This document shows positions 1 through 55,859 of a stretch of 55,859 bases of DNA, piece by piece. The position numbers and the translations under genes are program-made. Position 1 is the stretch's first letter; each line of letters starts with the position of its first letter. Source of the stretch: ANME-2 cluster archaeon (GTDB taxonomy: Archaea; Halobacteriota; Methanosarcinia; Methanosarcinales; Methanocomedenaceae); assembly GCA_014237145.1 (NCBI GenBank), contig JAAXOC010000077.1, positions 1-55,859 on the forward strand. The letters run 5' to 3'. The notes under the pieces are model-generated. The model did no database searches. It saw only the letters and a list, made by a program, of their open reading frames with translations, and was not told the origin of the DNA.

Positions 1-460
1 TTCCAGTGCGTTTAAGGCGCTTCGATATGGCTGATCACACCAATGGTCCTGCCAGATAACCGCAGGCTTTCCAGTGCGTTTAAGGCAGCATCCAGGGTCT
101 CGCTGTCCAGTGTGCCAAAGCCCTCGTCCAAAAACAATGATTCCAGCCTGGACCGTCCGCTGCTCAGTTCTGACAGTGCCAAAGCCAGCCCCAGGCTGAC
201 CAGAAATGACTCGCCGCCGGACAGGGTCTCGACCGGGCGTTGTTCGCCTGTGTTCCACAGGTCTATTACCACCATATCCTTCAGGTCAACAGCCCTTTAT
301 GCATACCTAGAGGCTATATAAGATAACTGGCGGTTTGGGATTGTAATGAGCAGGTCTAACATGGTCTGCAGGGCAAAGTCCCTCAGGCTATTTGCAGGTA
401 TTACCCCTGCAAGTTTCTGCCATCGTTCCATTTCAACTCTTGTCCTTTCGAGTTTTTTTT
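1..460 (-). pseudogene. sbcC 3'-end fragment, copy 1 (cut by window edge)
   Basis: This stretch repeats the end of the sbcC gene found at 5847..9350 and aligns with about 5923..6368. Read from 275 to 12 it still encodes the ABC signature LSGGES and the Walker B segment [11 protein letters not shown]. The frame is broken: a Leu codon of the intact gene has become TAA at about 297, and homology ends at a T-run near 460. The real stop is missing; after ISHIEA the sequence runs into 1..18, which are identical to 69..86. Without the N-terminal Walker A half no ABC head can form, so this is a non-functional remnant. 461..701 beyond it shows no convincing gene. Confidence 0.88.
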
Positions 461-701
461 AAGAGGTGCTAATTATCCTTAGATTTGAAGTCGTCTGGTT
501 AAATCTGGCACAGGATAGCAATCTGGTTATTATCTACACACTGGCACACCATCCCTGAATAGCCTACATCCAGCATGACAATGAACTGGAGAAGGCAAAA
601 GCTGATATTGTGGTTGCTGTTGACAAGGTCGTTGTTATGTGGGTTTTTTATTCATATCTATGCATATTACATAGAAATCATTAAAATTATTGCAATATCG
701 G

Positions 702-1637
702 TTATTTTCGATTCGATTTTAAATGCTTCCATTTGATTATCGGGTGGTCTTTTAGCCCCTCATTAAATATCCCGTCATCATCGACCAGGTCTGGATTGAA
801 CATGCTTTGAGTGTAAAATGTCTCAATCATTTTAATCTCATTTTCTTTTAATTGGCCTATGATATTTTGTGTAAAATCCAGAACATCCTTTTTGATAGCC
901 TGATAATCGATATTATCTTCCAGATTCACCATTCTTGCAAGATTGTCAAAATGCAAAGAATTGCAGAGAAGACTGTTTATATTGATCTCATTTAGTTTTG
1001 GTTTGCCCATGAGTATGCTTTCAATAACCGCACATTTTCGAAACACATCCATATCGAAATCCTGCCTTGCAATTGTGTAAACGTCATATAGGTCCCTGGC
1101 TGATCGTCTCCGTAAAAAAGTGCACCATTTATTTGCAAACAATTCTTCTTTAGGTGGCGTTTTTACTTTGAATTTATCATTCCTGCAAATATGGTTAAAA
1201 TCCGCAAGGATGTCTGATCTTAGCAGTGGAAATCTTCGCATGTATCCGATTTCTATTTGAAAACTGTCCATTTTCCCAACTGAATTCCTGTAATATACAA
1301 CCATCCTGCCAAGCGGGTAACTTGAATCGATCTTTATATCGGCATCTACGTATCCCTGTGTATAAAGTACCTGTTTTATTACGTGATCAATTCTGGTTCT
1401 AACCTCTCCCCAATCATCCTCGTCGATGTGCCGGTAATTGAAATCTAAATCCACAGAAAGTCTTGCCAGTGGTTTTGTGTAAATAAAGTTGATAGCTGTT
1501 CCACCGATTAGTGACAGCCGCTCTTTTAAAAAGGGAACGTCCATCATTTTTTCAAGCATGGTTGAAATGCGGCATACTTTTTCAATTTCGAGCCGATGGA
1601 AACCTGTTACTTCCTGCATTTCATTGTAATTATACAC
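702..1637 (-). CDS. abiEii: AbiEii-type nucleotidyltransferase toxin
   Basis: A 311-residue protein of the AbiEii/AbiGii toxin family. Members are nucleotidyltransferases that arrest growth, in several cases by modifying tRNA, and were first found as phage abortive-infection genes. Visible marks are GGTA at residues 45-48, the metal-binding pair in SVDLDF (Asp63, Asp65), and a later Lys-rich segment ending in RDLYDVY around residues 170-185, typical of the family. It lies 17 bp downstream of the AbiEi-type gene, in the usual antitoxin-then-toxin order. The reading frame is intact and of normal length, so the pair may be active. The two genes lie between two sbcC 3' fragments, marking them as an inserted cassette. 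The family call is firm; the cellular target is unknown. Confidence 0.88.
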   Translation of the reverse strand: MYNYNEMQEVTGFHRLEIEKVCRISTMLEKMMDVPFLKERLSLIGGTAINFIYTKPLARLSVDLDFNYRHIDEDDWGEVRTRIDHVIKQVLYTQGYVDADIKIDSSYPLGRMVVYYRNSVGKMDSFQIEIGYMRRFPLLRSDILADFNHICRNDKFKVKTPPKEELFANKWCTFLRRRSARDLYDVYTIARQDFDMDVFRKCAVIESILMGKPKLNEININSLLCNSLHFDNLARMVNLEDNIDYQAIKKDVLDFTQNIIGQLKENEIKMIETFYTQSMFNPDLVDDDGIFNEGLKDHPIIKWKHLKSNRK

Positions 1638-1654
1638 CGTTTAACTTCCTTTAT

Positions 1655-2473
1655 CTAAAGATACTCAACAAATACTGCAGGAACGTAAAGATTCCAATCT
1701 TTATTTAAAGTACTGCTGACCGATCTTTCAAGGTACTTTGGAGTTTTTGGTTTATATGCTTTAATTTTGTTTAATATTTCATCACTCAGATGTTCATAGA
1801 ACACAGACTGCTCACGTAACAGTTCAAGTACAAAACCAACTTTGGCATAAAGACTTTTTTTGCTGTACATGTCAAGAATGTCAATTATTTTCCCAAAATC
1901 AAGTCCACTTAAGATACTGAGACTTTTAAAGCATTCCTCCCATCCACCGGCATAATCCGGTCTGTCCACACAATCAACAAGAGTGCGTTCTTTACTACTC
2001 ACCTTTATTTCAGCAGTGCGGTACTTTTTTGATTCAATATCAAAGAAAATCTCTTTAGTAAAGATCGGTTTAAAATTAAGGTTTTGGTACTTAAAAGGAG
2101 AAAAACGATCTTCGGGAAGGACTGTAATGTACACTTCGTTATAATGACTATATGCTGACCCATAATATTCAAGAGCAGAATGGAACCCAAGATAATAGCG
2201 ATTCCTGATCTTACCTGCAATGATGAACTTATCTGAGATGTATTTTTCTGGTTCTTCGAATGGAGATAGGACTGCATATAATCCCTTTCTGATTCTTTGA
2301 AGTTTACCTTCCGCAAGCAGTTTGGCTGTATATTCACTATAAATGTATTTGGGAATGAGTGCAGGACTGAGCGTCAGTTCAGTGATTTCAAGAGCTGCTT
2401 TTTTGATTTCCCGGGATGTTACAACTTTCTTTTTAAGTAGCTTTTTGTAAAGTCTATCTCTTTTTCTGACCAT
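1655..2473 (-). CDS. abiEi: AbiEi-type antitoxin / autoregulator
   Basis: A 272-residue protein matching the AbiEi antitoxin pattern: an N-terminal Lys-rich winged-helix region (about 1-75, with LQRIRKGLYAVL near residues 78-89), then a domain with YYLGFHSALEYYG and a KERTLVDCVDRP segment. AbiEi proteins bind their own promoter and neutralise the AbiEii toxin without forming a tight protein complex. It is the first gene of a two-gene unit with the toxin at 702..1637. 2474..2685 upstream holds the promoter and no other gene I can support. Confidence 0.85.
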   Translation of the reverse strand: MVRKRDRLYKKLLKKKVVTSREIKKAALEITELTLSPALIPKYIYSEYTAKLLAEGKLQRIRKGLYAVLSPFEEPEKYISDKFIIAGKIRNRYYLGFHSALEYYGSAYSHYNEVYITVLPEDRFSPFKYQNLNFKPIFTKEIFFDIESKKYRTAEIKVSSKERTLVDCVDRPDYAGGWEECFKSLSILSGLDFGKIIDILDMYSKKSLYAKVGFVLELLREQSVFYEHLSDEILNKIKAYKPKTPKYLERSVSSTLNKDWNLYVPAVFVEYL

Positions 2474-2685
2474 CTACCGGGTCTTTTGATTTTAAATATT
2501 TTAAAGTTATCCATGCTTTTAGCATAGAGATCAGTAAAAAGACGATATTAATGCGAACATAATACATTCTTTATACTATTGTTTTTCAGCACCCCATCCC
2601 ACAAATATTTATTTCAACAGCAATGGTGCAGTCCCTGTCGCACCCACTGATACTCGGGGCCGCCGCCTACATATAGTCTCTCCCA

Positions 2686-3070
2686 TCCTATCCCTTCACA
2701 TGTATGGTTGATGTCCCGACCCCTGTCCATTTCACATCTATTCTCATAGGTATGCGCCGGGTAAGCGCTTCGATATGGCTGATCGCACCAATGGTTCTGC
2801 CAGATAACCGCAGGCTTTCCAGTGCATTCAGGGCGGCATCCAGGGTCTCGCTGTCCAGTGCGCCAAAGCCCTCGTCCAAAAACAGGGATTCCAGGCTTGA
2901 GCACCCGCTGCTAAGTTCTGAGAAGTGCCAGTACCAGCCCCAGGCTGACCGGGAATGATTCACAGCCGGATAAGGGTCTCGACCGGGCGTTGTTCGCCTG
3001 CGTTCCACAGGTCTATTACCACTATATCCTTTTAGGTCAACAGCCCTTAATGCATATCTTGAGGTTATAG
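2686..3070 (-). pseudogene. sbcC 3'-end fragment, copy 2
   Basis: The sequence matches intact sbcC from just past its stop codon (about 5842) to about 6224. Homology to the intact locus begins at a shared tcctatcccttcacatg, five bases outside the stop codon, so the copied piece includes the gene end and little else. Read from 2920 to 2700 it gives [11 protein letters not shown] and the true C-terminus ending STIHVKG. One-base indels near 2925, 2965 and 3030 destroy the upstream part, including the signature motif. At its inner edge (3069) it abuts an IS-end-like sequence, AGAGGCTGTCT. It differs from the intact gene by many scattered substitutions, so it is not a fresh duplication. Confidence 0.9.
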
Positions 3071-3209
3071 AGGCTGTCTAACAATTACTGTCAGTAACAA
3101 ATCTCTTGCTTCTTTTTCGATTTAAAGCTCCAATTTGTCTATTTTTCATTTGGATTTTAAATTACCTGACAATCTCTGAAATATAAGGTATCCACACACG
3201 AGCCCCCTC
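3069..3209. repeat. IS-end-like repeat, copy A
   Basis: This begins with agaggctgtctaacaatta directly at the truncated edge of the sbcC fragment and ends with a block (about 3160..3209) containing gacaatctctgaaata and tatccacacac. Both blocks recur in the same order and orientation at 4257..4448, with unlike sequence between them. A related short inverted pair stands at 14369..14415. It looks like the remains of an insertion sequence or its non-coding derivative; no transposase is present. Confidence 0.55.
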
Positions 3210-3239
3210 GCACTGGCTGGGGGACGGCTCTCTCAGTCT

Positions 3240-3542
<303 letters not shown>

Positions 3543-3786
3543 CTACACCTTTTCATTTTTTCGCTGGCCACTTAAGTCAATGACCCCGAATAGCGTTACG
3601 TTCTGTCCGGGGCATCAACGGGGTTGGAGGTCGGATAGTAAAACGAATGTATTGGGTAGACGTATGATTGCCGAAGGCAGTGTAGAGTTTGGTTTCCATT
3701 TCCTCATTTTATAAAGTTATAGCAGAAGTCAATTACCCTAAGGATAGAAAATATAAGATAAATATGCGCTTTTTAACGGTATCTTA

Positions 3787-4035
3787 TTATTTATAAATGC
3801 CTTTTCTATGCCCAATTCTTAAAACTACTATAGTATCTTTGTCAATATCAAATATAATTCTATAGTCTCCTATTTTGAACCTATATGTTCCTATTTTATG
3901 ATTAATTAATTTCTCACCATATTTTTGAGGCTCTTTAGTATATTCCTTGAGTTTCACAGCTATCCTATTCTGTATATATTTGTCAATATTTTCTAAGTCT
4001 TTTAATGACCTTCTGGTAAATACAACATTATACAT
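3787..4035 (-). CDS. RelE/ParE-family toxin
   Basis: About 82 residues. The segment NVVFTRRSLKDLENIDKYIQ and the later GTYRFKIGDYRIIF, ending in VLRIGHRKGIY, are the usual RelE/ParE layout, including the basic residues used on the ribosome by RelE toxins. I start it at the Met of MYNVVFT (4035); another Met lies at 4050. The start overlaps the end of the antitoxin gene (stop at 4028..4030), which implies coupled translation. It is intact. Whether it acts as an mRNA interferase or on gyrase cannot be told from sequence alone. Confidence 0.85.
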   Translation of the reverse strand: MYNVVFTRRSLKDLENIDKYIQNRIAVKLKEYTKEPQKYGEKLINHKIGTYRFKIGDYRIIFDIDKDTIVVLRIGHRKGIYK

Positions 4036-4234
4036 TAAAGATTTCCTCAAATTTTTTCAATCTACCCTCATTATAATCGTTTCTTGCCTCATTAATAGAG
4101 TAGAGATATTCATCACTTGAAAGTGCTAACATATCTTCGATTAAATCTTCCATGGTTTCTTTGACTGTATCAGATATGAGAGAGTGTAGTTCCATAACCG
4201 TTAAATCCTTCACTTTTGTTTCTATGAGTAACAC
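4028..4234 (-). CDS. Antitoxin partner of the RelE-like toxin
   Basis: A 68-residue acidic protein beginning at a GTG. It resembles the short archaeal antitoxins that precede RelE genes: VKDLTVMELHSLI, then a Glu-rich helix (ETMEDLIEDMLALSSDEYL) and a C-terminal ARNDYNEGRLKKFEEIF that would wrap the toxin. It overlaps the toxin start. It lies just inside repeat copy B (4257..), so the pair together with the GIY-YIG gene is bracketed by two direct copies of the same repeat. Confidence 0.78.
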   Translation of the reverse strand: MLLIETKVKDLTVMELHSLISDTVKETMEDLIEDMLALSSDEYLYSINEARNDYNEGRLKKFEEIFNV

Positions 4235-4256
4235 CTTCTTTTATTGTTTAGTTAAA

Positions 4257-4448
4257 AGAGGCTGTCCAACAATTAACCAACCATTAATAAATGGTCTACT
4301 AGAATCTACGATGAAACCATATATATCTTTTTTTATGGCTATAGTTTAGCGTCAACTTCCAGGTGTTAGATTTGAAGTAGATACCACAAGATTTTGAATT
4401 ATCGGACAATCTCTGAAATATGAGTTATCCACACACAAGCCCACTCAC
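4257..4448. repeat. IS-end-like repeat, copy B
   Basis: Direct-oriented partner of 3069..3209. It starts agaggctgtccaacaatta and closes with a block (about 4397..4448) that matches copy A over gacaatctctgaaata, tatccacacac and agccc. The middle differs. With copy A it flanks the GIY-YIG and RelE genes. Confidence 0.55.
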
Positions 4449-4477
4449 ACTTGATCATGTGTCAATTCATTTTTATT

Positions 4478-5050
4478 TTAAAGTCCAAATGTGTGTTTCA
4501 ACGATTCTTTCAGTATCTCCAACTCTGTAAATGTTCCAATTCTTCTGTAAATCTCTGATAGACGAACGGTCGCAATATTATCAGTCATAATAATAGAATC
4601 ACTTAGAAGGCCAGTTTCTTGGCCCATTTCCGTATGGATGTCTACGTAAATACGGCTCTTGTGACCTTTACGTATTAAATTACTAGTGTCAAGTCAACCA
4701 TACAATATCGCTAGATATATTATCTGACACTGTTCCATTTCCCAGTTATTTTTAAGACGCAGATTTACACTGATTTACGCAGATTTAAGGTTGCATCTGC
4801 GTAAATCAGTGTAAATCTGCGTCTAATATTATTATTGAAATAATTTGATTTTAGAATTGTGCCCTATTCCCTTCATAATCTGACACTTTGATGTTGACTT
4901 GACACTAGTAATCATACCAATGATCAATTGACCCAATCCAGTTTGTAAATTATTTGATTGTAAAACAACTGCTGGACGTTTTTTTGCGGTCATCAAATTA
5001 GAATCCGGAAACCAAACAAGGATGATATCTCCCTGTTTATAAGTTGTCAT
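4478..5050 (-). pseudogene. MazF/PemK-type toxin gene split by a MITE
   Basis: The N-terminal half (5050 down to 4909) reads TTYKQGDIILVWFPDSNL, then KRPAVVLQSNN, the classic start of a MazF/PemK endoribonuclease. After GMITS the frame enters the inserted element at 4687..4904. On the other side (4682 down to the stop at 4478..4480) the frame resumes as NLIRKGHKSRIYVD, then DNIATVRLSEIYRRIG, the normal C-terminal part. Removing the element and one CTAG restores a continuous gene. The upstream antitoxin gene overlaps its start. As it stands, the toxin ends in element-encoded residues and should be inactive. Confidence 0.88.
4687..4904 (-). mobile_element. MITE family B, copy 1 (CTAG target duplication)
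   Basis: A 218-bp non-coding element with terminal inverted repeats TGTCAAGTCAAC, flanked by CTAG on both sides (4683..4686 and 4905..4908). The interior holds a near-perfect hairpin at about 4754..4827, with 29-base arms built from a roughly 10-base unit (cgcagattta) and a short loop. A second copy lies in opposite orientation at 18377..18592. It has inserted into a MazF-type toxin gene. Transposition by a transposase supplied in trans is inferred from the structure. Confidence 0.88.
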
Positions 5051-5273
5051 AGTCGTCCATACCAGACGCATTCCAATCGTCTTTAAAAGTTGTCAACCGT
5101 CTGCGCAAATCGAATGCTTCTTCCCGAGTCAATCCTGTCTCATGTAATGGGATACTTTGATTTTGCATTTGCTCCTTTAGAAAATGCACAAAATCCATTA
5201 CCTCGACAATCTTGTCTTTGGGCAAAGAGTATAGGTCATCAACGATTTGTTGAGTATATTCCTCTGTATTCAT
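5037..5273 (-). CDS. Antitoxin of the broken MazF pair (DUF2281-like)
   Basis: A 78-residue protein with an N-terminal helix containing LYSLPKDKIVEVMDFVHFLK, as in DUF2281-type antitoxins, and a C-terminal tail rich in Arg and Asp (AFDLRRRLTTFKDDWNASG). The end overlaps the start of the toxin gene (5050), so the pair was translationally coupled. The toxin is now disrupted, leaving this as an orphan antitoxin with an open frame. Confidence 0.68.
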   Translation of the reverse strand: MNTEEYTQQIVDDLYSLPKDKIVEVMDFVHFLKEQMQNQSIPLHETGLTREEAFDLRRRLTTFKDDWNASGMDDYDNL

Positions 5274-5367
5274 AATAAACCATTTCCCTCATCCTAATAT
5301 AAACATTTCGTTCACTATTGCAAATATTCTTTGTATAGAACTTACAACAACCTTAAATCTATGAAAG

Positions 5368-5515
5368 CAAGCTGTCCCAAAACCAATTCACATTATACAA
5401 TTCAATCATATTTTATCTCAACTAGGCAATTATCAATTGTAATTTAATGTTATTATCCGATATAGGATGGATATCATTTGATTTGTACACATGATTTTAG
5501 TTTTGGGACAGCCTG
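5368..5515 (+). mobile_element. MITE family A, copy 1 (AAAG target duplication)
   Basis: A 148-bp AT-rich element with 16-base terminal inverted repeats (caagctgtcccaaaac at the left, gttttgggacagcctg at the right; one mismatch) and a 4-bp direct repeat AAAG at 5364..5367 and 5516..5519. A second copy of identical length lies at 31821..31968 with its own duplication, TACA. It ends 19 bp before the hicB start codon. It has no open frame. Confidence 0.88.
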
Positions 5516-5534
5516 AAAGGCACTTAATTTTACA

Positions 5535-5777
5535 ATGAAATCCAGCTCAAATAAAATAAATTTTCCAATTATTTTAGAAAAAGGTGAAGATGGATTTTAT
5601 GTAGTAGAGTGTCCGCTTTTAAGAGGTTGTTATACTCAAGGAGAGACCCTCAATGAGGCACTCAAGAACATCCATGAAGTCATTGAGATGTGTCTTGATG
5701 ATGAGACCGAAGATGTAGTTTCCTATATTGCAAATATCCAGGAATTTAGTTTTCATACATTAGCGGTTGAAGTATGA
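5535..5777 (+). CDS. hicB: HicB-family antitoxin
   Basis: An 80-residue HicB-like protein: FPIILEKGEDGFYVVECPLL and GCYTQGETLNEALKNIHEVI form the partial RNase-H-like fold typical of the family. HicB neutralises the HicA mRNA interferase and often represses its own operon. Here the HicA gene that overlaps its end is cut to 19 codons. The promoter region directly upstream has been replaced by MITE A, so its expression now probably depends on sequence within the element. Confidence 0.85.
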   Translation: MKSSSNKINFPIILEKGEDGFYVVECPLLRGCYTQGETLNEALKNIHEVIEMCLDDETEDVVSYIANIQEFSFHTLAVEV

Positions 5778-5833
5778 AACTGCTAATTATATCAGGCAAA
5801 AAGGCAATAAAAGCCTTTGAAAAACTCATTTAA
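5774..5833 (+). pseudogene. HicA toxin stub
   Basis: The start codon overlaps the end of hicB. The 19 codons read MKLLIISGKKAIKAFEKLI and match the first helix of HicA, but a stop follows and the conserved catalytic His region of HicA is absent. The truncation lies nine bases from the point where sequence shared by the sbcC 3' copies begins (about 5842). The break therefore probably marks a recombination joint. Confidence 0.75.
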
Positions 5834-5846
5834 GGATTTTGTTCTC

Positions 5847-8800
5847 CTATCCCTTCACATGTATGGTTGATGTCCCGACCCCTGTCCTTTTCACATCTAT
5901 TCTCACAGGTATGCGCCGGGTAAGCGCTTCGATATGGCTGATCACTCCAATGGTCCTGCCAGATAACCGCAGGCTTTCCAGTGCATTCAGGGCGGCATCC
6001 AGGGTCTCGCTGTCCAGTGTGCCAAAGCCCTCGTCCAAAAACAGGGATTCCAGCCTTGAGCGCCCGCTGCTCAGTTCAGAAAGTGCCAGGGCCAGCGACA
6101 GGCTGACCAGGAATGACTCGCCGCCGGACAGGGTCTCGACCGGGCGTTCCTCGCCTGCATTCCACAGGTCTATTACTACCATATCCTTCAGGTCAACAGC
6201 CCTTAATGCATATCTGGAGGTTATATCAGACAACTGGCGGTTTGCGATTGTAATGAGCAGGTCGAACATGGTCTGCAAGGCAAAGTCCCTCAGGCTGTTT
6301 GCAGGTATTACCCCTGCAAGTTTCTGCCATCGTTCCATTTCAGCCCTGGCCCCTTCCAGTTTTTTTTCCTGTTCCTGTCTCTTTGTGAAGTTTTCGTTAA
6401 GTGTTTTTATCTTACCTGTAAGTCCACCTTTAAGGGTGTTCTTCTCTTGAATTGATGCAATAAGCTTCATCTCCCTGTCAAGGATATCCACGAGGTTATC
6501 GGGATTGAAAGAAGTCTGAGTAAAAACAGCTTCATGTGTTCTTATATTCTCTTCAACGGTATGCCAGTCATTGTTATACTGCTGCAGCACCTGTCTTTTC
6601 TTATCCATCCATCCAGGGTCCCTGAATGATGCCTTATGTTCCTTGGCAGATTCAAAACCTGCATTTTCAAAAGCCTTTAGGTATACGGACCAGATGGCCG
6701 ACAGTTTCTCCTGCGTCCTGTCCAGGTCATTTTTCTGTCCCTCCAGCCGGGCTGTAATCGCTGCCAGTTGCGTTTCAGCCTGCCTGGAATCTTCCAGCAT
6801 GGTATCCCTGTTATTCCCTTTTTTAATCAGGTGCGCCTCAAGTGCCGACCTTGCTGCCTCTACTCCTTTACCGCCGGTCATTTCCATGACCTGTTCAAGT
6901 AATCCGGTACCTTCATCCCTGTATACGGTAGCGGTTTCAAGCAGATTGCTGTAGCGTGTTGTATCTTCATCAAGGCGTCTGGTGTTCTCCTGTACAAAGG
7001 TTCCCAGTTCTACAAGTGTACTGTTGTTCTGCTCCAGACGCCCGATGGACTCCCGGGTATTTGATATATGCTGCTTGAATTTCTCAAATGCAAACTGAGG
7101 CGGTTCACCTGCAAATTCAGCAGGAATGATAGAAAGGAACTGCTTATTGTTATATGCAATGTCATTTTCCATTTCCATTATTTTAGCATAGATATCCTGC
7201 ATCCTTTGAGCTATGCCTTCGATCTGGTCATTCAATGTATTAATACGATTGCTGTTGGCCTCGATCTGCTGCTCTGCCAGTTTCAGTTCACCTTCGGTAA
7301 AATCTATCTTTTTTGACAGGGATTCTATTTTACCAATCCGCTTATCGCATGCAGTAACCTTCTTTTTTGCCAGACTTACGAGTTTTTTTAGTATGGATTC
7401 AAGGCCTTTTTTTGCATCTTCCAGTTCTGATCCGGCACTTTGCACATTATCCCTCGCCATATCAATGGAACCTTCCCTGTCAGGTTCGTGTTTACCGGAA
7501 TCGGGGTGCTCAGTTGAACCGCATACAGGGCACGGTTCCCCAGCTGTAAGATGCTCCCTGCGCAGGATAAGTGCCTGATTGGTGGCAGCTACGGCCTTCT
7601 CTTCGGCCTGGCAGCGTTTGACCTTTTCCTCAGCAGTCATTACCTGCTGTTTCATAAGTTCCATCCTGTGCTTGAACTCATGCAATTTCTCATTGAATTC
7701 CTGAACCGATGCGGTCAGTATTGTATCATCAAATATCCAGCTTAATTGTTCATAGGACTCAAGGAACCTGCTGCCTGCATCCCTTACCTCACCCCATGCC
7801 GACCCTAATTTGCGCCAGTAGTAGTTGTTACCCTCTTCAGTCAGCGGTTGCAGTGCCTGCCTGACAGCTTCCAGGCGGGACGTGATGTCATTTTTCCTGG
7901 TTTCAATGACTTTTCCCTCATTTACAGTCCTTTCCATCTCTTCTGTTTTTGCCTGGTGTTCGTTCTTTTCCCTCATCAGAGTTTCCTGTTTCTCCCCTAA
8001 TGTTCGTTCCTTCTCGGAAAGAGAGGCAGCAGTTTGTGACGCCCGTGCTAGCAGGTCATCCGCATTTTCAGGCAGGGGATTATGTTCAAGGAACTCCCTG
8101 TCACCCTTAAGCTGCCCTTCCAGGGCCGCGATCTCTTTGTTCTTCTGCTGTATCTGGTTGTTAAGTCCGTCCAGTTTTACTTTAAGGTCATTTGCTTCCT
8201 TTTGTTTTTTATCTGCTTCCCCTATTTGCTCCTTGCCACGGGTTTCCAGGACAGCTGCATCATTATATGCATTTTCTTTCTGTTCAGCGTCTTTTCTTGC
8301 AGTTTCAAAATCCTGGTTTGCCGCATCATATTTCGCATTCGCTTCATAGAATCGTTTTTGTCCTGTATCTTTTTCATGTATACTCTCTTCCAGTGCAGTC
8401 TCCAGCTTTTCCACCCGCTCCTTTTCAGTATGATACGATCCCATCTCTGAGCGGATGTCTGAAGCCTTCTGTGCCCGCTCGATCTCAGCCTTAAGGTTCT
8501 CCATATTGTCCTTCACTGACAGCAGTTCCTGCTGTTTTTTCCTGTCCTCATCCAGTTTATTATGGGCATCCACCCGCCGCTGCTCTTCTTCCTTTTCTTT
8601 TTCCAGGGCGGTCCTGGGTTCGTTGAGACTAAGCAGTTCAGCTTCAAGCCGGGCCAGTTCTTTTTCTGCCGTACCGATCTCTTCAGCAGATACCTGCGGT
8701 ATAGATTCCAGGCCGGCCTCTGCAATATCGTATTCACCTGTCACCTTCCTGACCTGCTGGTTCAGGTTCTCCTTCAGCACCTCAAACTCTCCCATGCCCG

Positions 8801-9350
8801 TGGTGGCCTCAAGTATCTGTCTCCTCTCATCGGCACTGGCCTTTAAGAATGCTGCAAAATCGCCCTGTGCCAGCAGGATAGAGCGCCTGAAAGCATTAAA
8901 ATCCATGCCCAGTATACTTGTAACTGCGTCCTCGACCGACATATCTGCCATGTCACTGCCGCTTTTTCCCTTCCGCCTGCTGGTAATAAGTTCCCCTGTA
9001 TCTGCACGGAGCAATTTTACTTCGGGTTTGACATCACCTTTTTTGCTCCGCCTTGCCCGCCACTCAGCCAGGTACTGCGTGTCATTTGTCTGGAACACCA
9101 CCTCGGAAAAACCTTCTCTGGTTCCCTGGCTTAATAGATTGACCGGATTGCTGCTGCCTGTTCCATCCAGCCGGGGTGTCCGGTTATACAGTGCCACTGA
9201 TATGGCATCCAGCAAGGTTGTCTTACCCGAACCGGTTGGGCCTGTTATGGCGAACAGGGAAGCATCAGACAATGGTTCTTTGGTAAAGTCCAGGTGAAGC
9301 TCATCTTTGAAACTGTTGATATTCTTCAGGCACAGCGACATGAGTTTCAA
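5847..9350 (-). CDS. sbcC: SbcC, ATPase subunit of the SbcCD nuclease (Rad50-like)
   Basis: A 1167-residue SMC-like ATPase that, with SbcD, opens DNA hairpins and processes double-strand breaks. Walker A is GPTGSGKT at residues 37-44. Long coiled coils follow, with the zinc hook CPVC at about residue 607, then a second coil, the signature LSGGES (about 1070) and Walker [12 protein letters not shown] (about 1100). Its length and the ITGPTGSGKTTLLDA form fit bacterial SbcC better than the shorter archaeal Rad50. The gene follows sbcD with a 2-bp gap. Its 3' end is copied at 1..460 and 2686..3070. Confidence 0.95.
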   Translation of the reverse strand: MKLMSLCLKNINSFKDELHLDFTKEPLSDASLFAITGPTGSGKTTLLDAISVALYNRTPRLDGTGSSNPVNLLSQGTREGFSEVVFQTNDTQYLAEWRARRSKKGDVKPEVKLLRADTGELITSRRKGKSGSDMADMSVEDAVTSILGMDFNAFRRSILLAQGDFAAFLKASADERRQILEATTGMGEFEVLKENLNQQVRKVTGEYDIAEAGLESIPQVSAEEIGTAEKELARLEAELLSLNEPRTALEKEKEEEQRRVDAHNKLDEDRKKQQELLSVKDNMENLKAEIERAQKASDIRSEMGSYHTEKERVEKLETALEESIHEKDTGQKRFYEANAKYDAANQDFETARKDAEQKENAYNDAAVLETRGKEQIGEADKKQKEANDLKVKLDGLNNQIQQKNKEIAALEGQLKGDREFLEHNPLPENADDLLARASQTAASLSEKERTLGEKQETLMREKNEHQAKTEEMERTVNEGKVIETRKNDITSRLEAVRQALQPLTEEGNNYYWRKLGSAWGEVRDAGSRFLESYEQLSWIFDDTILTASVQEFNEKLHEFKHRMELMKQQVMTAEEKVKRCQAEEKAVAATNQALILRREHLTAGEPCPVCGSTEHPDSGKHEPDREGSIDMARDNVQSAGSELEDAKKGLESILKKLVSLAKKKVTACDKRIGKIESLSKKIDFTEGELKLAEQQIEANSNRINTLNDQIEGIAQRMQDIYAKIMEMENDIAYNNKQFLSIIPAEFAGEPPQFAFEKFKQHISNTRESIGRLEQNNSTLVELGTFVQENTRRLDEDTTRYSNLLETATVYRDEGTGLLEQVMEMTGGKGVEAARSALEAHLIKKGNNRDTMLEDSRQAETQLAAITARLEGQKNDLDRTQEKLSAIWSVYLKAFENAGFESAKEHKASFRDPGWMDKKRQVLQQYNNDWHTVEENIRTHEAVFTQTSFNPDNLVDILDREMKLIASIQEKNTLKGGLTGKIKTLNENFTKRQEQEKKLEGARAEMERWQKLAGVIPANSLRDFALQTMFDLLITIANRQLSDITSRYALRAVDLKDMVVIDLWNAGEERPVETLSGGESFLVSLSLALALSELSSGRSRLESLFLDEGFGTLDSETLDAALNALESLRLSGRTIGVISHIEALTRRIPVRIDVKRTGVGTSTIHVKG

Positions 9351-9352
9351 GG

Positions 9353-10552
9353 CTATATCTCCTGCTCCCGACCTATATCCAGCAATTCATTAAAAGTGGT
9401 AAGCAATTCGTCCAGTTCAGTATCAGGCCCGCTCTCGCCGAATTTGTATTTGTAGAAGTCCTGGAATATTTCCACAGGGGTCCTGGTCTTAATATCCTCT
9501 GTGGATAAAATTTCACCACCTGCCCTGGGCAGTACTGACTCCACCACAAGCACCTTGCCGCCCTTTAGGGCGAATGCCTGGCGTATTTCATCTCCCACGC
9601 CAACGGCAGGGCCGTCCAGGAGTACTTTCGCCTCAATGTACCTGTCCTTCCAGTCCCCGAAATTGGCCAGTTGCGTCAGTTCGTCAGGAGTCCCATCCAC
9701 CCTTACCAGTTCCCTGAACACGGGCACAGTGACCTTTTCGATATTACACGCAACGTCAGTGCCGAGGTCGACCAGGAGGACTTTCTTGCCGTATTTCTTA
9801 TCATACTCTGCCTCCTTGAAACTGAGGGGCAGGGGCGAACCTGGATATACAATAGGACAGCCACCTCCCTTGATCTGCTGTTGCTTGTGCAGGTGCCCCA
9901 GTGCAATATAATCTACATCACCGGGAAGGTCATCGGTCCTGATCGGCGCAATACCGCCTATCTGCACCAGCCGCTCCGAGTCTCCGAATGTGCCGCCCTG
10001 GATGAAGTAGTGTCCCATAAACACTTTAATATCGGCATCCATTGCCGACAGGCATTCATCATATATCCTTTTCATAGCCTCCCGGTATCTCAGCGAGCGT
10101 TCTATTTCTGCTTCCAGCGGGATATGGGGCAGAATATCGCTTTCGTTCAGGTAGGGCACGGCGGCAAAGGCAGCAGTTTGGCCATTTGCGTCCAGGTGCA
10201 CTACGCAATCCTTTGCAGAATCACGGATGCCGCCCACGACATGCATGCGGGCCATCTTCAGGAATTGCCCTGGTGCGGCCAGCCTCACTGCTGAATCGTG
10301 GTTGCCTGCGATTATGACTGCATGGGTGCGGGTCTTCCCGTACAGGTCGAACAGGAACCGGTAGTACAGGTCAGTTGCCCGGGCAGGGGGCATTGATGAA
10401 TCAAAGACATCCCCTGAAACAAGCAGGACATCTACATCCCTGTTAATTATGATTTCCAGCAGCCAGTCCAGGAACCGGGTATGTTCATCCAGTCTGTCCT
10501 CTCCATAGATCTTTTTGCCTATATGCCAATCAGAAGTGTGAAGTATGCGCAT
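9353..10552 (-). CDS. sbcD: SbcD, Mre11-type nuclease subunit
   Basis: A 399-residue calcineurin-like phosphoesterase, the nuclease partner of SbcC. Metal-binding motifs in order: DWH (8-10), GDVFD (47-51), GNHD (83-86), GHYF (around 185) and GHLH (around 225). The C-terminal part should bind the base of the SbcC coiled coil. It is the first gene of a two-gene operon with sbcC. The role in hairpin cleavage is known for the family; nothing here looks defective. Confidence 0.95.
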   Translation of the reverse strand: MRILHTSDWHIGKKIYGEDRLDEHTRFLDWLLEIIINRDVDVLLVSGDVFDSSMPPARATDLYYRFLFDLYGKTRTHAVIIAGNHDSAVRLAAPGQFLKMARMHVVGGIRDSAKDCVVHLDANGQTAAFAAVPYLNESDILPHIPLEAEIERSLRYREAMKRIYDECLSAMDADIKVFMGHYFIQGGTFGDSERLVQIGGIAPIRTDDLPGDVDYIALGHLHKQQQIKGGGCPIVYPGSPLPLSFKEAEYDKKYGKKVLLVDLGTDVACNIEKVTVPVFRELVRVDGTPDELTQLANFGDWKDRYIEAKVLLDGPAVGVGDEIRQAFALKGGKVLVVESVLPRAGGEILSTEDIKTRTPVEIFQDFYKYKFGESGPDTELDELLTTFNELLDIGREQEI

Positions 10553-10729
10553 GGAACCAATTGAGTATGGACGGGATTGAATAAAAATTTTAGTAATTGA
10601 TTCCTGACCTAAGGTAATTTACAGGTCAGTCAGTAAAATCCTCACTACGTTCGCATTTTCTATGCCTGGAAGAAAGTATATACTGATATGTAAATAAAAA
10701 AAACTGTAGGGATTCTAACCCCTAAAATA

Positions 10730-10975
10730 TTATGCTAAAACTTCGATCGTTAGTGAATCTACCGGACAGTTCTTAGTGCATATGCCACATTTTATGCACA
10801 GGTCATCGTTTATGACAGCCTGCCCATTGTCCACAGCTATTGCCCTGGGCTCGGCATCCACATCAAAGTTTATGTCCTTCTCCTGCTTAAGGTTGGTAGG
10901 ACATACAGTTACACAGATTCCGCAGCCAATGCAATCCTCTTCTGAAAGTACAAGTCGTTTATCTTCTTTTGCCAT
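10730..10975 (-). CDS. 2[4Fe-4S] ferredoxin
   Basis: An 81-residue protein with two full cluster motifs, CIGCGICVTVCP and CIKCGICTKNCP, separated by a longer linker than in the shortest clostridial type. It would carry low-potential electrons in the cytoplasm. Neighbours are unrelated (sbcD behind, a MITE and artA ahead), so no partner enzyme can be named. The length between the clusters and the early stop indicate a free ferredoxin, not an enzyme subunit. Confidence 0.9.
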   Translation of the reverse strand: MAKEDKRLVLSEEDCIGCGICVTVCPTNLKQEKDINFDVDAEPRAIAVDNGQAVINDDLCIKCGICTKNCPVDSLTIEVLA

Positions 10976-11147
10976 TTGATTTCCCTCAATGATATGATGT
11001 ATACTTTGTATTGTTTGCTATAATAAGAACGTTTCGAAATATGTTCAGTGATGTTACTTAGCCATCCTGGCAGACTATAGTTCTCCGGCCACTTCAACGT
11101 TATCCTGGTTTATTTCGTATTATATGGCAAACCATGTCTGTTTTTTG

Positions 11148-11428
11148 GGTAGTGTCCTATATTTCATGAGACTTTTTATTATTTTCTTGACAATATTGAA
11201 AACCGCCGATTATGCAGAGGGACGCAGAGAAAAATAACAACTCCCTGCGATCCTCCGCGTCCCTTGCGGTTAATCTTTTTTGCCATGATCCATTGATTCA
11301 GAATAAATTAAAAAGTCTCCAATCTGAAAGGAGAAAACAAAATGCTTCACGCCGAATTAACAGATAAAATCATCAGTTCGTTTTTCAAATTCAATTAATA
11401 TATAGGTCACGATTTATAGGACACTACC
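11148..11428. mobile_element. MITE family D (8-bp target duplication)
   Basis: A 281-bp element with perfect 14-base inverted ends (ggtagtgtcctata) and an exact 8-bp direct repeat GTTTTTTG at 11140..11147 and 11429..11436. The interior carries a hairpin-forming inverted pair at about 11203..11275 (arms around cagagggacgcagag and ctccgcgtccc). It has no coding frame. It sits between the ferredoxin and artA, with the artA promoter region following. Confidence 0.85.
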
Positions 11429-11614
11429 GTTTTTTGTAACTTTCTACTACAGAGGTTATAGAGATGCCTTTTCCGGAGCCTTAGATCCTGCCTCTGTATC
11501 CCCGGTGACCTATGTGGCTGTGATCTATAGTTCTGGATTAATATATGCGGATTATACATGCGGAGTAGTATATAATATAAGATTATATACAGTAACAAAT
11601 CAGGGGCTTAAAGC

Positions 11615-12493
11615 ATGACAAATTACTTTCTATGGATGTCACTGGTATTCTTCCTACTTGCATCCATACTTCCATCACAACATAAACAGTACCGGATGCC
11701 CATTGGCGGCATAGGCTGGATATTTTTTGCCATATACTGGGCGCTGCAACCGCTATATTACATCAAGGAAGGGGATCTCTCAATGATACTGTTGACCCTG
11801 GTCGTGGCATTCATTTGCATTATCATAGCTCAACTGATGTTCGGTACATATCTGGATTCAAGAAAAGGCATACAAAACGATAATCCCACTGACAGGCAAA
11901 ATACCCTGACAGCTGTAACTACTATCACGGCAGTGGGATGCCTGTTCTATTTCCCCTTCGCTGAAATCGAATCGCTGAACCATTTACTGATATCAATAGT
12001 GACCTCTCAGACCTTCTGGCTCGCACAGATAGCAGGATTTCCTGTAGAAAGGCTTGACTGGAACATGATAATCCTTGAAGGATACAGGGTAGAGATCATA
12101 CTGGCGTGTACAGCCATTGAAAGCATAGCCCTGTTCTTCGGGATCATACTTGGCATAAAAGCAGAGAAAAAACGGATTTTCATGGCACTGATGGCTTCGA
12201 TCCCGGTAATATACATACTCAACCTCATAAGGAATGCATTTGTGATAGGAGCATATGGCTACAACTGGTTCGGGACCGGACCCATGACAGTAAATATCCT
12301 GGGCAATGAATTATTCCTGCATGATTCTGCCAGTTTCTATTTAGGGCATCACATTATTGCAAAAGCTGGCTCAGGGATCGCCCTATTCTTTATCGCCTAT
12401 GCAGTCCTGAAACTGCTGCCTGAACTCCTGGACCTTATCGATAATCTCTGGCAGCTGATAAGAGAGGACCTAAGGCTGATCAGGAGTGGTTAA
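11615..12493 (+). CDS. artA: Archaeosortase A-like membrane transpeptidase
   Basis: A 292-residue polytopic membrane protein. The exosortase/archaeosortase triad is visible: Cys165 in ACTAIES, Arg206 in LIRNAF and His245 or His246 in GHHIIAK. Archaeosortases remove C-terminal PGF-type tripartite signals from surface proteins and join the new end to a lipid. Downstream lie archaetidylserine decarboxylase and synthase, a linkage also known in haloarchaea, where the lipid enzymes are required for ArtA substrate processing. Possible substrates in the window are the cohesin-like protein at 55057 and a decayed tail at 17581. Confidence 0.88.
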   Translation: MTNYFLWMSLVFFLLASILPSQHKQYRMPIGGIGWIFFAIYWALQPLYYIKEGDLSMILLTLVVAFICIIIAQLMFGTYLDSRKGIQNDNPTDRQNTLTAVTTITAVGCLFYFPFAEIESLNHLLISIVTSQTFWLAQIAGFPVERLDWNMIILEGYRVEIILACTAIESIALFFGIILGIKAEKKRIFMALMASIPVIYILNLIRNAFVIGAYGYNWFGTGPMTVNILGNELFLHDSASFYLGHHIIAKAGSGIALFFIAYAVLKLLPELLDLIDNLWQLIREDLRLIRSG

Positions 12494-12546
12494 TCATTCT
12501 GGCCCGAAATACCGAAACCCTGGTCAGGGGCCTACTCGCAGTTGCA

Positions 12547-13143
12547 GTGACACTGGCAGTGGCTGCTTATTTATTGAATTCGTCACTACTGGCAAAGGAG
12601 TCCGCACTTGTTTTTATACTGGATATTTTTTTCATCTGGTTCTTCAGGGATCCTGAACGTACAGTAGAAGGACCAAAGGATGTAATTTTATCTCCTGCTG
12701 ACGGTAAAATTGTGGATATCAGGGATAACACGGCATGTATCTTTATGAACATATACAATGTGCATGTCAACAGGGCCCCTATCAGTGGAAAGATCGTGAA
12801 GATGAAACATAAGGATGGTGGATACCTGCCTGCCTTTTTCAAGGATTCGCACAGGAATGAACGCAACCTGATTTGTATTGAGTCGGATTACGGACTTGTC
12901 AGGATGGTGCAGATAGCAGGTACTGTGACCCGCAGGATCGACACGTACTTTAATGTAGGTGACAGTGTAGTCAGGGGTGAGCGTATCGGCATGATACGGT
13001 TCGGAAGCCGGGTGGATATCACACCCCCTAACGGATATACGCTGATTGTCAATAAAGGTGACAGGGTAAAAGCTGCCGAATCTGCCATAGCAATAAGAAA
13101 CACGACTGGTCAAAACGATTCCGGTCATTTTGCAGGTGGATGA
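12547..13143 (+). CDS. asd: Archaetidylserine decarboxylase (PSD-A type)
   Basis: The enzyme decarboxylates archaetidylserine to archaetidylethanolamine at the membrane. SPADGKI, FMNIYNVHVNRAP and the self-cleavage site RFGSR (Ser at about residue 154, which becomes the pyruvoyl group) identify the short PSD-A class. The first residues form a membrane segment. I give the GTG at 12547 as start, but the frame is open back to about 12493 and a rare ATT or CTG start giving a longer N-terminus is possible. It lies between artA and the synthase gene. Confidence 0.88.
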   Translation: MTLAVAAYLLNSSLLAKESALVFILDIFFIWFFRDPERTVEGPKDVILSPADGKIVDIRDNTACIFMNIYNVHVNRAPISGKIVKMKHKDGGYLPAFFKDSHRNERNLICIESDYGLVRMVQIAGTVTRRIDTYFNVGDSVVRGERIGMIRFGSRVDITPPNGYTLIVNKGDRVKAAESAIAIRNTTGQNDSGHFAGG

Positions 13144-13144
13144 A

Positions 13145-13834
13145 ATGAACGAAAGCATTTACCGATTGATCAAACTGCCTGACCTGGTGACACTATTAAA
13201 TGCACTCCTTGGTTTTACTGCCGTCCTGATGATGGTGCAGTCCCCTTTAAACGCCTACCACGCCTCGATCCTAATCCTACTGGCGGTTATTGCAGATGGT
13301 TTGGACGGTGCTATTGCAAGGTCCATGGAATATGGTGTGCTCGGGGAAAATCTTGATTCCCTTGCCGATGTGATCTCGTTCGGACTGGCACCTGCGGTTA
13401 TCGCATATGCCATTCTGGCACCCCAGTACCACAATCTGATATGTGTGGTCGGAGGGGCGTTTTTGGCATGCGGTATACTGAGACTTGCCCGTTTCAATGC
13501 CATCAGTGCAATGGACGGATTTGTGGGTCTTCCTATCACTACTTCCGGCCTGGCCGTGGCATTGTATGTGCTGGTGTTTTATAATGTGGGGTGGCAGTTC
13601 TTTTCTTATGGCCTGATGGCTGCAATGTCAATATTAGCAATACTTATGATCAGCAGGGTATATTACCCAAAGATCAGGAATATGAAATATCTTGGATTGG
13701 CAGCTGTCCTGATGATAATTGTAGTACTGTTGTTTTATCTTGGCAATACCGCCGGGGTCAGGGTGGCGGCAGGGGCAAACCTTGTAGTTATCGGATCGTA
13801 TCTTCTCAGTCCATTGTTTAAAATGGGGAAATAA
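13145..13834 (+). CDS. pssA: Archaetidylserine synthase (CDP-alcohol phosphatidyltransferase)
   Basis: An integral membrane enzyme that moves serine onto CDP-archaeol. The CDP-alcohol phosphatidyltransferase motif is complete: DGLDGAIARS, then GENLDSLADV, giving the D-x2-DG-x2-AR-x8-G-x3-D-x3-D pattern around residues 53-80. Several hydrophobic helices follow. I choose ATG 13145, preceded by aggtgg and one base after the stop codon of the decarboxylase gene. It acts directly before the decarboxylase in the same pathway. Confidence 0.9.
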   Translation: MNESIYRLIKLPDLVTLLNALLGFTAVLMMVQSPLNAYHASILILLAVIADGLDGAIARSMEYGVLGENLDSLADVISFGLAPAVIAYAILAPQYHNLICVVGGAFLACGILRLARFNAISAMDGFVGLPITTSGLAVALYVLVFYNVGWQFFSYGLMAAMSILAILMISRVYYPKIRNMKYLGLAAVLMIIVVLLFYLGNTAGVRVAAGANLVVIGSYLLSPLFKMGK

Positions 13835-13865
13835 AGCCGCTTTTTGACAGCCAGACCATTGCTGA

Positions 13866-13974
13866 TTACTTGATAGCTTTCAATATCTCTGCATACAACT
13901 CTGTTGAGCACGGCCAGCCTTTGTGTATCATTTCATCCAATATATCAAAGGATTCTTTTTTTGTCCGAACTTGT
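13866..13974 (-). pseudogene. C-terminal remnant of a PIN-type (DUF3368-like) toxin
   Basis: On the minus strand one frame reads KKESFDILDEMIHKGWPCST then ELYAEILKAIK before a TAA at 13866..13868. This resembles the end of DUF3368 VapC-like proteins, which close with a Leu-Asp-Glu helix and ELY.EIL. A TGA blocks the frame about 35 codons upstream and no PIN catalytic Asp is present. The call rests on a short match and is tentative. Confidence 0.4.
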
Positions 13975-14040
13975 GGATTGCTGGACGGCCTTCATACTTA
14001 ATAGAAAGTCCTGAATTCATTAATTAATTTATCGAATAAT

Positions 14041-14283
14041 TTACTGGAATATCGCAGTCAATATTTTCATTATCAGGTACGATGTAACAATCATCACAAT
14101 AAAAAACAGTGCAAAAAAAAGGAGGTTCATGTAAACAACATCATCACTTGAGCCTGCATTTACAATGTGTCCACCGGCACAGCCGGTTGAATTACAATTG
14201 CCACAGCCTGTGCTGCAACTTGAATTATCAACAGAATTTTCGTCCATCAATGGTATCGTCTTAATATCACTCGACATGTTCAC
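14041..14283 (-). CDS. Small Cys-rich single-span membrane protein
   Basis: Eighty residues; I do not recognise the family. The N-terminal half carries five cysteines in a compact block, CSTGCGNCNSTGCAGG (about residues 23-38), resembling a metal or cluster site. The C-terminal 30 residues are one hydrophobic helix (YMNLLFFALFFIVMIVTSYL). There is no signal peptide before the Cys block. No operon partner is evident. It could be a small redox or metal-handling membrane protein, but nothing beyond composition supports that. Confidence 0.6.
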   Translation of the reverse strand: MNMSSDIKTIPLMDENSVDNSSCSTGCGNCNSTGCAGGHIVNAGSSDDVVYMNLLFFALFFIVMIVTSYLIMKILTAIFQ

Positions 14284-14368
14284 TTCTACTTCCTTTAACT
14301 ATATGTATGGTGTTTCCCCGATATATGTGATTGTATTTAGTGGTTTTATCGTATCCACTTCAAATCCA

Positions 14369-14415
14369 AGAGGCTTTCTAACAACAATACTGATAATAAT
14401 TCTGAGACAGCCTCT
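14369..14415. repeat. Short inverted repeat of the AGAGGCTGTCT type
   Basis: A 47-bp palindromic segment: agaggctttctaacaa at the left and agacagcctct at the right. The ends match the IS-end-like sequence seen at 3069 and 4257, so it is probably a collapsed insertion sequence. It lies between the Cys-rich protein gene and an hsdM remnant. Confidence 0.5.
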
Positions 14416-14538
14416 ATACCTATTGAAATTGTTAAAAACGGGGTCAGGTAGAAACTATATGAAGCTTTTTAATTCATTATAAACGATATCTACTTTGTTC
14501 CACCATTATAAAAATACATCATGTAAGAGGAATAAATA

Positions 14539-14688
14539 TTGGACACTAAAAAAATCACGCTCTCCCAACTCGAAAACTTCCTCTTTAAGTCCGCCGATAT
14601 TCTGCGTGGTAAAAGTAAACGAACCAAAAACCTGAAGACGCTAGATGGGTTTTTGTGTATATTGGGGTACATGGGAAGGGAATCATGA
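14539..14688 (+). pseudogene. N-terminal remnant of type I methyltransferase HsdM
   Basis: A 49-codon frame opens at TTG 14539, eight bases after a gagg ribosome site, and reads KKITLSQLENFLFKSADILR. This is the characteristic N-terminus of HsdM subunits. After RGK the sequence diverges from the family and ends at TGA. No methylase motif is present. With the hsdS, hsdR and Bro-N pieces around 21000-22950 it suggests that a type I restriction locus once stood in this region. Confidence 0.68.
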
Positions 14689-14892
14689 GACAAGTTTTAC
14701 TTGAACGCTGCCGGAAGGCAGTTCTGAGGTCACCCGAGTTTCGTGTGGATTCCGGCTTTTTTGAATAGTCCCAGTAAATAATAAAAAGTCTCATTTACTC
14801 AATAGGTAGATTTAGATAGTATGTTATACAACAATTTATTGTAATTCACTGTAATTATAATTGCGTGGCAGGAATTGCAGAAAGTATAGGAT

Positions 14893-15111
14893 GTGTTTAA
14901 AATAAGAATTAGTGCAAGAAATAAGATCGAAGGCGTTGTAACGAAAATAGAGAATGGTACAGTTGCTTCCACTGTAAAAATTGAAATCTCCAAGTCTGCG
15001 AATCTAACCTCGATGATAACTAAAGAGGCGGTAGAAGAGCTTAATCTAAAAGAAGGCGATAAAGTAGAAGCCGTGATCAAAGCAACAGAGATACTGATAT
15101 CAAAGGAATAA
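14893..15111 (+). CDS. mop: Mop-family molybdate/tungstate-binding protein
   Basis: A 72-residue single Mop (TOBE) domain starting at GTG. SARNKIEGVVTKIENG, VKIEI and a C-terminal GDKVEAVIKATEILI fit the molybdopterin-binding Mop family, which oligomerises and stores or buffers molybdate or tungstate oxyanions in the cytoplasm. No transporter gene is adjacent. An inverted repeat with T-runs follows at 15116. Confidence 0.88.
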   Translation: MFKIRISARNKIEGVVTKIENGTVASTVKIEISKSANLTSMITKEAVEELNLKEGDKVEAVIKATEILISKE

Positions 15112-15115
15112 AATA

Positions 15116-15172
15116 TTCCAATCAAACTTTTTTTTGCAGTTTTTTTTCTAATTACTCAAACTTGATTGGGAA
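15116..15172 (+). terminator. Inverted repeat with T-tracts after mop
   Basis: Five bases past the mop stop codon, ttccaatcaa and ttgattgggaa can pair over a loop of about 36 bases containing two T8 runs. Archaeal termination commonly uses T-tracts, so this is a reasonable terminator. It could instead be a worn inverted end of the neighbouring insertion sequence. Confidence 0.35.
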
Positions 15173-15249
15173 ATCGATAGCTTACTGATTAATCTTTTCA
15201 TAGGGACTATAGTAATTGATTCGGATACTACCGGTTTCTAGTGTATCTT

Positions 15250-15830
15250 TGCAAATGGCTCTTCGCTAATTCATGTGGGTAACTGGAAATTCAATTGTCC
15301 CAATCGAAGATAGATCATAGTAATGAAATTCTGAACATTTCGATAACCACGAGCACTTCTTTTTATAAACTCCCAAATGACCGATAGGTCTCTACACTTG
15401 CCGTAATTTGCTTCATTCATTAATCTCCCTCCTCATTTACCATCTTCATTGCATGAAATTTATTAAAATTGATTGCTGCATTAAGAAATTCAGCATGAAT
15501 ACCACTTATAAAAGCAGGGGACATATCACAACAGACAGAGTGAATATTCTCATGATTTCCACTGTGTGTTTTGTAATCTTTTTTGAAGATAGAAACAGTA
15601 TTAGAGTCTTTTACTTCACAAACATGAATTACTTTAGATGTGTCGAAATCCACTTCAAGTGTAACATATTTGTGCCCTTTGGCACACGAAGTCTCATCAA
15701 TTCCAATTACAGCCCCATCCACACCACGCTCGGACTTAAAGTCCGAGGCATCCACGAGTGTCTGTTGAGTAGTTTTCAGTTTTAAATTATAAAATGCACA
15801 GTGGAAGTTATCCCTGCAAATGTGCGTCAA
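15250..15830 (-). pseudogene. ISL3-family transposase remnant
   Basis: The open part (15830 to 15420) contains VIGIDETSCAKGHKYVTL and SVCCDMSPAFISGIHAEFLN, then FNKFHAMKMVNE, the DDE core region of ISL3 transposases. After a stop at 15420 the minus strand continues out of phase with GKCRDLSVIWEFIKRSARGYR, which belongs to the C-terminal part. Sequence for the zinc-finger N-terminus is missing. The element is inactive. It abuts the 3' end of the DUF362 gene. Confidence 0.82.
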
Positions 15831-15835
15831 CAGCT

Positions 15836-17056
15836 CTACTCAATCAGATTGTCGGGGCTTTCTTCAAGTTCGTTTTTGGAAATCATTTCCAGGATTTGAG
15901 TCGCCACAGGCGGACATCCCGGTACAAAAACACCCTGCTTTTTATATTGAGCAGTGCAGTTACCGATGCAGAGCGTACCGCAAGGGATAGATAGATGTCC
16001 CTTCCCGATTGCAATGGTGACATTCTCCTGTCCGGTGAAGGAGTCGAAGACCTGACTCCTATACCGTTTCAATAACATAAAAACTGTGGACTGGCAGGCA
16101 CTGCATGACATTTCATCAAGAATGGTGATACCCGGGAACTGTATAGATAAGTTGTCGGGAGGGGGCTCAAAAGGAGAGATAAAATCATGCCACCTAGCAG
16201 GACTCACCTGTATTCTTGAGATATCGATCACGCCATATCCTCGTTGGGCGCAAATACGCAGGTGTGGCACATCTTCTGCATTCAGCCCCATGAGCGAGCA
16301 GGCAACGGCGTCCACTGCCAAAGGATCAATCCCTGCCAAAACAAGATCAAGTTTCTTAGCCTGTCCAGCGCTTGGACCCAGCCCTTCCATTCCAGTAGCG
16401 CCATCAATAATCGATAGATGCGGACGAAGAACCGATGCAGTATCAGCAATGGCGATATTAAGCGGTTTGTCGTTCAAATCCTTAATTGGAGGTAGCATGT
16501 GAAGATCAACCTTTGTACGTCGCCATAGACATCCTTTCATATTTTTCACCGCCAGCGTGACAACTGTGTGCATGTGGGTCTTCATGACCGGTATTGAAAC
16601 GACAACGTCGTACTCTAGCACTTCAGGACACACCTTAAGCGACTGTAATGCAACGCCATCTTCGATAATCACATGAATGGGCTGCCGGGCATCCATATCA
16701 ATCAAAGGACAGTTGCGCTCACGGGCCACTGACGCAATACCCGTTGCTTCGAATGCCTCCATTGTTTTGACGCCTGTTATAGGACTCTCGCCAACCGCAA
16801 CGCTTGCTTCTGCCTCGAGAAATGCATCAATTGCTGCAGCCACAACCTGGGGGTTGGTGGTAATCCCCGAATCGGCAGTAGCAATTCGCCCTGCATTTGG
16901 CTTTAAAAGAACACGCTTGCCTTTGACTACAGCAAGGTTGATTTGTGAAAGAACTTGTCTCGTGTTATCATATGCACCTTCTCCCGTAGCGACATGGACA
17001 TAAGGATGAGACATGTCATCGATAAAAGGATTTGGTTGCAGTGATCTCATATTCAT
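15836..17056 (-). CDS. DUF362 domain protein with C-terminal Cys cluster
   Basis: A 406-residue protein. DUF362 features are clear: VLLKPNAGR, SGITTNPQVV, VVVSIPVMKTHMHTVVTLAVKNMKG, and an ACSLMGL segment. The C-terminal 100 residues hold Cys-rich motifs (CSACQ, CGTLCIGNC, GCPP) that could carry a cluster or metal. The function of DUF362 is not established; many members are linked to iron-sulfur proteins. I keep the start at 17056 because its ATG overlaps the stop of a small upstream frame by ATGA. It is complete and ends six bases from the ISL3 remnant. Confidence 0.82.
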   Translation of the reverse strand: MNMRSLQPNPFIDDMSHPYVHVATGEGAYDNTRQVLSQINLAVVKGKRVLLKPNAGRIATADSGITTNPQVVAAAIDAFLEAEASVAVGESPITGVKTMEAFEATGIASVARERNCPLIDMDARQPIHVIIEDGVALQSLKVCPEVLEYDVVVSIPVMKTHMHTVVTLAVKNMKGCLWRRTKVDLHMLPPIKDLNDKPLNIAIADTASVLRPHLSIIDGATGMEGLGPSAGQAKKLDLVLAGIDPLAVDAVACSLMGLNAEDVPHLRICAQRGYGVIDISRIQVSPARWHDFISPFEPPPDNLSIQFPGITILDEMSCSACQSTVFMLLKRYRSQVFDSFTGQENVTIAIGKGHLSIPCGTLCIGNCTAQYKKQGVFVPGCPPVATQILEMISKNELEESPDNLIE

Positions 17057-17199
17057 CTCATCAACACTCCTCGATCGTTTCCAGCGTCTGCCAGATATGG
17101 TATTTCAAATGCAGAAAGTATATTGCTCAGCATTCCGGGCATGTCAGCACTTCCTGCGATAAGATGTGTTGCCTTATATTTATGTGCTGGGTCATGCAT
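17053..17199 (-). CDS. Possible small protein coupled to the DUF362 gene
   Basis: A 48-codon frame starting at ATG 17199 reads HKYKATHLIAGSADMPGMLS and ends GVLMR; its TGA overlaps the DUF362 start codon. An AT-rich TATA-like stretch (aaattatatttatt) lies about 20-35 bases upstream. The same frame continues upstream past one TAA (17233..17235) to an ATG at 17346 with a GGAGG site (TANAICAARKYGDVDHAENV), so the whole may be one decayed 97-codon gene. I recognise no family. Confidence 0.38.
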   Translation of the reverse strand: MHDPAHKYKATHLIAGSADMPGMLSNILSAFEIPYLADAGNDRGVLMR

Positions 17200-17580
17200 A
17201 GTAGGATCGAGTGTTATGGTAATAAATATAATTTATATGACAAGAAAACTCTCACACTGATTCTGTGTGACGAATTGGGCATACACATTTTCTGCATGAT
17301 CCACATCGCCATACTTTCTGGCGGCACAGATCGCGTTTGCTGTCATATCAAATCCTCCATATCATGGTATCCAACGAAGCACATACAGGTAATACTGTGC
17401 TGCCAGATAAAGGTACACCGTTCATCTTCTTCCCGTCCCCTTTCTGTTCAGGCTGATGATGGGGATTATATCAGCGGATTATAAGTCAACGATCCCGGAC
17501 GTCGCTTCGCTCTGTCCCAGGCTTCTCATTGATGCTCGGGGATAATATTTTTCTTGATTCAATATATACCACTTGTTACA

Positions 17581-17700
17581 TTATCGCCTTCTTCTAATTA
17601 AAAGTGCAATTGCTAATAAACCAGTAATAGAAAAAACTCCTTCAAATCCTGCGATTCCTTTTCTTCTTTATTTGGTATTTCTGGACTTGATGCTAAGGAA
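17581..17700 (-). pseudogene. Orphan PGF-type C-terminal sorting tail
   Basis: The minus strand reads GFEGVFSITGLLAIALLIRR, followed by RR and TAA at 17581..17583. A Gly-Phe-Glu turn, one hydrophobic helix and a terminal Arg cluster match the PGF-CTERM kind of archaeosortase signal. Upstream, SSPEIPNKEE lies in another frame, so a one-base shift separates linker and tail. No protein body remains. Beyond it 17347..17580 shows nothing I can support. Confidence 0.5.
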
Positions 17701-17725
17701 AGTGTTCCAAATATAAATCTTTGGT

Positions 17726-18223
17726 CTAACGCACTTTTTCCATTATCTCCTTTGTGAACAATTGCGCACTCTCAATTTCATTAGCATCAGGATGACCTAA
17801 CGTCATTTCACGCATCGCCCCAAACTTCTGCATTTTTGGGTCAGGATGCTTTAACAATTTTTGTGCCAGGCTTTCATCAAGTTCTCCCTGGCAGTCAAAT
17901 GTACCTAATAGGTTCGCTTCACATGCGGGTTCATTGCATTTTACAAGGATTCCTTCAAGCATTTCCATACTCTGAGGCATTGCATGTGTTATGAAAAGAG
18001 CGAGGTTCTTACCTTGAGCATATTTGTCTAAGAATTCCTTCACGTCTTCAGGTGGTCCGAATCCATGAACCGGGAAGCCAACGAATGCAACATCGTAGCC
18101 TTCGAGATTTTCAACCTCTTCAAGTTCTTTGATTTCTTTTTCTTCTTGAATCTCCTTAAAAATAGCTTCAGCTACCTTTTTAGTATTTCCTGTAACAGAC
18201 ATATAAGCAACTAGGACTTTCAT
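17726..18223 (-). CDS. Flavodoxin-family protein
   Basis: A 165-residue flavodoxin-like protein. The phosphate-binding loop for FMN is SVTGNTKK (residues 9-16), followed by YDVAFVGFPVHGFGPP and a third loop at FITHAM. The C-terminal third (GELDESLAQKLL and later) is longer than in small flavodoxins and is typical of archaeal flavodoxin-like proteins of unknown partner. It would bind FMN and carry electrons or act on a quinone or other substrate. MITE B copy 2 sits 154 bp upstream of the start. Confidence 0.87.
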   Translation of the reverse strand: MKVLVAYMSVTGNTKKVAEAIFKEIQEEKEIKELEEVENLEGYDVAFVGFPVHGFGPPEDVKEFLDKYAQGKNLALFITHAMPQSMEMLEGILVKCNEPACEANLLGTFDCQGELDESLAQKLLKHPDPKMQKFGAMREMTLGHPDANEIESAQLFTKEIMEKVR

Positions 18224-18376
18224 ATCTTTACTCCTCCCTTTGTTATTAATCAGAGATTTATGATGTCATTAATGTTTATGATTATAAGTTATATTTAATT
18301 CTTCTGAAGACATTATGACAATTCAAGTTTTAAAAAAAATAGGGGATTTCTATACCAAATATGGATATGCCACTAG

Positions 18377-18592
18377 TGTCAAGTCAACCTTAAAGTGTCA
18401 GATCATGAAAGGCATATGGCACAATTCTAAAATCAAATTAATCAATAATTATATTAGACGCAGATTAACACTGATTAACGCAGATGCAACCTTAAATCAG
18501 CGTTAATCAGCGTTAATAAGCGTCTTGAAAAAAACTTAAAAAATAACCGTGTCAGATCATATATCTTGCGATATTGTATGGTTGACTTGACA
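18377..18592 (+). mobile_element. MITE family B, copy 2 (CTAG target duplication)
   Basis: A 216-bp copy of the element at 4687..4904 in inverted orientation, with the same TGTCAAGTCAAC ends and CTAG at 18373..18376 and 18593..18596. The internal hairpin (about 18454..18526) is less perfect than in copy 1, so the copies have diverged. It lies between the flavodoxin gene and a thiN remnant. Confidence 0.88.
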
Positions 18593-18670
18593 CTAGAAGT
18601 GAATTATTGATGGGTACGCAAAATAAAAATGATTGGCAAAAGTGCGGTGAAAGCATTATCCCTCAAAAGA

Positions 18671-18990
18671 TTACTTTTCGCCCATCCTCCTCCCAATCTC
18701 CACACCCATCTCCGCAGCATCCACAGCCCTGTGCGCCAGCAGCCGAACCATAGGCTCCTTGACCACCGCACCCAGGTCATACACCACATTAGGCACCCGG
18801 TTGTGGAGCTTCCGGTACGTATCAATAGCAGTCCGGACCCCCATTACATAGTACTGACACCAGGGGGCTCATGCGCCCTGTCAAATTAATCAAAAGTCAG
18901 CCCCATATCCCTGATAACCTCCGGCATATGGACCGGGGTCAGAAGCTGTATAGAGGATTCCCGAATGTGTGAAACGCTCAGCAGGGGATA
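18671..18990 (-). pseudogene. thiDN 3'-end fragment, copy 3
   Basis: The minus strand from about 18890 to 18671 reproduces the last 85 or so codons of the ThiN domain: [40 protein letters not shown] and the terminal GRRMGEK with its TAA preserved at 18671..18673. A frameshift and two stop codons (near 18885 and 18848) break it. Further in, ESSIQLLTP is joined to EVIRDMGL, an internal deletion also present in copy 2 at 21403..21549. Homology to intact thiDN (22951..) begins at the stop codon. Confidence 0.88.
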
Positions 18991-19233
18991 ACGAGGCCTT
19001 TTCGACATGGAGTGCCTTAAAGCTTCGATTGTTAATGAACTGGTCAATGAGTTCGCTTATTCCAATTCTGCACCTACCGCATATTACTACGAATTCGGCT
19101 TTGGGACGAGCGGACCTTTGGTTGAGGAGCGAGAGTTCCCTTTGTATGTTGGTGAATACACTCACGAGTATTATACTTGGGAGTGTATTATTTAGAATTC
19201 GCGATGGAGTGGGTGGTTGTGCAAATGGTCATT
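18897..19233. repeat. Composite direct repeat, left copy
   Basis: This block of thiN fragment plus ATPase fragment recurs, with an internal deletion, at 21438..21688. Shared landmarks in order are cagccccatatccctgata, ggggtcagaagctgtata, actggtcaatgagttcgctt and tgtgcaaatg. The two copies bracket the DUF4143 ATPase gene and restriction debris, so this is a cassette between direct repeats. Confidence 0.75.
19000..19165 (-). pseudogene. N-terminal fragment of an archaeal ATPase
   Basis: Reading from 19165, SLLNQRSARPKAEFVVICGR then IGISELIDQFINNRSF resembles the start of PF01637-type archaeal ATPases, but the P-loop is spoiled (GRCRIGIS where the family has a GRRRVGKT-like sequence). After about 55 codons it runs into the thiN fragment in another frame. 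It is a broken piece of the repeat unit, not a working enzyme. Confidence 0.55.
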
Positions 19234-19332
19234 ATATCCCGGACAAAGTTCACTATATGATATAGCACATCAACCTTACGATCTTCTGTCTTGCCTGTCA
19301 GTGCATATCTCAACATTTTAACAGCCATATTA

Positions 19333-20814
19333 TCAAATGAGCAGCAAAAACAATGAGACCGGAATTGTTACATAATTGCCGGTAACATCAAATTTGTTTT
19401 TTGAAAGCAATACCCCTTTTTTAAATGTGTATAATCCTTTATAATCGCTTTTTTGTATCTGATTTTGATATTTCAATTCAACTGGGAACAGCTCATTATT
19501 TCCAGATCTTAATACAAAATCCACTTCAATCTTCCCGCCTTTCTTCCGCCAGTAAAATACATGTTCATGAAGCGAAAAAACATCACTGGGGTAGATATTA
19601 TACATCAATCGAACCAGATGGTTCCCGACAACAGATTCTACTAATTTACCTTTCATTTCCGGATTACTAAGATATAACAGGCTTGAATTGAAATAATCTG
19701 TCAATCCCATCACCCATGCCCGTAAAGAATGAAAAATAAAAGGGTCCTGGAAGTATATTTTTTTCTCCTTTTTAAAGACGGCACTCTTTTTAGAAATATC
19801 AATCGAATACAAGGTACTTAGTACAAATGAATCTTCCAGATCGCCAACGTATTTAGATACTGTATTATGCGACCCAATATCCGTATCTTTAACTATGCTT
19901 TGCCAGCTAATATTTGTTGATAATTTATTGGAAATGCTTCGCAGTATCTGCTTAATGGATATCTCTTGAATTTGCCATCTTGCCAGGTCACCGATCAATG
20001 AACGTATATAGATCTCATAAGTACTGCTATCAATGCTGTTTTTTAAAAAGAATTCATTTACTGGCTTTGGGATTCCACCTGTGAACAGATACTGTTCAAA
20101 CAATCGATCCAATTCATCCTGATATACTTGTAATTGATTGAGCACAGGATCTATTTTCCTGTCAAACAACCCAAGAACAATATCCTGTGTTTTGTCTCCC
20201 TGGTGAAGATCATTATCCCTTAACAGTTTTTTCATTGCCGGATCAACAGTTTCTACGAATTCGGCAAATTTCATCGGCAATAATATTTTATCTAATGTTC
20301 CAGTACCTTCCCCCCGTCTTCCGGGCAGGCGTTCAATGCTATGTTTGATGTCGATTGAATGCGACCCGGTTAATAGAACAGAGGTGTTTTTTAATAGCCC
20401 GGTATCAACTAAGTATTTTAATCCTTTTTCCCAGTTCTTTACAGATGATATCTCATCCAGGAATATATATTTTCGGTCTAAATTGAACGCCAGGGACCAA
20501 TCCAAATACATATTCATAACTTCAAAAAGTTCTTTTTCATTGTCTATGAGATCACAAGTATAATAAAAAATGCTCTTGGAATCCTTAACTTCCGGTAGCA
20601 GGTCTTTTATCAGGAGTTTGACCAACGTTGTTTTTCCAACCTGGCGAGGTCCTCGTAATGTATAGATTCGATCGTTGTCAAATGTAATGTCATGTTTTAT
20701 CCTTGGTTGCCACTGGATATGTGCTGCTTGAAAATCTTTTATTTTATCATCGTTGGATATCGCAGATGGATCTTTCCACCAGGGATTTTGACGGGATATG
20801 TTTATAAAATCCAT
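19333..20814 (-). CDS. AAA ATPase with DUF4143 domain
   Basis: A 493-residue protein of the AAA_14/DUF4143 type. Walker A is GPRQVGKTTL (around residue 55), Walker B KYIFLDEIS (around 115), and a sensor-like LLTGSHSID follows. The C-terminal DUF4143 region carries GGKIEVDFVL and PVELKY, the order of a PD-(D/E)xK nuclease core. A winged-helix segment lies between. Roles of this large archaeal and bacterial family are poorly known; mobility and defence contexts are common. It is intact and lies alone between two composite repeats, with paired operator-like sites upstream. Confidence 0.85.
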   Translation of the reverse strand: MDFINISRQNPWWKDPSAISNDDKIKDFQAAHIQWQPRIKHDITFDNDRIYTLRGPRQVGKTTLVKLLIKDLLPEVKDSKSIFYYTCDLIDNEKELFEVMNMYLDWSLAFNLDRKYIFLDEISSVKNWEKGLKYLVDTGLLKNTSVLLTGSHSIDIKHSIERLPGRRGEGTGTLDKILLPMKFAEFVETVDPAMKKLLRDNDLHQGDKTQDIVLGLFDRKIDPVLNQLQVYQDELDRLFEQYLFTGGIPKPVNEFFLKNSIDSSTYEIYIRSLIGDLARWQIQEISIKQILRSISNKLSTNISWQSIVKDTDIGSHNTVSKYVGDLEDSFVLSTLYSIDISKKSAVFKKEKKIYFQDPFIFHSLRAWVMGLTDYFNSSLLYLSNPEMKGKLVESVVGNHLVRLMYNIYPSDVFSLHEHVFYWRKKGGKIEVDFVLRSGNNELFPVELKYQNQIQKSDYKGLYTFKKGVLLSKNKFDVTGNYVTIPVSLFLLLI

Positions 20815-20850
20815 ATTTATTTATGATGTGACTGGTTGCTTATATATGTT

Positions 20851-20902
20851 TGGTCATATGATTGACCAGTTGTTTATAAGCTAATGGTCAATTGAATGAC
20901 CA
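20851..20902 (-). promoter_or_regulatory. Twin palindromic operator upstream of the DUF4143 ATPase
   Basis: Two 18-base palindromes with identical arms lie just upstream of the ATPase start: TGGTCATATGATTGACCA at 20851..20868 and TGGTCAATTGAATGACCA at 20885..20902. Their centres are 34 bp apart, about three helical turns, so two dimers could bind one DNA face. TATA-like ttatatat lies between the first site and the gene. This is the layout of a repressed promoter; the binding protein is unknown and could be the product itself. Confidence 0.62.
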
Positions 20903-20923
20903 ACTAAACTACTACTATACATC

Positions 20924-21195
20924 TTACAGATCAATGCCTGCTTTTCTTCTATTCAGCAGATGTGGATTATCTGGCTGGAATGCAGGGGCGCTGGCAAGAT
21001 CCCGCTTAGCCCAGAGATATGCTTGCGCTTCGGGCTGTGGTTGCTGATATTCAGGAACTCTGCACAACACCTTACGATATTCGCGGTCTTCTTGTACCAT
21101 CCCGCTTTAAATTCCAACGTGCATGGAAAAGTTTCCAGGCAATTTGAAAGGCAATAGCAGTTTTTCCTGTACCCGTTGCAAGAGTTAATAGTAAT
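20924..21195 (-). pseudogene. HsdR restriction-subunit fragment
   Basis: The minus strand reads LATGTGKTAIAFQIAWKLFH then ARWNLKRDG and TRRPR (about 21182 to 21085), the Walker A region of type I restriction translocase HsdR. A one-base shift interrupts it upstream. It then continues in another frame as an open stretch (VPEYQQPQPEAQAYLWAKRD and onward to GIDL) ending at TAA 20924..20926, which I cannot assign. Only a small part of a protein of roughly 800-1000 residues survives. Confidence 0.65.
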
Positions 21196-21199
21196 CAAT

Positions 21200-21275
21200 C
21201 TTTTCCGACTTTTGCAAGCCATCTTTTGAAAGGCACTGCTCTAGGAGATGGTATTGTTTGGATCAATCTAAAAAC
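21200..21275 (-). pseudogene. Second Bro-N-type fragment
   Basis: The minus strand gives DVFRLIQTIPSPRAVPFKRW then LAKVGKD, closely matching residues 85-112 of the intact Bro-N protein at 21871..22710 (LLRIIQSVPSPKAEPFKRWL). It is joined directly to the HsdR fragment, showing that the Bro-N gene and the restriction genes were moved or duplicated together. Confidence 0.7.
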
Positions 21276-21402
21276 ATCTTTTATGTTTCCTGTAAGAACG
21301 TTTCTTTTTTGTATTTGTATGAGTTAGCATTTCTACATGGGGATAATTAGTCCCTATGTAACTTCTAAGTTCAACTCCATAAATAACGCTTGAAACACAC
21401 AT

Positions 21403-21549
21403 TTACTCCTCACCCAGCCTCCTCGCAATCTCCACAGTCAGCCCCATATCCCTGATAAACTCCGGCACACGGCCCGGGGTCAGAAGCTGTATAGATGATT
21501 CCAGAACGTGAGAAACACTCAACAGAGGATGACGAGGCCTTTTTGACAT
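21403..21549 (-). pseudogene. thiDN 3'-end fragment, copy 2 (chimeric 48-codon frame)
   Basis: An unbroken frame from ATG 21549 reads LESSIQLLTPGRVPEFIRDM then GLTVEIARRLGEE and TAA. LESSIQLLTP resembles the start of a ThiN domain. PEFIRDMGL and VEIARRLGEE match the middle and extreme end of the intact ThiN, so about 60 codons are missing in frame. The stop codon and flank (tttactcctcacccagcctcctc on the plus strand) match thiDN at 22951. It is too short to be an enzyme. Confidence 0.78.
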
Positions 21550-21688
21550 AGAATAGCTTAAATCCTCGATTGTTCATGAACTGGTCAATGAGTTCGCTTT
21601 GTCTGTTGATGAATACACTCCTACATATTATACTTGAGAGTGTATTATTTTGAATTTGCGCAGGGGCGAGTGGTTGTGCAAATGATCA
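21438..21688. repeat. Composite direct repeat, right copy
   Basis: Partner of 18897..19233, shortened by an internal deletion within the ATPase fragment. After it, 21689..21870 contains small palindromes (for example gttccaaaatggaac) but no gene I can support. Confidence 0.72.
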
Positions 21689-21870
21689 CTGTCCCAAACT
21701 TAAATCCAGTATTTGCATATGGCAAATCAACCTTGGGGGATATGGCAGTATGTTCCAAAATGGAACGAACTCAACTGTAGACAAATTATCGACAGTTCAG
21801 TTTCAGTAATCTATGAACCTTCAAACGCTTTTTGTTTTCAGATTCGTTTATTGTTCCACGATGGTATCAA

Positions 21871-22710
21871 TTACTGAATTTTCTTATTCCTTATTTGTGC
21901 CTCAGACAATTCATAATAATTGGTTTTTGTTGACACTTTTTTACCTGATTCTTCTTCGAGTTCTTTTCTGGCATTTCCTGCAATGGTTCCCCCTGCACTA
22001 GCAGCTTTTTTATTTTCAGGAAATCCTTTTGCATTTTTCTTTTTTGCAATTTCTGTCGTTGATGCTTCGCCCAGCATTGTAAAAATTAGTTCAAGGTCTG
22101 TCATATGGTCGCGCAGGTTGTCTTTTGGTTTATCAAGCGCTTTAAAATTTTTGTATTCAGAAGGCGTCATGCCGAATGTTGCCTTACTGATCTCAGCTGT
22201 CAATATAGCGTATTCTAAATGTTCTTTCACACCTCTTATCTTCCACTCTTCAGTTAATTCATCCCGGACAGCGATACCTCTTGCTCTCTTTTCGATCCAT
22301 TCGTCTGAATAGCCCTTCTGTTTGTAGATCTCACGCATACGCTTTGTTGCGATTTCCGGGTTTTCGATCTCTTCGAGCCGTTCGTAGCCAACTTTTGCCA
22401 GCCAGCGTTTGAAAGGTTCTGCCTTGGGAGATGGGACAGATTGAATTATTCGCAAAAGACCTTCAGTACTGGCAACATCAGTATTATAAAATTTGCCGTC
22501 AGACGACTGCATTTTCAGTTGACTACAAATTGTAGTCAACTCACTGTTTTCCTTTTTGAGTCTGGTTTTAAGTACACTCCAATATTTTCTAGGATTTGGA
22601 CTATCTGTCAGAATCTCGATTACATCCACAATAGAAAAATACCATTTCTGGTTGCTTTCGTCCCATGCTCTGCGAACTTTTTTATCCTGAAATAAAATTA
22701 ATTCATTCAT
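21871..22710 (-). CDS. Bro-N domain protein of a type I restriction locus
   Basis: A 279-residue protein. The N-terminal 110 residues are a Bro-N (phage antirepressor-like) DNA-binding domain: RRAWDESNQKWYFSIVDVIE, PRKYWSVLKTRL, then LLRIIQSVPSPKAEPFKRWL. The rest (DEWIEKRARGIAVRDELTEE, later KNAKGFPENKKAASAGGTIA) is the extension found in similar proteins encoded inside hsd loci. Its ATG overlaps the end of the hsdS fragment by ATGA. The role in restriction loci is not settled; control of expression is plausible. The gene is intact although its partners are not. Confidence 0.82.
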   Translation of the reverse strand: MNELILFQDKKVRRAWDESNQKWYFSIVDVIEILTDSPNPRKYWSVLKTRLKKENSELTTICSQLKMQSSDGKFYNTDVASTEGLLRIIQSVPSPKAEPFKRWLAKVGYERLEEIENPEIATKRMREIYKQKGYSDEWIEKRARGIAVRDELTEEWKIRGVKEHLEYAILTAEISKATFGMTPSEYKNFKALDKPKDNLRDHMTDLELIFTMLGEASTTEIAKKKNAKGFPENKKAASAGGTIAGNARKELEEESGKKVSTKTNYYELSEAQIRNKKIQ

Positions 22711-22945
22711 ACTAACACCTCCGTGAGTTCACCATTGAAAGCTTTTTGCAGTATTGATTTTTTTAATTCGTCCAAGTCTGCGAGTTTTTGAGTGTAGATT
22801 GCTTCGAGTTTTTTGGTTTCGGCTGGGATTTCGTCGAGTTCTACGACGATGGATTGTTGTTCTTTTAATGGTGGAATTGGAAGAATCGTTTTCTTAACTA
22901 AATCTCCGCTTATATTTTTCACAATTGCACCACTTGCTAAATGAG
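22707..22945 (-). pseudogene. C-terminal fragment of specificity subunit HsdS
   Basis: The sequence reads FTHLASGAIVKNISGDLVKK, then TILPIPPLKEQQSIVVELDE and a final helix DELKKSILQKAFNGEL, the end of the second target-recognition domain plus the C-terminal helix of HsdS. The N-terminal 300 or so residues are absent: the frame begins within ten bases of the thiDN stop codon and fuses into thiDN sequence in another phase. This joint at the stop mirrors the HicA joint at sbcC. Confidence 0.85.
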
Positions 22946-22950
22946 TAAAT

Positions 22951-24294
22951 TTACTCCTCACCCAGCCTCCTCCCAATCTCCACACCCATCTCCGCCACAT
23001 CCACAGCCCTGTGTGCGAGCAGCCGTATCATAGGCTCCTTACCAACCGCACCCGGGTCATACACCACATCCGGCACCCGGTTGTGCAACTTCCGGTACGT
23101 ATCAATAGCAGTCCGGGTGCCCCATTCCATAGTACTGACACCCTCGGGCTCATGCGCCCTGTCAAATGAAGCCACAGCCAGCCCCATATCCCTAACCACC
23201 TCCAGCACATCCCCTGAATAACGAATGTTCAGGGCTCCCCGCAATCCGGCATCGTGATGCATGGCAGCCAGCACGATCCTTGCCACATGCCTGCTGGCAC
23301 CCATGGCCGGACAACCCACAGCCTGCACACGGCCCCCCGACCTGACGATACGCCCCCGCACCGCACACACATCTTCAGTACCGGCTGCATCAGGAATGGC
23401 ACTGGCCACATTGCAGCCTACTTCAGGTATAAGATCAGCAAAATCCCTGGACGATTCCAGTATGGCAACCGCTTCCTGCACATCCACCACTGCCTCGTAC
23501 ATCCGGGCAGTCGTAACCGTATGCTGCGCCTGGTTCACAGGCCCCACGCCCTGCCCCACAGACCGGCTTTCAAGAATAGCCCTTGTCACAAACAGCTTGG
23601 CACCCGCAGCCGCATCCCTAAGACTGGCCCCGCCAGCAAGAAATACGGTCAATGCAGCCGAATAGGTGCACCCGGCCCCGTGGGTCCCGCCCTTGACCAG
23701 TTCGCCATCCACAAGCGTAAAATCCACTCCCTCATATAAGAGGTCAGCCCCCTCCAGGTGCCCCCCCGTGATAATTACTGCATTTGCTCCCGAATCCACA
23801 ATGCGGCGTGCCGCTTCCTTCGCATCATCCAGGTCATTGATCCTGATTCCAGAGAGGATAGCTGCCTCATCGACATTGGGTGTCAGTACCCTGGCCAGCG
23901 GAATGAGTTCCTCCTGCAGGGTTGTAACAGCCTCGCGCCCGATCAGGCTGTCTCCAGCCTCGGCCGCCATGACCGGGTCAACCACCAGCGGGATCTGGTA
24001 CTCCCTGACCATCTTTGCTACCCTGGTAATAATACCGGACGAAGAGAGCATACCTGTCTTGGCATAAGCGATCTTCATATCAGAAGCCACTGCCCGTATC
24101 TGGGATTCAACAGTACCGGGCGGCAGGTCATGCACATCCTGCACACCTGTCGTGTTCTGGGAAGTGATAGAAGTAATTGCACACGTACCATGGGCTCCCA
24201 GTGTTGCAAAGGTCTTCAGGTCAGCCTGTATACCTGCACCGCCGCCTGAATCTGACCCTGCTATTGTCATTACTACAGGATACTTTTCCATCAT
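22951..24294 (-). CDS. thiDN: ThiD-ThiN fusion (HMP-P kinase / thiamine-phosphate synthase)
   Basis: A 447-residue two-domain enzyme of thiamine synthesis. ThiD (about 1-260) phosphorylates hydroxymethylpyrimidine: [19 protein letters not shown] at the start and [15 protein letters not shown] near residue 215. ThiN (about 270-447) joins the pyrimidine and thiazole phosphates in archaea that lack Thi[34 protein letters not shown] and [21 protein letters not shown] ggtg ribosome site precedes the start. Degenerate copies of the 3' end lie at 18671 and 21403. No thiamine riboswitch is apparent. Confidence 0.95.
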
Positions 24295-24424
24295 ATCACC
24301 TTCACCTCACACCTGGCTTTATAGTCAAGAACCTAACATTTGATAGATAACTTCGACAGAAGTTATCGATAGAAATCACCGATACTAATGTCTTAACACT
24401 TTGATTTTCAGACAATTATAATTT

Positions 24425-24502
24425 AACCACAGAGAACACAGAGAACACAGAGCTTGCATCTGATTTTACTCTCTGTGTCCTCTGTGCCCTCCGTGGTTTA
24501 TT
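24425..24502. repeat. Periodic inverted repeat (accacagag type)
   Basis: The left arm has three near-repeats of acagagaac; the right arm is its complement (ctctgtgtcctctgtgccctccgtggt) across a short loop. The arms can form a long hairpin. The same architecture, short-period arms around a loop, is found inside MITE B (4754, 18454) and MITE D (11203). It lies in the gap between thiDN and the lipoprotein gene, which contains nothing else clear. Confidence 0.65.
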
Positions 24503-24594
24503 TGTTATCACTTGTTGAAATTCGCATTTTATTAGTTAATATTGTTTGGTTTTTAACTATATACTAACTTTGATAGATACAATACCTGACGTAC

Positions 24595-25362
24595 CTACTC
24601 CACATCAGTTATCTGGAGCAATACTTCATAATAGTATCCACTTCCAAGGTCAACATCTGTCATTACACTGCCCGTGACTACCACGCTGTCCCCCTGGGAT
24701 ACATTAAAAGTATTTGGACATCTTGCCTTCAACTGTCCTGTACCATCATCAAGTGTCAGGAAATAATCATCAATGAGCACCACGTTTTTCACTACCACGG
24801 CAGATACCTTTACAACCTGTCCATCCAGTGCTGCCGACATGGACTTGATATCTTCTATACTTGTGCCCCCATCAACAGGTGTGACATTGATGTCACTTGT
24901 TATGTTACCTGTTATTATAGTACCGCTGCCATGCGGGGAGTTTGAAACAGATGTGGTCCCGTCAGAGACCGAATCAGCGAATAAAATAATGTCGAACGTC
25001 CTTCCAAGCTGGGTACTGGTAAATTCGGTCTGCAAGCTGCCAGTAGCTGTTATCTCTGTGTCGTTATCCAGTTGTGTCGAATAACCTGCCACCCACAGGC
25101 TGTCAGTACTGTCTGTCATCTCCATGTATGTATAACCCTCAACATCGATGGTCTGGTTCACGATACCAGTCACACGGATGGTTTCATGTGCATAAGGGTT
25201 CGCCAGTACTTCGCCTATTGTGACATCCACTACAACAGGAACCAAAGGCATGTTGTGGTTTAATGGCTGCTGGGTCGCAGGTTCGCTGTCGGTACATCCT
25301 GAAATCAGCAGTCCGGTCATAACTATGGCAAGCGTAATAATTGTTTTGATCATCGTATTCAT
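24595..25362 (-). CDS. Lipoprotein with two OB-fold-like domains
   Basis: A 255-residue secreted protein. The N-terminus is a lipoprotein signal (hydrophobic stretch, then LLISGC with Cys about residue 22). Two similar halves follow: VTIGEVLANPYAHETIRVTG with YMEMTDSTDSLWV, and MSAALDGQVVKVSAVVVKN with YFLTLDDGTGQLKARC. Both have the OB-fold pattern seen in nucleic-acid-binding-like envelope proteins. A Ser/Thr-rich linker separates them. It should be anchored outside the membrane; its ligand is unknown. Confidence 0.75.
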   Translation of the reverse strand: MNTMIKTIITLAIVMTGLLISGCTDSEPATQQPLNHNMPLVPVVVDVTIGEVLANPYAHETIRVTGIVNQTIDVEGYTYMEMTDSTDSLWVAGYSTQLDNDTEITATGSLQTEFTSTQLGRTFDIILFADSVSDGTTSVSNSPHGSGTIITGNITSDINVTPVDGGTSIEDIKSMSAALDGQVVKVSAVVVKNVVLIDDYFLTLDDGTGQLKARCPNTFNVSQGDSVVVTGSVMTDVDLGSGYYYEVLLQITDVE

Positions 25363-25458
25363 TGTTTTTCCTCTTTGCCAATTATCATTGTGGAACTTGA
25401 ATTGGCGTGAGTATTAGAACTCATTTTTATACATAAACGTTGTCATCTTCCTATAAGT

Positions 25459-26109
25459 ATGAAGCAAAGACCGATCAGCCATCTGAAAGCCTGGAACACA
25501 GAACACCTGTGTGGTATCTGGAAGGGGCCGTATTCACTTGATTTTTTTGACAGGTATGTAACACCACCTGCCCGTATCCTTGATGCTGGCTGCGGAGTGG
25601 GGAGATACACAATCCCTCTTGCCATGCGGGAATACGAAGTCATGGGAGTGGACATATCCAGCCTTGCCATAACTGAACTGGACACTGTAAGATTGCGCCG
25701 TAATATGCAAATGGACCTGGCTGCTGCGGACGTATGCCATCTTCCATTCAGGGACAATACATTCGATGCAGTGGTTGCCTTCGGCGTCCTGCAGCACTTA
25801 CTGGAAGAGGAAAGAAGTGCGGTGCCCTCAGAGTTCGCACGTGTGCTGGTGCCTGGCGGCACCTTAGTAATAGAAGTACTTGGCAGGAAGGATATGCGTA
25901 TAGGAGGCAGGGAAGTGGAACCTGCCACGTTTTTGCGCAGTACAGGCTCGGTGTACCATTATTTTGACCCCGACGAGATAAAGGACCTTTTTTCCGGCCT
26001 GGAGATCATAGACATCAAAGAAAACAGGATCATCAAGAACATTGCAGGGAAAGATTATATGAGACACATGATCTCAGTGGCTGCAAGGTCAAGAGAAAAA
26101 GATAAATAA
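25459..26109 (+). CDS. Class I SAM-dependent methyltransferase
   Basis: A 216-residue Rossmann-fold methyltransferase. Motif I is ILDAGCGVGRYTIPLA (about residues 40-55), the ribose-binding acid follows in VMGVDIS, motif II-like LAAADVCHLPF and NTFDAVVAFGVLQHL come next, and VPGGTLVIEVLG is motif III. The YHYFDPDEIKDLF segment before the C-terminus is common in small-molecule methyltransferases. The substrate cannot be inferred; the neighbours, a lipoprotein and a secreted protein, give no hint. Confidence 0.88.
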   Translation: MKQRPISHLKAWNTEHLCGIWKGPYSLDFFDRYVTPPARILDAGCGVGRYTIPLAMREYEVMGVDISSLAITELDTVRLRRNMQMDLAAADVCHLPFRDNTFDAVVAFGVLQHLLEEERSAVPSEFARVLVPGGTLVIEVLGRKDMRIGGREVEPATFLRSTGSVYHYFDPDEIKDLFSGLEIIDIKENRIIKNIAGKDYMRHMISVAARSREKDK

Positions 26110-26146
26110 TTTGGTATGGAACATTATCTATTAAAGAGATAGATCT

Positions 26147-26605
26147 ATGAACAGCAGAATAATTTTGCTCGTGACGGGACTGTTATTATCATCAATATAT
26201 TTAACAGTGGGTACTGCAAGTGCTGAGCCATCCAGATACCTGCAGGTGGAATCTATTACAATGACTCTAGAAGGTCCGGATGCTACCTTCAACATCGAAT
26301 TTGAACTGGATATAATTGCACAAATGTATGTCCTTTTCCTTGGTACGGGAAGCATAAAATCTGCAATCTATGACATATTCGATGATTTTGATAATGTCGA
26401 GGTACTGAGTGTCAGGAAAGATAGTGCTGTGGTCAAAGTAATGAATGTATCCTACCATGACCCTGAACAAGGAGGAAATATGTTTTTCCATGATTCCCAC
26501 AACCTGGGTACTAATGTTTATACTTTTAAACTTGTTTTCCCTTCAGGTGTAGAGAGAATATTTTATGACGTTTCAACCACACCAAACACGTTTTTCGAAG
26601 CATGA
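26147..26605 (+). CDS. Secreted protein of unknown function
   Basis: A 152-residue protein with a clear N-terminal signal peptide (residues 1-27, LLVTGLLLSSIYLTVGTASA, cleavage after ASA). The mature part is predicted mainly beta (YLQVESITMTLEG, ATFNIEFELDIIAQMYVLFL) with no Cys and no repeat. It ends 12 bp from the convergent Zn-ribbon gene. I do not recognise the family. Confidence 0.65.
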   Translation: MNSRIILLVTGLLLSSIYLTVGTASAEPSRYLQVESITMTLEGPDATFNIEFELDIIAQMYVLFLGTGSIKSAIYDIFDDFDNVEVLSVRKDSAVVKVMNVSYHDPEQGGNMFFHDSHNLGTNVYTFKLVFPSGVERIFYDVSTTPNTFFEA

Positions 26606-26617
26606 AAATGAACAGGG

Positions 26618-27037
26618 TTATTTCTTATTTTTCTTTCTCTTTTTATTGTCAAACACCGAAGGTAAGTGCACCATATATGTACCATCTTCCTTTAATGCCA
26701 TGATGATCTCCTTGCGCTCCAGCAGTGCTTCAAGATTGAGTTCATAGGAACCCGGGCCCATTATTCGAATAGATTCAATGCGCTCACCCTCAGGTTCCTG
26801 TTCCATCTTTTCAGCCTCATCCACCTTGACCCCCTGGTCTGCAAGGAACTCATCTATCTCCTTGAGGAATTTCTTTGCCGGCTGTTCTTCCTCCCTTTCG
26901 GTTGTACTCTCCACAACTGCCGGGGTCTCATCATGTACAAAGAGGAACTTGTTCCAGCCGCAATTAGGGCAGCCGTTAAGGATCTCCACGGCACCGTCCT
27001 TGAAAATCGTCTCACACCGGGTACATTTGTGGGGCAT
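26618..27037 (-). CDS. Zn-ribbon protein of the GTPase operon (DUF2072-like)
   Basis: A 139-residue protein. The N-terminal CTRCETIF and CPNCGWNKFLFV form a zinc ribbon (Cys residues 5, 8, 23 and 26). A charged linker and a short C-terminal beta region (SIRIMGPGSYELNLEALLER) follow, and the end is Lys-rich. In many euryarchaea such a protein is encoded with a DUF2073 protein and an Era-like GTPase, as here. Its role in the set is unknown; a link to RNA or ribosomes is a guess based on the GTPase. Confidence 0.8.
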   Translation of the reverse strand: MPHKCTRCETIFKDGAVEILNGCPNCGWNKFLFVHDETPAVVESTTEREEEQPAKKFLKEIDEFLADQGVKVDEAEKMEQEPEGERIESIRIMGPGSYELNLEALLERKEIIMALKEDGTYMVHLPSVFDNKKRKKNKK

Positions 27038-27073
27038 AGTTCCTCTTTATTTTAGCAAAGTACTATTAAGTAT

Positions 27074-27433
27074 TTATTGTGAGGATACCAGTGCACTGAT
27101 AAGGTCGCGGTCCTTTTTCAGTGTTTTTAGCTGGTTTGCCGGGCCGATCACTGTTAATCTTGTCCTGACAACGGGTTTCCTGAATATCCTGTCTATTAAT
27201 TTCTGGTTCTGGCTGCTGGGATAGCTCTCAATCTCAATACCAGGAAAATCGTCCGGAGTGATCTCGGTCATGGTCATCTCTATGAGTTTCGCTTCTTCAG
27301 TGGGTGTCAATCCTCTTTCAAGCACAATGATCTTACCCTCCTTGACACCATCAAGTATCAGCCGTATTTTTTCCATGGCTGTCATCGCGGCCATCTTTTC
27401 CTCTGAGATCAGGTCCATCTGTACTCCTATCAT
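27074..27433 (-). CDS. DUF2073 protein
   Basis: About 119 residues, started at the Met of MIGVQMDLISEEKM (27433), five bases after the GTPase stop. It contains LILDGVKEGKIIVLERGLTP, TPTEEAKLIEMTM and SQNQKLIDRIFRKP, typical of DUF2073. It is conserved in archaea next to the Era-like GTPase and is probably its partner. The biochemical role is unknown. An upstream-extended frame to 27532 overlaps the GTPase and has no family support. Confidence 0.82.
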   Translation of the reverse strand: MIGVQMDLISEEKMAAMTAMEKIRLILDGVKEGKIIVLERGLTPTEEAKLIEMTMTEITPDDFPGIEIESYPSSQNQKLIDRIFRKPVVRTRLTVIGPANQLKTLKKDRDLISALVSSQ

Positions 27434-27437
27434 GATA

Positions 27438-28073
27438 TCACCCGAAATGGTCCGCGATCTCTTCATAGAGAGCATCGATATTCTGTCCTTCCAATGCTGA
27501 TATTGGTACCAGCGGATGCTGGGGGAATGCACTGTGTATCCTTGCAGGTGAGGATTCGGGCAGGTCGATCTTGTTGGCAGCGATCAAAAGCGGCAGTTTC
27601 CTTGCTTCCATGTTCCCGATAACGGTCACATTCACCTGGGTGAACGGGTCTTCGGTAGCGTCCATCACCAGGATAACTCCGTCCAGGTCATCAAGCCATT
27701 TTACGGCTTCGATTATACCTTCGGTGGCTTCCTTAGCCCTGCGCTTTGCCTCTTCTTCTTCCAGACCGTGGGCCATGAATTCATGAAAATCTATTTTAGT
27801 GGCAAGTCCGGGAGTATCCACAATATCAAGTGTGACCTTTGAGCCATTGGATTCGATTGTTACACCTTCACGGCGGCGTGCCCGCCTGGTCTCATGCGGA
27901 ACATTCGATACCGCACCCATAGCATCCCCGGTCCAGTCCCTGATGATCCGGTTTGCAAGAGTTGTCTTTCCTGCATTGGGCGGCCCGTAGATTCCGATCT
28001 TTGCAGTCTTCTTCTTAAATAAGTTTCTAAATATATATGAGAAATTCTTTTTTACTCTCTTGATCAATCCCAT
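27438..28073 (-). CDS. Era-like GTP-binding protein
   Basis: A 211-residue small GTPase. G1 is GPPNAGKTTL (about 29-38), the switch I region lies in VPHETRRARRREGV, G3 is DTPG (about 72-75), G4 is NKID (about 149-152), and SAL is G5. The basic N-terminus (KRVKKNFSYIFRNLFKKK) may contact membrane or RNA. It lacks the KH domain of true Era. It is the first gene of the unit with DUF2073 and the Zn-ribbon protein. The cellular target is unknown; ribosome assembly is commonly suggested for relatives. Confidence 0.9.
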   Translation of the reverse strand: MGLIKRVKKNFSYIFRNLFKKKTAKIGIYGPPNAGKTTLANRIIRDWTGDAMGAVSNVPHETRRARRREGVTIESNGSKVTLDIVDTPGLATKIDFHEFMAHGLEEEEAKRRAKEATEGIIEAVKWLDDLDGVILVMDATEDPFTQVNVTVIGNMEARKLPLLIAANKIDLPESSPARIHSAFPQHPLVPISALEGQNIDALYEEIADHFG

Positions 28074-28122
28074 TCTTTTTCCTCCTTTTCAATCCCCTCA
28101 CCGGATTATTCTTATTTTTTTC

Positions 28123-29133
28123 TTACAATGATTTTGATATAGTTGAATTTATCGCTATTTCTGCAATATTTGCACCATAATCCCCTATACGATCAATACT
28201 ATCCGATACAATTCGCAGGTGTAGTGCATCCCTGGGATCCATGGTGACCAGTTTCTTATCAATAGCATGCAGTGCCTTGTTTATTTCCATTTTCATCTCG
28301 ATCGAATTGTTTGCTTTGTCAATATCAGATGAAAATAATGATTCTACAGAATTCTCCACAAGTTTGCTTACACTTTGCCCTGCACCCTTAAACATCCTGA
28401 CAACATCTTCAGGGAGTTGTTTCTTCAGGCTTATTGTGATAAGCGCAATTTTCCTTGCATGGTCTGCGATCTTCTCTATAGGCTGGGCCGCAAGGCTCAG
28501 GTCAAGACTCATATCAGGTGTCATATCTTTTTGTGAATCAATTACCTGTCCACTGCGAAGCATGATACGAAGCTGCTTTTCGATCAGCAGGTATAACCTG
28601 TCCACTTCATCGTCCCTGCTGGATACATCCATGGCCAGGTCAGAGTCACTGGATGCCAGGGCATGAATTGCATCTGTCTGCATTGAACTTGCTATCAGGT
28701 ACATCCGCCGTACAGACTGGCGCAGGGACAGTTCAACGGGATTCAGCAGGTCCTGGATGATCATCCGATCAGCAGTTTCCTCAACGATCTCGGGTCCGAT
28801 GAGCTTATGTGTGATCTGCCTGATGGTCTGTTTCTGTTCTGCAGTGATCCGTTTTGATACCAGTTCGATCACATTAAAGCCTGCAATATAGGACGCTATG
28901 ATCTCCCTCACCAGCACATCCCCGGTCCTGTCAGTAACATCCAGTTGTTTTTTTGTGGGAGATGGAGATGGAGACGGGATATCAGGTGAAATAAGCAGGC
29001 TACCGTCTGGTCGGGTAGTGATCCCCACATTCATACCGCTGGTCAGGCCCACATGATCGGCCCACTGTTTAGGCAGTGACACTATGTAAGTTGACCCTCC
29101 GGTCCGCTGGATTTTTCGAATCTCCATATCCAT
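28123..29133 (-). CDS. PhoU-domain regulator with AbrB-like N-terminus
   Basis: A 336-residue protein. Residues 1-60 form a SpoVT/AbrB-type swapped-hairpin DNA-binding domain (RTGGSTYIVSLPKQWADHVG). The rest contains two PhoU-like helical repeats (about 110-210 and 225-330), each with the acidic metal-binding flavour of PhoU (SSRDDEVDRLYLLIEKQL, IVSDSIDRIGDYGANIAEIA). This archaeal architecture is taken to control phosphate uptake genes. No phosphate transporter is nearby. Confidence 0.88.
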   Translation of the reverse strand: MDMEIRKIQRTGGSTYIVSLPKQWADHVGLTSGMNVGITTRPDGSLLISPDIPSPSPSPTKKQLDVTDRTGDVLVREIIASYIAGFNVIELVSKRITAEQKQTIRQITHKLIGPEIVEETADRMIIQDLLNPVELSLRQSVRRMYLIASSMQTDAIHALASSDSDLAMDVSSRDDEVDRLYLLIEKQLRIMLRSGQVIDSQKDMTPDMSLDLSLAAQPIEKIADHARKIALITISLKKQLPEDVVRMFKGAGQSVSKLVENSVESLFSSDIDKANNSIEMKMEINKALHAIDKKLVTMDPRDALHLRIVSDSIDRIGDYGANIAEIAINSTISKSL

Positions 29134-29297
29134 CTCCCGTTCTATATGGAATATATAGATTCATCTATGAATATATATGTTCTGATGTTTTTAGGAAATT
29201 ATGGAACATCCGATAGCGTAAAACTGAAAACGAGAGCAAGCGATGTACAAAAATATAACCATAAAATTCATATTAAGTTAACATAATTCATATCCTA

Positions 29298-29795
29298 ATG
29301 TTAGAAGAAGTTTCTATATCAATGGATGACGTACTTGATGATGGGAGAAATATTTCATACATTGAGATGGGATGCGATAACATTGGACTGTCATGCACAA
29401 CCGGCAAGATCAAGATATGGTTCGGCAAGCAGGCTACAGTTCAAAGTGTCAGGAAGATATTAGAATGCTTTTCCAGGGCAGATTCCTCTTTTGTCCATGA
29501 AACTGAGATCATATGTGATTATGACCAGATCCCCTTGTATGAAAATAATGACTATACGTTAATATCCTATGGAAGGATCAAAGACGGATACAAGGTCATT
29601 TTTAATATCCAGTTTTCGAAACAGCATGCATTGAATTATTTCATTGAAAGTATTATTAATGATCTTAAGGAAGGGGAAGTAAATAAGACCATTCACTGGA
29701 ATGGTAGTATGGCAATGATCATGCTGATATTTAATGAACTTAGATCAATGGAAGGATGGAATATCACCAAAAAGGAATACAGGGAGGAAGAATGA
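29298..29795 (+). CDS. Unknown protein coupled to the aminotransferase
   Basis: A 165-residue soluble protein of mixed alpha-beta character with no membrane helix. MGCDNIGLSCTTGKIKIWFG and QFSKQHALNYFIESIINDL are its most distinctive parts. The TGA stop overlaps the ATG of the aminotransferase gene (ATGA), so the two are co-translated. I do not recognise the family and no motif points to a reaction. Confidence 0.6.
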   Translation: MLEEVSISMDDVLDDGRNISYIEMGCDNIGLSCTTGKIKIWFGKQATVQSVRKILECFSRADSSFVHETEIICDYDQIPLYENNDYTLISYGRIKDGYKVIFNIQFSKQHALNYFIESIINDLKEGEVNKTIHWNGSMAMIMLIFNELRSMEGWNITKKEYREEE

Positions 29796-30907
29796 CATCG
29801 AATCGAAGATTTGCCGAGAGGGTTGAAAAGATAGACATTTCAGGTATCAGGAAGTTATTCGAGGGGGCAGGCCCCAATGCCATCAACATGGGTCTTGGCC
29901 AGCCAGACTTTGATACCCCTGATCATATTAAACAGGCAGCTATTGACGCAATTAATGATGGGTTCACCGGATATACCACGAATCTCGGTTTGCCGGAATT
30001 AAGGCAGGCCCTGTCAGAAAAATTCGAACAGTTTAATAATTTCCAGGTCGCTTTTGATGATATTATTATTACCTCGGGTGCATCGGAGGCACTTCACATA
30101 GCACTTCTTGCTCTTGTGGAACCAGGGGATGAGGTACTGGTACCTGACCCGGGATTTGTGTCATATGTGGCGCTTACCGATATCTCAGGCGGCAGGGCGG
30201 TAGGTGTGCCTTTAACTGATACATTCACCCTGGATGCAGATACCGTTGCCGAATATATCACTGATAAGACCAGGGTGCTCGTGATCAATTCACCATCCAA
30301 TCCCACTGGTGGTGTGCAGACCAGGGACGAGATGCAGGGACTATGCGAACTGGCAGATGACCATAATATTACCATCATCTCTGACGAAGTGTATGAGCAT
30401 ATTATCTATGAAGGGGAGCATGTGAGCCCTGCCAGTATTTCCAACAACGTTATTACTATTAATGCTACATCCAAGACCTATGCAATGACTGGATGGAGGC
30501 TGGGTTATGTGGCTGCTCCACATGATATTACCGAGCAGATGCTGAAGGCTCACCAGTACGTGCAGGCATGTGCTAACAGTATCGCACAGAAAGCGGCTTT
30601 GGCTGCCATAACCGGGCCCCAGGAATGCGTGACAGAGATGCGGGAGAGTTTCCTGCGGCGCAGGGACTTATTGATAAAAGGACTAAAGGATATCGGCATT
30701 GGATGCGTGGAACCAAAGGGCGCTTTCTATGCATTCCCAAAGGTTGACAATTCAATGGAGGCTGTCATGAAGTTATTGGATGCGGGAGTGATCACTGCGC
30801 CTGGTTCGGCCTTCGGGCCCCGGGGCGAAGGGCATATCAGGTTGTCCTATGCCACATCTGATGAGGATATCCTGCGGGCACTGGACATCATGGGGCAGGT
30901 GCTGTAG
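29792..30907 (+). CDS. Class I/II PLP-dependent aminotransferase
   Basis: A 371-residue fold-type I aminotransferase of the aspartate or aromatic group. NMGLGQPDFDTPDH marks the N-terminal substrate loop, VINSPSNPTGG and ISDEVYEHIIYEG hold the PLP-contacting Asn and Asp/Tyr, and SKTYAMTGWRLGY carries the Schiff-base Lys (about residue 230). I start it at ATG 29792 because of the ATGA coupling with the upstream gene and because a longer start would overlap it by 40 bases. The amino-acid specificity cannot be read from sequence alone. Confidence 0.92.
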   Translation: MTSNRRFAERVEKIDISGIRKLFEGAGPNAINMGLGQPDFDTPDHIKQAAIDAINDGFTGYTTNLGLPELRQALSEKFEQFNNFQVAFDDIIITSGASEALHIALLALVEPGDEVLVPDPGFVSYVALTDISGGRAVGVPLTDTFTLDADTVAEYITDKTRVLVINSPSNPTGGVQTRDEMQGLCELADDHNITIISDEVYEHIIYEGEHVSPASISNNVITINATSKTYAMTGWRLGYVAAPHDITEQMLKAHQYVQACANSIAQKAALAAITGPQECVTEMRESFLRRRDLLIKGLKDIGIGCVEPKGAFYAFPKVDNSMEAVMKLLDAGVITAPGSAFGPRGEGHIRLSYATSDEDILRALDIMGQVL

Positions 30908-30911
30908 AGTA

Positions 30912-31709
30912 ATGATCATAGGGGCATCTTCCTTTGCATCCCCGCTTGAGGTGTTGGTCAATGAGGTTGACTCTGTGGAGCTGTATGTGCCTAAAATGGA
31001 ACTCTATGAGGGGCGCAAACTTCAGCATGACCGGGTCAGGAATGTGTCTGATATGTTATCCACTTCCAGCGGTGTGACATCTGTACATGCACCCTACTAT
31101 GCCAATGTTCCCACATATCCTGCCAAACTGTGTGTGGATACGGCGAACATGAAAGGTTCTGATTTCAGGCTTATGGAAGAGTCTATTGAACTGGCAGCAT
31201 ATTTCCAGTCCAGGGTGGTGGTTTTGCATCCCGGGCTTGTTGGGAATAACCGCCAGGATAGCCTGTTGAGGATGGTGGATAACCTGAAGCGTCTGGCAGA
31301 GTTTGCAGATAATCACGGTGTGATGCTGGGCCTGGAGAACAAGGAGGGGACGGCTCCCGGGAACCTGTGCTGTGAGGCTGGTGAATTGGTGCAGGCAGTT
31401 GAGGAGGTCAATTCAGGCAACCTGGGTATTACTTTTGATGTGGGACATGCTAACCTGACTGCAGGAGGCAGGGCGGGTATGGTCAGGGAGTTTATGGAGA
31501 CTGTGCGCCCGTTGGTGGTGCATGTGCATGTGCATGATAATATGGGTGTGTGGACCGATGAGTATAACGGGGATGTGCATATGGCACCTGGCAGCGGGAC
31601 GGTTGACCTGGAAGTGATAGGGGAGTTGGGGTATGGCGGCATCCATAATCTGGAAGTGTTCTCGATGGAAGATGTGATAACGGGTAAGGAGAAGTTGCTG
31701 GCGCTTTGA
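30912..31709 (+). CDS. Sugar phosphate isomerase/epimerase-like TIM barrel
   Basis: A 265-residue AP-endonuclease-2 / xylose-isomerase-like barrel. VTSVHAPYYANVP, VVVLHPGLVG, LGLENKEGTAPGN and ITFDVGHANL supply the usual His and Glu/Asp metal ligands, and VVHVHVHDNMG follows. The ATG lies four bases after the aminotransferase stop, so the two are probably one operon. Members act on sugars, inosose-type compounds or abasic DNA; the substrate here is unknown. Confidence 0.85.
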   Translation: MIIGASSFASPLEVLVNEVDSVELYVPKMELYEGRKLQHDRVRNVSDMLSTSSGVTSVHAPYYANVPTYPAKLCVDTANMKGSDFRLMEESIELAAYFQSRVVVLHPGLVGNNRQDSLLRMVDNLKRLAEFADNHGVMLGLENKEGTAPGNLCCEAGELVQAVEEVNSGNLGITFDVGHANLTAGGRAGMVREFMETVRPLVVHVHVHDNMGVWTDEYNGDVHMAPGSGTVDLEVIGELGYGGIHNLEVFSMEDVITGKEKLLAL

Positions 31710-31820
31710 GGGAATATACATGCAGGGTATACCCTATACCCTGATAGAGAATGGTTTTTATCATCATATAATTGAATAAAGATGAAAAAAAATATGTATT
31801 TAAAAGTAGTTTGTATTACA

Positions 31821-31968
31821 CAAGCTGTCCCAAAACTAATTCACATTATACAATTCGGCTATATTTTATCATAATTGGGCAATTATTGATTATAATTCAA
31901 TGTTATTATCCCAGATGGGATAGATTTCATTTGATTTGCACACACGCTTTTAGTTTTGGGACAGCCTG
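31821..31968 (+). mobile_element. MITE family A, copy 2 (TACA target duplication)
   Basis: A 148-bp copy in the same orientation and of the same length as 5368..5515, with ends caagctgtcccaaaac and gttttgggacagcctg, and a 4-bp TACA at 31817..31820 and 31969..31972. It ends 14 bp before the start codon of the following small gene, echoing the position of copy 1 before hicB. Confidence 0.88.
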
Positions 31969-31982
31969 TACAGGTGATTTTA

Positions 31983-32204
31983 ATGGCTATTGATGCAAAA
32001 TGGGCGGCAATTATTGCTAAAAAATATTTTGAAGAAACAAAAACCACCACTTATTTTCTATTCGAAACGAGTAAGGTTACAAAAGAAGATGATTTATGGG
32101 TAGTCAACTGTGATGTGAAGAATATTTTTGAATAGCAAACAAAAAAATACACAATGATAATTGATGAAGATGGAACCATTATGGATGTCCAAATGTATGA
32201 TTAA
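31983..32204 (+). pseudogene. 73-codon gene interrupted by an in-frame TAG
   Basis: From ATG 31983 the frame reads KWAAIIAKKYFEETKTTTYF, then DLWVVNCDVKNIFE, a TAG at 32133..32135, and KKYTMIIDEDGTIMDVQMYD to a TAA. Both halves have protein-like composition and the last part looks like a family C-terminus, so the TAG breaks a real gene. Amber codons can encode pyrrolysine in some Methanosarcinales, but there is no sign of that system here. The end overlaps the start of the PIN gene by eight bases, as in a toxin-antitoxin pair. Confidence 0.55.
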
Positions 32205-32823
32205 AGCTCCCAAGATCATTATAATCGATACAATTCCTCTCTTATTATTTCTGATAGGGACCTATGACACAAATTTGATATCAAAATTTTAAAGACTTAA
32301 GACGTATAATTATTCGGTTGAGATTGTCGGAAAAGTACCAAAATCGAAACATTGAATAAAACATATCTCTGTAAAACGCTATGAACTGTAGCATTGAAAT
32401 TTCAGGTTTGAATGTAATATCTCAAAATATCGACTTTTCCGACAGTCTCCGGTTAAAAACTTTACACTTCTTAAACAATTCCTTGCACATGCACAAATAA
32501 TTATTGTTACACCTGGAGTTCTATGTGAAGTATCAAATTTTGCTGCAAATTTGAAAGTAAATCGATTCTCAGAGTTTCTTAAAGAAAATAGTGAAAATTT
32601 TAAGAGTATGGAAGAGTCATATATTCCAAAAAAAATAATTCTTGAATCTGAAGAGGTGTTTCAATTTGGTTTTACAGATACTTCTTTAATAATTGCTGCC
32701 AAAAATAATGGTGGTGAAATACTAACAGGAGATTTTCCATTATCCCGATACTGCCAAAATTTAGGTGTGGGGGCACAATATCTTAATGATATTTTTTGGG
32801 AAATAGATAATATATTCAAATAA
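32197..32823 (+). pseudogene. PIN-domain toxin gene split by MITE C
   Basis: The N-terminal part reads KIIIIDTIPLLLFLIGTYDT, with the first PIN Asp; a TAA stands at 32290..32292. The frame then reaches YNYSV, where MITE C is inserted, and resumes after it as KNFTLLKQFLAHAQIIIVTP with the central Glu in GVLCEVSNF. It ends with FTDTSLIIAAKNNGGEILTG and DFPLSRY, the last catalytic Asp pair. Deleting the element and one CGGTT joins the frames exactly. It is inactive because of the element and the stop. Confidence 0.82.
32320..32449. mobile_element. MITE family C (CGGTT target duplication)
   Basis: A 130-bp element with 17-base inverted ends, gagattgtcggaaaagt and acttttccgacagtctc (one mismatch), flanked by CGGTT at 32315..32319 and 32450..32454. 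It lies inside a PIN-domain gene whose frame is restored by removing it. Only one copy is seen in this window. Confidence 0.85.
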
Positions 32824-32915
32824 ATCTTATACAGTCATCGATATAATTTTTCATGTGAAGGATTACCAAAGGCTTTAGATTAGGGTTGCGGTAATTTCGA
32901 GATGATGATGATGCA

Positions 32916-32943
32916 ATAAAACACCAGCAGCAGCAGTATCAAG
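32916..32943 (-). repeat. Short copy of the TctA-like gene's 3' end
   Basis: Twenty-eight bases match 33621..33648, the last codons of the transporter gene at 33615..34913, with three mismatches and in the same orientation; the match begins four bases from that gene's stop codon. It includes CAG-rich sequence, so chance cannot be fully excluded. Confidence 0.4.
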
Positions 32944-32989
32944 ATAAGCTATGGATCAGCAACCATATTAACAAAGAAGATCAGGTCCT

Positions 32990-33037
32990 ATGAATGCAAA
33001 AATTTATGACACATCTATTGTAGTTTATAATTATTGA
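32990..33037 (+). pseudogene. N-terminal stub of a PIN-type protein
   Basis: A 15-codon frame, NAKIYDTSIVVYNY then TGA, has the look of the first strand of a PIN domain with its leading Asp (YDTSIVV). Nothing of the remainder is present. With the split PIN gene upstream it marks this stretch as toxin debris. Confidence 0.35.
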
Positions 33038-33052
33038 GAAAGGGATAATAAT

Positions 33053-33217
33053 ATGATCGAAAAGAAGAAGGAAGAACCAATATACGAAAAACTCAGCTTA
33101 AATGAGTGCATGCTCCTCTCAAGAGACGACGAAGGCGTTTTATTTGCATGTAATGAAAAGGGCAATGTAAAATTAAAACGGGTTCCATATCCTACATCAA
33201 AGGAATTAGCAGAATGA
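33053..33217 (+). CDS. Small hypothetical protein (54 residues)
   Basis: It starts at ATG 33053 after a good ribosome site (aaagggat). The sequence is charged and compact (EEPIYEKLSLNECMLLSRDD, then EGVLFACNEKGNVKLKRVPY), ending KELAE. No family is recognised. It is followed 37 bases later by a small membrane protein gene on the same strand. Confidence 0.5.
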   Translation: MIEKKKEEPIYEKLSLNECMLLSRDDEGVLFACNEKGNVKLKRVPYPTSKELAE

Positions 33218-33254
33218 AGAGGATGGGCGGATTTACATAAATGAGGTTTGATGA

Positions 33255-33482
33255 ATGTCAGAGAAGGATTATATTTTAGCAAGACTTGATATATTAAAAA
33301 TATTGGTAAGTGCACTTTTCGGAGCTATTCTTATTGCTGCTTTATACTATGTACAAAATCCTGCTTCATCGCCTTTAAATTTTATTTATACACTTATTGC
33401 GATAGTGATGTTTGGATTTTTTTTGATTTTAATTGGTGGAACTTGCCGTGATATTTCAAATAAATTAAAAAAGATAGAGTGA
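33255..33482 (+). CDS. Small two-helix membrane protein
   Basis: A 75-residue protein. Two hydrophobic helices (about 17-31, ILVSALFGAILIAAL; about 43-62, FIYTLIAIVMFGFFLILIGG) are joined by a short Pro/Asn loop. The ends are charged, with a Lys-rich tail. The family is unknown. Small two-helix membrane proteins in such islands can be toxins or phage-inhibition proteins, but I have no specific support for that. Confidence 0.55.
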   Translation: MSEKDYILARLDILKILVSALFGAILIAALYYVQNPASSPLNFIYTLIAIVMFGFFLILIGGTCRDISNKLKKIE

Positions 33483-33614
33483 GCCAGTGAAGTATAAAGC
33501 TGGCTATATTCTGTCTGGTTGCTGCGCTGATCCGGGGCTGGGCTTCGATAAATCAAGAGGGCTGCCGGCGGCTGGCCCATTGCTCCTAAACTTACTGTCC
33601 AGCTATAAGGAAAA

Positions 33615-34913
33615 TCAAAAATAAAACATCAGCAGCGGCAGTATCAGGGCACCCATAGCATGGGTCCGCCTTACCTTCAGATATGGGGCCAGCATACCCA
33701 AAGGAACAGCCGCAGCAAACACCACAAGCCCGAACCAGCCCGTGAACACCAGTACAAGCAATGTCAGCCCTGTCAGAATCACCATGCACATCCTGCGGTA
33801 ATTGATCCTGGTCAGCACACCCAGTATCCTGTCACCCAGGTATATCGTCATAAAATAGGCAGCGATCGACACCCCGACAATTATAATCAGCAAAATGACC
33901 AGGATATTGGCATCCAGACTCGTCCCACCCATCACATCGGATACAGCAACCATGGCACCACTGCGGGTCCTGCCGATCACATACAAGGCGACCAGTCCGT
34001 AAATCGCATTCGCCGTATTCACACCCGATATAGAAACAATGAACTCCCTGGCCGTGTCATCATCAGAATAGTCCTCCTTCACTGCCAGTCTTGCCAGCAC
34101 AGTAGCCACTGCCGAAGTGACACCGGGCAGCCATGCCACAAAGGAGCCTGCAACGCTGCCAACCACAGTTCCCCTCAATATGCGCTTCGGCAGCAGGATC
34201 AGCCTGGAACTTACCTGCATAGGTATGACCGTATCAGTCAGCATACTGATCACCAGCATGGACGCCCCGAACAGCCCGCTGAACAGGGGCATGAGTATGG
34301 AAGGCTCGCCGACCATGATAAGCGGGTTCATCAATGCCTGGGATTCAAAAGCGAACAAACCCAATAGACCCGAGCCTAAAAACAGCACTACAGCAAACAT
34401 CCTGTATTTCATCCTCACCAGTGGCCCCTGTCCCTCAACCACCTCACCACGCTCGGTATAGACCATTACCAGCACAATAGCCAGCAGTATCCAGCCAATG
34501 TACTGGTCTACAAACGGATACACACCATTAAAGAATACTGCCATGGGCAATATCAGTACCAGTGAGACCACTACCGAGCCTGCACTGCCCAGTGCCGACA
34601 GCCTGACCGCCTCCAAACCATGCCCGTCCAGCAGCATCTGGTGTCCGGGCAGCACAGCCAGTGATGTATCGGCATCGGGCGCACCCAGGAATACAGACGG
34701 TATAATATCAAGAAAGGTGTGGGTCAATGCATTTGATATGATAATAGCTGCAACACACACCGGGCTAAAACCCAGTTCATCAAGTAAGGGTGAAAATGCG
34801 GCTAAGATAAAAGAGAACGTGTTGGTGTGAATGCCAGGCACAAGCCCACTGAATATACCAAGAATAAAACCGATGACGACTGACAGTAGTAGAAAGCTGG
34901 TATTCATTGTCAC
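33615..34913 (-). CDS. TctA-like membrane transporter subunit (archaeal DUF112 type)
   Basis: A 432-residue protein with about 10-12 membrane helices. GIFSGLVPGIHTNTFSFI near residue 20 and AGSFVAWLPGVTSAVATVLA near residue 260 form the two inverted repeat motifs (GxxPGxx) of the tripartite tricarboxylate transporter TctA family. No TctB or solute-binding TctC gene is adjacent, as is usual for the archaeal branch. The substrate is unknown. Its 3' end may be copied at 32916..32943. Confidence 0.82.
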   Translation of the reverse strand: MTMNTSFLLLSVVIGFILGIFSGLVPGIHTNTFSFILAAFSPLLDELGFSPVCVAAIIISNALTHTFLDIIPSVFLGAPDADTSLAVLPGHQMLLDGHGLEAVRLSALGSAGSVVVSLVLILPMAVFFNGVYPFVDQYIGWILLAIVLVMVYTERGEVVEGQGPLVRMKYRMFAVVLFLGSGLLGLFAFESQALMNPLIMVGEPSILMPLFSGLFGASMLVISMLTDTVIPMQVSSRLILLPKRILRGTVVGSVAGSFVAWLPGVTSAVATVLARLAVKEDYSDDDTAREFIVSISGVNTANAIYGLVALYVIGRTRSGAMVAVSDVMGGTSLDANILVILLIIIVGVSIAAYFMTIYLGDRILGVLTRINYRRMCMVILTGLTLLVLVFTGWFGLVVFAAAVPLGMLAPYLKVRRTHAMGALILPLLMFYF

Positions 34914-35085
34914 ATCTCAGGTTATTACAATTGCCACTGACCTTATTAGAGGCAATTGACGGGTAACAGACATTTATTGGTTAATATAAATTTGCTGATA
35001 AAGCTCCCGGGATCAGAACATGGGCTATGAGGTCCGGAACAATAATTGGAAGAAGTTAAATCATATACCGAAGATATTCAATCAG

Positions 35086-35787
35086 ATGAAAATCGCAGTA
35101 ACCCGGCTGGAAGAAAAATCCGGCGGCACCAGTGAACTTTTTTCAAAGTACGGTCATGATGCAATACTTGTCCCGACAATGAAGACAAAAATTCCGGATG
35201 ATCCTGCATCACTGGATGAGCTTTGCAGGAAAGTGACCTCAGCCAAAGTGGATTTTCTTATCTTCTCAAGCACTATGGGTGTCAGGTACTTCTTTGAACA
35301 GTGCGGCACTGTCCCGGATACTACCACTATCATAGCAGTTGGTCCCAGGACACAGGAAGCCATCGTCGATAAGGGCTTCAACTGTGAAACAATCACCACA
35401 TTCTCATCTGACCATTTTGCATCCCATCTCGGGTCACGCATCCGAGGCAGGACCGTAGGAATTGTACGCCCAGATATCCCAAATCCCGCTTTGGTGGAGT
35501 CACTTACTGCTTCAGGCGCCCGTGTACAGCAAGGAGTAGCCTACAGGCTGGTACCCACTGGAAACGATCTCAGGAAGATACTGCCTGACGTGGACGTGGT
35601 CATATTTACCAGCGGGAAGTCATTTGCTCAGTCTGGTGTATCAACAGGGGATGCAGCAGGTAAAACAGTGATCGCCATCGGGCCTAAGACCGCGAGCATG
35701 ATGCGTGATCATGGAATTGTTCCTGATATAACAGGTAACGGCACGCTGGAAGGATGCCTGAAAGCCCTGGCTGGTCAGTCCAGGTAG
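35086..35787 (+). CDS. hemD: Uroporphyrinogen-III synthase
   Basis: A 233-residue enzyme that closes hydroxymethylbilane to uroporphyrinogen III, the precursor of sirohaem, cobamides and F430. The two-lobed pattern is visible: KIAVTRLEEKSGGTSELF, FLIFSSTMGVRYFFEQ, IIAVGPRTQEAI, then FTSGKSFAQ and VIAIGPKTASMMRDHGI. I start it at 35086, where similarity to the family begins; an in-frame ATG at 35020 would add 22 residues. Its 3' end overlaps the convergent ferredoxin gene by 13 bp. CobT at 36488 belongs to the same wider pathway. Confidence 0.88.
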   Translation: MKIAVTRLEEKSGGTSELFSKYGHDAILVPTMKTKIPDDPASLDELCRKVTSAKVDFLIFSSTMGVRYFFEQCGTVPDTTTIIAVGPRTQEAIVDKGFNCETITTFSSDHFASHLGSRIRGRTVGIVRPDIPNPALVESLTASGARVQQGVAYRLVPTGNDLRKILPDVDVVIFTSGKSFAQSGVSTGDAAGKTVIAIGPKTASMMRDHGIVPDITGNGTLEGCLKALAGQSR

Positions 35788-35966
35788 ATTATGGCCTTAT
35801 TCGGGCATATTTCCATGCATTTACCGCAGCGTGTGCATTTATCATAATCTATGCGTGCCTCGCCGTCAACCTTGTACAGTGCATCCACAGGGCACACCTG
35901 ATCACATTTTCCGCATTTCCTGCACCCTTGGACTACAATATATCTATCGTTCTCCATTTCGACCAT
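35775..35966 (-). CDS. Small 2[4Fe-4S] ferredoxin
   Basis: A 63-residue protein with two cluster motifs, CRKCGKCDQVCP and CTRCGKCMEICP, evenly spaced as in short bacterial-type ferredoxins. The C-terminus (NKAIIYLD) overlaps hemD on the opposite strand. It would be a soluble electron carrier. No linked oxidoreductase is visible. Confidence 0.88.
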   Translation of the reverse strand: MVEMENDRYIVVQGCRKCGKCDQVCPVDALYKVDGEARIDYDKCTRCGKCMEICPNKAIIYLD

Positions 35967-36128
35967 CGATAATTTATTAAATAAATAGTTGTAATAGTTA
36001 TAGTATTATAATGGTTTTGTACAAACTATACAATATTGTGCTTACCACTTACCACTTGCCACAATAATACTGAACAGATCATACATAACAATAACGAGGT
36101 GTAAGAAATTCCAAGTTCCATACCTGAA

Positions 36129-36482
36129 ATGATCCACGGGAATTTCAATTGCTCAGACATTGCCAAATGCGTGCTTGGATTAAAGAACCTGGACATGGAA
36201 ACCTACAAATTACTGGTATCCCATGGACAGATGACTGCTGAAAAACTGGGTGAACTGCTTAATCGGGAACGCAGCACTGCCTACAGGTCCCTGCAAAACC
36301 TCATGTCATGCCAACTGGTATACAGGGAGACTAAAACCATAGAGGGTGGAGGCTATTATTACGTTTATTCAGCACTTGATCCCTGTAAATTAAAAGAAAT
36401 GATAAAAGGGAATATCGATACCTGGTATGAAAAGATGAACTCTATGATCGAAGATATCGAATCCGGGATACTGGAATCTTAG
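36129..36482 (+). CDS. TrmB-like winged-helix regulator
   Basis: A 117-residue protein. YKLLVSHGQMTAEKLGELLN and RERSTAYRSLQNLMSCQLVY form a winged helix-turn-helix of the TrmB type, followed by the wing (ETKTIEGGGYYYVYSAL) and a C-terminal helix. The effector domain of long TrmB proteins is absent. The frame is open upstream and a rare start near 36111 after aggtg is possible. It is convergent with cobT, six bases apart. Targets are unknown. Confidence 0.78.
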   Translation: MIHGNFNCSDIAKCVLGLKNLDMETYKLLVSHGQMTAEKLGELLNRERSTAYRSLQNLMSCQLVYRETKTIEGGGYYYVYSALDPCKLKEMIKGNIDTWYEKMNSMIEDIESGILES

Positions 36483-36487
36483 TAGGT

Positions 36488-37516
36488 TTACAATATCTGG
36501 TCACACACCAGTTCTACCTGTTCCCTGAACTCTTTTTGCCTGATCCCCATAAGTCCTGCTAAAAACATTGCACCACCTGCTCCCACGCCCTCCTTTATTA
36601 CTCCGGATTCATACATCCTGAGTCCCTGGTACCTGGACCTGTCAAAACCAGGGTCAGCAATATAAGATTCAAAACCCAGCTCAGATACCGTTTCAACAAA
36701 ACTGGCAGTGCCGTCTTCTGCCACAAATTTCGTAGTGGCAATTGAAATATTCCCATTTATACCCAGACCATCCAGGAGGGAAAGTACTGCCATCATCTGT
36801 GTGCCGCCTGCCAGTACGATCCCTGTGTCCTTTAGCCCGTCTATGAGACCGCATACACACGGCATCATTGGATCGCCAAAGTGTTCTATTGCGCCAATGG
36901 GGTCATGTGACATATCCCCAAAACGGATGCCTGCTTTGCTAAAAGCTTCGTCCACGACCTGTGCTTTAATGTCCAGGGGGTTTAGGGAATTACTACTGCT
37001 CACCCTGCCGTCTATGCCCATTGCCTGAAGTACAGCCATGGCAGTGGTAGTCCCGCCTGGTATACTCTCACCGATAATAACAAGATCCGAGAGCTTTCGT
37101 ATCTGGCGTCCCATCTCTAGTGCATTCGCATATATCTTACGTGCATCCGGTACTGCCTGTGCCGTCCTGATATCCCTGCCAGGGAAGGCACCAACATCCA
37201 GTAGTGGTATGCTGGGGATTATCTTCAAGCCACTGTTTATGAACATAAAAGGGATGCCTGTCAACTGCATTGCCGCCCTGGTAATCACGGCAGGTGTAGG
37301 ACTCTGGTCTGTCATCGGGGGTTCGGCATTGCACACTGTCCTGCCCAGTGTTACCAATTCGGCATCTCCTGCCGGGGTATAGTCTATCAAACCGGGTGAT
37401 TTCCCTGCTGCAGAGATACCCGGGATACTGGCTGTATCCGTATTTGACAGGACACAGAGGAATAGCGGGTGTTCACTTTCGAATCTTGTTGGTTCGGGGG
37501 AGATCCAGTGATCCAT
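36488..37516 (-). CDS. cobT: Archaeal CobT (nicotinate-nucleotide-dependent phosphoribosyltransferase)
   Basis: A 342-residue protein of the archaeal CobT family (UPF0284). It activates the lower-ligand base with nicotinate mononucleotide for cobamide assembly. Family landmarks are IPFMFINSGLKIIPSIPLLD, VIIGESIPGGTTTAMAVLQA, SHDPIGAIEHFGDPMMPCV, LAGGTQMMAVLSLL and, near the end, GVIKEGVGAGGAMFLA. The length is normal. A cobamide need fits hemD nearby and a methyl-transfer metabolism. Confidence 0.88.
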   Translation of the reverse strand: MDHWISPEPTRFESEHPLFLCVLSNTDTASIPGISAAGKSPGLIDYTPAGDAELVTLGRTVCNAEPPMTDQSPTPAVITRAAMQLTGIPFMFINSGLKIIPSIPLLDVGAFPGRDIRTAQAVPDARKIYANALEMGRQIRKLSDLVIIGESIPGGTTTAMAVLQAMGIDGRVSSSNSLNPLDIKAQVVDEAFSKAGIRFGDMSHDPIGAIEHFGDPMMPCVCGLIDGLKDTGIVLAGGTQMMAVLSLLDGLGINGNISIATTKFVAEDGTASFVETVSELGFESYIADPGFDRSRYQGLRMYESGVIKEGVGAGGAMFLAGLMGIRQKEFREQVELVCDQIL

Positions 37517-37695
37517 ATATACTCCTTTAATGTGGCAGTATCTTTAAGGGTTACCCTGTATCTTCAGGGCAAAAGTATCTCATAAAAAAAATATTTTTAA
37601 TTTTACCTGTTGCTAAGGTAATTCAGGTACCAAGAGAAAAAAAACAAGCTATTGTTAGGAAATATGTCCCGGCTTAGCAAAAATTGATAAATAAT

Positions 37696-38079
37696 CTACT
37701 TTTCTTGAAACTTCAACCTTTTCAGTTTCTCAATGTTTTTCATTATTCTTTGATTATCTTTTTTGGTTTGTTTTTCTATATGCTCAACAATTTCACCAAA
37801 TGGAACAGCAAGCTTATAGACTTTCATCGGCCTGCCCTTGCCTTCTTTCTTGAGCTCTCTTTCATCCAGCCACCCGAAATCCCTTAATTCCCTCATTGCA
37901 ATACTAACTTCCGGCTGCCTAAGCTGGGAACCAAGTTCCAGGCTTTTTGAAGTTGCTTCATCAACATTTGAAAGAAACGCAAGAGTTGAAGCCACATTCC
38001 GTGAGATATTTAAATTCCTTAATATTTCAATAAACTCCAGATCAGTTTCATCAAAAACTCTTACCTCAGAAGATCTCAT
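37696..38079 (-). CDS. Winged-helix transcriptional regulator
   Basis: A 127-residue protein. LNISRNVASTLAFLSNVDEA and then RQPEVSIAMRELRDFGWLDE form an ArsR/TrmB-like helix-turn-helix; GKGRPMKVYKLAV is the wing. A C-terminal coiled coil (residues 98-127, KKDNQRIMKNIEKLKRL) should dimerise it. It resembles the small regulators common in Methanosarcinales. It is divergent from polC, with 230 bp between them holding AT-rich promoter sequence and nothing else clear. Confidence 0.75.
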   Translation of the reverse strand: MRSSEVRVFDETDLEFIEILRNLNISRNVASTLAFLSNVDEATSKSLELGSQLRQPEVSIAMRELRDFGWLDERELKKEGKGRPMKVYKLAVPFGEIVEHIEKQTKKDNQRIMKNIEKLKRLKFQEK

Positions 38080-38309
38080 ATTTCATATCACCTAATGTTT
38101 TTTTCCTATTTTTTCATAATATATAGTTAATTCTATCAAAATATATTTAAATTAAATTACGATTATTGTAGATATATAATTTTATTAACTAATGCCAGTG
38201 ACTAATGTTTAATATTATCTTATGATTAATATAGTTATTGGTCGATAACTACTATTTCACACATCTTATTTACCATTAACTCAATTTTACATACAATATA
38301 GGGATACTT

Positions 38310-41300
38310 ATGAAAGACACGTCTGTCAGCAACAGGATGCAGGAATACTTTGACGAACTGGAGAAAACGCTCCATGCCGAAATTGATATTGCCTCAAAGT
38401 CCAGGAAAAAAGGGCTTGAGCCAAAACCACATATCGAAATTCCACTCGCTAAGGACCTGGCTGACAGGGTTGAGAAACTTATGGAGATAGAAGGTGTTGC
38501 ACCCTGTATCAGGGAACTTGAATCAAAAATGAGCAGGGAAGCAGCAGCTCTCCAGATAAGCGTGGATGTAGCCACCGGAAAAGTACAGTCATTCGATTCC
38601 GAGACCCAGGCTATTGATGCAGCTGTCAGGGTGGCTGTAGCGGTGCTGACCGAAGGTGTAGTAGCGGCCCCTATCGAAGGTATCGAGCGGGTCGATGTGG
38701 ACGATAACACTGATGGTTCCAGGTTCATCAGGGTTTATTATGCGGGCCCCATCAGGAGTGCCGGAGGCACGGCACAGGCACTTTCAGTCCTGGTGGCTGA
38801 TGTTGTAAGGCAGAATATGGGTCTTGATCGCTACAAGCCCGGTAAGGAAGAAGTTGAGCGGTATGTAGAAGAGGTATTGCTGTACAGGCGCGTGGCCAAC
38901 CTGCAATATACACCCAGCGAAGAGGAGATACGACTTATAGTGGAGAACTGTCCCATTTGTATTGACGGTGAACCAACCGAGGATGCTGAGGTGGAGGGGC
39001 ACAGGGACCTCCCCCGGATACCCACCAACCGCGTAAGGGGCGGGATGTGCCTGGTACTGGCCGAAGGGCTGGCACTGAAAGCGCCAAAGATAAAAAAGCA
39101 CGTAAATGCTCTAAAACTGGACGGCTGGGACTGGCTTGACCAGTTCATTGCCGGGGTCAGGAAAGATGATGACGACGAACAGGAAAATGATGACGAGGCT
39201 GTCAAGGTCAAACCCAAGGACAAATACCTGCAGGACATCATTGCAGGCAGGCCCGTGTTCTCATACCCTTCCAGGCCAGGCGGCTTCAGGTTGAGGTACG
39301 GGCGCAGCCGGAACACCTGTTTTGCAGCGGGAGGCGTAAGTCCGGCAACCATGGTATTAATGGATGATTTTCTTGCACCCGGCACCCAGATGAAAGTTGA
39401 AAGACCGGGCAAAGCCCTTGGAATAGCGCCGGTGGACAGCCTGGAAGGTCCAACTGTACGGCTATTCAATGGCAGGGTAGTGAGAGTGGATTCCATTGAC
39501 GAGGCAAGGAAAATAAGGAGTTCGGTATCCAGTATCCTTGATATCGGGGAGTTGTTGATCAACTACGGTGATTTCCTTGAGAATAACCATATCCTGGTCC
39601 CTTCATCGTATTGTTTTGAATGGTGGATCCAGGAATTGCATACTAACGCCGGTAAGATAGGCAAAGATGTGCCATATGATGACTCACAGTTGACCGACCC
39701 CGGCGGCCAGACAGCACTGGAGTTGTGTGATACGTTCAATGTTGCGCTCCATCCCCAGTACACTTACCTGTGGCACGATGTTACTTCAGGAGAAATAATC
39801 ACACTTTCAAAATACGTTGAACAAAATGGTGAGTTTGCTGGTGAACTGCTGTCAATTCCTGTTGACGATGCAATAAAGCAGATACTGGAAACACTGCTTG
39901 TCCAGCACAGTATCCGGGAGCAGCGAATTGATATTGAACAGGCAGCACCGCTGGTCAGGTGCCTTGGGCTTGATGGTTCACTACAAAGGCATAGGAGTGC
40001 TTCACAGGACGATTTTCCCGACCCTATGGAGATGGTAAACCACCTGGCTCAATTGACGGTCAGGGCAAGGGCACCCTACAGGATAGGAGCGCGGATGGGG
40101 CGGCCCGAGAAATCTAACAGGCGGGAGATGAAACCGGCACCGAATGTTCTGTTCCCTGTAGGTGAAGCAGGCGGACGGACACGATCCCTCATCAATGCTA
40201 AAAACTACTCCAGGTCGTTCAAGGAAAAAGTGGGTATCTATGAGATCGAGGTGGACTGCAGGGCATGTACCCACTGCGGTACTGTGACCTTCAGGAACTT
40301 ATGCCCTGACTGCAACAGCCCGACACTGCCAAAATTGCACTGTCCTGTATGTAATATCGAGACAAATGAACCGGAATGTCCCAAATGCCACAAAGAGACT
40401 ACGTCGGCTGATAAGCTGACAATTAATTTCAAGGAAGAGTATAAAAGGGCCTTCGAAAACCTGGGTGAACGTGACAATCTTGATACTTTCAAGGGTGTCC
40501 AGGGACTGATATCCAAACACAAGACACCTGAACCCATTGAAAAGGGAATACTACGCGCAAGGCACGGTGTGGTTACCTTCAAGGACGGAACGGTGCGTTA
40601 TGATATGTCTGATATGCCTTTGACCCATGTCAGGCCTGATGAGATAGGTGTAAGCGTAGAGACTATGCACCGATTAGGATACAATGTTGACACATATGGG
40701 GCAGACCTGGTGGACGCATCACAGGTAGTTGAACTGAAGGTGCAGGATATTGTCGTTTCCTATCACTGTGCCGAATACCTGCTCAAGACCGCCAATTTCA
40801 TTGACGACCTGCTTGTCAAGTATTACGGCCTTGAACCATACTATAAGGCAGGATCAGTGGAGGACCTTATCGGGACCATGGTCATAGGGCTTGCACCTCA
40901 TACCTCTGCCGGGGTACTGGCCAGGGTCATAGGGTTTACCGGTGCCTCGGTGGGTTATGCCCATCCCTTTTTCCATGCTGCCAAGCGGCGCAACTGTGAT
41001 GGTGATGAGGACTGTGTCATGCTGCTGCTGGACGGGTTCCTGAACTTCTCACGTTCATACCTGCCAGATAAAAGGGGCGGAAAGATGGATGCACCGCTTG
41101 TACTTACTACGCGCATCGACCCAAAGGAGGTGGATAAGGAGGCGCATAATATCGACCTGTTGTTCAGGTATCCGCTTGAGTTCTATGAGGCCACCCTGGA
41201 TTATGCCAATCCCAAGGACCTGGAAAAGCTCATTGAAACAGTGAGCAGCAGGCTGGGCACGCCTGGACAGTATGAGGGCTGGGGTTTTACCCATGATATT

Positions 41301-41747
41301 TCAGATATTGCCATGGGACCGGCCAACAGTGCATACAAGACCCTGGGTACTATGATCGAAAAGATGACGGCCCAGCTTGAACTGGCACGTAAGATAAGGG
41401 CAGTGGATGAGCAAGACGTGGCGGAAAGGGTTATCAAATCCCATTTCCTGCCCGACCTGATCGGCAACTTGAGGGCTTTTTCCCGCCAGCAGGTCAGGTG
41501 CGTGAAGTGTAACAGGAAGTTTAGGCGAACGCCGCTGAAAGGAGTATGTCCGAAATGCAACGGTAAGATCGTACTTACTGTACATGAGGGATCTGTCAAG
41601 AAGTATATGGATGTTTCACTTAAGATAGCAGATGAGTACGAAATAAGTGATTACACTAAACAGAGACTTGAACTGATCAATCTTGAGATCAAGTCCCTGT
41701 TCGAGAGTGATGTTTCAAAACAGATGGGTCTGGCAGATTTTATGTGA
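38310..41747 (+). CDS. polC: DNA polymerase D large subunit DP2
   Basis: The 1145-residue catalytic subunit of the archaeal replicative polymerase PolD. The active-site acidic cluster NCDGDEDC lies at about residue 894 and [15 protein letters not shown] follows. Zinc-binding clusters [16 protein letters not shown] and CPKC lie around 650-700, and CVKC with CPKC around 1065-1090. The last residues KQMGLADFM match a PCNA-interacting box (QxxLxxF). No intein is present. The small subunit is not in the window. The final bases of the gene form part of a tandem array that follows. Confidence 0.96.
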
Positions 41748-42075
41748 TGTCTATAGTTCAAAGGTCATTGCCAGATTTTATGTGATGTCTATGGTTCAAA
41801 GGTCATTGCCAGGTTTTATGTGATGTCTATGGTTCAAAGGTCATTGCCAGGTTTTATGTGATATCCATCGTTCAAAGGTTATTGCCAGGTTTTATGTGAT
41901 ATCCATCGTTCAAAGGTCATTGCCAGGTTTTATGTGATATCCATCGTTCAAAGGTTATTGCCAGGTTTTATTTGATATCCATCGTTCAAAGGTCATTGCC
42001 AGGTTTTATTTGATATCCATCGTTCAAAGGTCATTGCCAGGTTTTATTTGATATCCATCGTTCAAAGGTCATTGG
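41739..42075. repeat. 38-bp tandem array of fused convergent gene ends
   Basis: The hallmark ttcaaaggt occurs nine times from 41757 to 42061, exactly 38 bp apart. Each unit consists of the last bases of polC (agattttatgtga, stop codon included), a 7-10 bp spacer, and the complement of the last codons and stop of the facing gene (ttcaaaggtcattg). The outermost copies are the real gene ends. Variants change in order: tgtctat units first, tatccat units next, tttgat in the last ones. 38 is not a multiple of three, so no protein repeat is formed. Confidence 0.92.
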
Positions 42076-42289
42076 CATCTGCGAATTGTATCAATGCTTC
42101 CCCCAGTTGCCTTGTATATTTTGGGTTCAGGTTGAACCTGCTTTTTTTCTGGCCGCTGCGTTCTTTTGCGATCTCTACATATTCTTTATCAAATTTCTCG
42201 CTTGTTGCCAGGGTTATGGTCATATACCACCCGGCTTTCATTTTTATTTCAAGGTAATCCTTGGCATCGTCATTGGATGTATCTGTCAT
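42062..42289 (-). CDS. Small hypothetical protein convergent with polC
   Basis: A 75-residue soluble protein. KMKAGWYMTITLATSEKFDK and SRFNLNPKYTRQLGEALIQF suggest a short beta-alpha domain; the N-terminus is acidic. No family is recognised. Its last five codons (ANDL and stop) are the source of one half of the tandem array. It seems complete. Confidence 0.6.
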   Translation of the reverse strand: MTDTSNDDAKDYLEIKMKAGWYMTITLATSEKFDKEYVEIAKERSGQKKSRFNLNPKYTRQLGEALIQFADANDL

Positions 42290-42339
42290 TTCATTGTCCT
42301 CTCATATCTCTCATTTTACCACAAGGTCGGTAGTGGAGG

Positions 42340-42708
42340 TCAATATTCTATGTCCTGCTTAATAAATACTATTATGCTGAGGATGATAAGTACCAGGGCT
42401 ACCAGGAACTGGATTATTGCATACTGAATTACCAGGACGTTATTCCTGCCATACAGAACCATCAGGTCCTGGGTGATGGGGGAGATCATGACAACGGTCT
42501 GTACCATAGATAATATCATTTCTACTGCAACACTAAAGATTGGAAGCAATATCCACAGCATGGCAAGAGTGGCGACAATGGTGGTGCTTTTGCCTGCTCC
42601 GTTGGGGCCAATAAGTCGGTGTATTGTACCTTCTTTTACATGCAAGCTGACATTGCCCAGTGCTGTGGTACTTCCACATTTTTTTAAAAGTCCATTTACT
42701 GTTATCAA
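42340..42708 (-). pseudogene. ABC transporter chimera: ATPase start fused to permease end
   Basis: A 122-residue frame. Residues 1-45 are the beginning of an ABC ATPase (ALGNVSLHVKEGTIHRLIGP and GPNGAGKSTT, Walker A). Directly after it come three hydrophobic helices typical of the end of an ABC-2 permease (VLVIQYAIIQFLVALVLIIL). Walker B, the signature and most of the permease are absent. The simplest reading is an in-frame deletion across two adjacent genes. Function is unlikely. Confidence 0.72.
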
Positions 42709-42810
42709 AATATTCCCAAATATTTGTATAAGGTTGGGGTATTAAATAGTGTGTGCAAAAGTAAAATAAATGTAGAAAATGGGGATTATTTTCTTTGACA
42801 GGAGCGATCT

Positions 42811-43386
42811 ATGGCAGATTCTAAAAAGATAAAACTGGCGGTGCAGTATGCAAATCTTTTACGGAGCGTATTAGGGAATAATCTGGTTTCAGTGTTCCTG
42901 TTTGGTTCGGTTGTCAGAGGTGAGGATACAGAGGATAGTGATATTGATGTTATGGCAGTTGTCATTGAGCTGCCTGCGGCAGCTAAACTGAAGGAGATGG
43001 GAAGTCTGGACAGGTTCAATAATGTGAAAGGCCGTTGTGAGTTTGAAGATATTTCCTGTGCAGTAGTAGCCCGGAATGTGTTCTTGGTAAATATTGAAAT
43101 GGGTGTGCCCAGGGAAGGGGTGAATCCTCTTACGGAGGCGCTGGTGCTGTATGATACGAGTTTGATGAAAGGGCTAAAGGAGCAGCTTAGAAATGGCAGC
43201 ATTTCGCTGAAGGAGGATGCATACCGGGATTATTTGCGCTATGGGGATATCCGCCGTTCATATTTATGCGAAAGTATTGAATGTGGTAATTTTAAGGATG
43301 CACGTTCGGATGCGTCAGCGTCTGCGACTCATTATCTACGTGCGTATTTTTATCCCCATAATACGGTATATTATGAAAATCAATAG
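42811..43386 (+). pseudogene. MNT-type nucleotidyltransferase, C-terminally truncated
   Basis: The first 170 or so residues are a minimal nucleotidyltransferase: FLFGSVVRGEDTEDSDIDVM holds Gly-Ser 32-33 and Asp44/Asp46. Proteins of this group often pair with HEPN toxins or carry a helical C-terminus for antibiotic or protein modification. From about residue 172 (43325) the frame reads through the antisense of a transposase fragment, so the native end is lost. The catalytic part may still fold. Confidence 0.65.
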
Positions 43387-43723
43387 CAACATCGTGAGTA
43401 GTGCCATGAAGGTTAAGCATGTCTATTATGTCACTGTTAATCTTTCTGAATGCAGATAGAATGTATTCGATGCTGTTTGATTTTATGTAGTTATTAATTG
43501 TGTCTGATGATGGTATCTTTTTATTTGGGTTTTTTAGTTTCAGGTCATTACTTGCTGATTCTGGCGAGTTGGTTGCTGAAGTGGCAGCGTGAAGTATTAC
43601 GCTTAAGGTGTCTTGAAGGCTATACGTAGCACTTTTCGGTAACTTTATTATGCTTGATTTATTATTATTACTGAGTATTTCTAATGCAATTGCTAACAGG
43701 CTGGTGCATTTTGAAAAATCCAT
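43320..43723 (-). pseudogene. ISH3-like transposase N-terminal fragment
   Basis: The sequence contains DTINNYIKSNSIEYILSAFR and VAIDFHNIPYYGDKNTHV, the first catalytic Asp region of ISH3/IS4-related transposases. The rest of the DDE domain is missing because the sequence joins the nucleotidyltransferase gene at about 43325. 43724..43973 upstream shows no gene. Confidence 0.7.
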
Positions 43724-43973
43724 AGGTTCATCCCCTCCTACGATTTTTACATAAGGGATGAGCTTATGGAATAAAAAATTTTTAATAGAATATATGCTTT
43801 TTGCTGTGATTGGTCAGAAATCTTAAATCGGAAGTAGGGCTATTCGGAAGTACTGTAATAAAAGGGAATGAAACGCTTAATACCTGAGTTTGAAAGATAA
43901 ACCTATCTACTAACTGTTGAACTTATTTATATCCTCTGTTGCTAGCGTTTTCCCACGTTTTGCTCATTTTACA

Positions 43974-44272
43974 TTGTTGCCACCAACGAATTTTAAATAT
44001 AAACAATAGCAATTAATTGAATCAGTAATTAAAAGTGCCACTAACTACAAATACTATTACGTACAACATACTAAAGTTAGATATTCGTGAGATCAAACCA
44101 TATCTTGAGAAGATCAGAGTTGTCCTAGTGAAAAGGGGTGACAAGAAACCGCAGTTTATGTTTGAAACTATGGGATTAGATCAGATGAGACATTTTACTG
44201 CACTTGGACTGGAAACGGTTTTGAAGGAGACCTGAACCGAGAGTTTTATTTAAAAATTTCTGGTGGCAACAA
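43974..44272. repeat. Inverted-repeat-bounded 299-bp unit enclosing a small gene
   Basis: Ends: ttgttgccaccaacgaatt at the left and aaaaatttctggtggcaacaa at the right pair over 25 bases with mismatches in the middle. The unit contains one gene (44035..44235). No clear target duplication is visible, so a mobile element is possible but unproved; a pair of regulatory sites is the other reading. Confidence 0.45.
44035..44235 (+). CDS. Small hypothetical protein (66 residues)
   Basis: Read from GTG 44035: TYNILKLDIREIKPYLEKIR then VVLVKRGDKKPQFMFETMGL and LGLETVLKET. A TATA-like ttttaaatataaa lies 28-45 bases upstream, suitable for a leaderless transcript. The frame is flanked by inverted repeats. 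I do not know the family; composition (basic, mixed alpha/beta) would suit a nucleic-acid-binding protein, which is a guess. Confidence 0.45.
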   Translation: MPLTTNTITYNILKLDIREIKPYLEKIRVVLVKRGDKKPQFMFETMGLDQMRHFTALGLETVLKET

Positions 44273-44843
44273 AAAACGATAGTGTGAGGGGTTGTTTTTT
44301 GGGATCTTTCAAAGTAAGGTAATAGGGACATATCAGGAGCCGTTATATCTCCCTAACTATTCATATGGCACCCAATAGTTATTTCTGATCCATAATCCAC
44401 AAGAATGAAATAGATGTACCTACCGTATTTTTGAAAACCATCTTACCCATTTAGATAATGTTTATTATCAAAATGACATAGTATATCAATATCTGAATCC
44501 ATGTGACATCGGGACTCATCCTCCTAACTTGAAAACCGTGACGCAAATATGCGGCACGGTTTTTATCTGTTTACTAAAGATCTTCTGATAACTATGAATA
44601 CCGGACATCAAAATACACATCCTCCAAAGAATTGCAAGTCAAGTCAGACATATGAACATCAAATAGTGCCAATAATTAATTTGAACAGCTAATTAGTAGA
44701 AGCCAGCTTTTAGTAAAAAGCTAACAAGCCGTTTGCTTGCCATTTTTAGTAACATATCTACAAAACCAAATAAGCGCTCATGACATTTCAGGACATTCAC
44801 GAGCGTGAAAATGCTATTTTCAGAGCAAAGGACAGGGATTTAA
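44273..44843. other. 570-bp gene-poor gap
   Basis: No reading frame with protein-like composition is seen on either strand. It contains one strong hairpin (44532..44564) and, just before the channel gene, AT-rich sequence and a possible ribosome site (aggacaggga). Otherwise I see nothing in it. Confidence 0.5.
44532..44564 (+). terminator. Strong GC hairpin with T-tail
   Basis: aaaaccgtg pairs with cacggtttt and the inner cgca with tgcg, closing on a short loop, then ttttat follows. On the plus strand it looks like a factor-independent terminator, but it lies 300 bases from the nearest upstream gene, so it may end an unannotated transcript or a small RNA. Confidence 0.5.
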
Positions 44844-46064
44844 ATGGATCTAACTTTTGGAATTGAAATTACCCAATTATTCAAATCGGCCGCACAAACA
44901 GGAATATATGTTATTTCAACAAACCTATTATATCCGGTTATAATTATACTGTTGAGCTTACTTGCCTGGAGTTTCATAGAGATTGGCGGTTTCTTCACCG
45001 AGTGGCGCGCCAGGCACAGTGATTTCTGGTTGATCGAGAACGGAGCTTTAAAAGCTAAGGGATCGATGGAAGCAAACGATTTTGCAAATGTAGCAGTTAT
45101 TCTTAAAAAATTCTGCTCAAACAGGTTTCATTATTTTTATATTAACCACCTTTCCGAATTCCAGGATGACTTCCATAACAAGGATCTCATGCATCTCAGA
45201 GTTGAAAAGCTGTTACAAGAATGTGATGCTGAAATAATTAAAAAACTTGAAAAGTCAAGGTTTGTGGCAAAAGCAGGTCCCATGTTCGGTCTGATGGGGA
45301 CACTCATACCAATGGGACCGGCACTGGCCGGGCTTGCACGGGGCGATATCCAAACGCTGTCTGATAACCTTATTATTGCATTCGGTACAACAGTTGTAGG
45401 ACTGATGGCTGGGGTGAGCGGGCATATGGTCGCCATGATCAGGGACAGATGGTATACAAAGGATATGAGCGATATAGAATATATCTCTGAAATATTATTT
45501 AGCGAACATGTTATTAATATTGAAAAATCAAAACAACCGGATCCGGACGAACTATTAAAGAATGATATTTATGATACGGTAAAGGTAAGTTCCAGATTCG
45601 TTTATTATGACATTTTCTTTACGCCAACAAGTGTGGTCATTGCAAGGACTGCAGGCAGTATACTATCCCAACCGCTTATTCTTGCGGCTTTATTTTCTGT
45701 AGTGAACATCGTGATCCTTGTTATCGCTGAAGCAGGTTATACCGCACTGCCTTCTTACCTATATTTGACATTCATCAATCTATTGATGTTAATAATAATT
45801 TTATATTCATTATTTTTAACAAGAGAACATGAAAAACAAAAATCCTATGAACTGAGTGAACTTCCTCCGGATGAGATACTGAAAAACGATACACGTAACG
45901 TTAAGATACGCTATTCGGATATTAAAGAAATTAATATTTCGAAATCTGTAATGAAAATATTCACAGACAGCCAATGTCTTAAAACCGGTCGTATTGTGTC
46001 CCGGAATTATTTGAATAAGATACAGACCTTACCCATTTCTGTGACAATTGGTGAGAAAACATGA
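44844..46064 (+). CDS. MotA/TolQ/ExbB-type proton channel protein
   Basis: A 406-residue membrane protein. The conserved channel segment is clear: AGPMFGLMGTLIPMGPALAG at about residues 146-165, then NLIIAFGTTVVGLMAGVSGH. A helix near residue 30 precedes it and two more follow at about 270-320. ExbB/TolQ/MotA proteins form pentamers around single-span partners and turn ion flow into motion or force. The start of the next gene overlaps the stop (ATGA). The two downstream genes look like its partners. Confidence 0.85.
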   Translation: MDLTFGIEITQLFKSAAQTGIYVISTNLLYPVIIILLSLLAWSFIEIGGFFTEWRARHSDFWLIENGALKAKGSMEANDFANVAVILKKFCSNRFHYFYINHLSEFQDDFHNKDLMHLRVEKLLQECDAEIIKKLEKSRFVAKAGPMFGLMGTLIPMGPALAGLARGDIQTLSDNLIIAFGTTVVGLMAGVSGHMVAMIRDRWYTKDMSDIEYISEILFSEHVINIEKSKQPDPDELLKNDIYDTVKVSSRFVYYDIFFTPTSVVIARTAGSILSQPLILAALFSVVNIVILVIAEAGYTALPSYLYLTFINLLMLIIILYSLFLTREHEKQKSYELSELPPDEILKNDTRNVKIRYSDIKEINISKSVMKIFTDSQCLKTGRIVSRNYLNKIQTLPISVTIGEKT

Positions 46065-46399
46065 GATATATGAACCGCAGAAAAAGTAAAACATATTTAG
46101 ATGACGATCCCATGAGCAGTGTTGCGAACCTTTTTGATGTTGCCATGATATTTGCCATCGGACTGCTTGTGGTTGCACTGACGCACTTTGGGGTAGAAGA
46201 ACTGATCACCCAGAGCGATGTCACTATTGTAATGAATCCCGGACAGGAGAACATGCAGGTGATAATCAAACAAGGCGATGATATAGAGAAACTTGAACTG
46301 ACCAAAGAAGAGGTTTCTACAAGCGGGAGGAAGTTCGGAACAATCTACCAGACTGATAGTGGAGAGTGGGTGCTTGTTAAGGAGGCGTCCGGTGATTAA
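46061..46399 (+). CDS. DUF2149 single-span protein (ExbD/MotB-like partner)
   Basis: A 112-residue protein. DDDPMSSVANLFDVAMIFAI starts the conserved DUF2149 segment: an acidic N-terminus, one membrane helix (about 24-42), then a small extracellular domain (VIIKQGDDIEKLELTKEEVS). The shape and the neighbouring channel gene suit the ExbD/TolR/MotB position; the Asp at the start of the helix could be the ion-binding residue. Translation is coupled on both sides by overlaps. Confidence 0.85.
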   Translation: MRYMNRRKSKTYLDDDPMSSVANLFDVAMIFAIGLLVVALTHFGVEELITQSDVTIVMNPGQENMQVIIKQGDDIEKLELTKEEVSTSGRKFGTIYQTDSGEWVLVKEASGD

Positions 46400-47882
46400 A
46401 CTGACATTAATCCTGTGTTTATTCTCAGTAATGGTTATACTGGCTACTATTGCATCTGCAGATGAGATACAATGGGAGTCCGGCGGTAAAGCCGTACTAT
46501 ATCAGGGTGATAATTACACACTTGAAGAATATGCAGTAGAGGTTGCCGATTTTGATAAAGAGAACGGCATGGTTCTATTACATTTGACAAAAAATGGTGT
46601 GATTTTAAGCAAGGTTGTTCTTAATGCAACGCTTGATGAGTTTATTTATGAGGAACAGATCAAGATCAATATTTACAATACTACTGATGATGCTTTATCA
46701 CATGCTCCGACCAAGTGGGAAAATCCCCGTATACATATTGAATTAAATATAAAGGAAAAACCGTGCATTTATCTTGGTGTCACCACTGATCGCAAAAAAT
46801 ATAAGCCAACTGATTCTGGCATACGTGTTACCTCTAAGATTGTGAACAATGGCGCAGCCATCAATGATATGAATGTGTATATTGATCCGGACGGGTTGCG
46901 TGTAATCGATGGAAGAACCACTAAACAAGTGGATACACCAGTCAACTCATCCAGTACAGTGACCACCAAACTGAGGGTCCCGTCACTGTTACGCAAGCAA
47001 ACATTCGATATACCGGTCTGCCTGAGCTGGGTGGATATTAATGGAGTAGCACGCAATCTGTCACGCTCAACATCAATTACCGTTCTGCCCATCTGCGACC
47101 TCAAAGTAACAAAAACGGCAGGGGATAGTTCTATGGATTTGTATGTACCTGTTCGTATCGAAGTAGAGAATACCGGTATTGTCAATTTGACGGTCGAGTT
47201 AAGTGACCAACTTCCACCGGATTTTGAGCTGGTTGATGGTTATGACCTGAACTGGCATTTTGATCTCAAACCACAGGAGAAGAAATGCTACTCATATTTC
47301 CTGAAAGCGCAAAAACCAGGCGAATATCCCACTGACTCTGCCATTGCACGGTGGAACATGCAGGGAGAAAATATTAGTGTAACATCCAATGCACCTTCAA
47401 TAATAATAAACGGGGCATGCATCATCATCAACAAAACCGCGGACTCCAGAGAAGTAGATATCGGGGATAATATGACGGTCACGCTATCGGCTATAAATAC
47501 AGGCAATGCCCCAGCCACTGTTTATGTGACCGATCATCTACCGGCAGGTACGCGCCTGCTCGATGGAAATGCCACACTGGGAACCTTATTAGAAAAGAAC
47601 CAATCGTGTTCAACAACGTATGTTATCACAATTGGATCAGCTGGAAATATAATACTTCCATCACCTGTCGTTGAGATCGTCAATGACGCTTATTCCAGGG
47701 TGCATATATCAGAGATGGTTTCCATTAATGTCTCATTGCCCCCGGATGCAACGCCCGGACCTGAACCAGCTGTCCAGTATCAGGCAGCAGAAAGCATGGA
47801 GTCAAGACCGCCAGTATTTGAGACTGCATTCACTATAGTCGTCATACTTCTTCTCGGGTTTTTGATCAGGAGGATCGAATGA
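46392..47882 (+). CDS. Secreted DUF11-repeat protein with C-terminal anchor
   Basis: About 496 residues from GTG 46392, eight bases after GGAGG and inside the end of the DUF2149 gene. The signal peptide (LTLILCLFSVMVILATIASA) is followed by a beta-rich N-domain and two or more DUF11/CARDB-type beta-sandwich repeats (ICDLKVTKTAGDS..., then IIINKTADSREVDIGDNMTV). One membrane helix and an Arg-rich tail close it (FTIVVILLLGFLIRRIE). It is an extracellular, membrane-held protein of the same operon as the ion channel. Confidence 0.8.
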   Translation: MIKLTLILCLFSVMVILATIASADEIQWESGGKAVLYQGDNYTLEEYAVEVADFDKENGMVLLHLTKNGVILSKVVLNATLDEFIYEEQIKINIYNTTDDALSHAPTKWENPRIHIELNIKEKPCIYLGVTTDRKKYKPTDSGIRVTSKIVNNGAAINDMNVYIDPDGLRVIDGRTTKQVDTPVNSSSTVTTKLRVPSLLRKQTFDIPVCLSWVDINGVARNLSRSTSITVLPICDLKVTKTAGDSSMDLYVPVRIEVENTGIVNLTVELSDQLPPDFELVDGYDLNWHFDLKPQEKKCYSYFLKAQKPGEYPTDSAIARWNMQGENISVTSNAPSIIINGACIIINKTADSREVDIGDNMTVTLSAINTGNAPATVYVTDHLPAGTRLLDGNATLGTLLEKNQSCSTTYVITIGSAGNIILPSPVVEIVNDAYSRVHISEMVSINVSLPPDATPGPEPAVQYQAAESMESRPPVFETAFTIVVILLLGFLIRRIE

Positions 47883-47892
47883 GTCTTTCACT

Positions 47893-50800
47893 TCAACTTT
47901 TCTTCCTGCGAAACCCTCTGGGTAGCATGAGATGATGCTTCTCATCAATAAGCGAGCGCTTCTCGCTGCGGTGTCCGTGATACAGTAATCCCAGTATAAA
48001 GATCAGGCAGATAATAAAAGCTGCTGGTAAAGCTCCTCCCCCACCGGAACTGCCAGAACTGGCATCACCAAACAGGAATCCTGTGATCTCGCTTATTCTA
48101 TCTTTTACAGAACTGCTTGTATCACCTGAATATTCCATTCCGCCTGCTCCTGCCTCACTACTTTCGCCAGTGCCATCTCCGGATCCGATCCCGTCACTGG
48201 TTCCACCGCCACTGCCGCCGCCATGTCCGGGACCATAGCCAAAAAAGGTCTCGTTCGTGACCACTTCGATCTCTATTGTCATATTGTTATTCGTTTTATT
48301 TACATCGTCATCCAGATTAACAGTACCTGTGAGGGAATATGTCCCTGTTGCATCCAGAGTCCAGTTAAAACCTACCGATGTTCTGTTATCAATGTCATTA
48401 TTGTTATCATTGTCAGTACCATCATTATTTTGCATCGAGGTAGTTTCATTATCCTCCAGCCTGTTATTGATCATCAGGCCCACATCAAACGTGTTGTTCG
48501 TCTCAGACCCGATGTTTTCAATATGCACCGTTATATTAATGTTCATTCCAACCCGGTTCACATACGGTGCATCAATTGCTGTTACAGTAAGGTCGGATTG
48601 ATGATCTCCAACTATAACATCCACTGTACACCAGTTATTCATTGGGTCTGACTCGGTCACGGTTTTATCGGCATCAACCGTTACCATCAGACGATGATTC
48701 CCGGTTTGTTGGGGTGTCCAGTTAAAGGAAACATTTGTTACATCACCGATATCCAGTGAAGGAACTGTAATTTTATCGATTTGCCTGCCTTTATGCGTAA
48801 GTGCCACACCGAAACTTTCGTTCACACTTGATTCACCAATATTATTAATTTGTACAGTTATGACCAGCGTTTTTCCTGCATTTATCTTTTCAGGCACATA
48901 TATTCTTTCCACAGTAAGATCAGGTAATATGGTAGAACCGAATGCGATCACCCGGCCAACGCCTATTGTATAGACCATTCCATTAGCTATAGCAGGCGAT
49001 GAACCCCCGTAGTCCGAGTGCCAGAGCACGTCTCCTGTAAACGCGTTAAGGCAGTATAATCCGGCATATCCGGGTACCATTCCGGTTCCTTCCTTTCCAA
49101 CAAAAACCTTTTTATCTGCAGATACTGCGGGCGAGTTTGTCCAGCTTCCCAGCTTGTCCTTCTCGTTCTTCCATATCAATTCACCATTTTTCACGTCGAA
49201 ACAATATATCACGTGTTCACCGAATCCCGATGATATATATACATAACTTCTGGTTGAGCCGGATGGTGCATAAAATGCAGGTGTTGAATCTGTTGTTATA
49301 ATACTGTTCTTCCAAACCTCAGTTCCATTACCCGCATCAAGTGCATACAACATACCAAGTCCGTTGAAATTATAGGTCGTAAAATATATAACGCCGTCTG
49401 AAACCGTAACCGAACCGCATACATTCCAGTCCACGGTTGTGCTCCAGAACTCATAGGCATCGTTCATATCTATGGAATATACTTTCGATCGTTCATCCGG
49501 ATATCTAAAATCACCGAAGTATGCCCTGCCATATGCAACAGCAGGCACAGATTGGGAATTTTCAACTATCTCAAACCTCCATATCTCGGTACCATTGCCT
49601 GCATCAAGGCAGTAATAGTGTCCCCCGCCCCAGCTTCCGACATACACTTTCCCGTCAGCCACCGCAGGACCGCCATTGACAGAACCTCCTCCATCCGGAA
49701 ATCTAAATGTCCACAATACCGGTCCCCTATCCTCTTTTGTTGCATCGATACAGTACACCCCGTTCCCGGAGGAAATGTAGATCTTACCCTTATGGTAGGT
49801 AGGTGTTGCCCACGACCCATATTCCCTGGGAGCGATCGGTGTACCCCAGAGCACCTTGCCATCTGATTCGTTCAAGGCTACAAGATAGGTATAATCTGAA
49901 TATAACTGATTCCATCCGGCACAATATACAAATATTTTTCCGTCTGCAACAATGAGAGATGAAGAACCTTCTGCGCCGATATCTTCACTCATCCAGGCAA
50001 TCTCATTTGTATCAGGTGCATCTGATAGTGAAAAACCGGCATTACTGTGGAACTCTCCCCATTCCGAAGCTGAATTTTTATTATATACGTAAAATAGATC
50101 GGATCGGTCCACTTCTATGACGGCACCCCAGCGTGCGATTACCTTTACCTGGTATTTTCCATCAATTGCATAACTCGTATCCCACATATACGACCCATTG
50201 TTTGTTATGTTTGTTGCAATAGCATTCCAGCTATGGCCCAGGTTTGCACTGTAGAGCAGATCGATCGATACTGGCTCTTCGTATGTGGCATTCCATGCTA
50301 TGTTCTGAATACCTGTCCATATCTCACCGCCCAGAGGTGAGAACAATTCAAGATCTATCCGGTTTGCCGCAATTATACCTGCTGTCAGGTTATTATTCGT
50401 TTCATTCGTTTCTGCAACGTCATTATCCGGATCCAGGTAGACCGTAAGATTGTATGTTCCATTTGTATCAGGAGTCCAGTCGAACCATATGCTGCTGTTA
50501 TAGGTGTCAAGTTCCGTCTTTTTATCGATGAGGATATTATTTGCAAACATGGAGGCATTAAATACTTCTGCCGTGCCGTTTACGTCTATAGTTATCCGGT
50601 TCGTTTCATTAAGGAAAATAACATAGGGCGTTATCTGTTTTGGGATGATATCAGGAAGTACGACTGTGAAATCCTGTGAAATATTGTTATTATCCTCATT
50701 TGTCTCTTCGATGTCATTATCGCAATCGACCACAGCCTGTAGCGTGCAGTTCCCAAGAACATGTGGTTTCCATAAAACAGTGGCATCTGTACTCCCGTAA

Positions 50801-53800
50801 CATATGATACCGGATGTTTTACTCACTCCTGTTCCATTTTCTATTAGCGAGACATTAAAGTACTCGGCTGTACCTTCAACCGACAGGATAACTTTATTGG
50901 TTGCATTCACATAGATCGGTATGGTCTCGAAAGCTGCCGGAACAAGGTCTGGATTTTCCACGTTCACCACTTTTGTTAGAACATTATTTTCCTCGTTACT
51001 TTCCAGCATGTCTTCACCTGGATCTACCACAAGTTCAAGTGTATGTTCACCTATGGCGGATGGTCGCCAACTAACCGACAGCACGAGGTTATTTTTTATT
51101 CCCGTTATCATTCTGTTGAGAAGAATCACTCCATCCACAGTTAATGTTACATTGAAATACTCATCGTTCGTACCATTTATAGTAAGCGTCATATCATTTG
51201 TTACATTCACAAACGTGTGTGGAGGCTGAGTTATCACAAACGGATACAGATCAGGACGTAATACATTTATCTCGTGTGTTAACCGGTTATTGTTCTCATA
51301 CAACTCCCTGATCTGGTCACCTGCATCAACTACAAAGGTCAGGTTGTGAGTTTCATTCTTATCAGGTTTCCATGTAAATGATACCGGCGTTATCGAGTCA
51401 CTCCATACCGACCGTACACTTTGGTTCCCGATAGGACCCCCATCTGAGAACAGGGCGACATCAAAGATCCCGCCGTTGTTTTTAAGATATATGGTGAGGA
51501 TGGTGGTCGTATTGACAAATGTCTCATCCTCGATAACAATATCAACAATGGAAATATCTGGCATTTTATAATCCTCTCGTGTCGTTTTGATCATCACTGG
51601 ATGGATTGCTCCATATAGTGCAGGGATCGAATAGGTAGTTGTCACCACCGGATACATGGACATATTCAGGGTTTTGTTGAATGATCCATCGTCCTGCTGC
51701 AGGTCCATCAGGTAATCCAGCGGACTTTTACCATTTGAAAGGTAGGTCAATGGATCCTGTCCAGCTGCTACGATCGCCTGAATTGCATAAGAGGTTGTTC
51801 TTGCATCTGAAAAACCGCCATCATCTTCCTGTTCTGTTTTAAGGTAATCCAATGCATTCGTTATCACTAGTGAATTTCTGCTCTCTCCAGCGGCAATGAG
51901 CGCCTGGATCACGAATGATGTTGTTTTGACATCACTGTTCCCATAAGGTGAGATCCATCTTCCGTCTTCTTTCTGTTGATCTGTTATATTTGATGCTGCG
52001 TTTGAGATCATCCTGGTATCCTTATCTCCACAAGAGACAAGTGCAAGGATTGCAAGTGCATCATCCTCCACGATATCCGGAGTTCCGAACTGCTCGCCGT
52101 CATAGAAGGATTTGAGCATCAGGAGATAATTCACATCCCCGAAGTTTGTTGGATCTTCCCCAATTGCACTTATCACAAAGATCATTCGTGTAAAGTCTTC
52201 AATGGTTGTGAGGTCGCAGGGGTTGGTGCCAGGTGACAGTCCTGTTACAGAGTCTTTCGGCTCATTTCTTAGGTAGTCAATGAGCGAATTTCCACATGGT
52301 TTCCATCCTCCACTTGCAGGGTCTTCACCCACTGCGGTTATCCCAAGTGCAGCCCATGCAGAATTAGAGAATCCACTAAGACTGCCACTTCTCGGCATCT
52401 GTGACCTATTCAAAAAATCGAGCGCAGATATAATATTATCAGTATAATTAAACATAGGCGAGGATACCGTTACATTGATCGATAATTTATTATCTGTTTC
52501 ATCCACTTCCCTCATCTCATTTTCAGGGTGCACATCAACAGTTAGATTGTATGCCCCCACATCCCCTGGTACCCATATAAAACGCAGTATCCTGTTCTCC
52601 CTGTTTTTCATTGTGATTACCTTGGATTCAACTTCGATATCGTTTACCGTCAGTTTTACCTCTAAGCGCTCAGATTCCGGATATGTTCCTTCACGTTCAA
52701 TTGATGCAAGTATTCTATTTTCCCTGCCGGTATAGATCAGGGATGGTCTTGAAATCCCTGTTGTAATGAGGTTAAAGGTGAGGCCATGCGGTTCGATCAT
52801 GGGATAATGATCGTTTATCCTGCCGCTGGTATACGGTGAATCTGCAATTCCATCCCCATTACTGTCATTGCTGGTAAACCCATTCCAGTAATTTCCGGTA
52901 TAGTTCCTGTATTCGCTTGCATTGTACAGGTACTTCATCGAAGCTGCCGAATTCCAGTGGTTGCATCCGTGATCTATTGCAGCTATGCCGCCGTTCTCAT
53001 GTGGAAATAAATTGTTAAGGTGTAGTGTGTTATTGAGTGTGTTATTATCTGCGAGATTAATACACTGTACAAAATGATAGATCGTGTTATTGCTAATCAG
53101 ATTGTTTCTGGAGTTTACCAGCGATATGCCTACAGTTCCAATCGGTTCGGTGAGATACCTTTTTTCTTTACCTGACAGGACGTTGCTTACGATGCGGCAG
53201 TATTCGGAATTTACAAGTTTTATGGCATTATTCGGGGCATCTTCGGTGTGACCATCATGATGAAGTATCAGATCTGTCAGCTTTATGTTATTCGATCGTT
53301 CAACCGCAACAAGCCGTATATTTTGAAGCGAGGTATTTTCATTAATGCCCGTGGCTTCTGCTGTAAATCTACGCAATTCTATCTGGCTTGAGTTGAATAT
53401 CCGTATCATGTCAAGTCCGGGTTTGTTTATAAACGCAGTTCGTATCATGATTTTTGCACATTTGCTGCTGCCGATCAGCTTTAGATGGTGCTTATCATCT
53501 ATTGTTATGGGCGAATACTGATCTCCTGTGCTGAGCCAGTGTTCGCCATCCCGAAGAAAAATGAAAGTGTGCGGTCCAGCATGATCTATCGCATCCTGGA
53601 TCGTGGAATAATCATTCGGTACATGAATGACCGAAAGGGGGGTTACGTTCACGTTCTTTGTTATTTTGTTATTGTCCCTGTTCAATTCATTGAGTTGATT
53701 CTCCAGATCTGCTGTAATAGATACTGCATAATTTCCAGTATCTGCCGGAGTCCATGTAAAATGAACGGCAGTATTTTCACCTGCTGGTAGTGAACTGATG

Positions 53801-54930
53801 GTTATGGTATCCACCAGTGTTTCATTGACATCAAATGAAAGATTGAACAGATCGATATCCCTTATGCCCGTGTTTTTGACTGTTATGTATATATCATCCG
53901 GATAATCCGGATACATATATTCTGGCATTTCAACTTCCACTGCAATGTCCGGAATTGCTCTGGTTCTGGAGGTGAGATTAAAATCGGATAGTCCTCCGCA
54001 GTTGATATCGTCTGGAGTTATGGTGTGATCTGTCAAGTTGATACTTTCGCCATCTGTGAAATTGAACTGCAGCACATCACCGCTGCTTATATCTGTGGTG
54101 TTAAGGATGAGACGGTAATAATTATTGCCTGACCGGGTCATAGGGTGCCAGTTGTCACTGGTGTGTAGATTTGTTATGCTGATAACCGGGTTGTTGTATT
54201 CTGTGTTATCCTCATAGTGTGTCCATCCGCTGATCACGAACAGGGTATCCAGTTCTGGCACGGCATGCGTGAAAGGCCTGTTCGTGAAATTGAGATTTGT
54301 CAGATATTTGTCAGCAAGGGTTACCTGCTTGAAAGAAGCATTAGTATGCATCCATCCTGCTTTGTCTTCTTCGCTCACGTTATAGCTTCCCGGGAGAAGG
54401 TTCGTAAACTCGTAGTAGCCTTGTTGATTGGTTGAAGCAGTGGATACAACCACACTTGTGGCATTCTTAAGCGTTATATTCCATCCCTGGATCCCTTGTT
54501 CTCCCGGGTTCCACAATCCATTGCCATTGGTATCATTGATCTTGTAGCCTGAGAGGTTTATTCCATTTGATGTAAATGTAAAATTTGAGTTGGTTATCCC
54601 GCCGTTGTCGATATGACTGCCCGTAATCGTGTGTTCGATTGTCTGCGATTGTGAACTGCACGATATGTGGAAGTGCAGGATATCACCAGTACTGATACTG
54701 CTGCTGTCAAGCACGAGACGGTAATAGTTTGATGTGGAGTGCACCAGAGCGGTCTGGTTCACACCAGTGGTCAGGTCTGTTATAATAATATCCGGTCCGT
54801 TGCACGGGCTGCCGTCGGAATTGAAGATATAGCCACTGATCACGAACGGTGCTGTCTGTGCTATCGCTGATGCAGCACAGGCTATACACATCATTGAAAC
54901 AAGCACATAGATGGATATTTCTCGACACAT
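47893..54930 (-). CDS. Giant multidomain surface protein (2345 residues)
   Basis: After a signal peptide (1-24) come, in order: a beta module; an SdrD-B-like domain (KINDTNGNGLWNPGEQGIQG, about 105-195); a second beta module; CARDB (about 330-425); a NosD-type beta-helix (VPNDYSTIQDAIDHAGPHTF, about 435-715); CARDB; an alpha-alpha toroid of prenyltransferase/squalene-cyclase-like repeats (SNSAWAALGITAVGEDP, about 820-1110); several CARDB repeats (SWRPSAIGEHTLELVVDPGE); a PQQ-like beta-propeller (ADGKIFVYCAG, ALDAGNGTEVWK, about 1690-2020); two CARDB; a Gly-rich linker; and a membrane helix (AAFIICLIFILGLLYH) with a basic tail. It is a cell-surface scaffold. The frame is intact. Confidence 0.88.
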   Translation of the reverse strand: MCREISIYVLVSMMCIACAASAIAQTAPFVISGYIFNSDGSPCNGPDIIITDLTTGVNQTALVHSTSNYYRLVLDSSSISTGDILHFHISCSSQSQTIEHTITGSHIDNGGITNSNFTFTSNGINLSGYKINDTNGNGLWNPGEQGIQGWNITLKNATSVVVSTASTNQQGYYEFTNLLPGSYNVSEEDKAGWMHTNASFKQVTLADKYLTNLNFTNRPFTHAVPELDTLFVISGWTHYEDNTEYNNPVISITNLHTSDNWHPMTRSGNNYYRLILNTTDISSGDVLQFNFTDGESINLTDHTITPDDINCGGLSDFNLTSRTRAIPDIAVEVEMPEYMYPDYPDDIYITVKNTGIRDIDLFNLSFDVNETLVDTITISSLPAGENTAVHFTWTPADTGNYAVSITADLENQLNELNRDNNKITKNVNVTPLSVIHVPNDYSTIQDAIDHAGPHTFIFLRDGEHWLSTGDQYSPITIDDKHHLKLIGSSKCAKIMIRTAFINKPGLDMIRIFNSSQIELRRFTAEATGINENTSLQNIRLVAVERSNNIKLTDLILHHDGHTEDAPNNAIKLVNSEYCRIVSNVLSGKEKRYLTEPIGTVGISLVNSRNNLISNNTIYHFVQCINLADNNTLNNTLHLNNLFPHENGGIAAIDHGCNHWNSAASMKYLYNASEYRNYTGNYWNGFTSNDSNGDGIADSPYTSGRINDHYPMIEPHGLTFNLITTGISRPSLIYTGRENRILASIEREGTYPESERLEVKLTVNDIEVESKVITMKNRENRILRFIWVPGDVGAYNLTVDVHPENEMREVDETDNKLSINVTVSSPMFNYTDNIISALDFLNRSQMPRSGSLSGFSNSAWAALGITAVGEDPASGGWKPCGNSLIDYLRNEPKDSVTGLSPGTNPCDLTTIEDFTRMIFVISAIGEDPTNFGDVNYLLMLKSFYDGEQFGTPDIVEDDALAILALVSCGDKDTRMISNAASNITDQQKEDGRWISPYGNSDVKTTSFVIQALIAAGESRNSLVITNALDYLKTEQEDDGGFSDARTTSYAIQAIVAAGQDPLTYLSNGKSPLDYLMDLQQDDGSFNKTLNMSMYPVVTTTYSIPALYGAIHPVMIKTTREDYKMPDISIVDIVIEDETFVNTTTILTIYLKNNGGIFDVALFSDGGPIGNQSVRSVWSDSITPVSFTWKPDKNETHNLTFVVDAGDQIRELYENNNRLTHEINVLRPDLYPFVITQPPHTFVNVTNDMTLTINGTNDEYFNVTLTVDGVILLNRMITGIKNNLVLSVSWRPSAIGEHTLELVVDPGEDMLESNEENNVLTKVVNVENPDLVPAAFETIPIYVNATNKVILSVEGTAEYFNVSLIENGTGVSKTSGIICYGSTDATVLWKPHVLGNCTLQAVVDCDNDIEETNEDNNNISQDFTVVLPDIIPKQITPYVIFLNETNRITIDVNGTAEVFNASMFANNILIDKKTELDTYNSSIWFDWTPDTNGTYNLTVYLDPDNDVAETNETNNNLTAGIIAANRIDLELFSPLGGEIWTGIQNIAWNATYEEPVSIDLLYSANLGHSWNAIATNITNNGSYMWDTSYAIDGKYQVKVIARWGAVIEVDRSDLFYVYNKNSASEWGEFHSNAGFSLSDAPDTNEIAWMSEDIGAEGSSSLIVADGKIFVYCAGWNQLYSDYTYLVALNESDGKVLWGTPIAPREYGSWATPTYHKGKIYISSGNGVYCIDATKEDRGPVLWTFRFPDGGGSVNGGPAVADGKVYVGSWGGGHYYCLDAGNGTEIWRFEIVENSQSVPAVAYGRAYFGDFRYPDERSKVYSIDMNDAYEFWSTTVDWNVCGSVTVSDGVIYFTTYNFNGLGMLYALDAGNGTEVWKNSIITTDSTPAFYAPSGSTRSYVYISSGFGEHVIYCFDVKNGELIWKNEKDKLGSWTNSPAVSADKKVFVGKEGTGMVPGYAGLYCLNAFTGDVLWHSDYGGSSPAIANGMVYTIGVGRVIAFGSTILPDLTVERIYVPEKINAGKTLVITVQINNIGESSVNESFGVALTHKGRQIDKITVPSLDIGDVTNVSFNWTPQQTGNHRLMVTVDADKTVTESDPMNNWCTVDVIVGDHQSDLTVTAIDAPYVNRVGMNINITVHIENIGSETNNTFDVGLMINNRLEDNETTSMQNNDGTDNDNNNDIDNRTSVGFNWTLDATGTYSLTGTVNLDDDVNKTNNNMTIEIEVVTNETFFGYGPGHGGGSGGGTSDGIGSGDGTGESSEAGAGGMEYSGDTSSSVKDRISEITGFLFGDASSGSSGGGGALPAAFIICLIFILGLLYHGHRSEKRSLIDEKHHLMLPRGFRRKKS

Positions 54931-55056
54931 TCGGGGTTATACCTCCATCAAATGATAGAATCAAGTGCGCTAATGCAGGTCATACATTGTAGTCATGTTT
55001 TTGTTTCAGAGAGGTAGTGGATTTCAAGTATTCTCTTGCATTTGTTTTTCCAGATA

Positions 55057-55761
55057 TTATCCGTTCTTATTATCTTTACGCAACAGCCACACCGTAATCA
55101 ACATAACCGATAGACCAGTCAATAATCCAAACCTTGGAATACCATTATTATCTTCCCCGGATGACCCATTTGTCTCATCTACAATTTCTGTGGATTCGGC
55201 AACAATACCTTCTCCATCTGCTTCTCCTCCGGATACCGTTGCAATGCTTGTAGCAGAATCATCTGCAAATTTTGTTGCAGTGGGATTAATTGTGGATTTT
55301 CCTGAACTGCGATCAATGTCATTGTTTCCACTGTGCTGGATCTTGTCATAACTATCATAATCGAATAATTCTACGGAAGGAATTTCAAATAGATTTGAAT
55401 GACTTCCCGTGTATACAATATTACAAATAATCACAGTACCGCTATGAGCTGTACTTGCATCCCATGCTGTTACAATCACAGAGCCTTTTGTGTTTGTGTT
55501 ATCTATATCCGAAGTCTGCACAGTAAGGGCATTCCCATCTCCTGATGTTACCCCTGTAACCTCGACTCCGGATGTAGTAAATTCGATATTGGCATCACAT
55601 GAACCAAGATTTTTCACATCCCTGACAATCAATGTCTTGGATCCATCCTCCAGTGTCTCAACATCTCCAAAATATAACTCAGCCGTTGCAGACACAGGCA
55701 GAGCTGACATTATCACAAGAAAAAGCACACAAAATGCTATTGTTAATATTTTCATATTCAC
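55057..55761 (-). CDS. Cohesin-like surface protein with PGF-type tail
   Basis: A 234-residue protein: a signal peptide (1-26), then a domain reading LYFGDVETLEDGSKTLIVRD, VTGVTSGD and GTVIICNIVYTG. This resembles the cohesin fold of archaeal dockerin-binding proteins. A low-complexity linker and a C-terminal segment IPRFGLLTGLSVMLITVWLL with RKDNKNG follow. The latter has the turn, helix and basic end of an archaeosortase signal, with PRF in the place of PGF. Next to it lies a dockerin gene end (55794..). Confidence 0.7.
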   Translation of the reverse strand: MNMKILTIAFCVLFLVIMSALPVSATAELYFGDVETLEDGSKTLIVRDVKNLGSCDANIEFTTSGVEVTGVTSGDGNALTVQTSDIDNTNTKGSVIVTAWDASTAHSGTVIICNIVYTGSHSNLFEIPSVELFDYDSYDKIQHSGNNDIDRSSGKSTINPTATKFADDSATSIATVSGGEADGEGIVAESTEIVDETNGSSGEDNNGIPRFGLLTGLSVMLITVWLLRKDNKNG

Positions 55762-55767
55762 ATCAGC

Positions 55768-55795
55768 AAAAAAAAGGCATCCGTAAGGATGCCTT
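55768..55795 (-). terminator. Intrinsic-type terminator of the dockerin gene
   Basis: On the minus strand AAGGCATCC pairs with GGATGCCTT over a four-base loop and runs into eight Ts. The stem begins inside the stop codon region of the dockerin-containing frame (55794..55796), so it ends that transcript before the cohesin-like gene. Confidence 0.75.
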
Positions 55796-55859
55796 ATGGT
55801 GCCGCCTCGTTTCCTACAAGATATTTTGCCAGATAGAGTGCATCTGCAGAAGTTATCTT
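55794..55859 (-). CDS. C-terminal end of a dockerin-domain protein (partial)
   Basis: Only the last 21 residues are in the window: KITSADALYLAKYLVGNEAA, then Pro and TAA. ITSADALYLAKYLVG is the second helix half of a type I dockerin repeat (normally after an EF-hand-like DxNGDG loop). With the cohesin-like neighbour it suggests calcium-dependent protein pairing on the cell surface. The rest of the gene lies beyond the window. Confidence 0.75.
   Translation of the reverse strand, partial: KITSADALYLAKYLVGNEAAP

Follow-up and report, generated by a model that had tools for sequence, protein, structure and literature searches.

Genes and proteins of the locus

The window (the whole stretch of DNA analysed, 55,859 nucleotides) comes from a genome that is assigned to the ANME-2a genus. 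Its forward strand carries a three-gene operon in the order ExbB-type gene, DUF2149 gene and DUF11 gene, which faces a giant gene on the opposite strand (Table 1). The initial annotation had described the three genes as translationally coupled, and this is borne out: the first two overlap by 4 nt, and the third probably overlaps the DUF2149 stop by 8 nt. The DUF11 reading frame is open from 46359, the first possible start, and since an AGGAGG site precedes the GTG at 46392, that codon is the likely start. The stops of the convergent DUF11 and giant genes lie 10 bp apart. The earlier identification of an ExbB/TolQ-like channel also holds, as the protein matches the MotA/TolQ/ExbB family with 34.6 bits against a curated cut-off of 22.9, and so do those of a DUF2149 protein, a membrane-held DUF11 protein and a convergent giant.

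Table 1. Coordinates of the features at the locus
Feature	Position	Strand	Domain match or remark
ExbB/TolQ-type (HmuU-like) channel protein, 406 aa	44844-46064	+	PF01618
DUF2149 protein (HmuV-like)	46061-46399	+	PF09919, 91.8 bits
AGGAGG ribosome-binding-like site	46380-46385	+	Inside the end of the DUF2149 gene; read from sequence
DUF11 surface protein	46392-47882	+	PF01345, 41.4 bits
Giant surface protein, 2345 aa	47893-54930	-	CARDB, toroid, propeller, C-terminal TM
Surface protein with signal and TM, 234 aa, in the position of cohesin ORFs	55057-55761	-	Cohesin, sub-threshold
Terminator-like hairpin with T run	55774-55795	-	Between dockerin-like and cohesin-like genes
Dockerin-like ORF, last 21 codons and stop	55794-55859	-	Cut by contig end

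The channel protein is a long form whose C-terminal extension contains two more transmembrane (TM)-like segments. The DUF2149 protein is predicted to consist of one TM helix (residues 17-43) followed by a small extracytoplasmic beta domain (AF2 mean pLDDT 74.8), and the DUF11 protein of a signal, an N-terminal beta domain, three Ig-like domains, a linker and a C-terminal TM helix (AF2 mean pLDDT 83.7). The giant contains eight CARDB domains, a PQQ_2 propeller (PQQ/BamB-like), SdrD_B and a squalene-cyclase-like toroid, and ends in a C-terminal TM with a basic tail. A transcobalamin-like reading of the toroid was rejected, as its PDB sequence matches are squalene-hopene cyclases and similar proteins with no corrinoid binder among them. 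An anti-phage (Zorya-like) reading of the locus was likewise rejected, with no PADLOC match for four window proteins.

The cohesin/dockerin pair proposed beside the giant was confirmed only in part. The putative cohesin has no Pfam cohesin (PF00963) match, and the 15 cohesin matches of its own genome all lie on contigs other than the window's. Compared with the fetched loci, it gave two distant best matches: a cohesin ORF that Pfam recognises (E 0.021) and the ORF lying directly upstream of a giant of class G, described below (E 0.025). The dockerin is represented by a 21-residue piece; a strict dockerin regular expression missed Pfam-positive dockerins, and counts from it were not used. The hairpin between the two genes is weak evidence, because 10 such sites were found where 7.7 were expected.

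The channel and its DUF2149 partner compared with related systems

T153 and T183 of the window channel align with T148 and T181 of E. coli ExbB, which we take to be its pore threonines, and both are invariant in 11/11 ExbBs of class D, defined by a DUF11 gene directly 3' of the DUF2149 gene (21 loci). With the class-D ExbB alignment as query, a sequence search of the PDB returned nothing at 0.01. Across 60 relatives and the window's own genome, 70 of 74 MotA/ExbB matches sit at most 2 kb from a DUF2149.

The initial annotation had placed DUF2149 in the ExbD position. The layout agrees with this, as the protein has a single TM helix with Asp26 near the cytoplasmic end, and L24-F25-D26 is invariant in 58/58 DUF2149 members. 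Membership of the ExbD family is a different matter. The window protein has no match to the ExbD/TolR model PF02472 at E<=10, PF02472 is absent among the best 25 of 27 families matched by the 58 members, and comparison with the ExbD profile gave an hhalign probability of 1.5%, in an alignment that places D26 on ExbD D25. A fold search returned weak, mixed matches (best Z 3.1), with ExbD absent among the matches listed, and a canonical ExbD exceeds the cut-off in 0/148 genomes of the phylum. With no HMM or profile match, DUF2149 as a plain ExbD is ruled out as a claim of membership; judged from its sequence, it is ExbD-like in predicted layout, without demonstrable ExbD homology.

The window system resembles TonB-ExbB-ExbD in its channel family, in the conserved threonines and in a stator-like partner with one TM and an Asp near the helix start. 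It differs in having no ExbD match, TonB or outer-membrane receptor, and in that the partner of the motor is anchored by its C-terminus. Neither the TonB C-terminal domain (PF03544) nor the TonB-dependent receptor (PF00593) was found in the two genomes searched, the window's own and the single-contig genome G018. In Trichlorobacter pGLOV01 the same cassette adjoins a separate ExbB-ExbD-TonB set, and the cassette is therefore not just a TonB energiser.

The ExbB-DUF2149 pair is HmuU-HmuV from the hmu heme operon (HmuSTUV) of Bacteroidota, a connection absent from the initial annotation. The overlapping gene pair is common to both, whereas chelatase and DUF2162 are missing from the window cassette, whose partner is instead the Ig-like DUF11 protein facing the giant; neither a CobN-like HmuS nor HmuT/DUF2162 was found beside the window pair. 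The genome's second ExbB-DUF2149 copy (C25) occurs with DUF2162 in the HmuT-like place and with a CobN/HmuS-like chelatase.

Partner proteins of the ExbB-DUF2149 pair in related genomes

In relatives, the pair is found with a HmuS/CobN-like chelatase, a DUF11 protein, a giant CARDB protein, a beta-helix protein or a phosphatase. A C-terminal TM is present in 46/49 of these partner proteins vs 41/228 other ORFs. The phylogeny of ExbB-DUF2149 follows the partner classes (support 96-100), separating 44 DUF2162-linked motors from 32 others (support 100), with clades for class G (99, including L050), long-ExbB class D (99) and class N (100). At the methanogen loci examined, distant relatives of the DUF11 protein stand alone, and no MacB-type ABC partner was found for them.

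The association with large surface proteins that the initial annotation anticipated is conserved. In class G, the stop of the giant gene overlaps the ExbB start at 9/9 loci (by 4 nt in eight and 1 nt in one), and the DUF11 and giant genes overlap by 4 nt at three further places (L037, L044, L211). Giant homologues occur at 11 of the 21 class-D loci, as opposed to 0/26 chelatase/DUF2162 or unassigned loci from the same families (Fisher 2.6e-5, with 25 of the 26 controls, L050 being dropped) and 0/13 loci of family f4. Of the 15 class-D loci with 1 kb or more of sequence past the DUF11 gene, four have no giant homologue. In G018, the only two CARDB frames of more than 2000 aa over the cut-off each abut one of the two DUF2149 genes. 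The window's giant is of the same kind as those of class G, but its motor is of class D and faces it convergently, unlike the class-G layout; G004, a second species, has motor and giant facing each other in this way too. The outcome that the initial annotation had named as a refutation, a three-gene set found regularly without surface-protein neighbours or beside an unrelated transport system only, did not occur: such neighbours are common around the set and absent from chelatase-class loci.

The arrangement also varies. An ANME-2b-type genome (G010) encodes a 66%-identical giant with no ExbB in the 7.8 kb fetched downstream, and at two loci (L213/L214) no DUF2149 was recognised beside ExbB, L214 ending there. 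Two ANME-2c-type loci carry DUF2149-DUF11 with a BtuCDF/FecCD-type importer in place of ExbB, and BtuF/BtuC-like genes follow one giant operon; together these point to uptake of chelated metals or corrinoids. Two kinds of neighbour provide a lead to metals: the CobN partner of the sister class and the Peripla_BP_2/FecCD/ABC genes at L086, L073 and L150.

Possible roles of the putative motor at the surface

The recurring pairing of motor and giant suggests a TonB-like way to power the surface of a cell without an outer membrane. It is about an even question whether the operon is a TonB-like force-transducing unit for the archaeal surface that may work a metal/corrinoid capture apparatus. ExbB and DUF2149 would assemble in the membrane into a complex powered by the ion gradient. 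The output of this complex would be a protein that a C-terminal helix anchors in the same membrane, and to which force may be transferred. Here the output would be the Ig-like DUF11 protein together with the convergent giant CARDB/toroid/propeller protein, which lacks the ExbB-DUF2149 pair found in the operons of its relatives. The most probable job would be capture of chelated metals or corrinoids/tetrapyrroles at the surface. We infer complex formation, ion flow, force transfer and cargo; that the motor acts on its anchored partner is probable, that the giant belongs to the same machine is somewhat favoured, and a metal complex as cargo is a tentative assignment.

A first alternative, which we consider unlikely, is that the motor pulls or tensions giant CARDB/cohesin-dockerin proteins by which ANME cells adhere to one another or to sulfate-reducing bacteria. 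In the portions of the sources available, ANME are rich in CARDB, cohesin and dockerin domains, whose part in adhesion is discussed (PMC5244752, PMC9012536, PMC10553843), and the window shares domains and organisms with those surface proteins, but PMC9012536 and PMC5244752 do not in these portions mention coupling to an ion-channel pair (TolQ, MotA, CARDB, CobN and ExbB do not occur in the former, nor TolQ in the latter). Our literature search, with preprints and most subscription papers outside its scope, found nothing joining CARDB, archaea and TolQ, and nothing on archaeal ion-driven TolQ/ExbB/ExbD. Clusters of cohesins lie directly upstream of two giants, the class-G one in G018 and that of G010 (C34), and most D, G and N loci from named genomes belong to ANME and alkane oxidisers, the 13 classified f4 loci being class H. 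Nothing, however, ties the motor itself to adhesion; a chelatase is the partner of its sister class, and importer genes are found in operons together with DUF2149-DUF11-giant.

It is improbable that ExbB-DUF2149 is a chelatase or transport accessory that stands beside giants just because surface genes cluster. Among operons with the pair, hmu is indeed the best known, and these genomes are rich in cohesin and CARDB genes, but the stop/start overlaps at every class-G locus, the division of the tree by partner and the lack of giant homologues at all 39 chelatase/DUF2162 or unassigned loci argue against it. By analogy with GldLM, the motor for type IX secretion, the complex might help giants through or into the S-layer, as very large cargo with C-terminal anchors and tight translational coupling of giant and ExbB would allow, but this is likewise improbable, since chelatases, phosphatases and beta-helix proteins of ordinary size use the same pair and the scanned neighbours (a minority of all neighbours) include no secretion genes.

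Extending the force-transducing reading, we tentatively raise the possibility that ExbB-DUF2149 serves as a general ion-powered driver of exchangeable C-terminally anchored exoproteins and depends neither on TonB nor on an outer membrane. These might include chelatases, Ig-like stalks, CARDB giants of 2000-3000 aa, beta-helix proteins, phosphatases and propeller-like proteins of Actinobacteria. Such a driver would power the giants in ANME and alkane oxidisers, and in some lineages an ABC importer would replace the channel on the DUF2149-DUF11-giant unit.

If the force-transducing reading is true, cells without an outer membrane also do mechanical surface work with ion-gradient motors. HmuUV, which has no settled role in the heme operon, would then be explained as driving the chelatase and not the TonB receptor. 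The role of archaeal HmuS/CobN homologues is called unclear in the available part of PMC12583661, and this question would be answered in part. The giant adhesion-type proteins of ANME would also be linked, in a testable way, to the supply of metals or corrinoids.

The window operon and its neighbours

The initial annotation had proposed that an ExbB/TolQ-like channel, a DUF2149 protein and a DUF11 protein form a motor serving a giant CARDB surface protein, and reading of open reading frames (ORFs) and domains bore out all four genes (see table). The window spans the entire contig, which belongs to an archaeal genome of 2.97 Mb in 118 contigs. The DUF11 gene probably starts at the GTG codon listed, giving an 8-nt overlap with the DUF2149 gene. 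In Pfam, the adjacent 234-aa protein previously read as a cohesin does not match that family, whose 15 matches in this genome all lie on other contigs. Of the supposed dockerin ORF just the last 21 residues are present, the rest being cut off by the contig end.

Positions of features in the window and in comparison loci
Feature	Position	Strand	Remark
ExbB-type gene	window 44844-46064	+	ORF
DUF2149 gene	window 46061-46399	+	ORF; 4-nt overlap with ExbB gene
DUF11 protein gene	window, end 47882	+	likely GTG start 46392 behind AGGAGG
Giant gene	window 47893-54930	-	ORF, opposite strand to operon
ABC-transporter remnant	window 42340-42708		short and probably decayed; ATPase start runs in frame into permease-like helices
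AbiEi/AbiEii-type toxin-antitoxin pair; SbcC/SbcD (Rad50/Mre11-like) pair	window 702-2473 and 5847-10552
Importer-headed DUF2149-DUF11 operons	L086:8994-10119; L073:4081-5206		BtuCDF/FecCD-type importer instead of ExbB
TonB receptor-DUF2162-ExbB-DUF2149-CobN set with adjoining ExbB-ExbD-TonB set	L200 5495-16904		Trichlorobacter lovleyi pGLOV01
ExbB locus with dockerin-like neighbours	L213:3404-12147		also L214
MotA/ExbB match without DUF2149	G015:C105:11631-11990		E 5e-32

Partners of the ExbB-DUF2149 pair

DUF2149 is present in 37 of 60 relatives, and 76 of its 82 matches were sorted by neighbouring genes: DUF2162 with CobN (class H, n=27), DUF2162 with no CobN seen (T, n=10), long DUF2162 with NosD/beta-helix proteins (N, n=5), a DUF11 protein next (D, n=21, the class of the window operon), a giant directly before ExbB (G, n=9) and a purple-acid-phosphatase-like partner (P, n=1), three loci being given no class. 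A maximum-likelihood tree of concatenated ExbB and DUF2149 (76 sequences) splits, with support of 100, the pairs linked to DUF2162 (44) from the remaining 32, and recovers class N (100), class G with locus L050 (99) and the 17 class-D sequences with long ExbB (99). The phosphatase pair groups with two short-ExbB class-D pairs (96), and all 21 class-D pairs together do not make one clade.

The pair also accompanies surface proteins, CARDB-bearing or other, in ANME-1, Methanoxibalbensis and unplaced Methanomicrobia records, and it further occurs in Argoarchaeum, GoM-Arc1, Alkanophaga and a truncated ANME-3 contig. In Actinobacteria (L170, L171, L172, L179), a further group that lacks a TonB-type outer membrane, the pair directly follows a secreted, C-terminally anchored, propeller-like protein of 560-650 aa with weak Pfam matches. 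At L213 and L214 two similar 860-aa proteins with dockerin-like motif ends precede ExbB, and the protein that follows it, of 167 aa, has a PGF-CTERM-like end, no DUF2149 being recognised.

Whatever their ectodomain, 46 of the 49 partners whose end is complete terminate in a hydrophobic helix plus a short and mostly basic tail (CobN 15/16, DUF11 16/18, giants 9/9, NosD 5/5, phosphatase 1/1); among 228 other ORFs of 300 aa or more, 41 have such a helix (p 1.5e-24). Two of the three misses (L033, L063) look, from their neighbours, like broken genes, and the third (L086) falls just below the threshold. In the model of the DUF11 protein (pLDDT 83.7), a signal and a beta domain are followed by three Ig-like domains, and a disordered linker leads to a transmembrane helix; its fold matches are Ig-like stalk domains.

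The second DUF2149 of this genome sits on contig C25, in the order DUF2162, ExbB, DUF2149 and a CobN-family protein of 1558 aa that ends in a transmembrane helix, a set resembling HmuT-U-V-S of the Bacteroidota hmu operon. PMC10434189 gives hmuYRSTUV as HmuY, TonB receptor, CobN, a hypothetical protein, MotA/TolQ/ExbB and DUF2149; a Prevotella plasmid carries this gene set. HmuV is described in a 2026 paper (PMC13227078) as lacking homology to any known family, and PMC12583661 assigns HmuU and HmuV the role of TonB energiser. That the pair is merely such an energiser is unlikely, because on pGLOV01 the HmuTUV-S-like set adjoins a separate ExbB-ExbD-TonB set, a layout that argues against HmuUV energising the TonB receptor.

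Coupling of the pair to giant surface proteins

The coupling to giants is conserved in relatives. In all nine class-G loci the end of the giant gene and the start of ExbB overlap, sharing 4 nt in eight loci and 1 nt in one. CARDB proteins homologous to the window giant occur at 11 of 21 class-D loci, or 11 of the 15 that extend 1 kb or more past the DUF11 gene; one of the remaining four (L045) has a propeller protein instead. The DUF11 gene and the giant overlap by 4 nt in L037, L044 and L211, the last presumably ANME-3 from its position in family f4. Giant homologues were found at none of 26 class-H, class-T or unassigned loci of the same families (285 kb) and none of 13 control loci of family f4 (Fisher, 11/21 vs 0/25 with L050 dropped, 2.6e-5; vs 0/38, 1.3e-6). 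In the single-contig genome G018, two CARDB frames above 2000 aa (2675 and 3182 aa) are over cut-off, each adjoining one of the genome's two DUF2149 genes; another frame, of 2075 aa, scores below cut-off.

The window giant has no ExbB-DUF2149 of its own; its end and that of the class-D operon are 10 bp apart. By sequence it is of the class-G kind: with phmmer, the six class-G giants that are most complete give 1094-1270 bits, three fragments 48-943, and the L150 giant, built of the same parts (CARDB, NosD, toroid, propeller), 1700. A giant 72% identical over the part compared, in G004 of the same genus, likewise faces a DUF11 gene end, which matches class-D contig C225 over 141 nt. In the ANME-2b genus genome G010, cohesin ORFs precede a giant of 66% identity, and the 7.8 kb retrieved downstream of that giant contain no ExbB. 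The class-G giant of G018 likewise has cohesins immediately upstream, where the window has its cohesin-like ORF.

Features of the proposed motor and possible cargo

ExbB residue T153 aligns with E. coli T148 and T183 with T181, and the single DUF2149 helix (residues 17-43) contains Asp26, invariant in 58 of 58 sequences. By HMM and by profile, DUF2149 is not an ExbD; in the sole profile alignment D26 falls on ExbD D25. A fold search with DUF2149 yielded weak and mixed matches, the best at Z 3.1, with no ExbD among those listed. Canonical ExbD was over cut-off in none of 148 phylum genomes (two weak matches), and TonB and TonB-dependent receptors were found in neither of two genomes tested. In this genome and 60 relatives, 70 of 74 over-cut-off MotA/ExbB matches, four below cut-off being left out, have a same-strand DUF2149 no more than 2 kb away. 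The G015 match, which no other in the relatives approaches in strength, possibly comes from bacterial contamination of that genome.

At L086 and L073 (family f2, ANME-2c side), importer genes of the B12/heme/siderophore kind (a binding protein of Peripla_BP_2 or ferrichrome type, a FecCD permease and an ABC ATPase) run into DUF2149-DUF11, with no ExbB in these operons and, at L086, a giant in the same run. An ATP-driven transporter there occupies the position of the ion channel. Downstream of giant-ExbB-DUF2149 at L150 come a BtuF-like binding protein, a diphthamide-synthase-family gene and a BtuC-like permease, in that order. Because of these importer genes and the chelatase class, we favour chelated metals or corrinoids as cargo; for the window unit itself any cargo would be a guess. 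PMC10846266 reports higher levels of two CobN-like BtuS proteins on Fe(II)/Cys and FeS2 in Methanosarcina barkeri. The conserved coupling of an HmuUV-type channel pair to giant archaeal surface proteins, of which the literature searched yielded no prior description, is real, and we infer that the pair acts on these giants as a motor.
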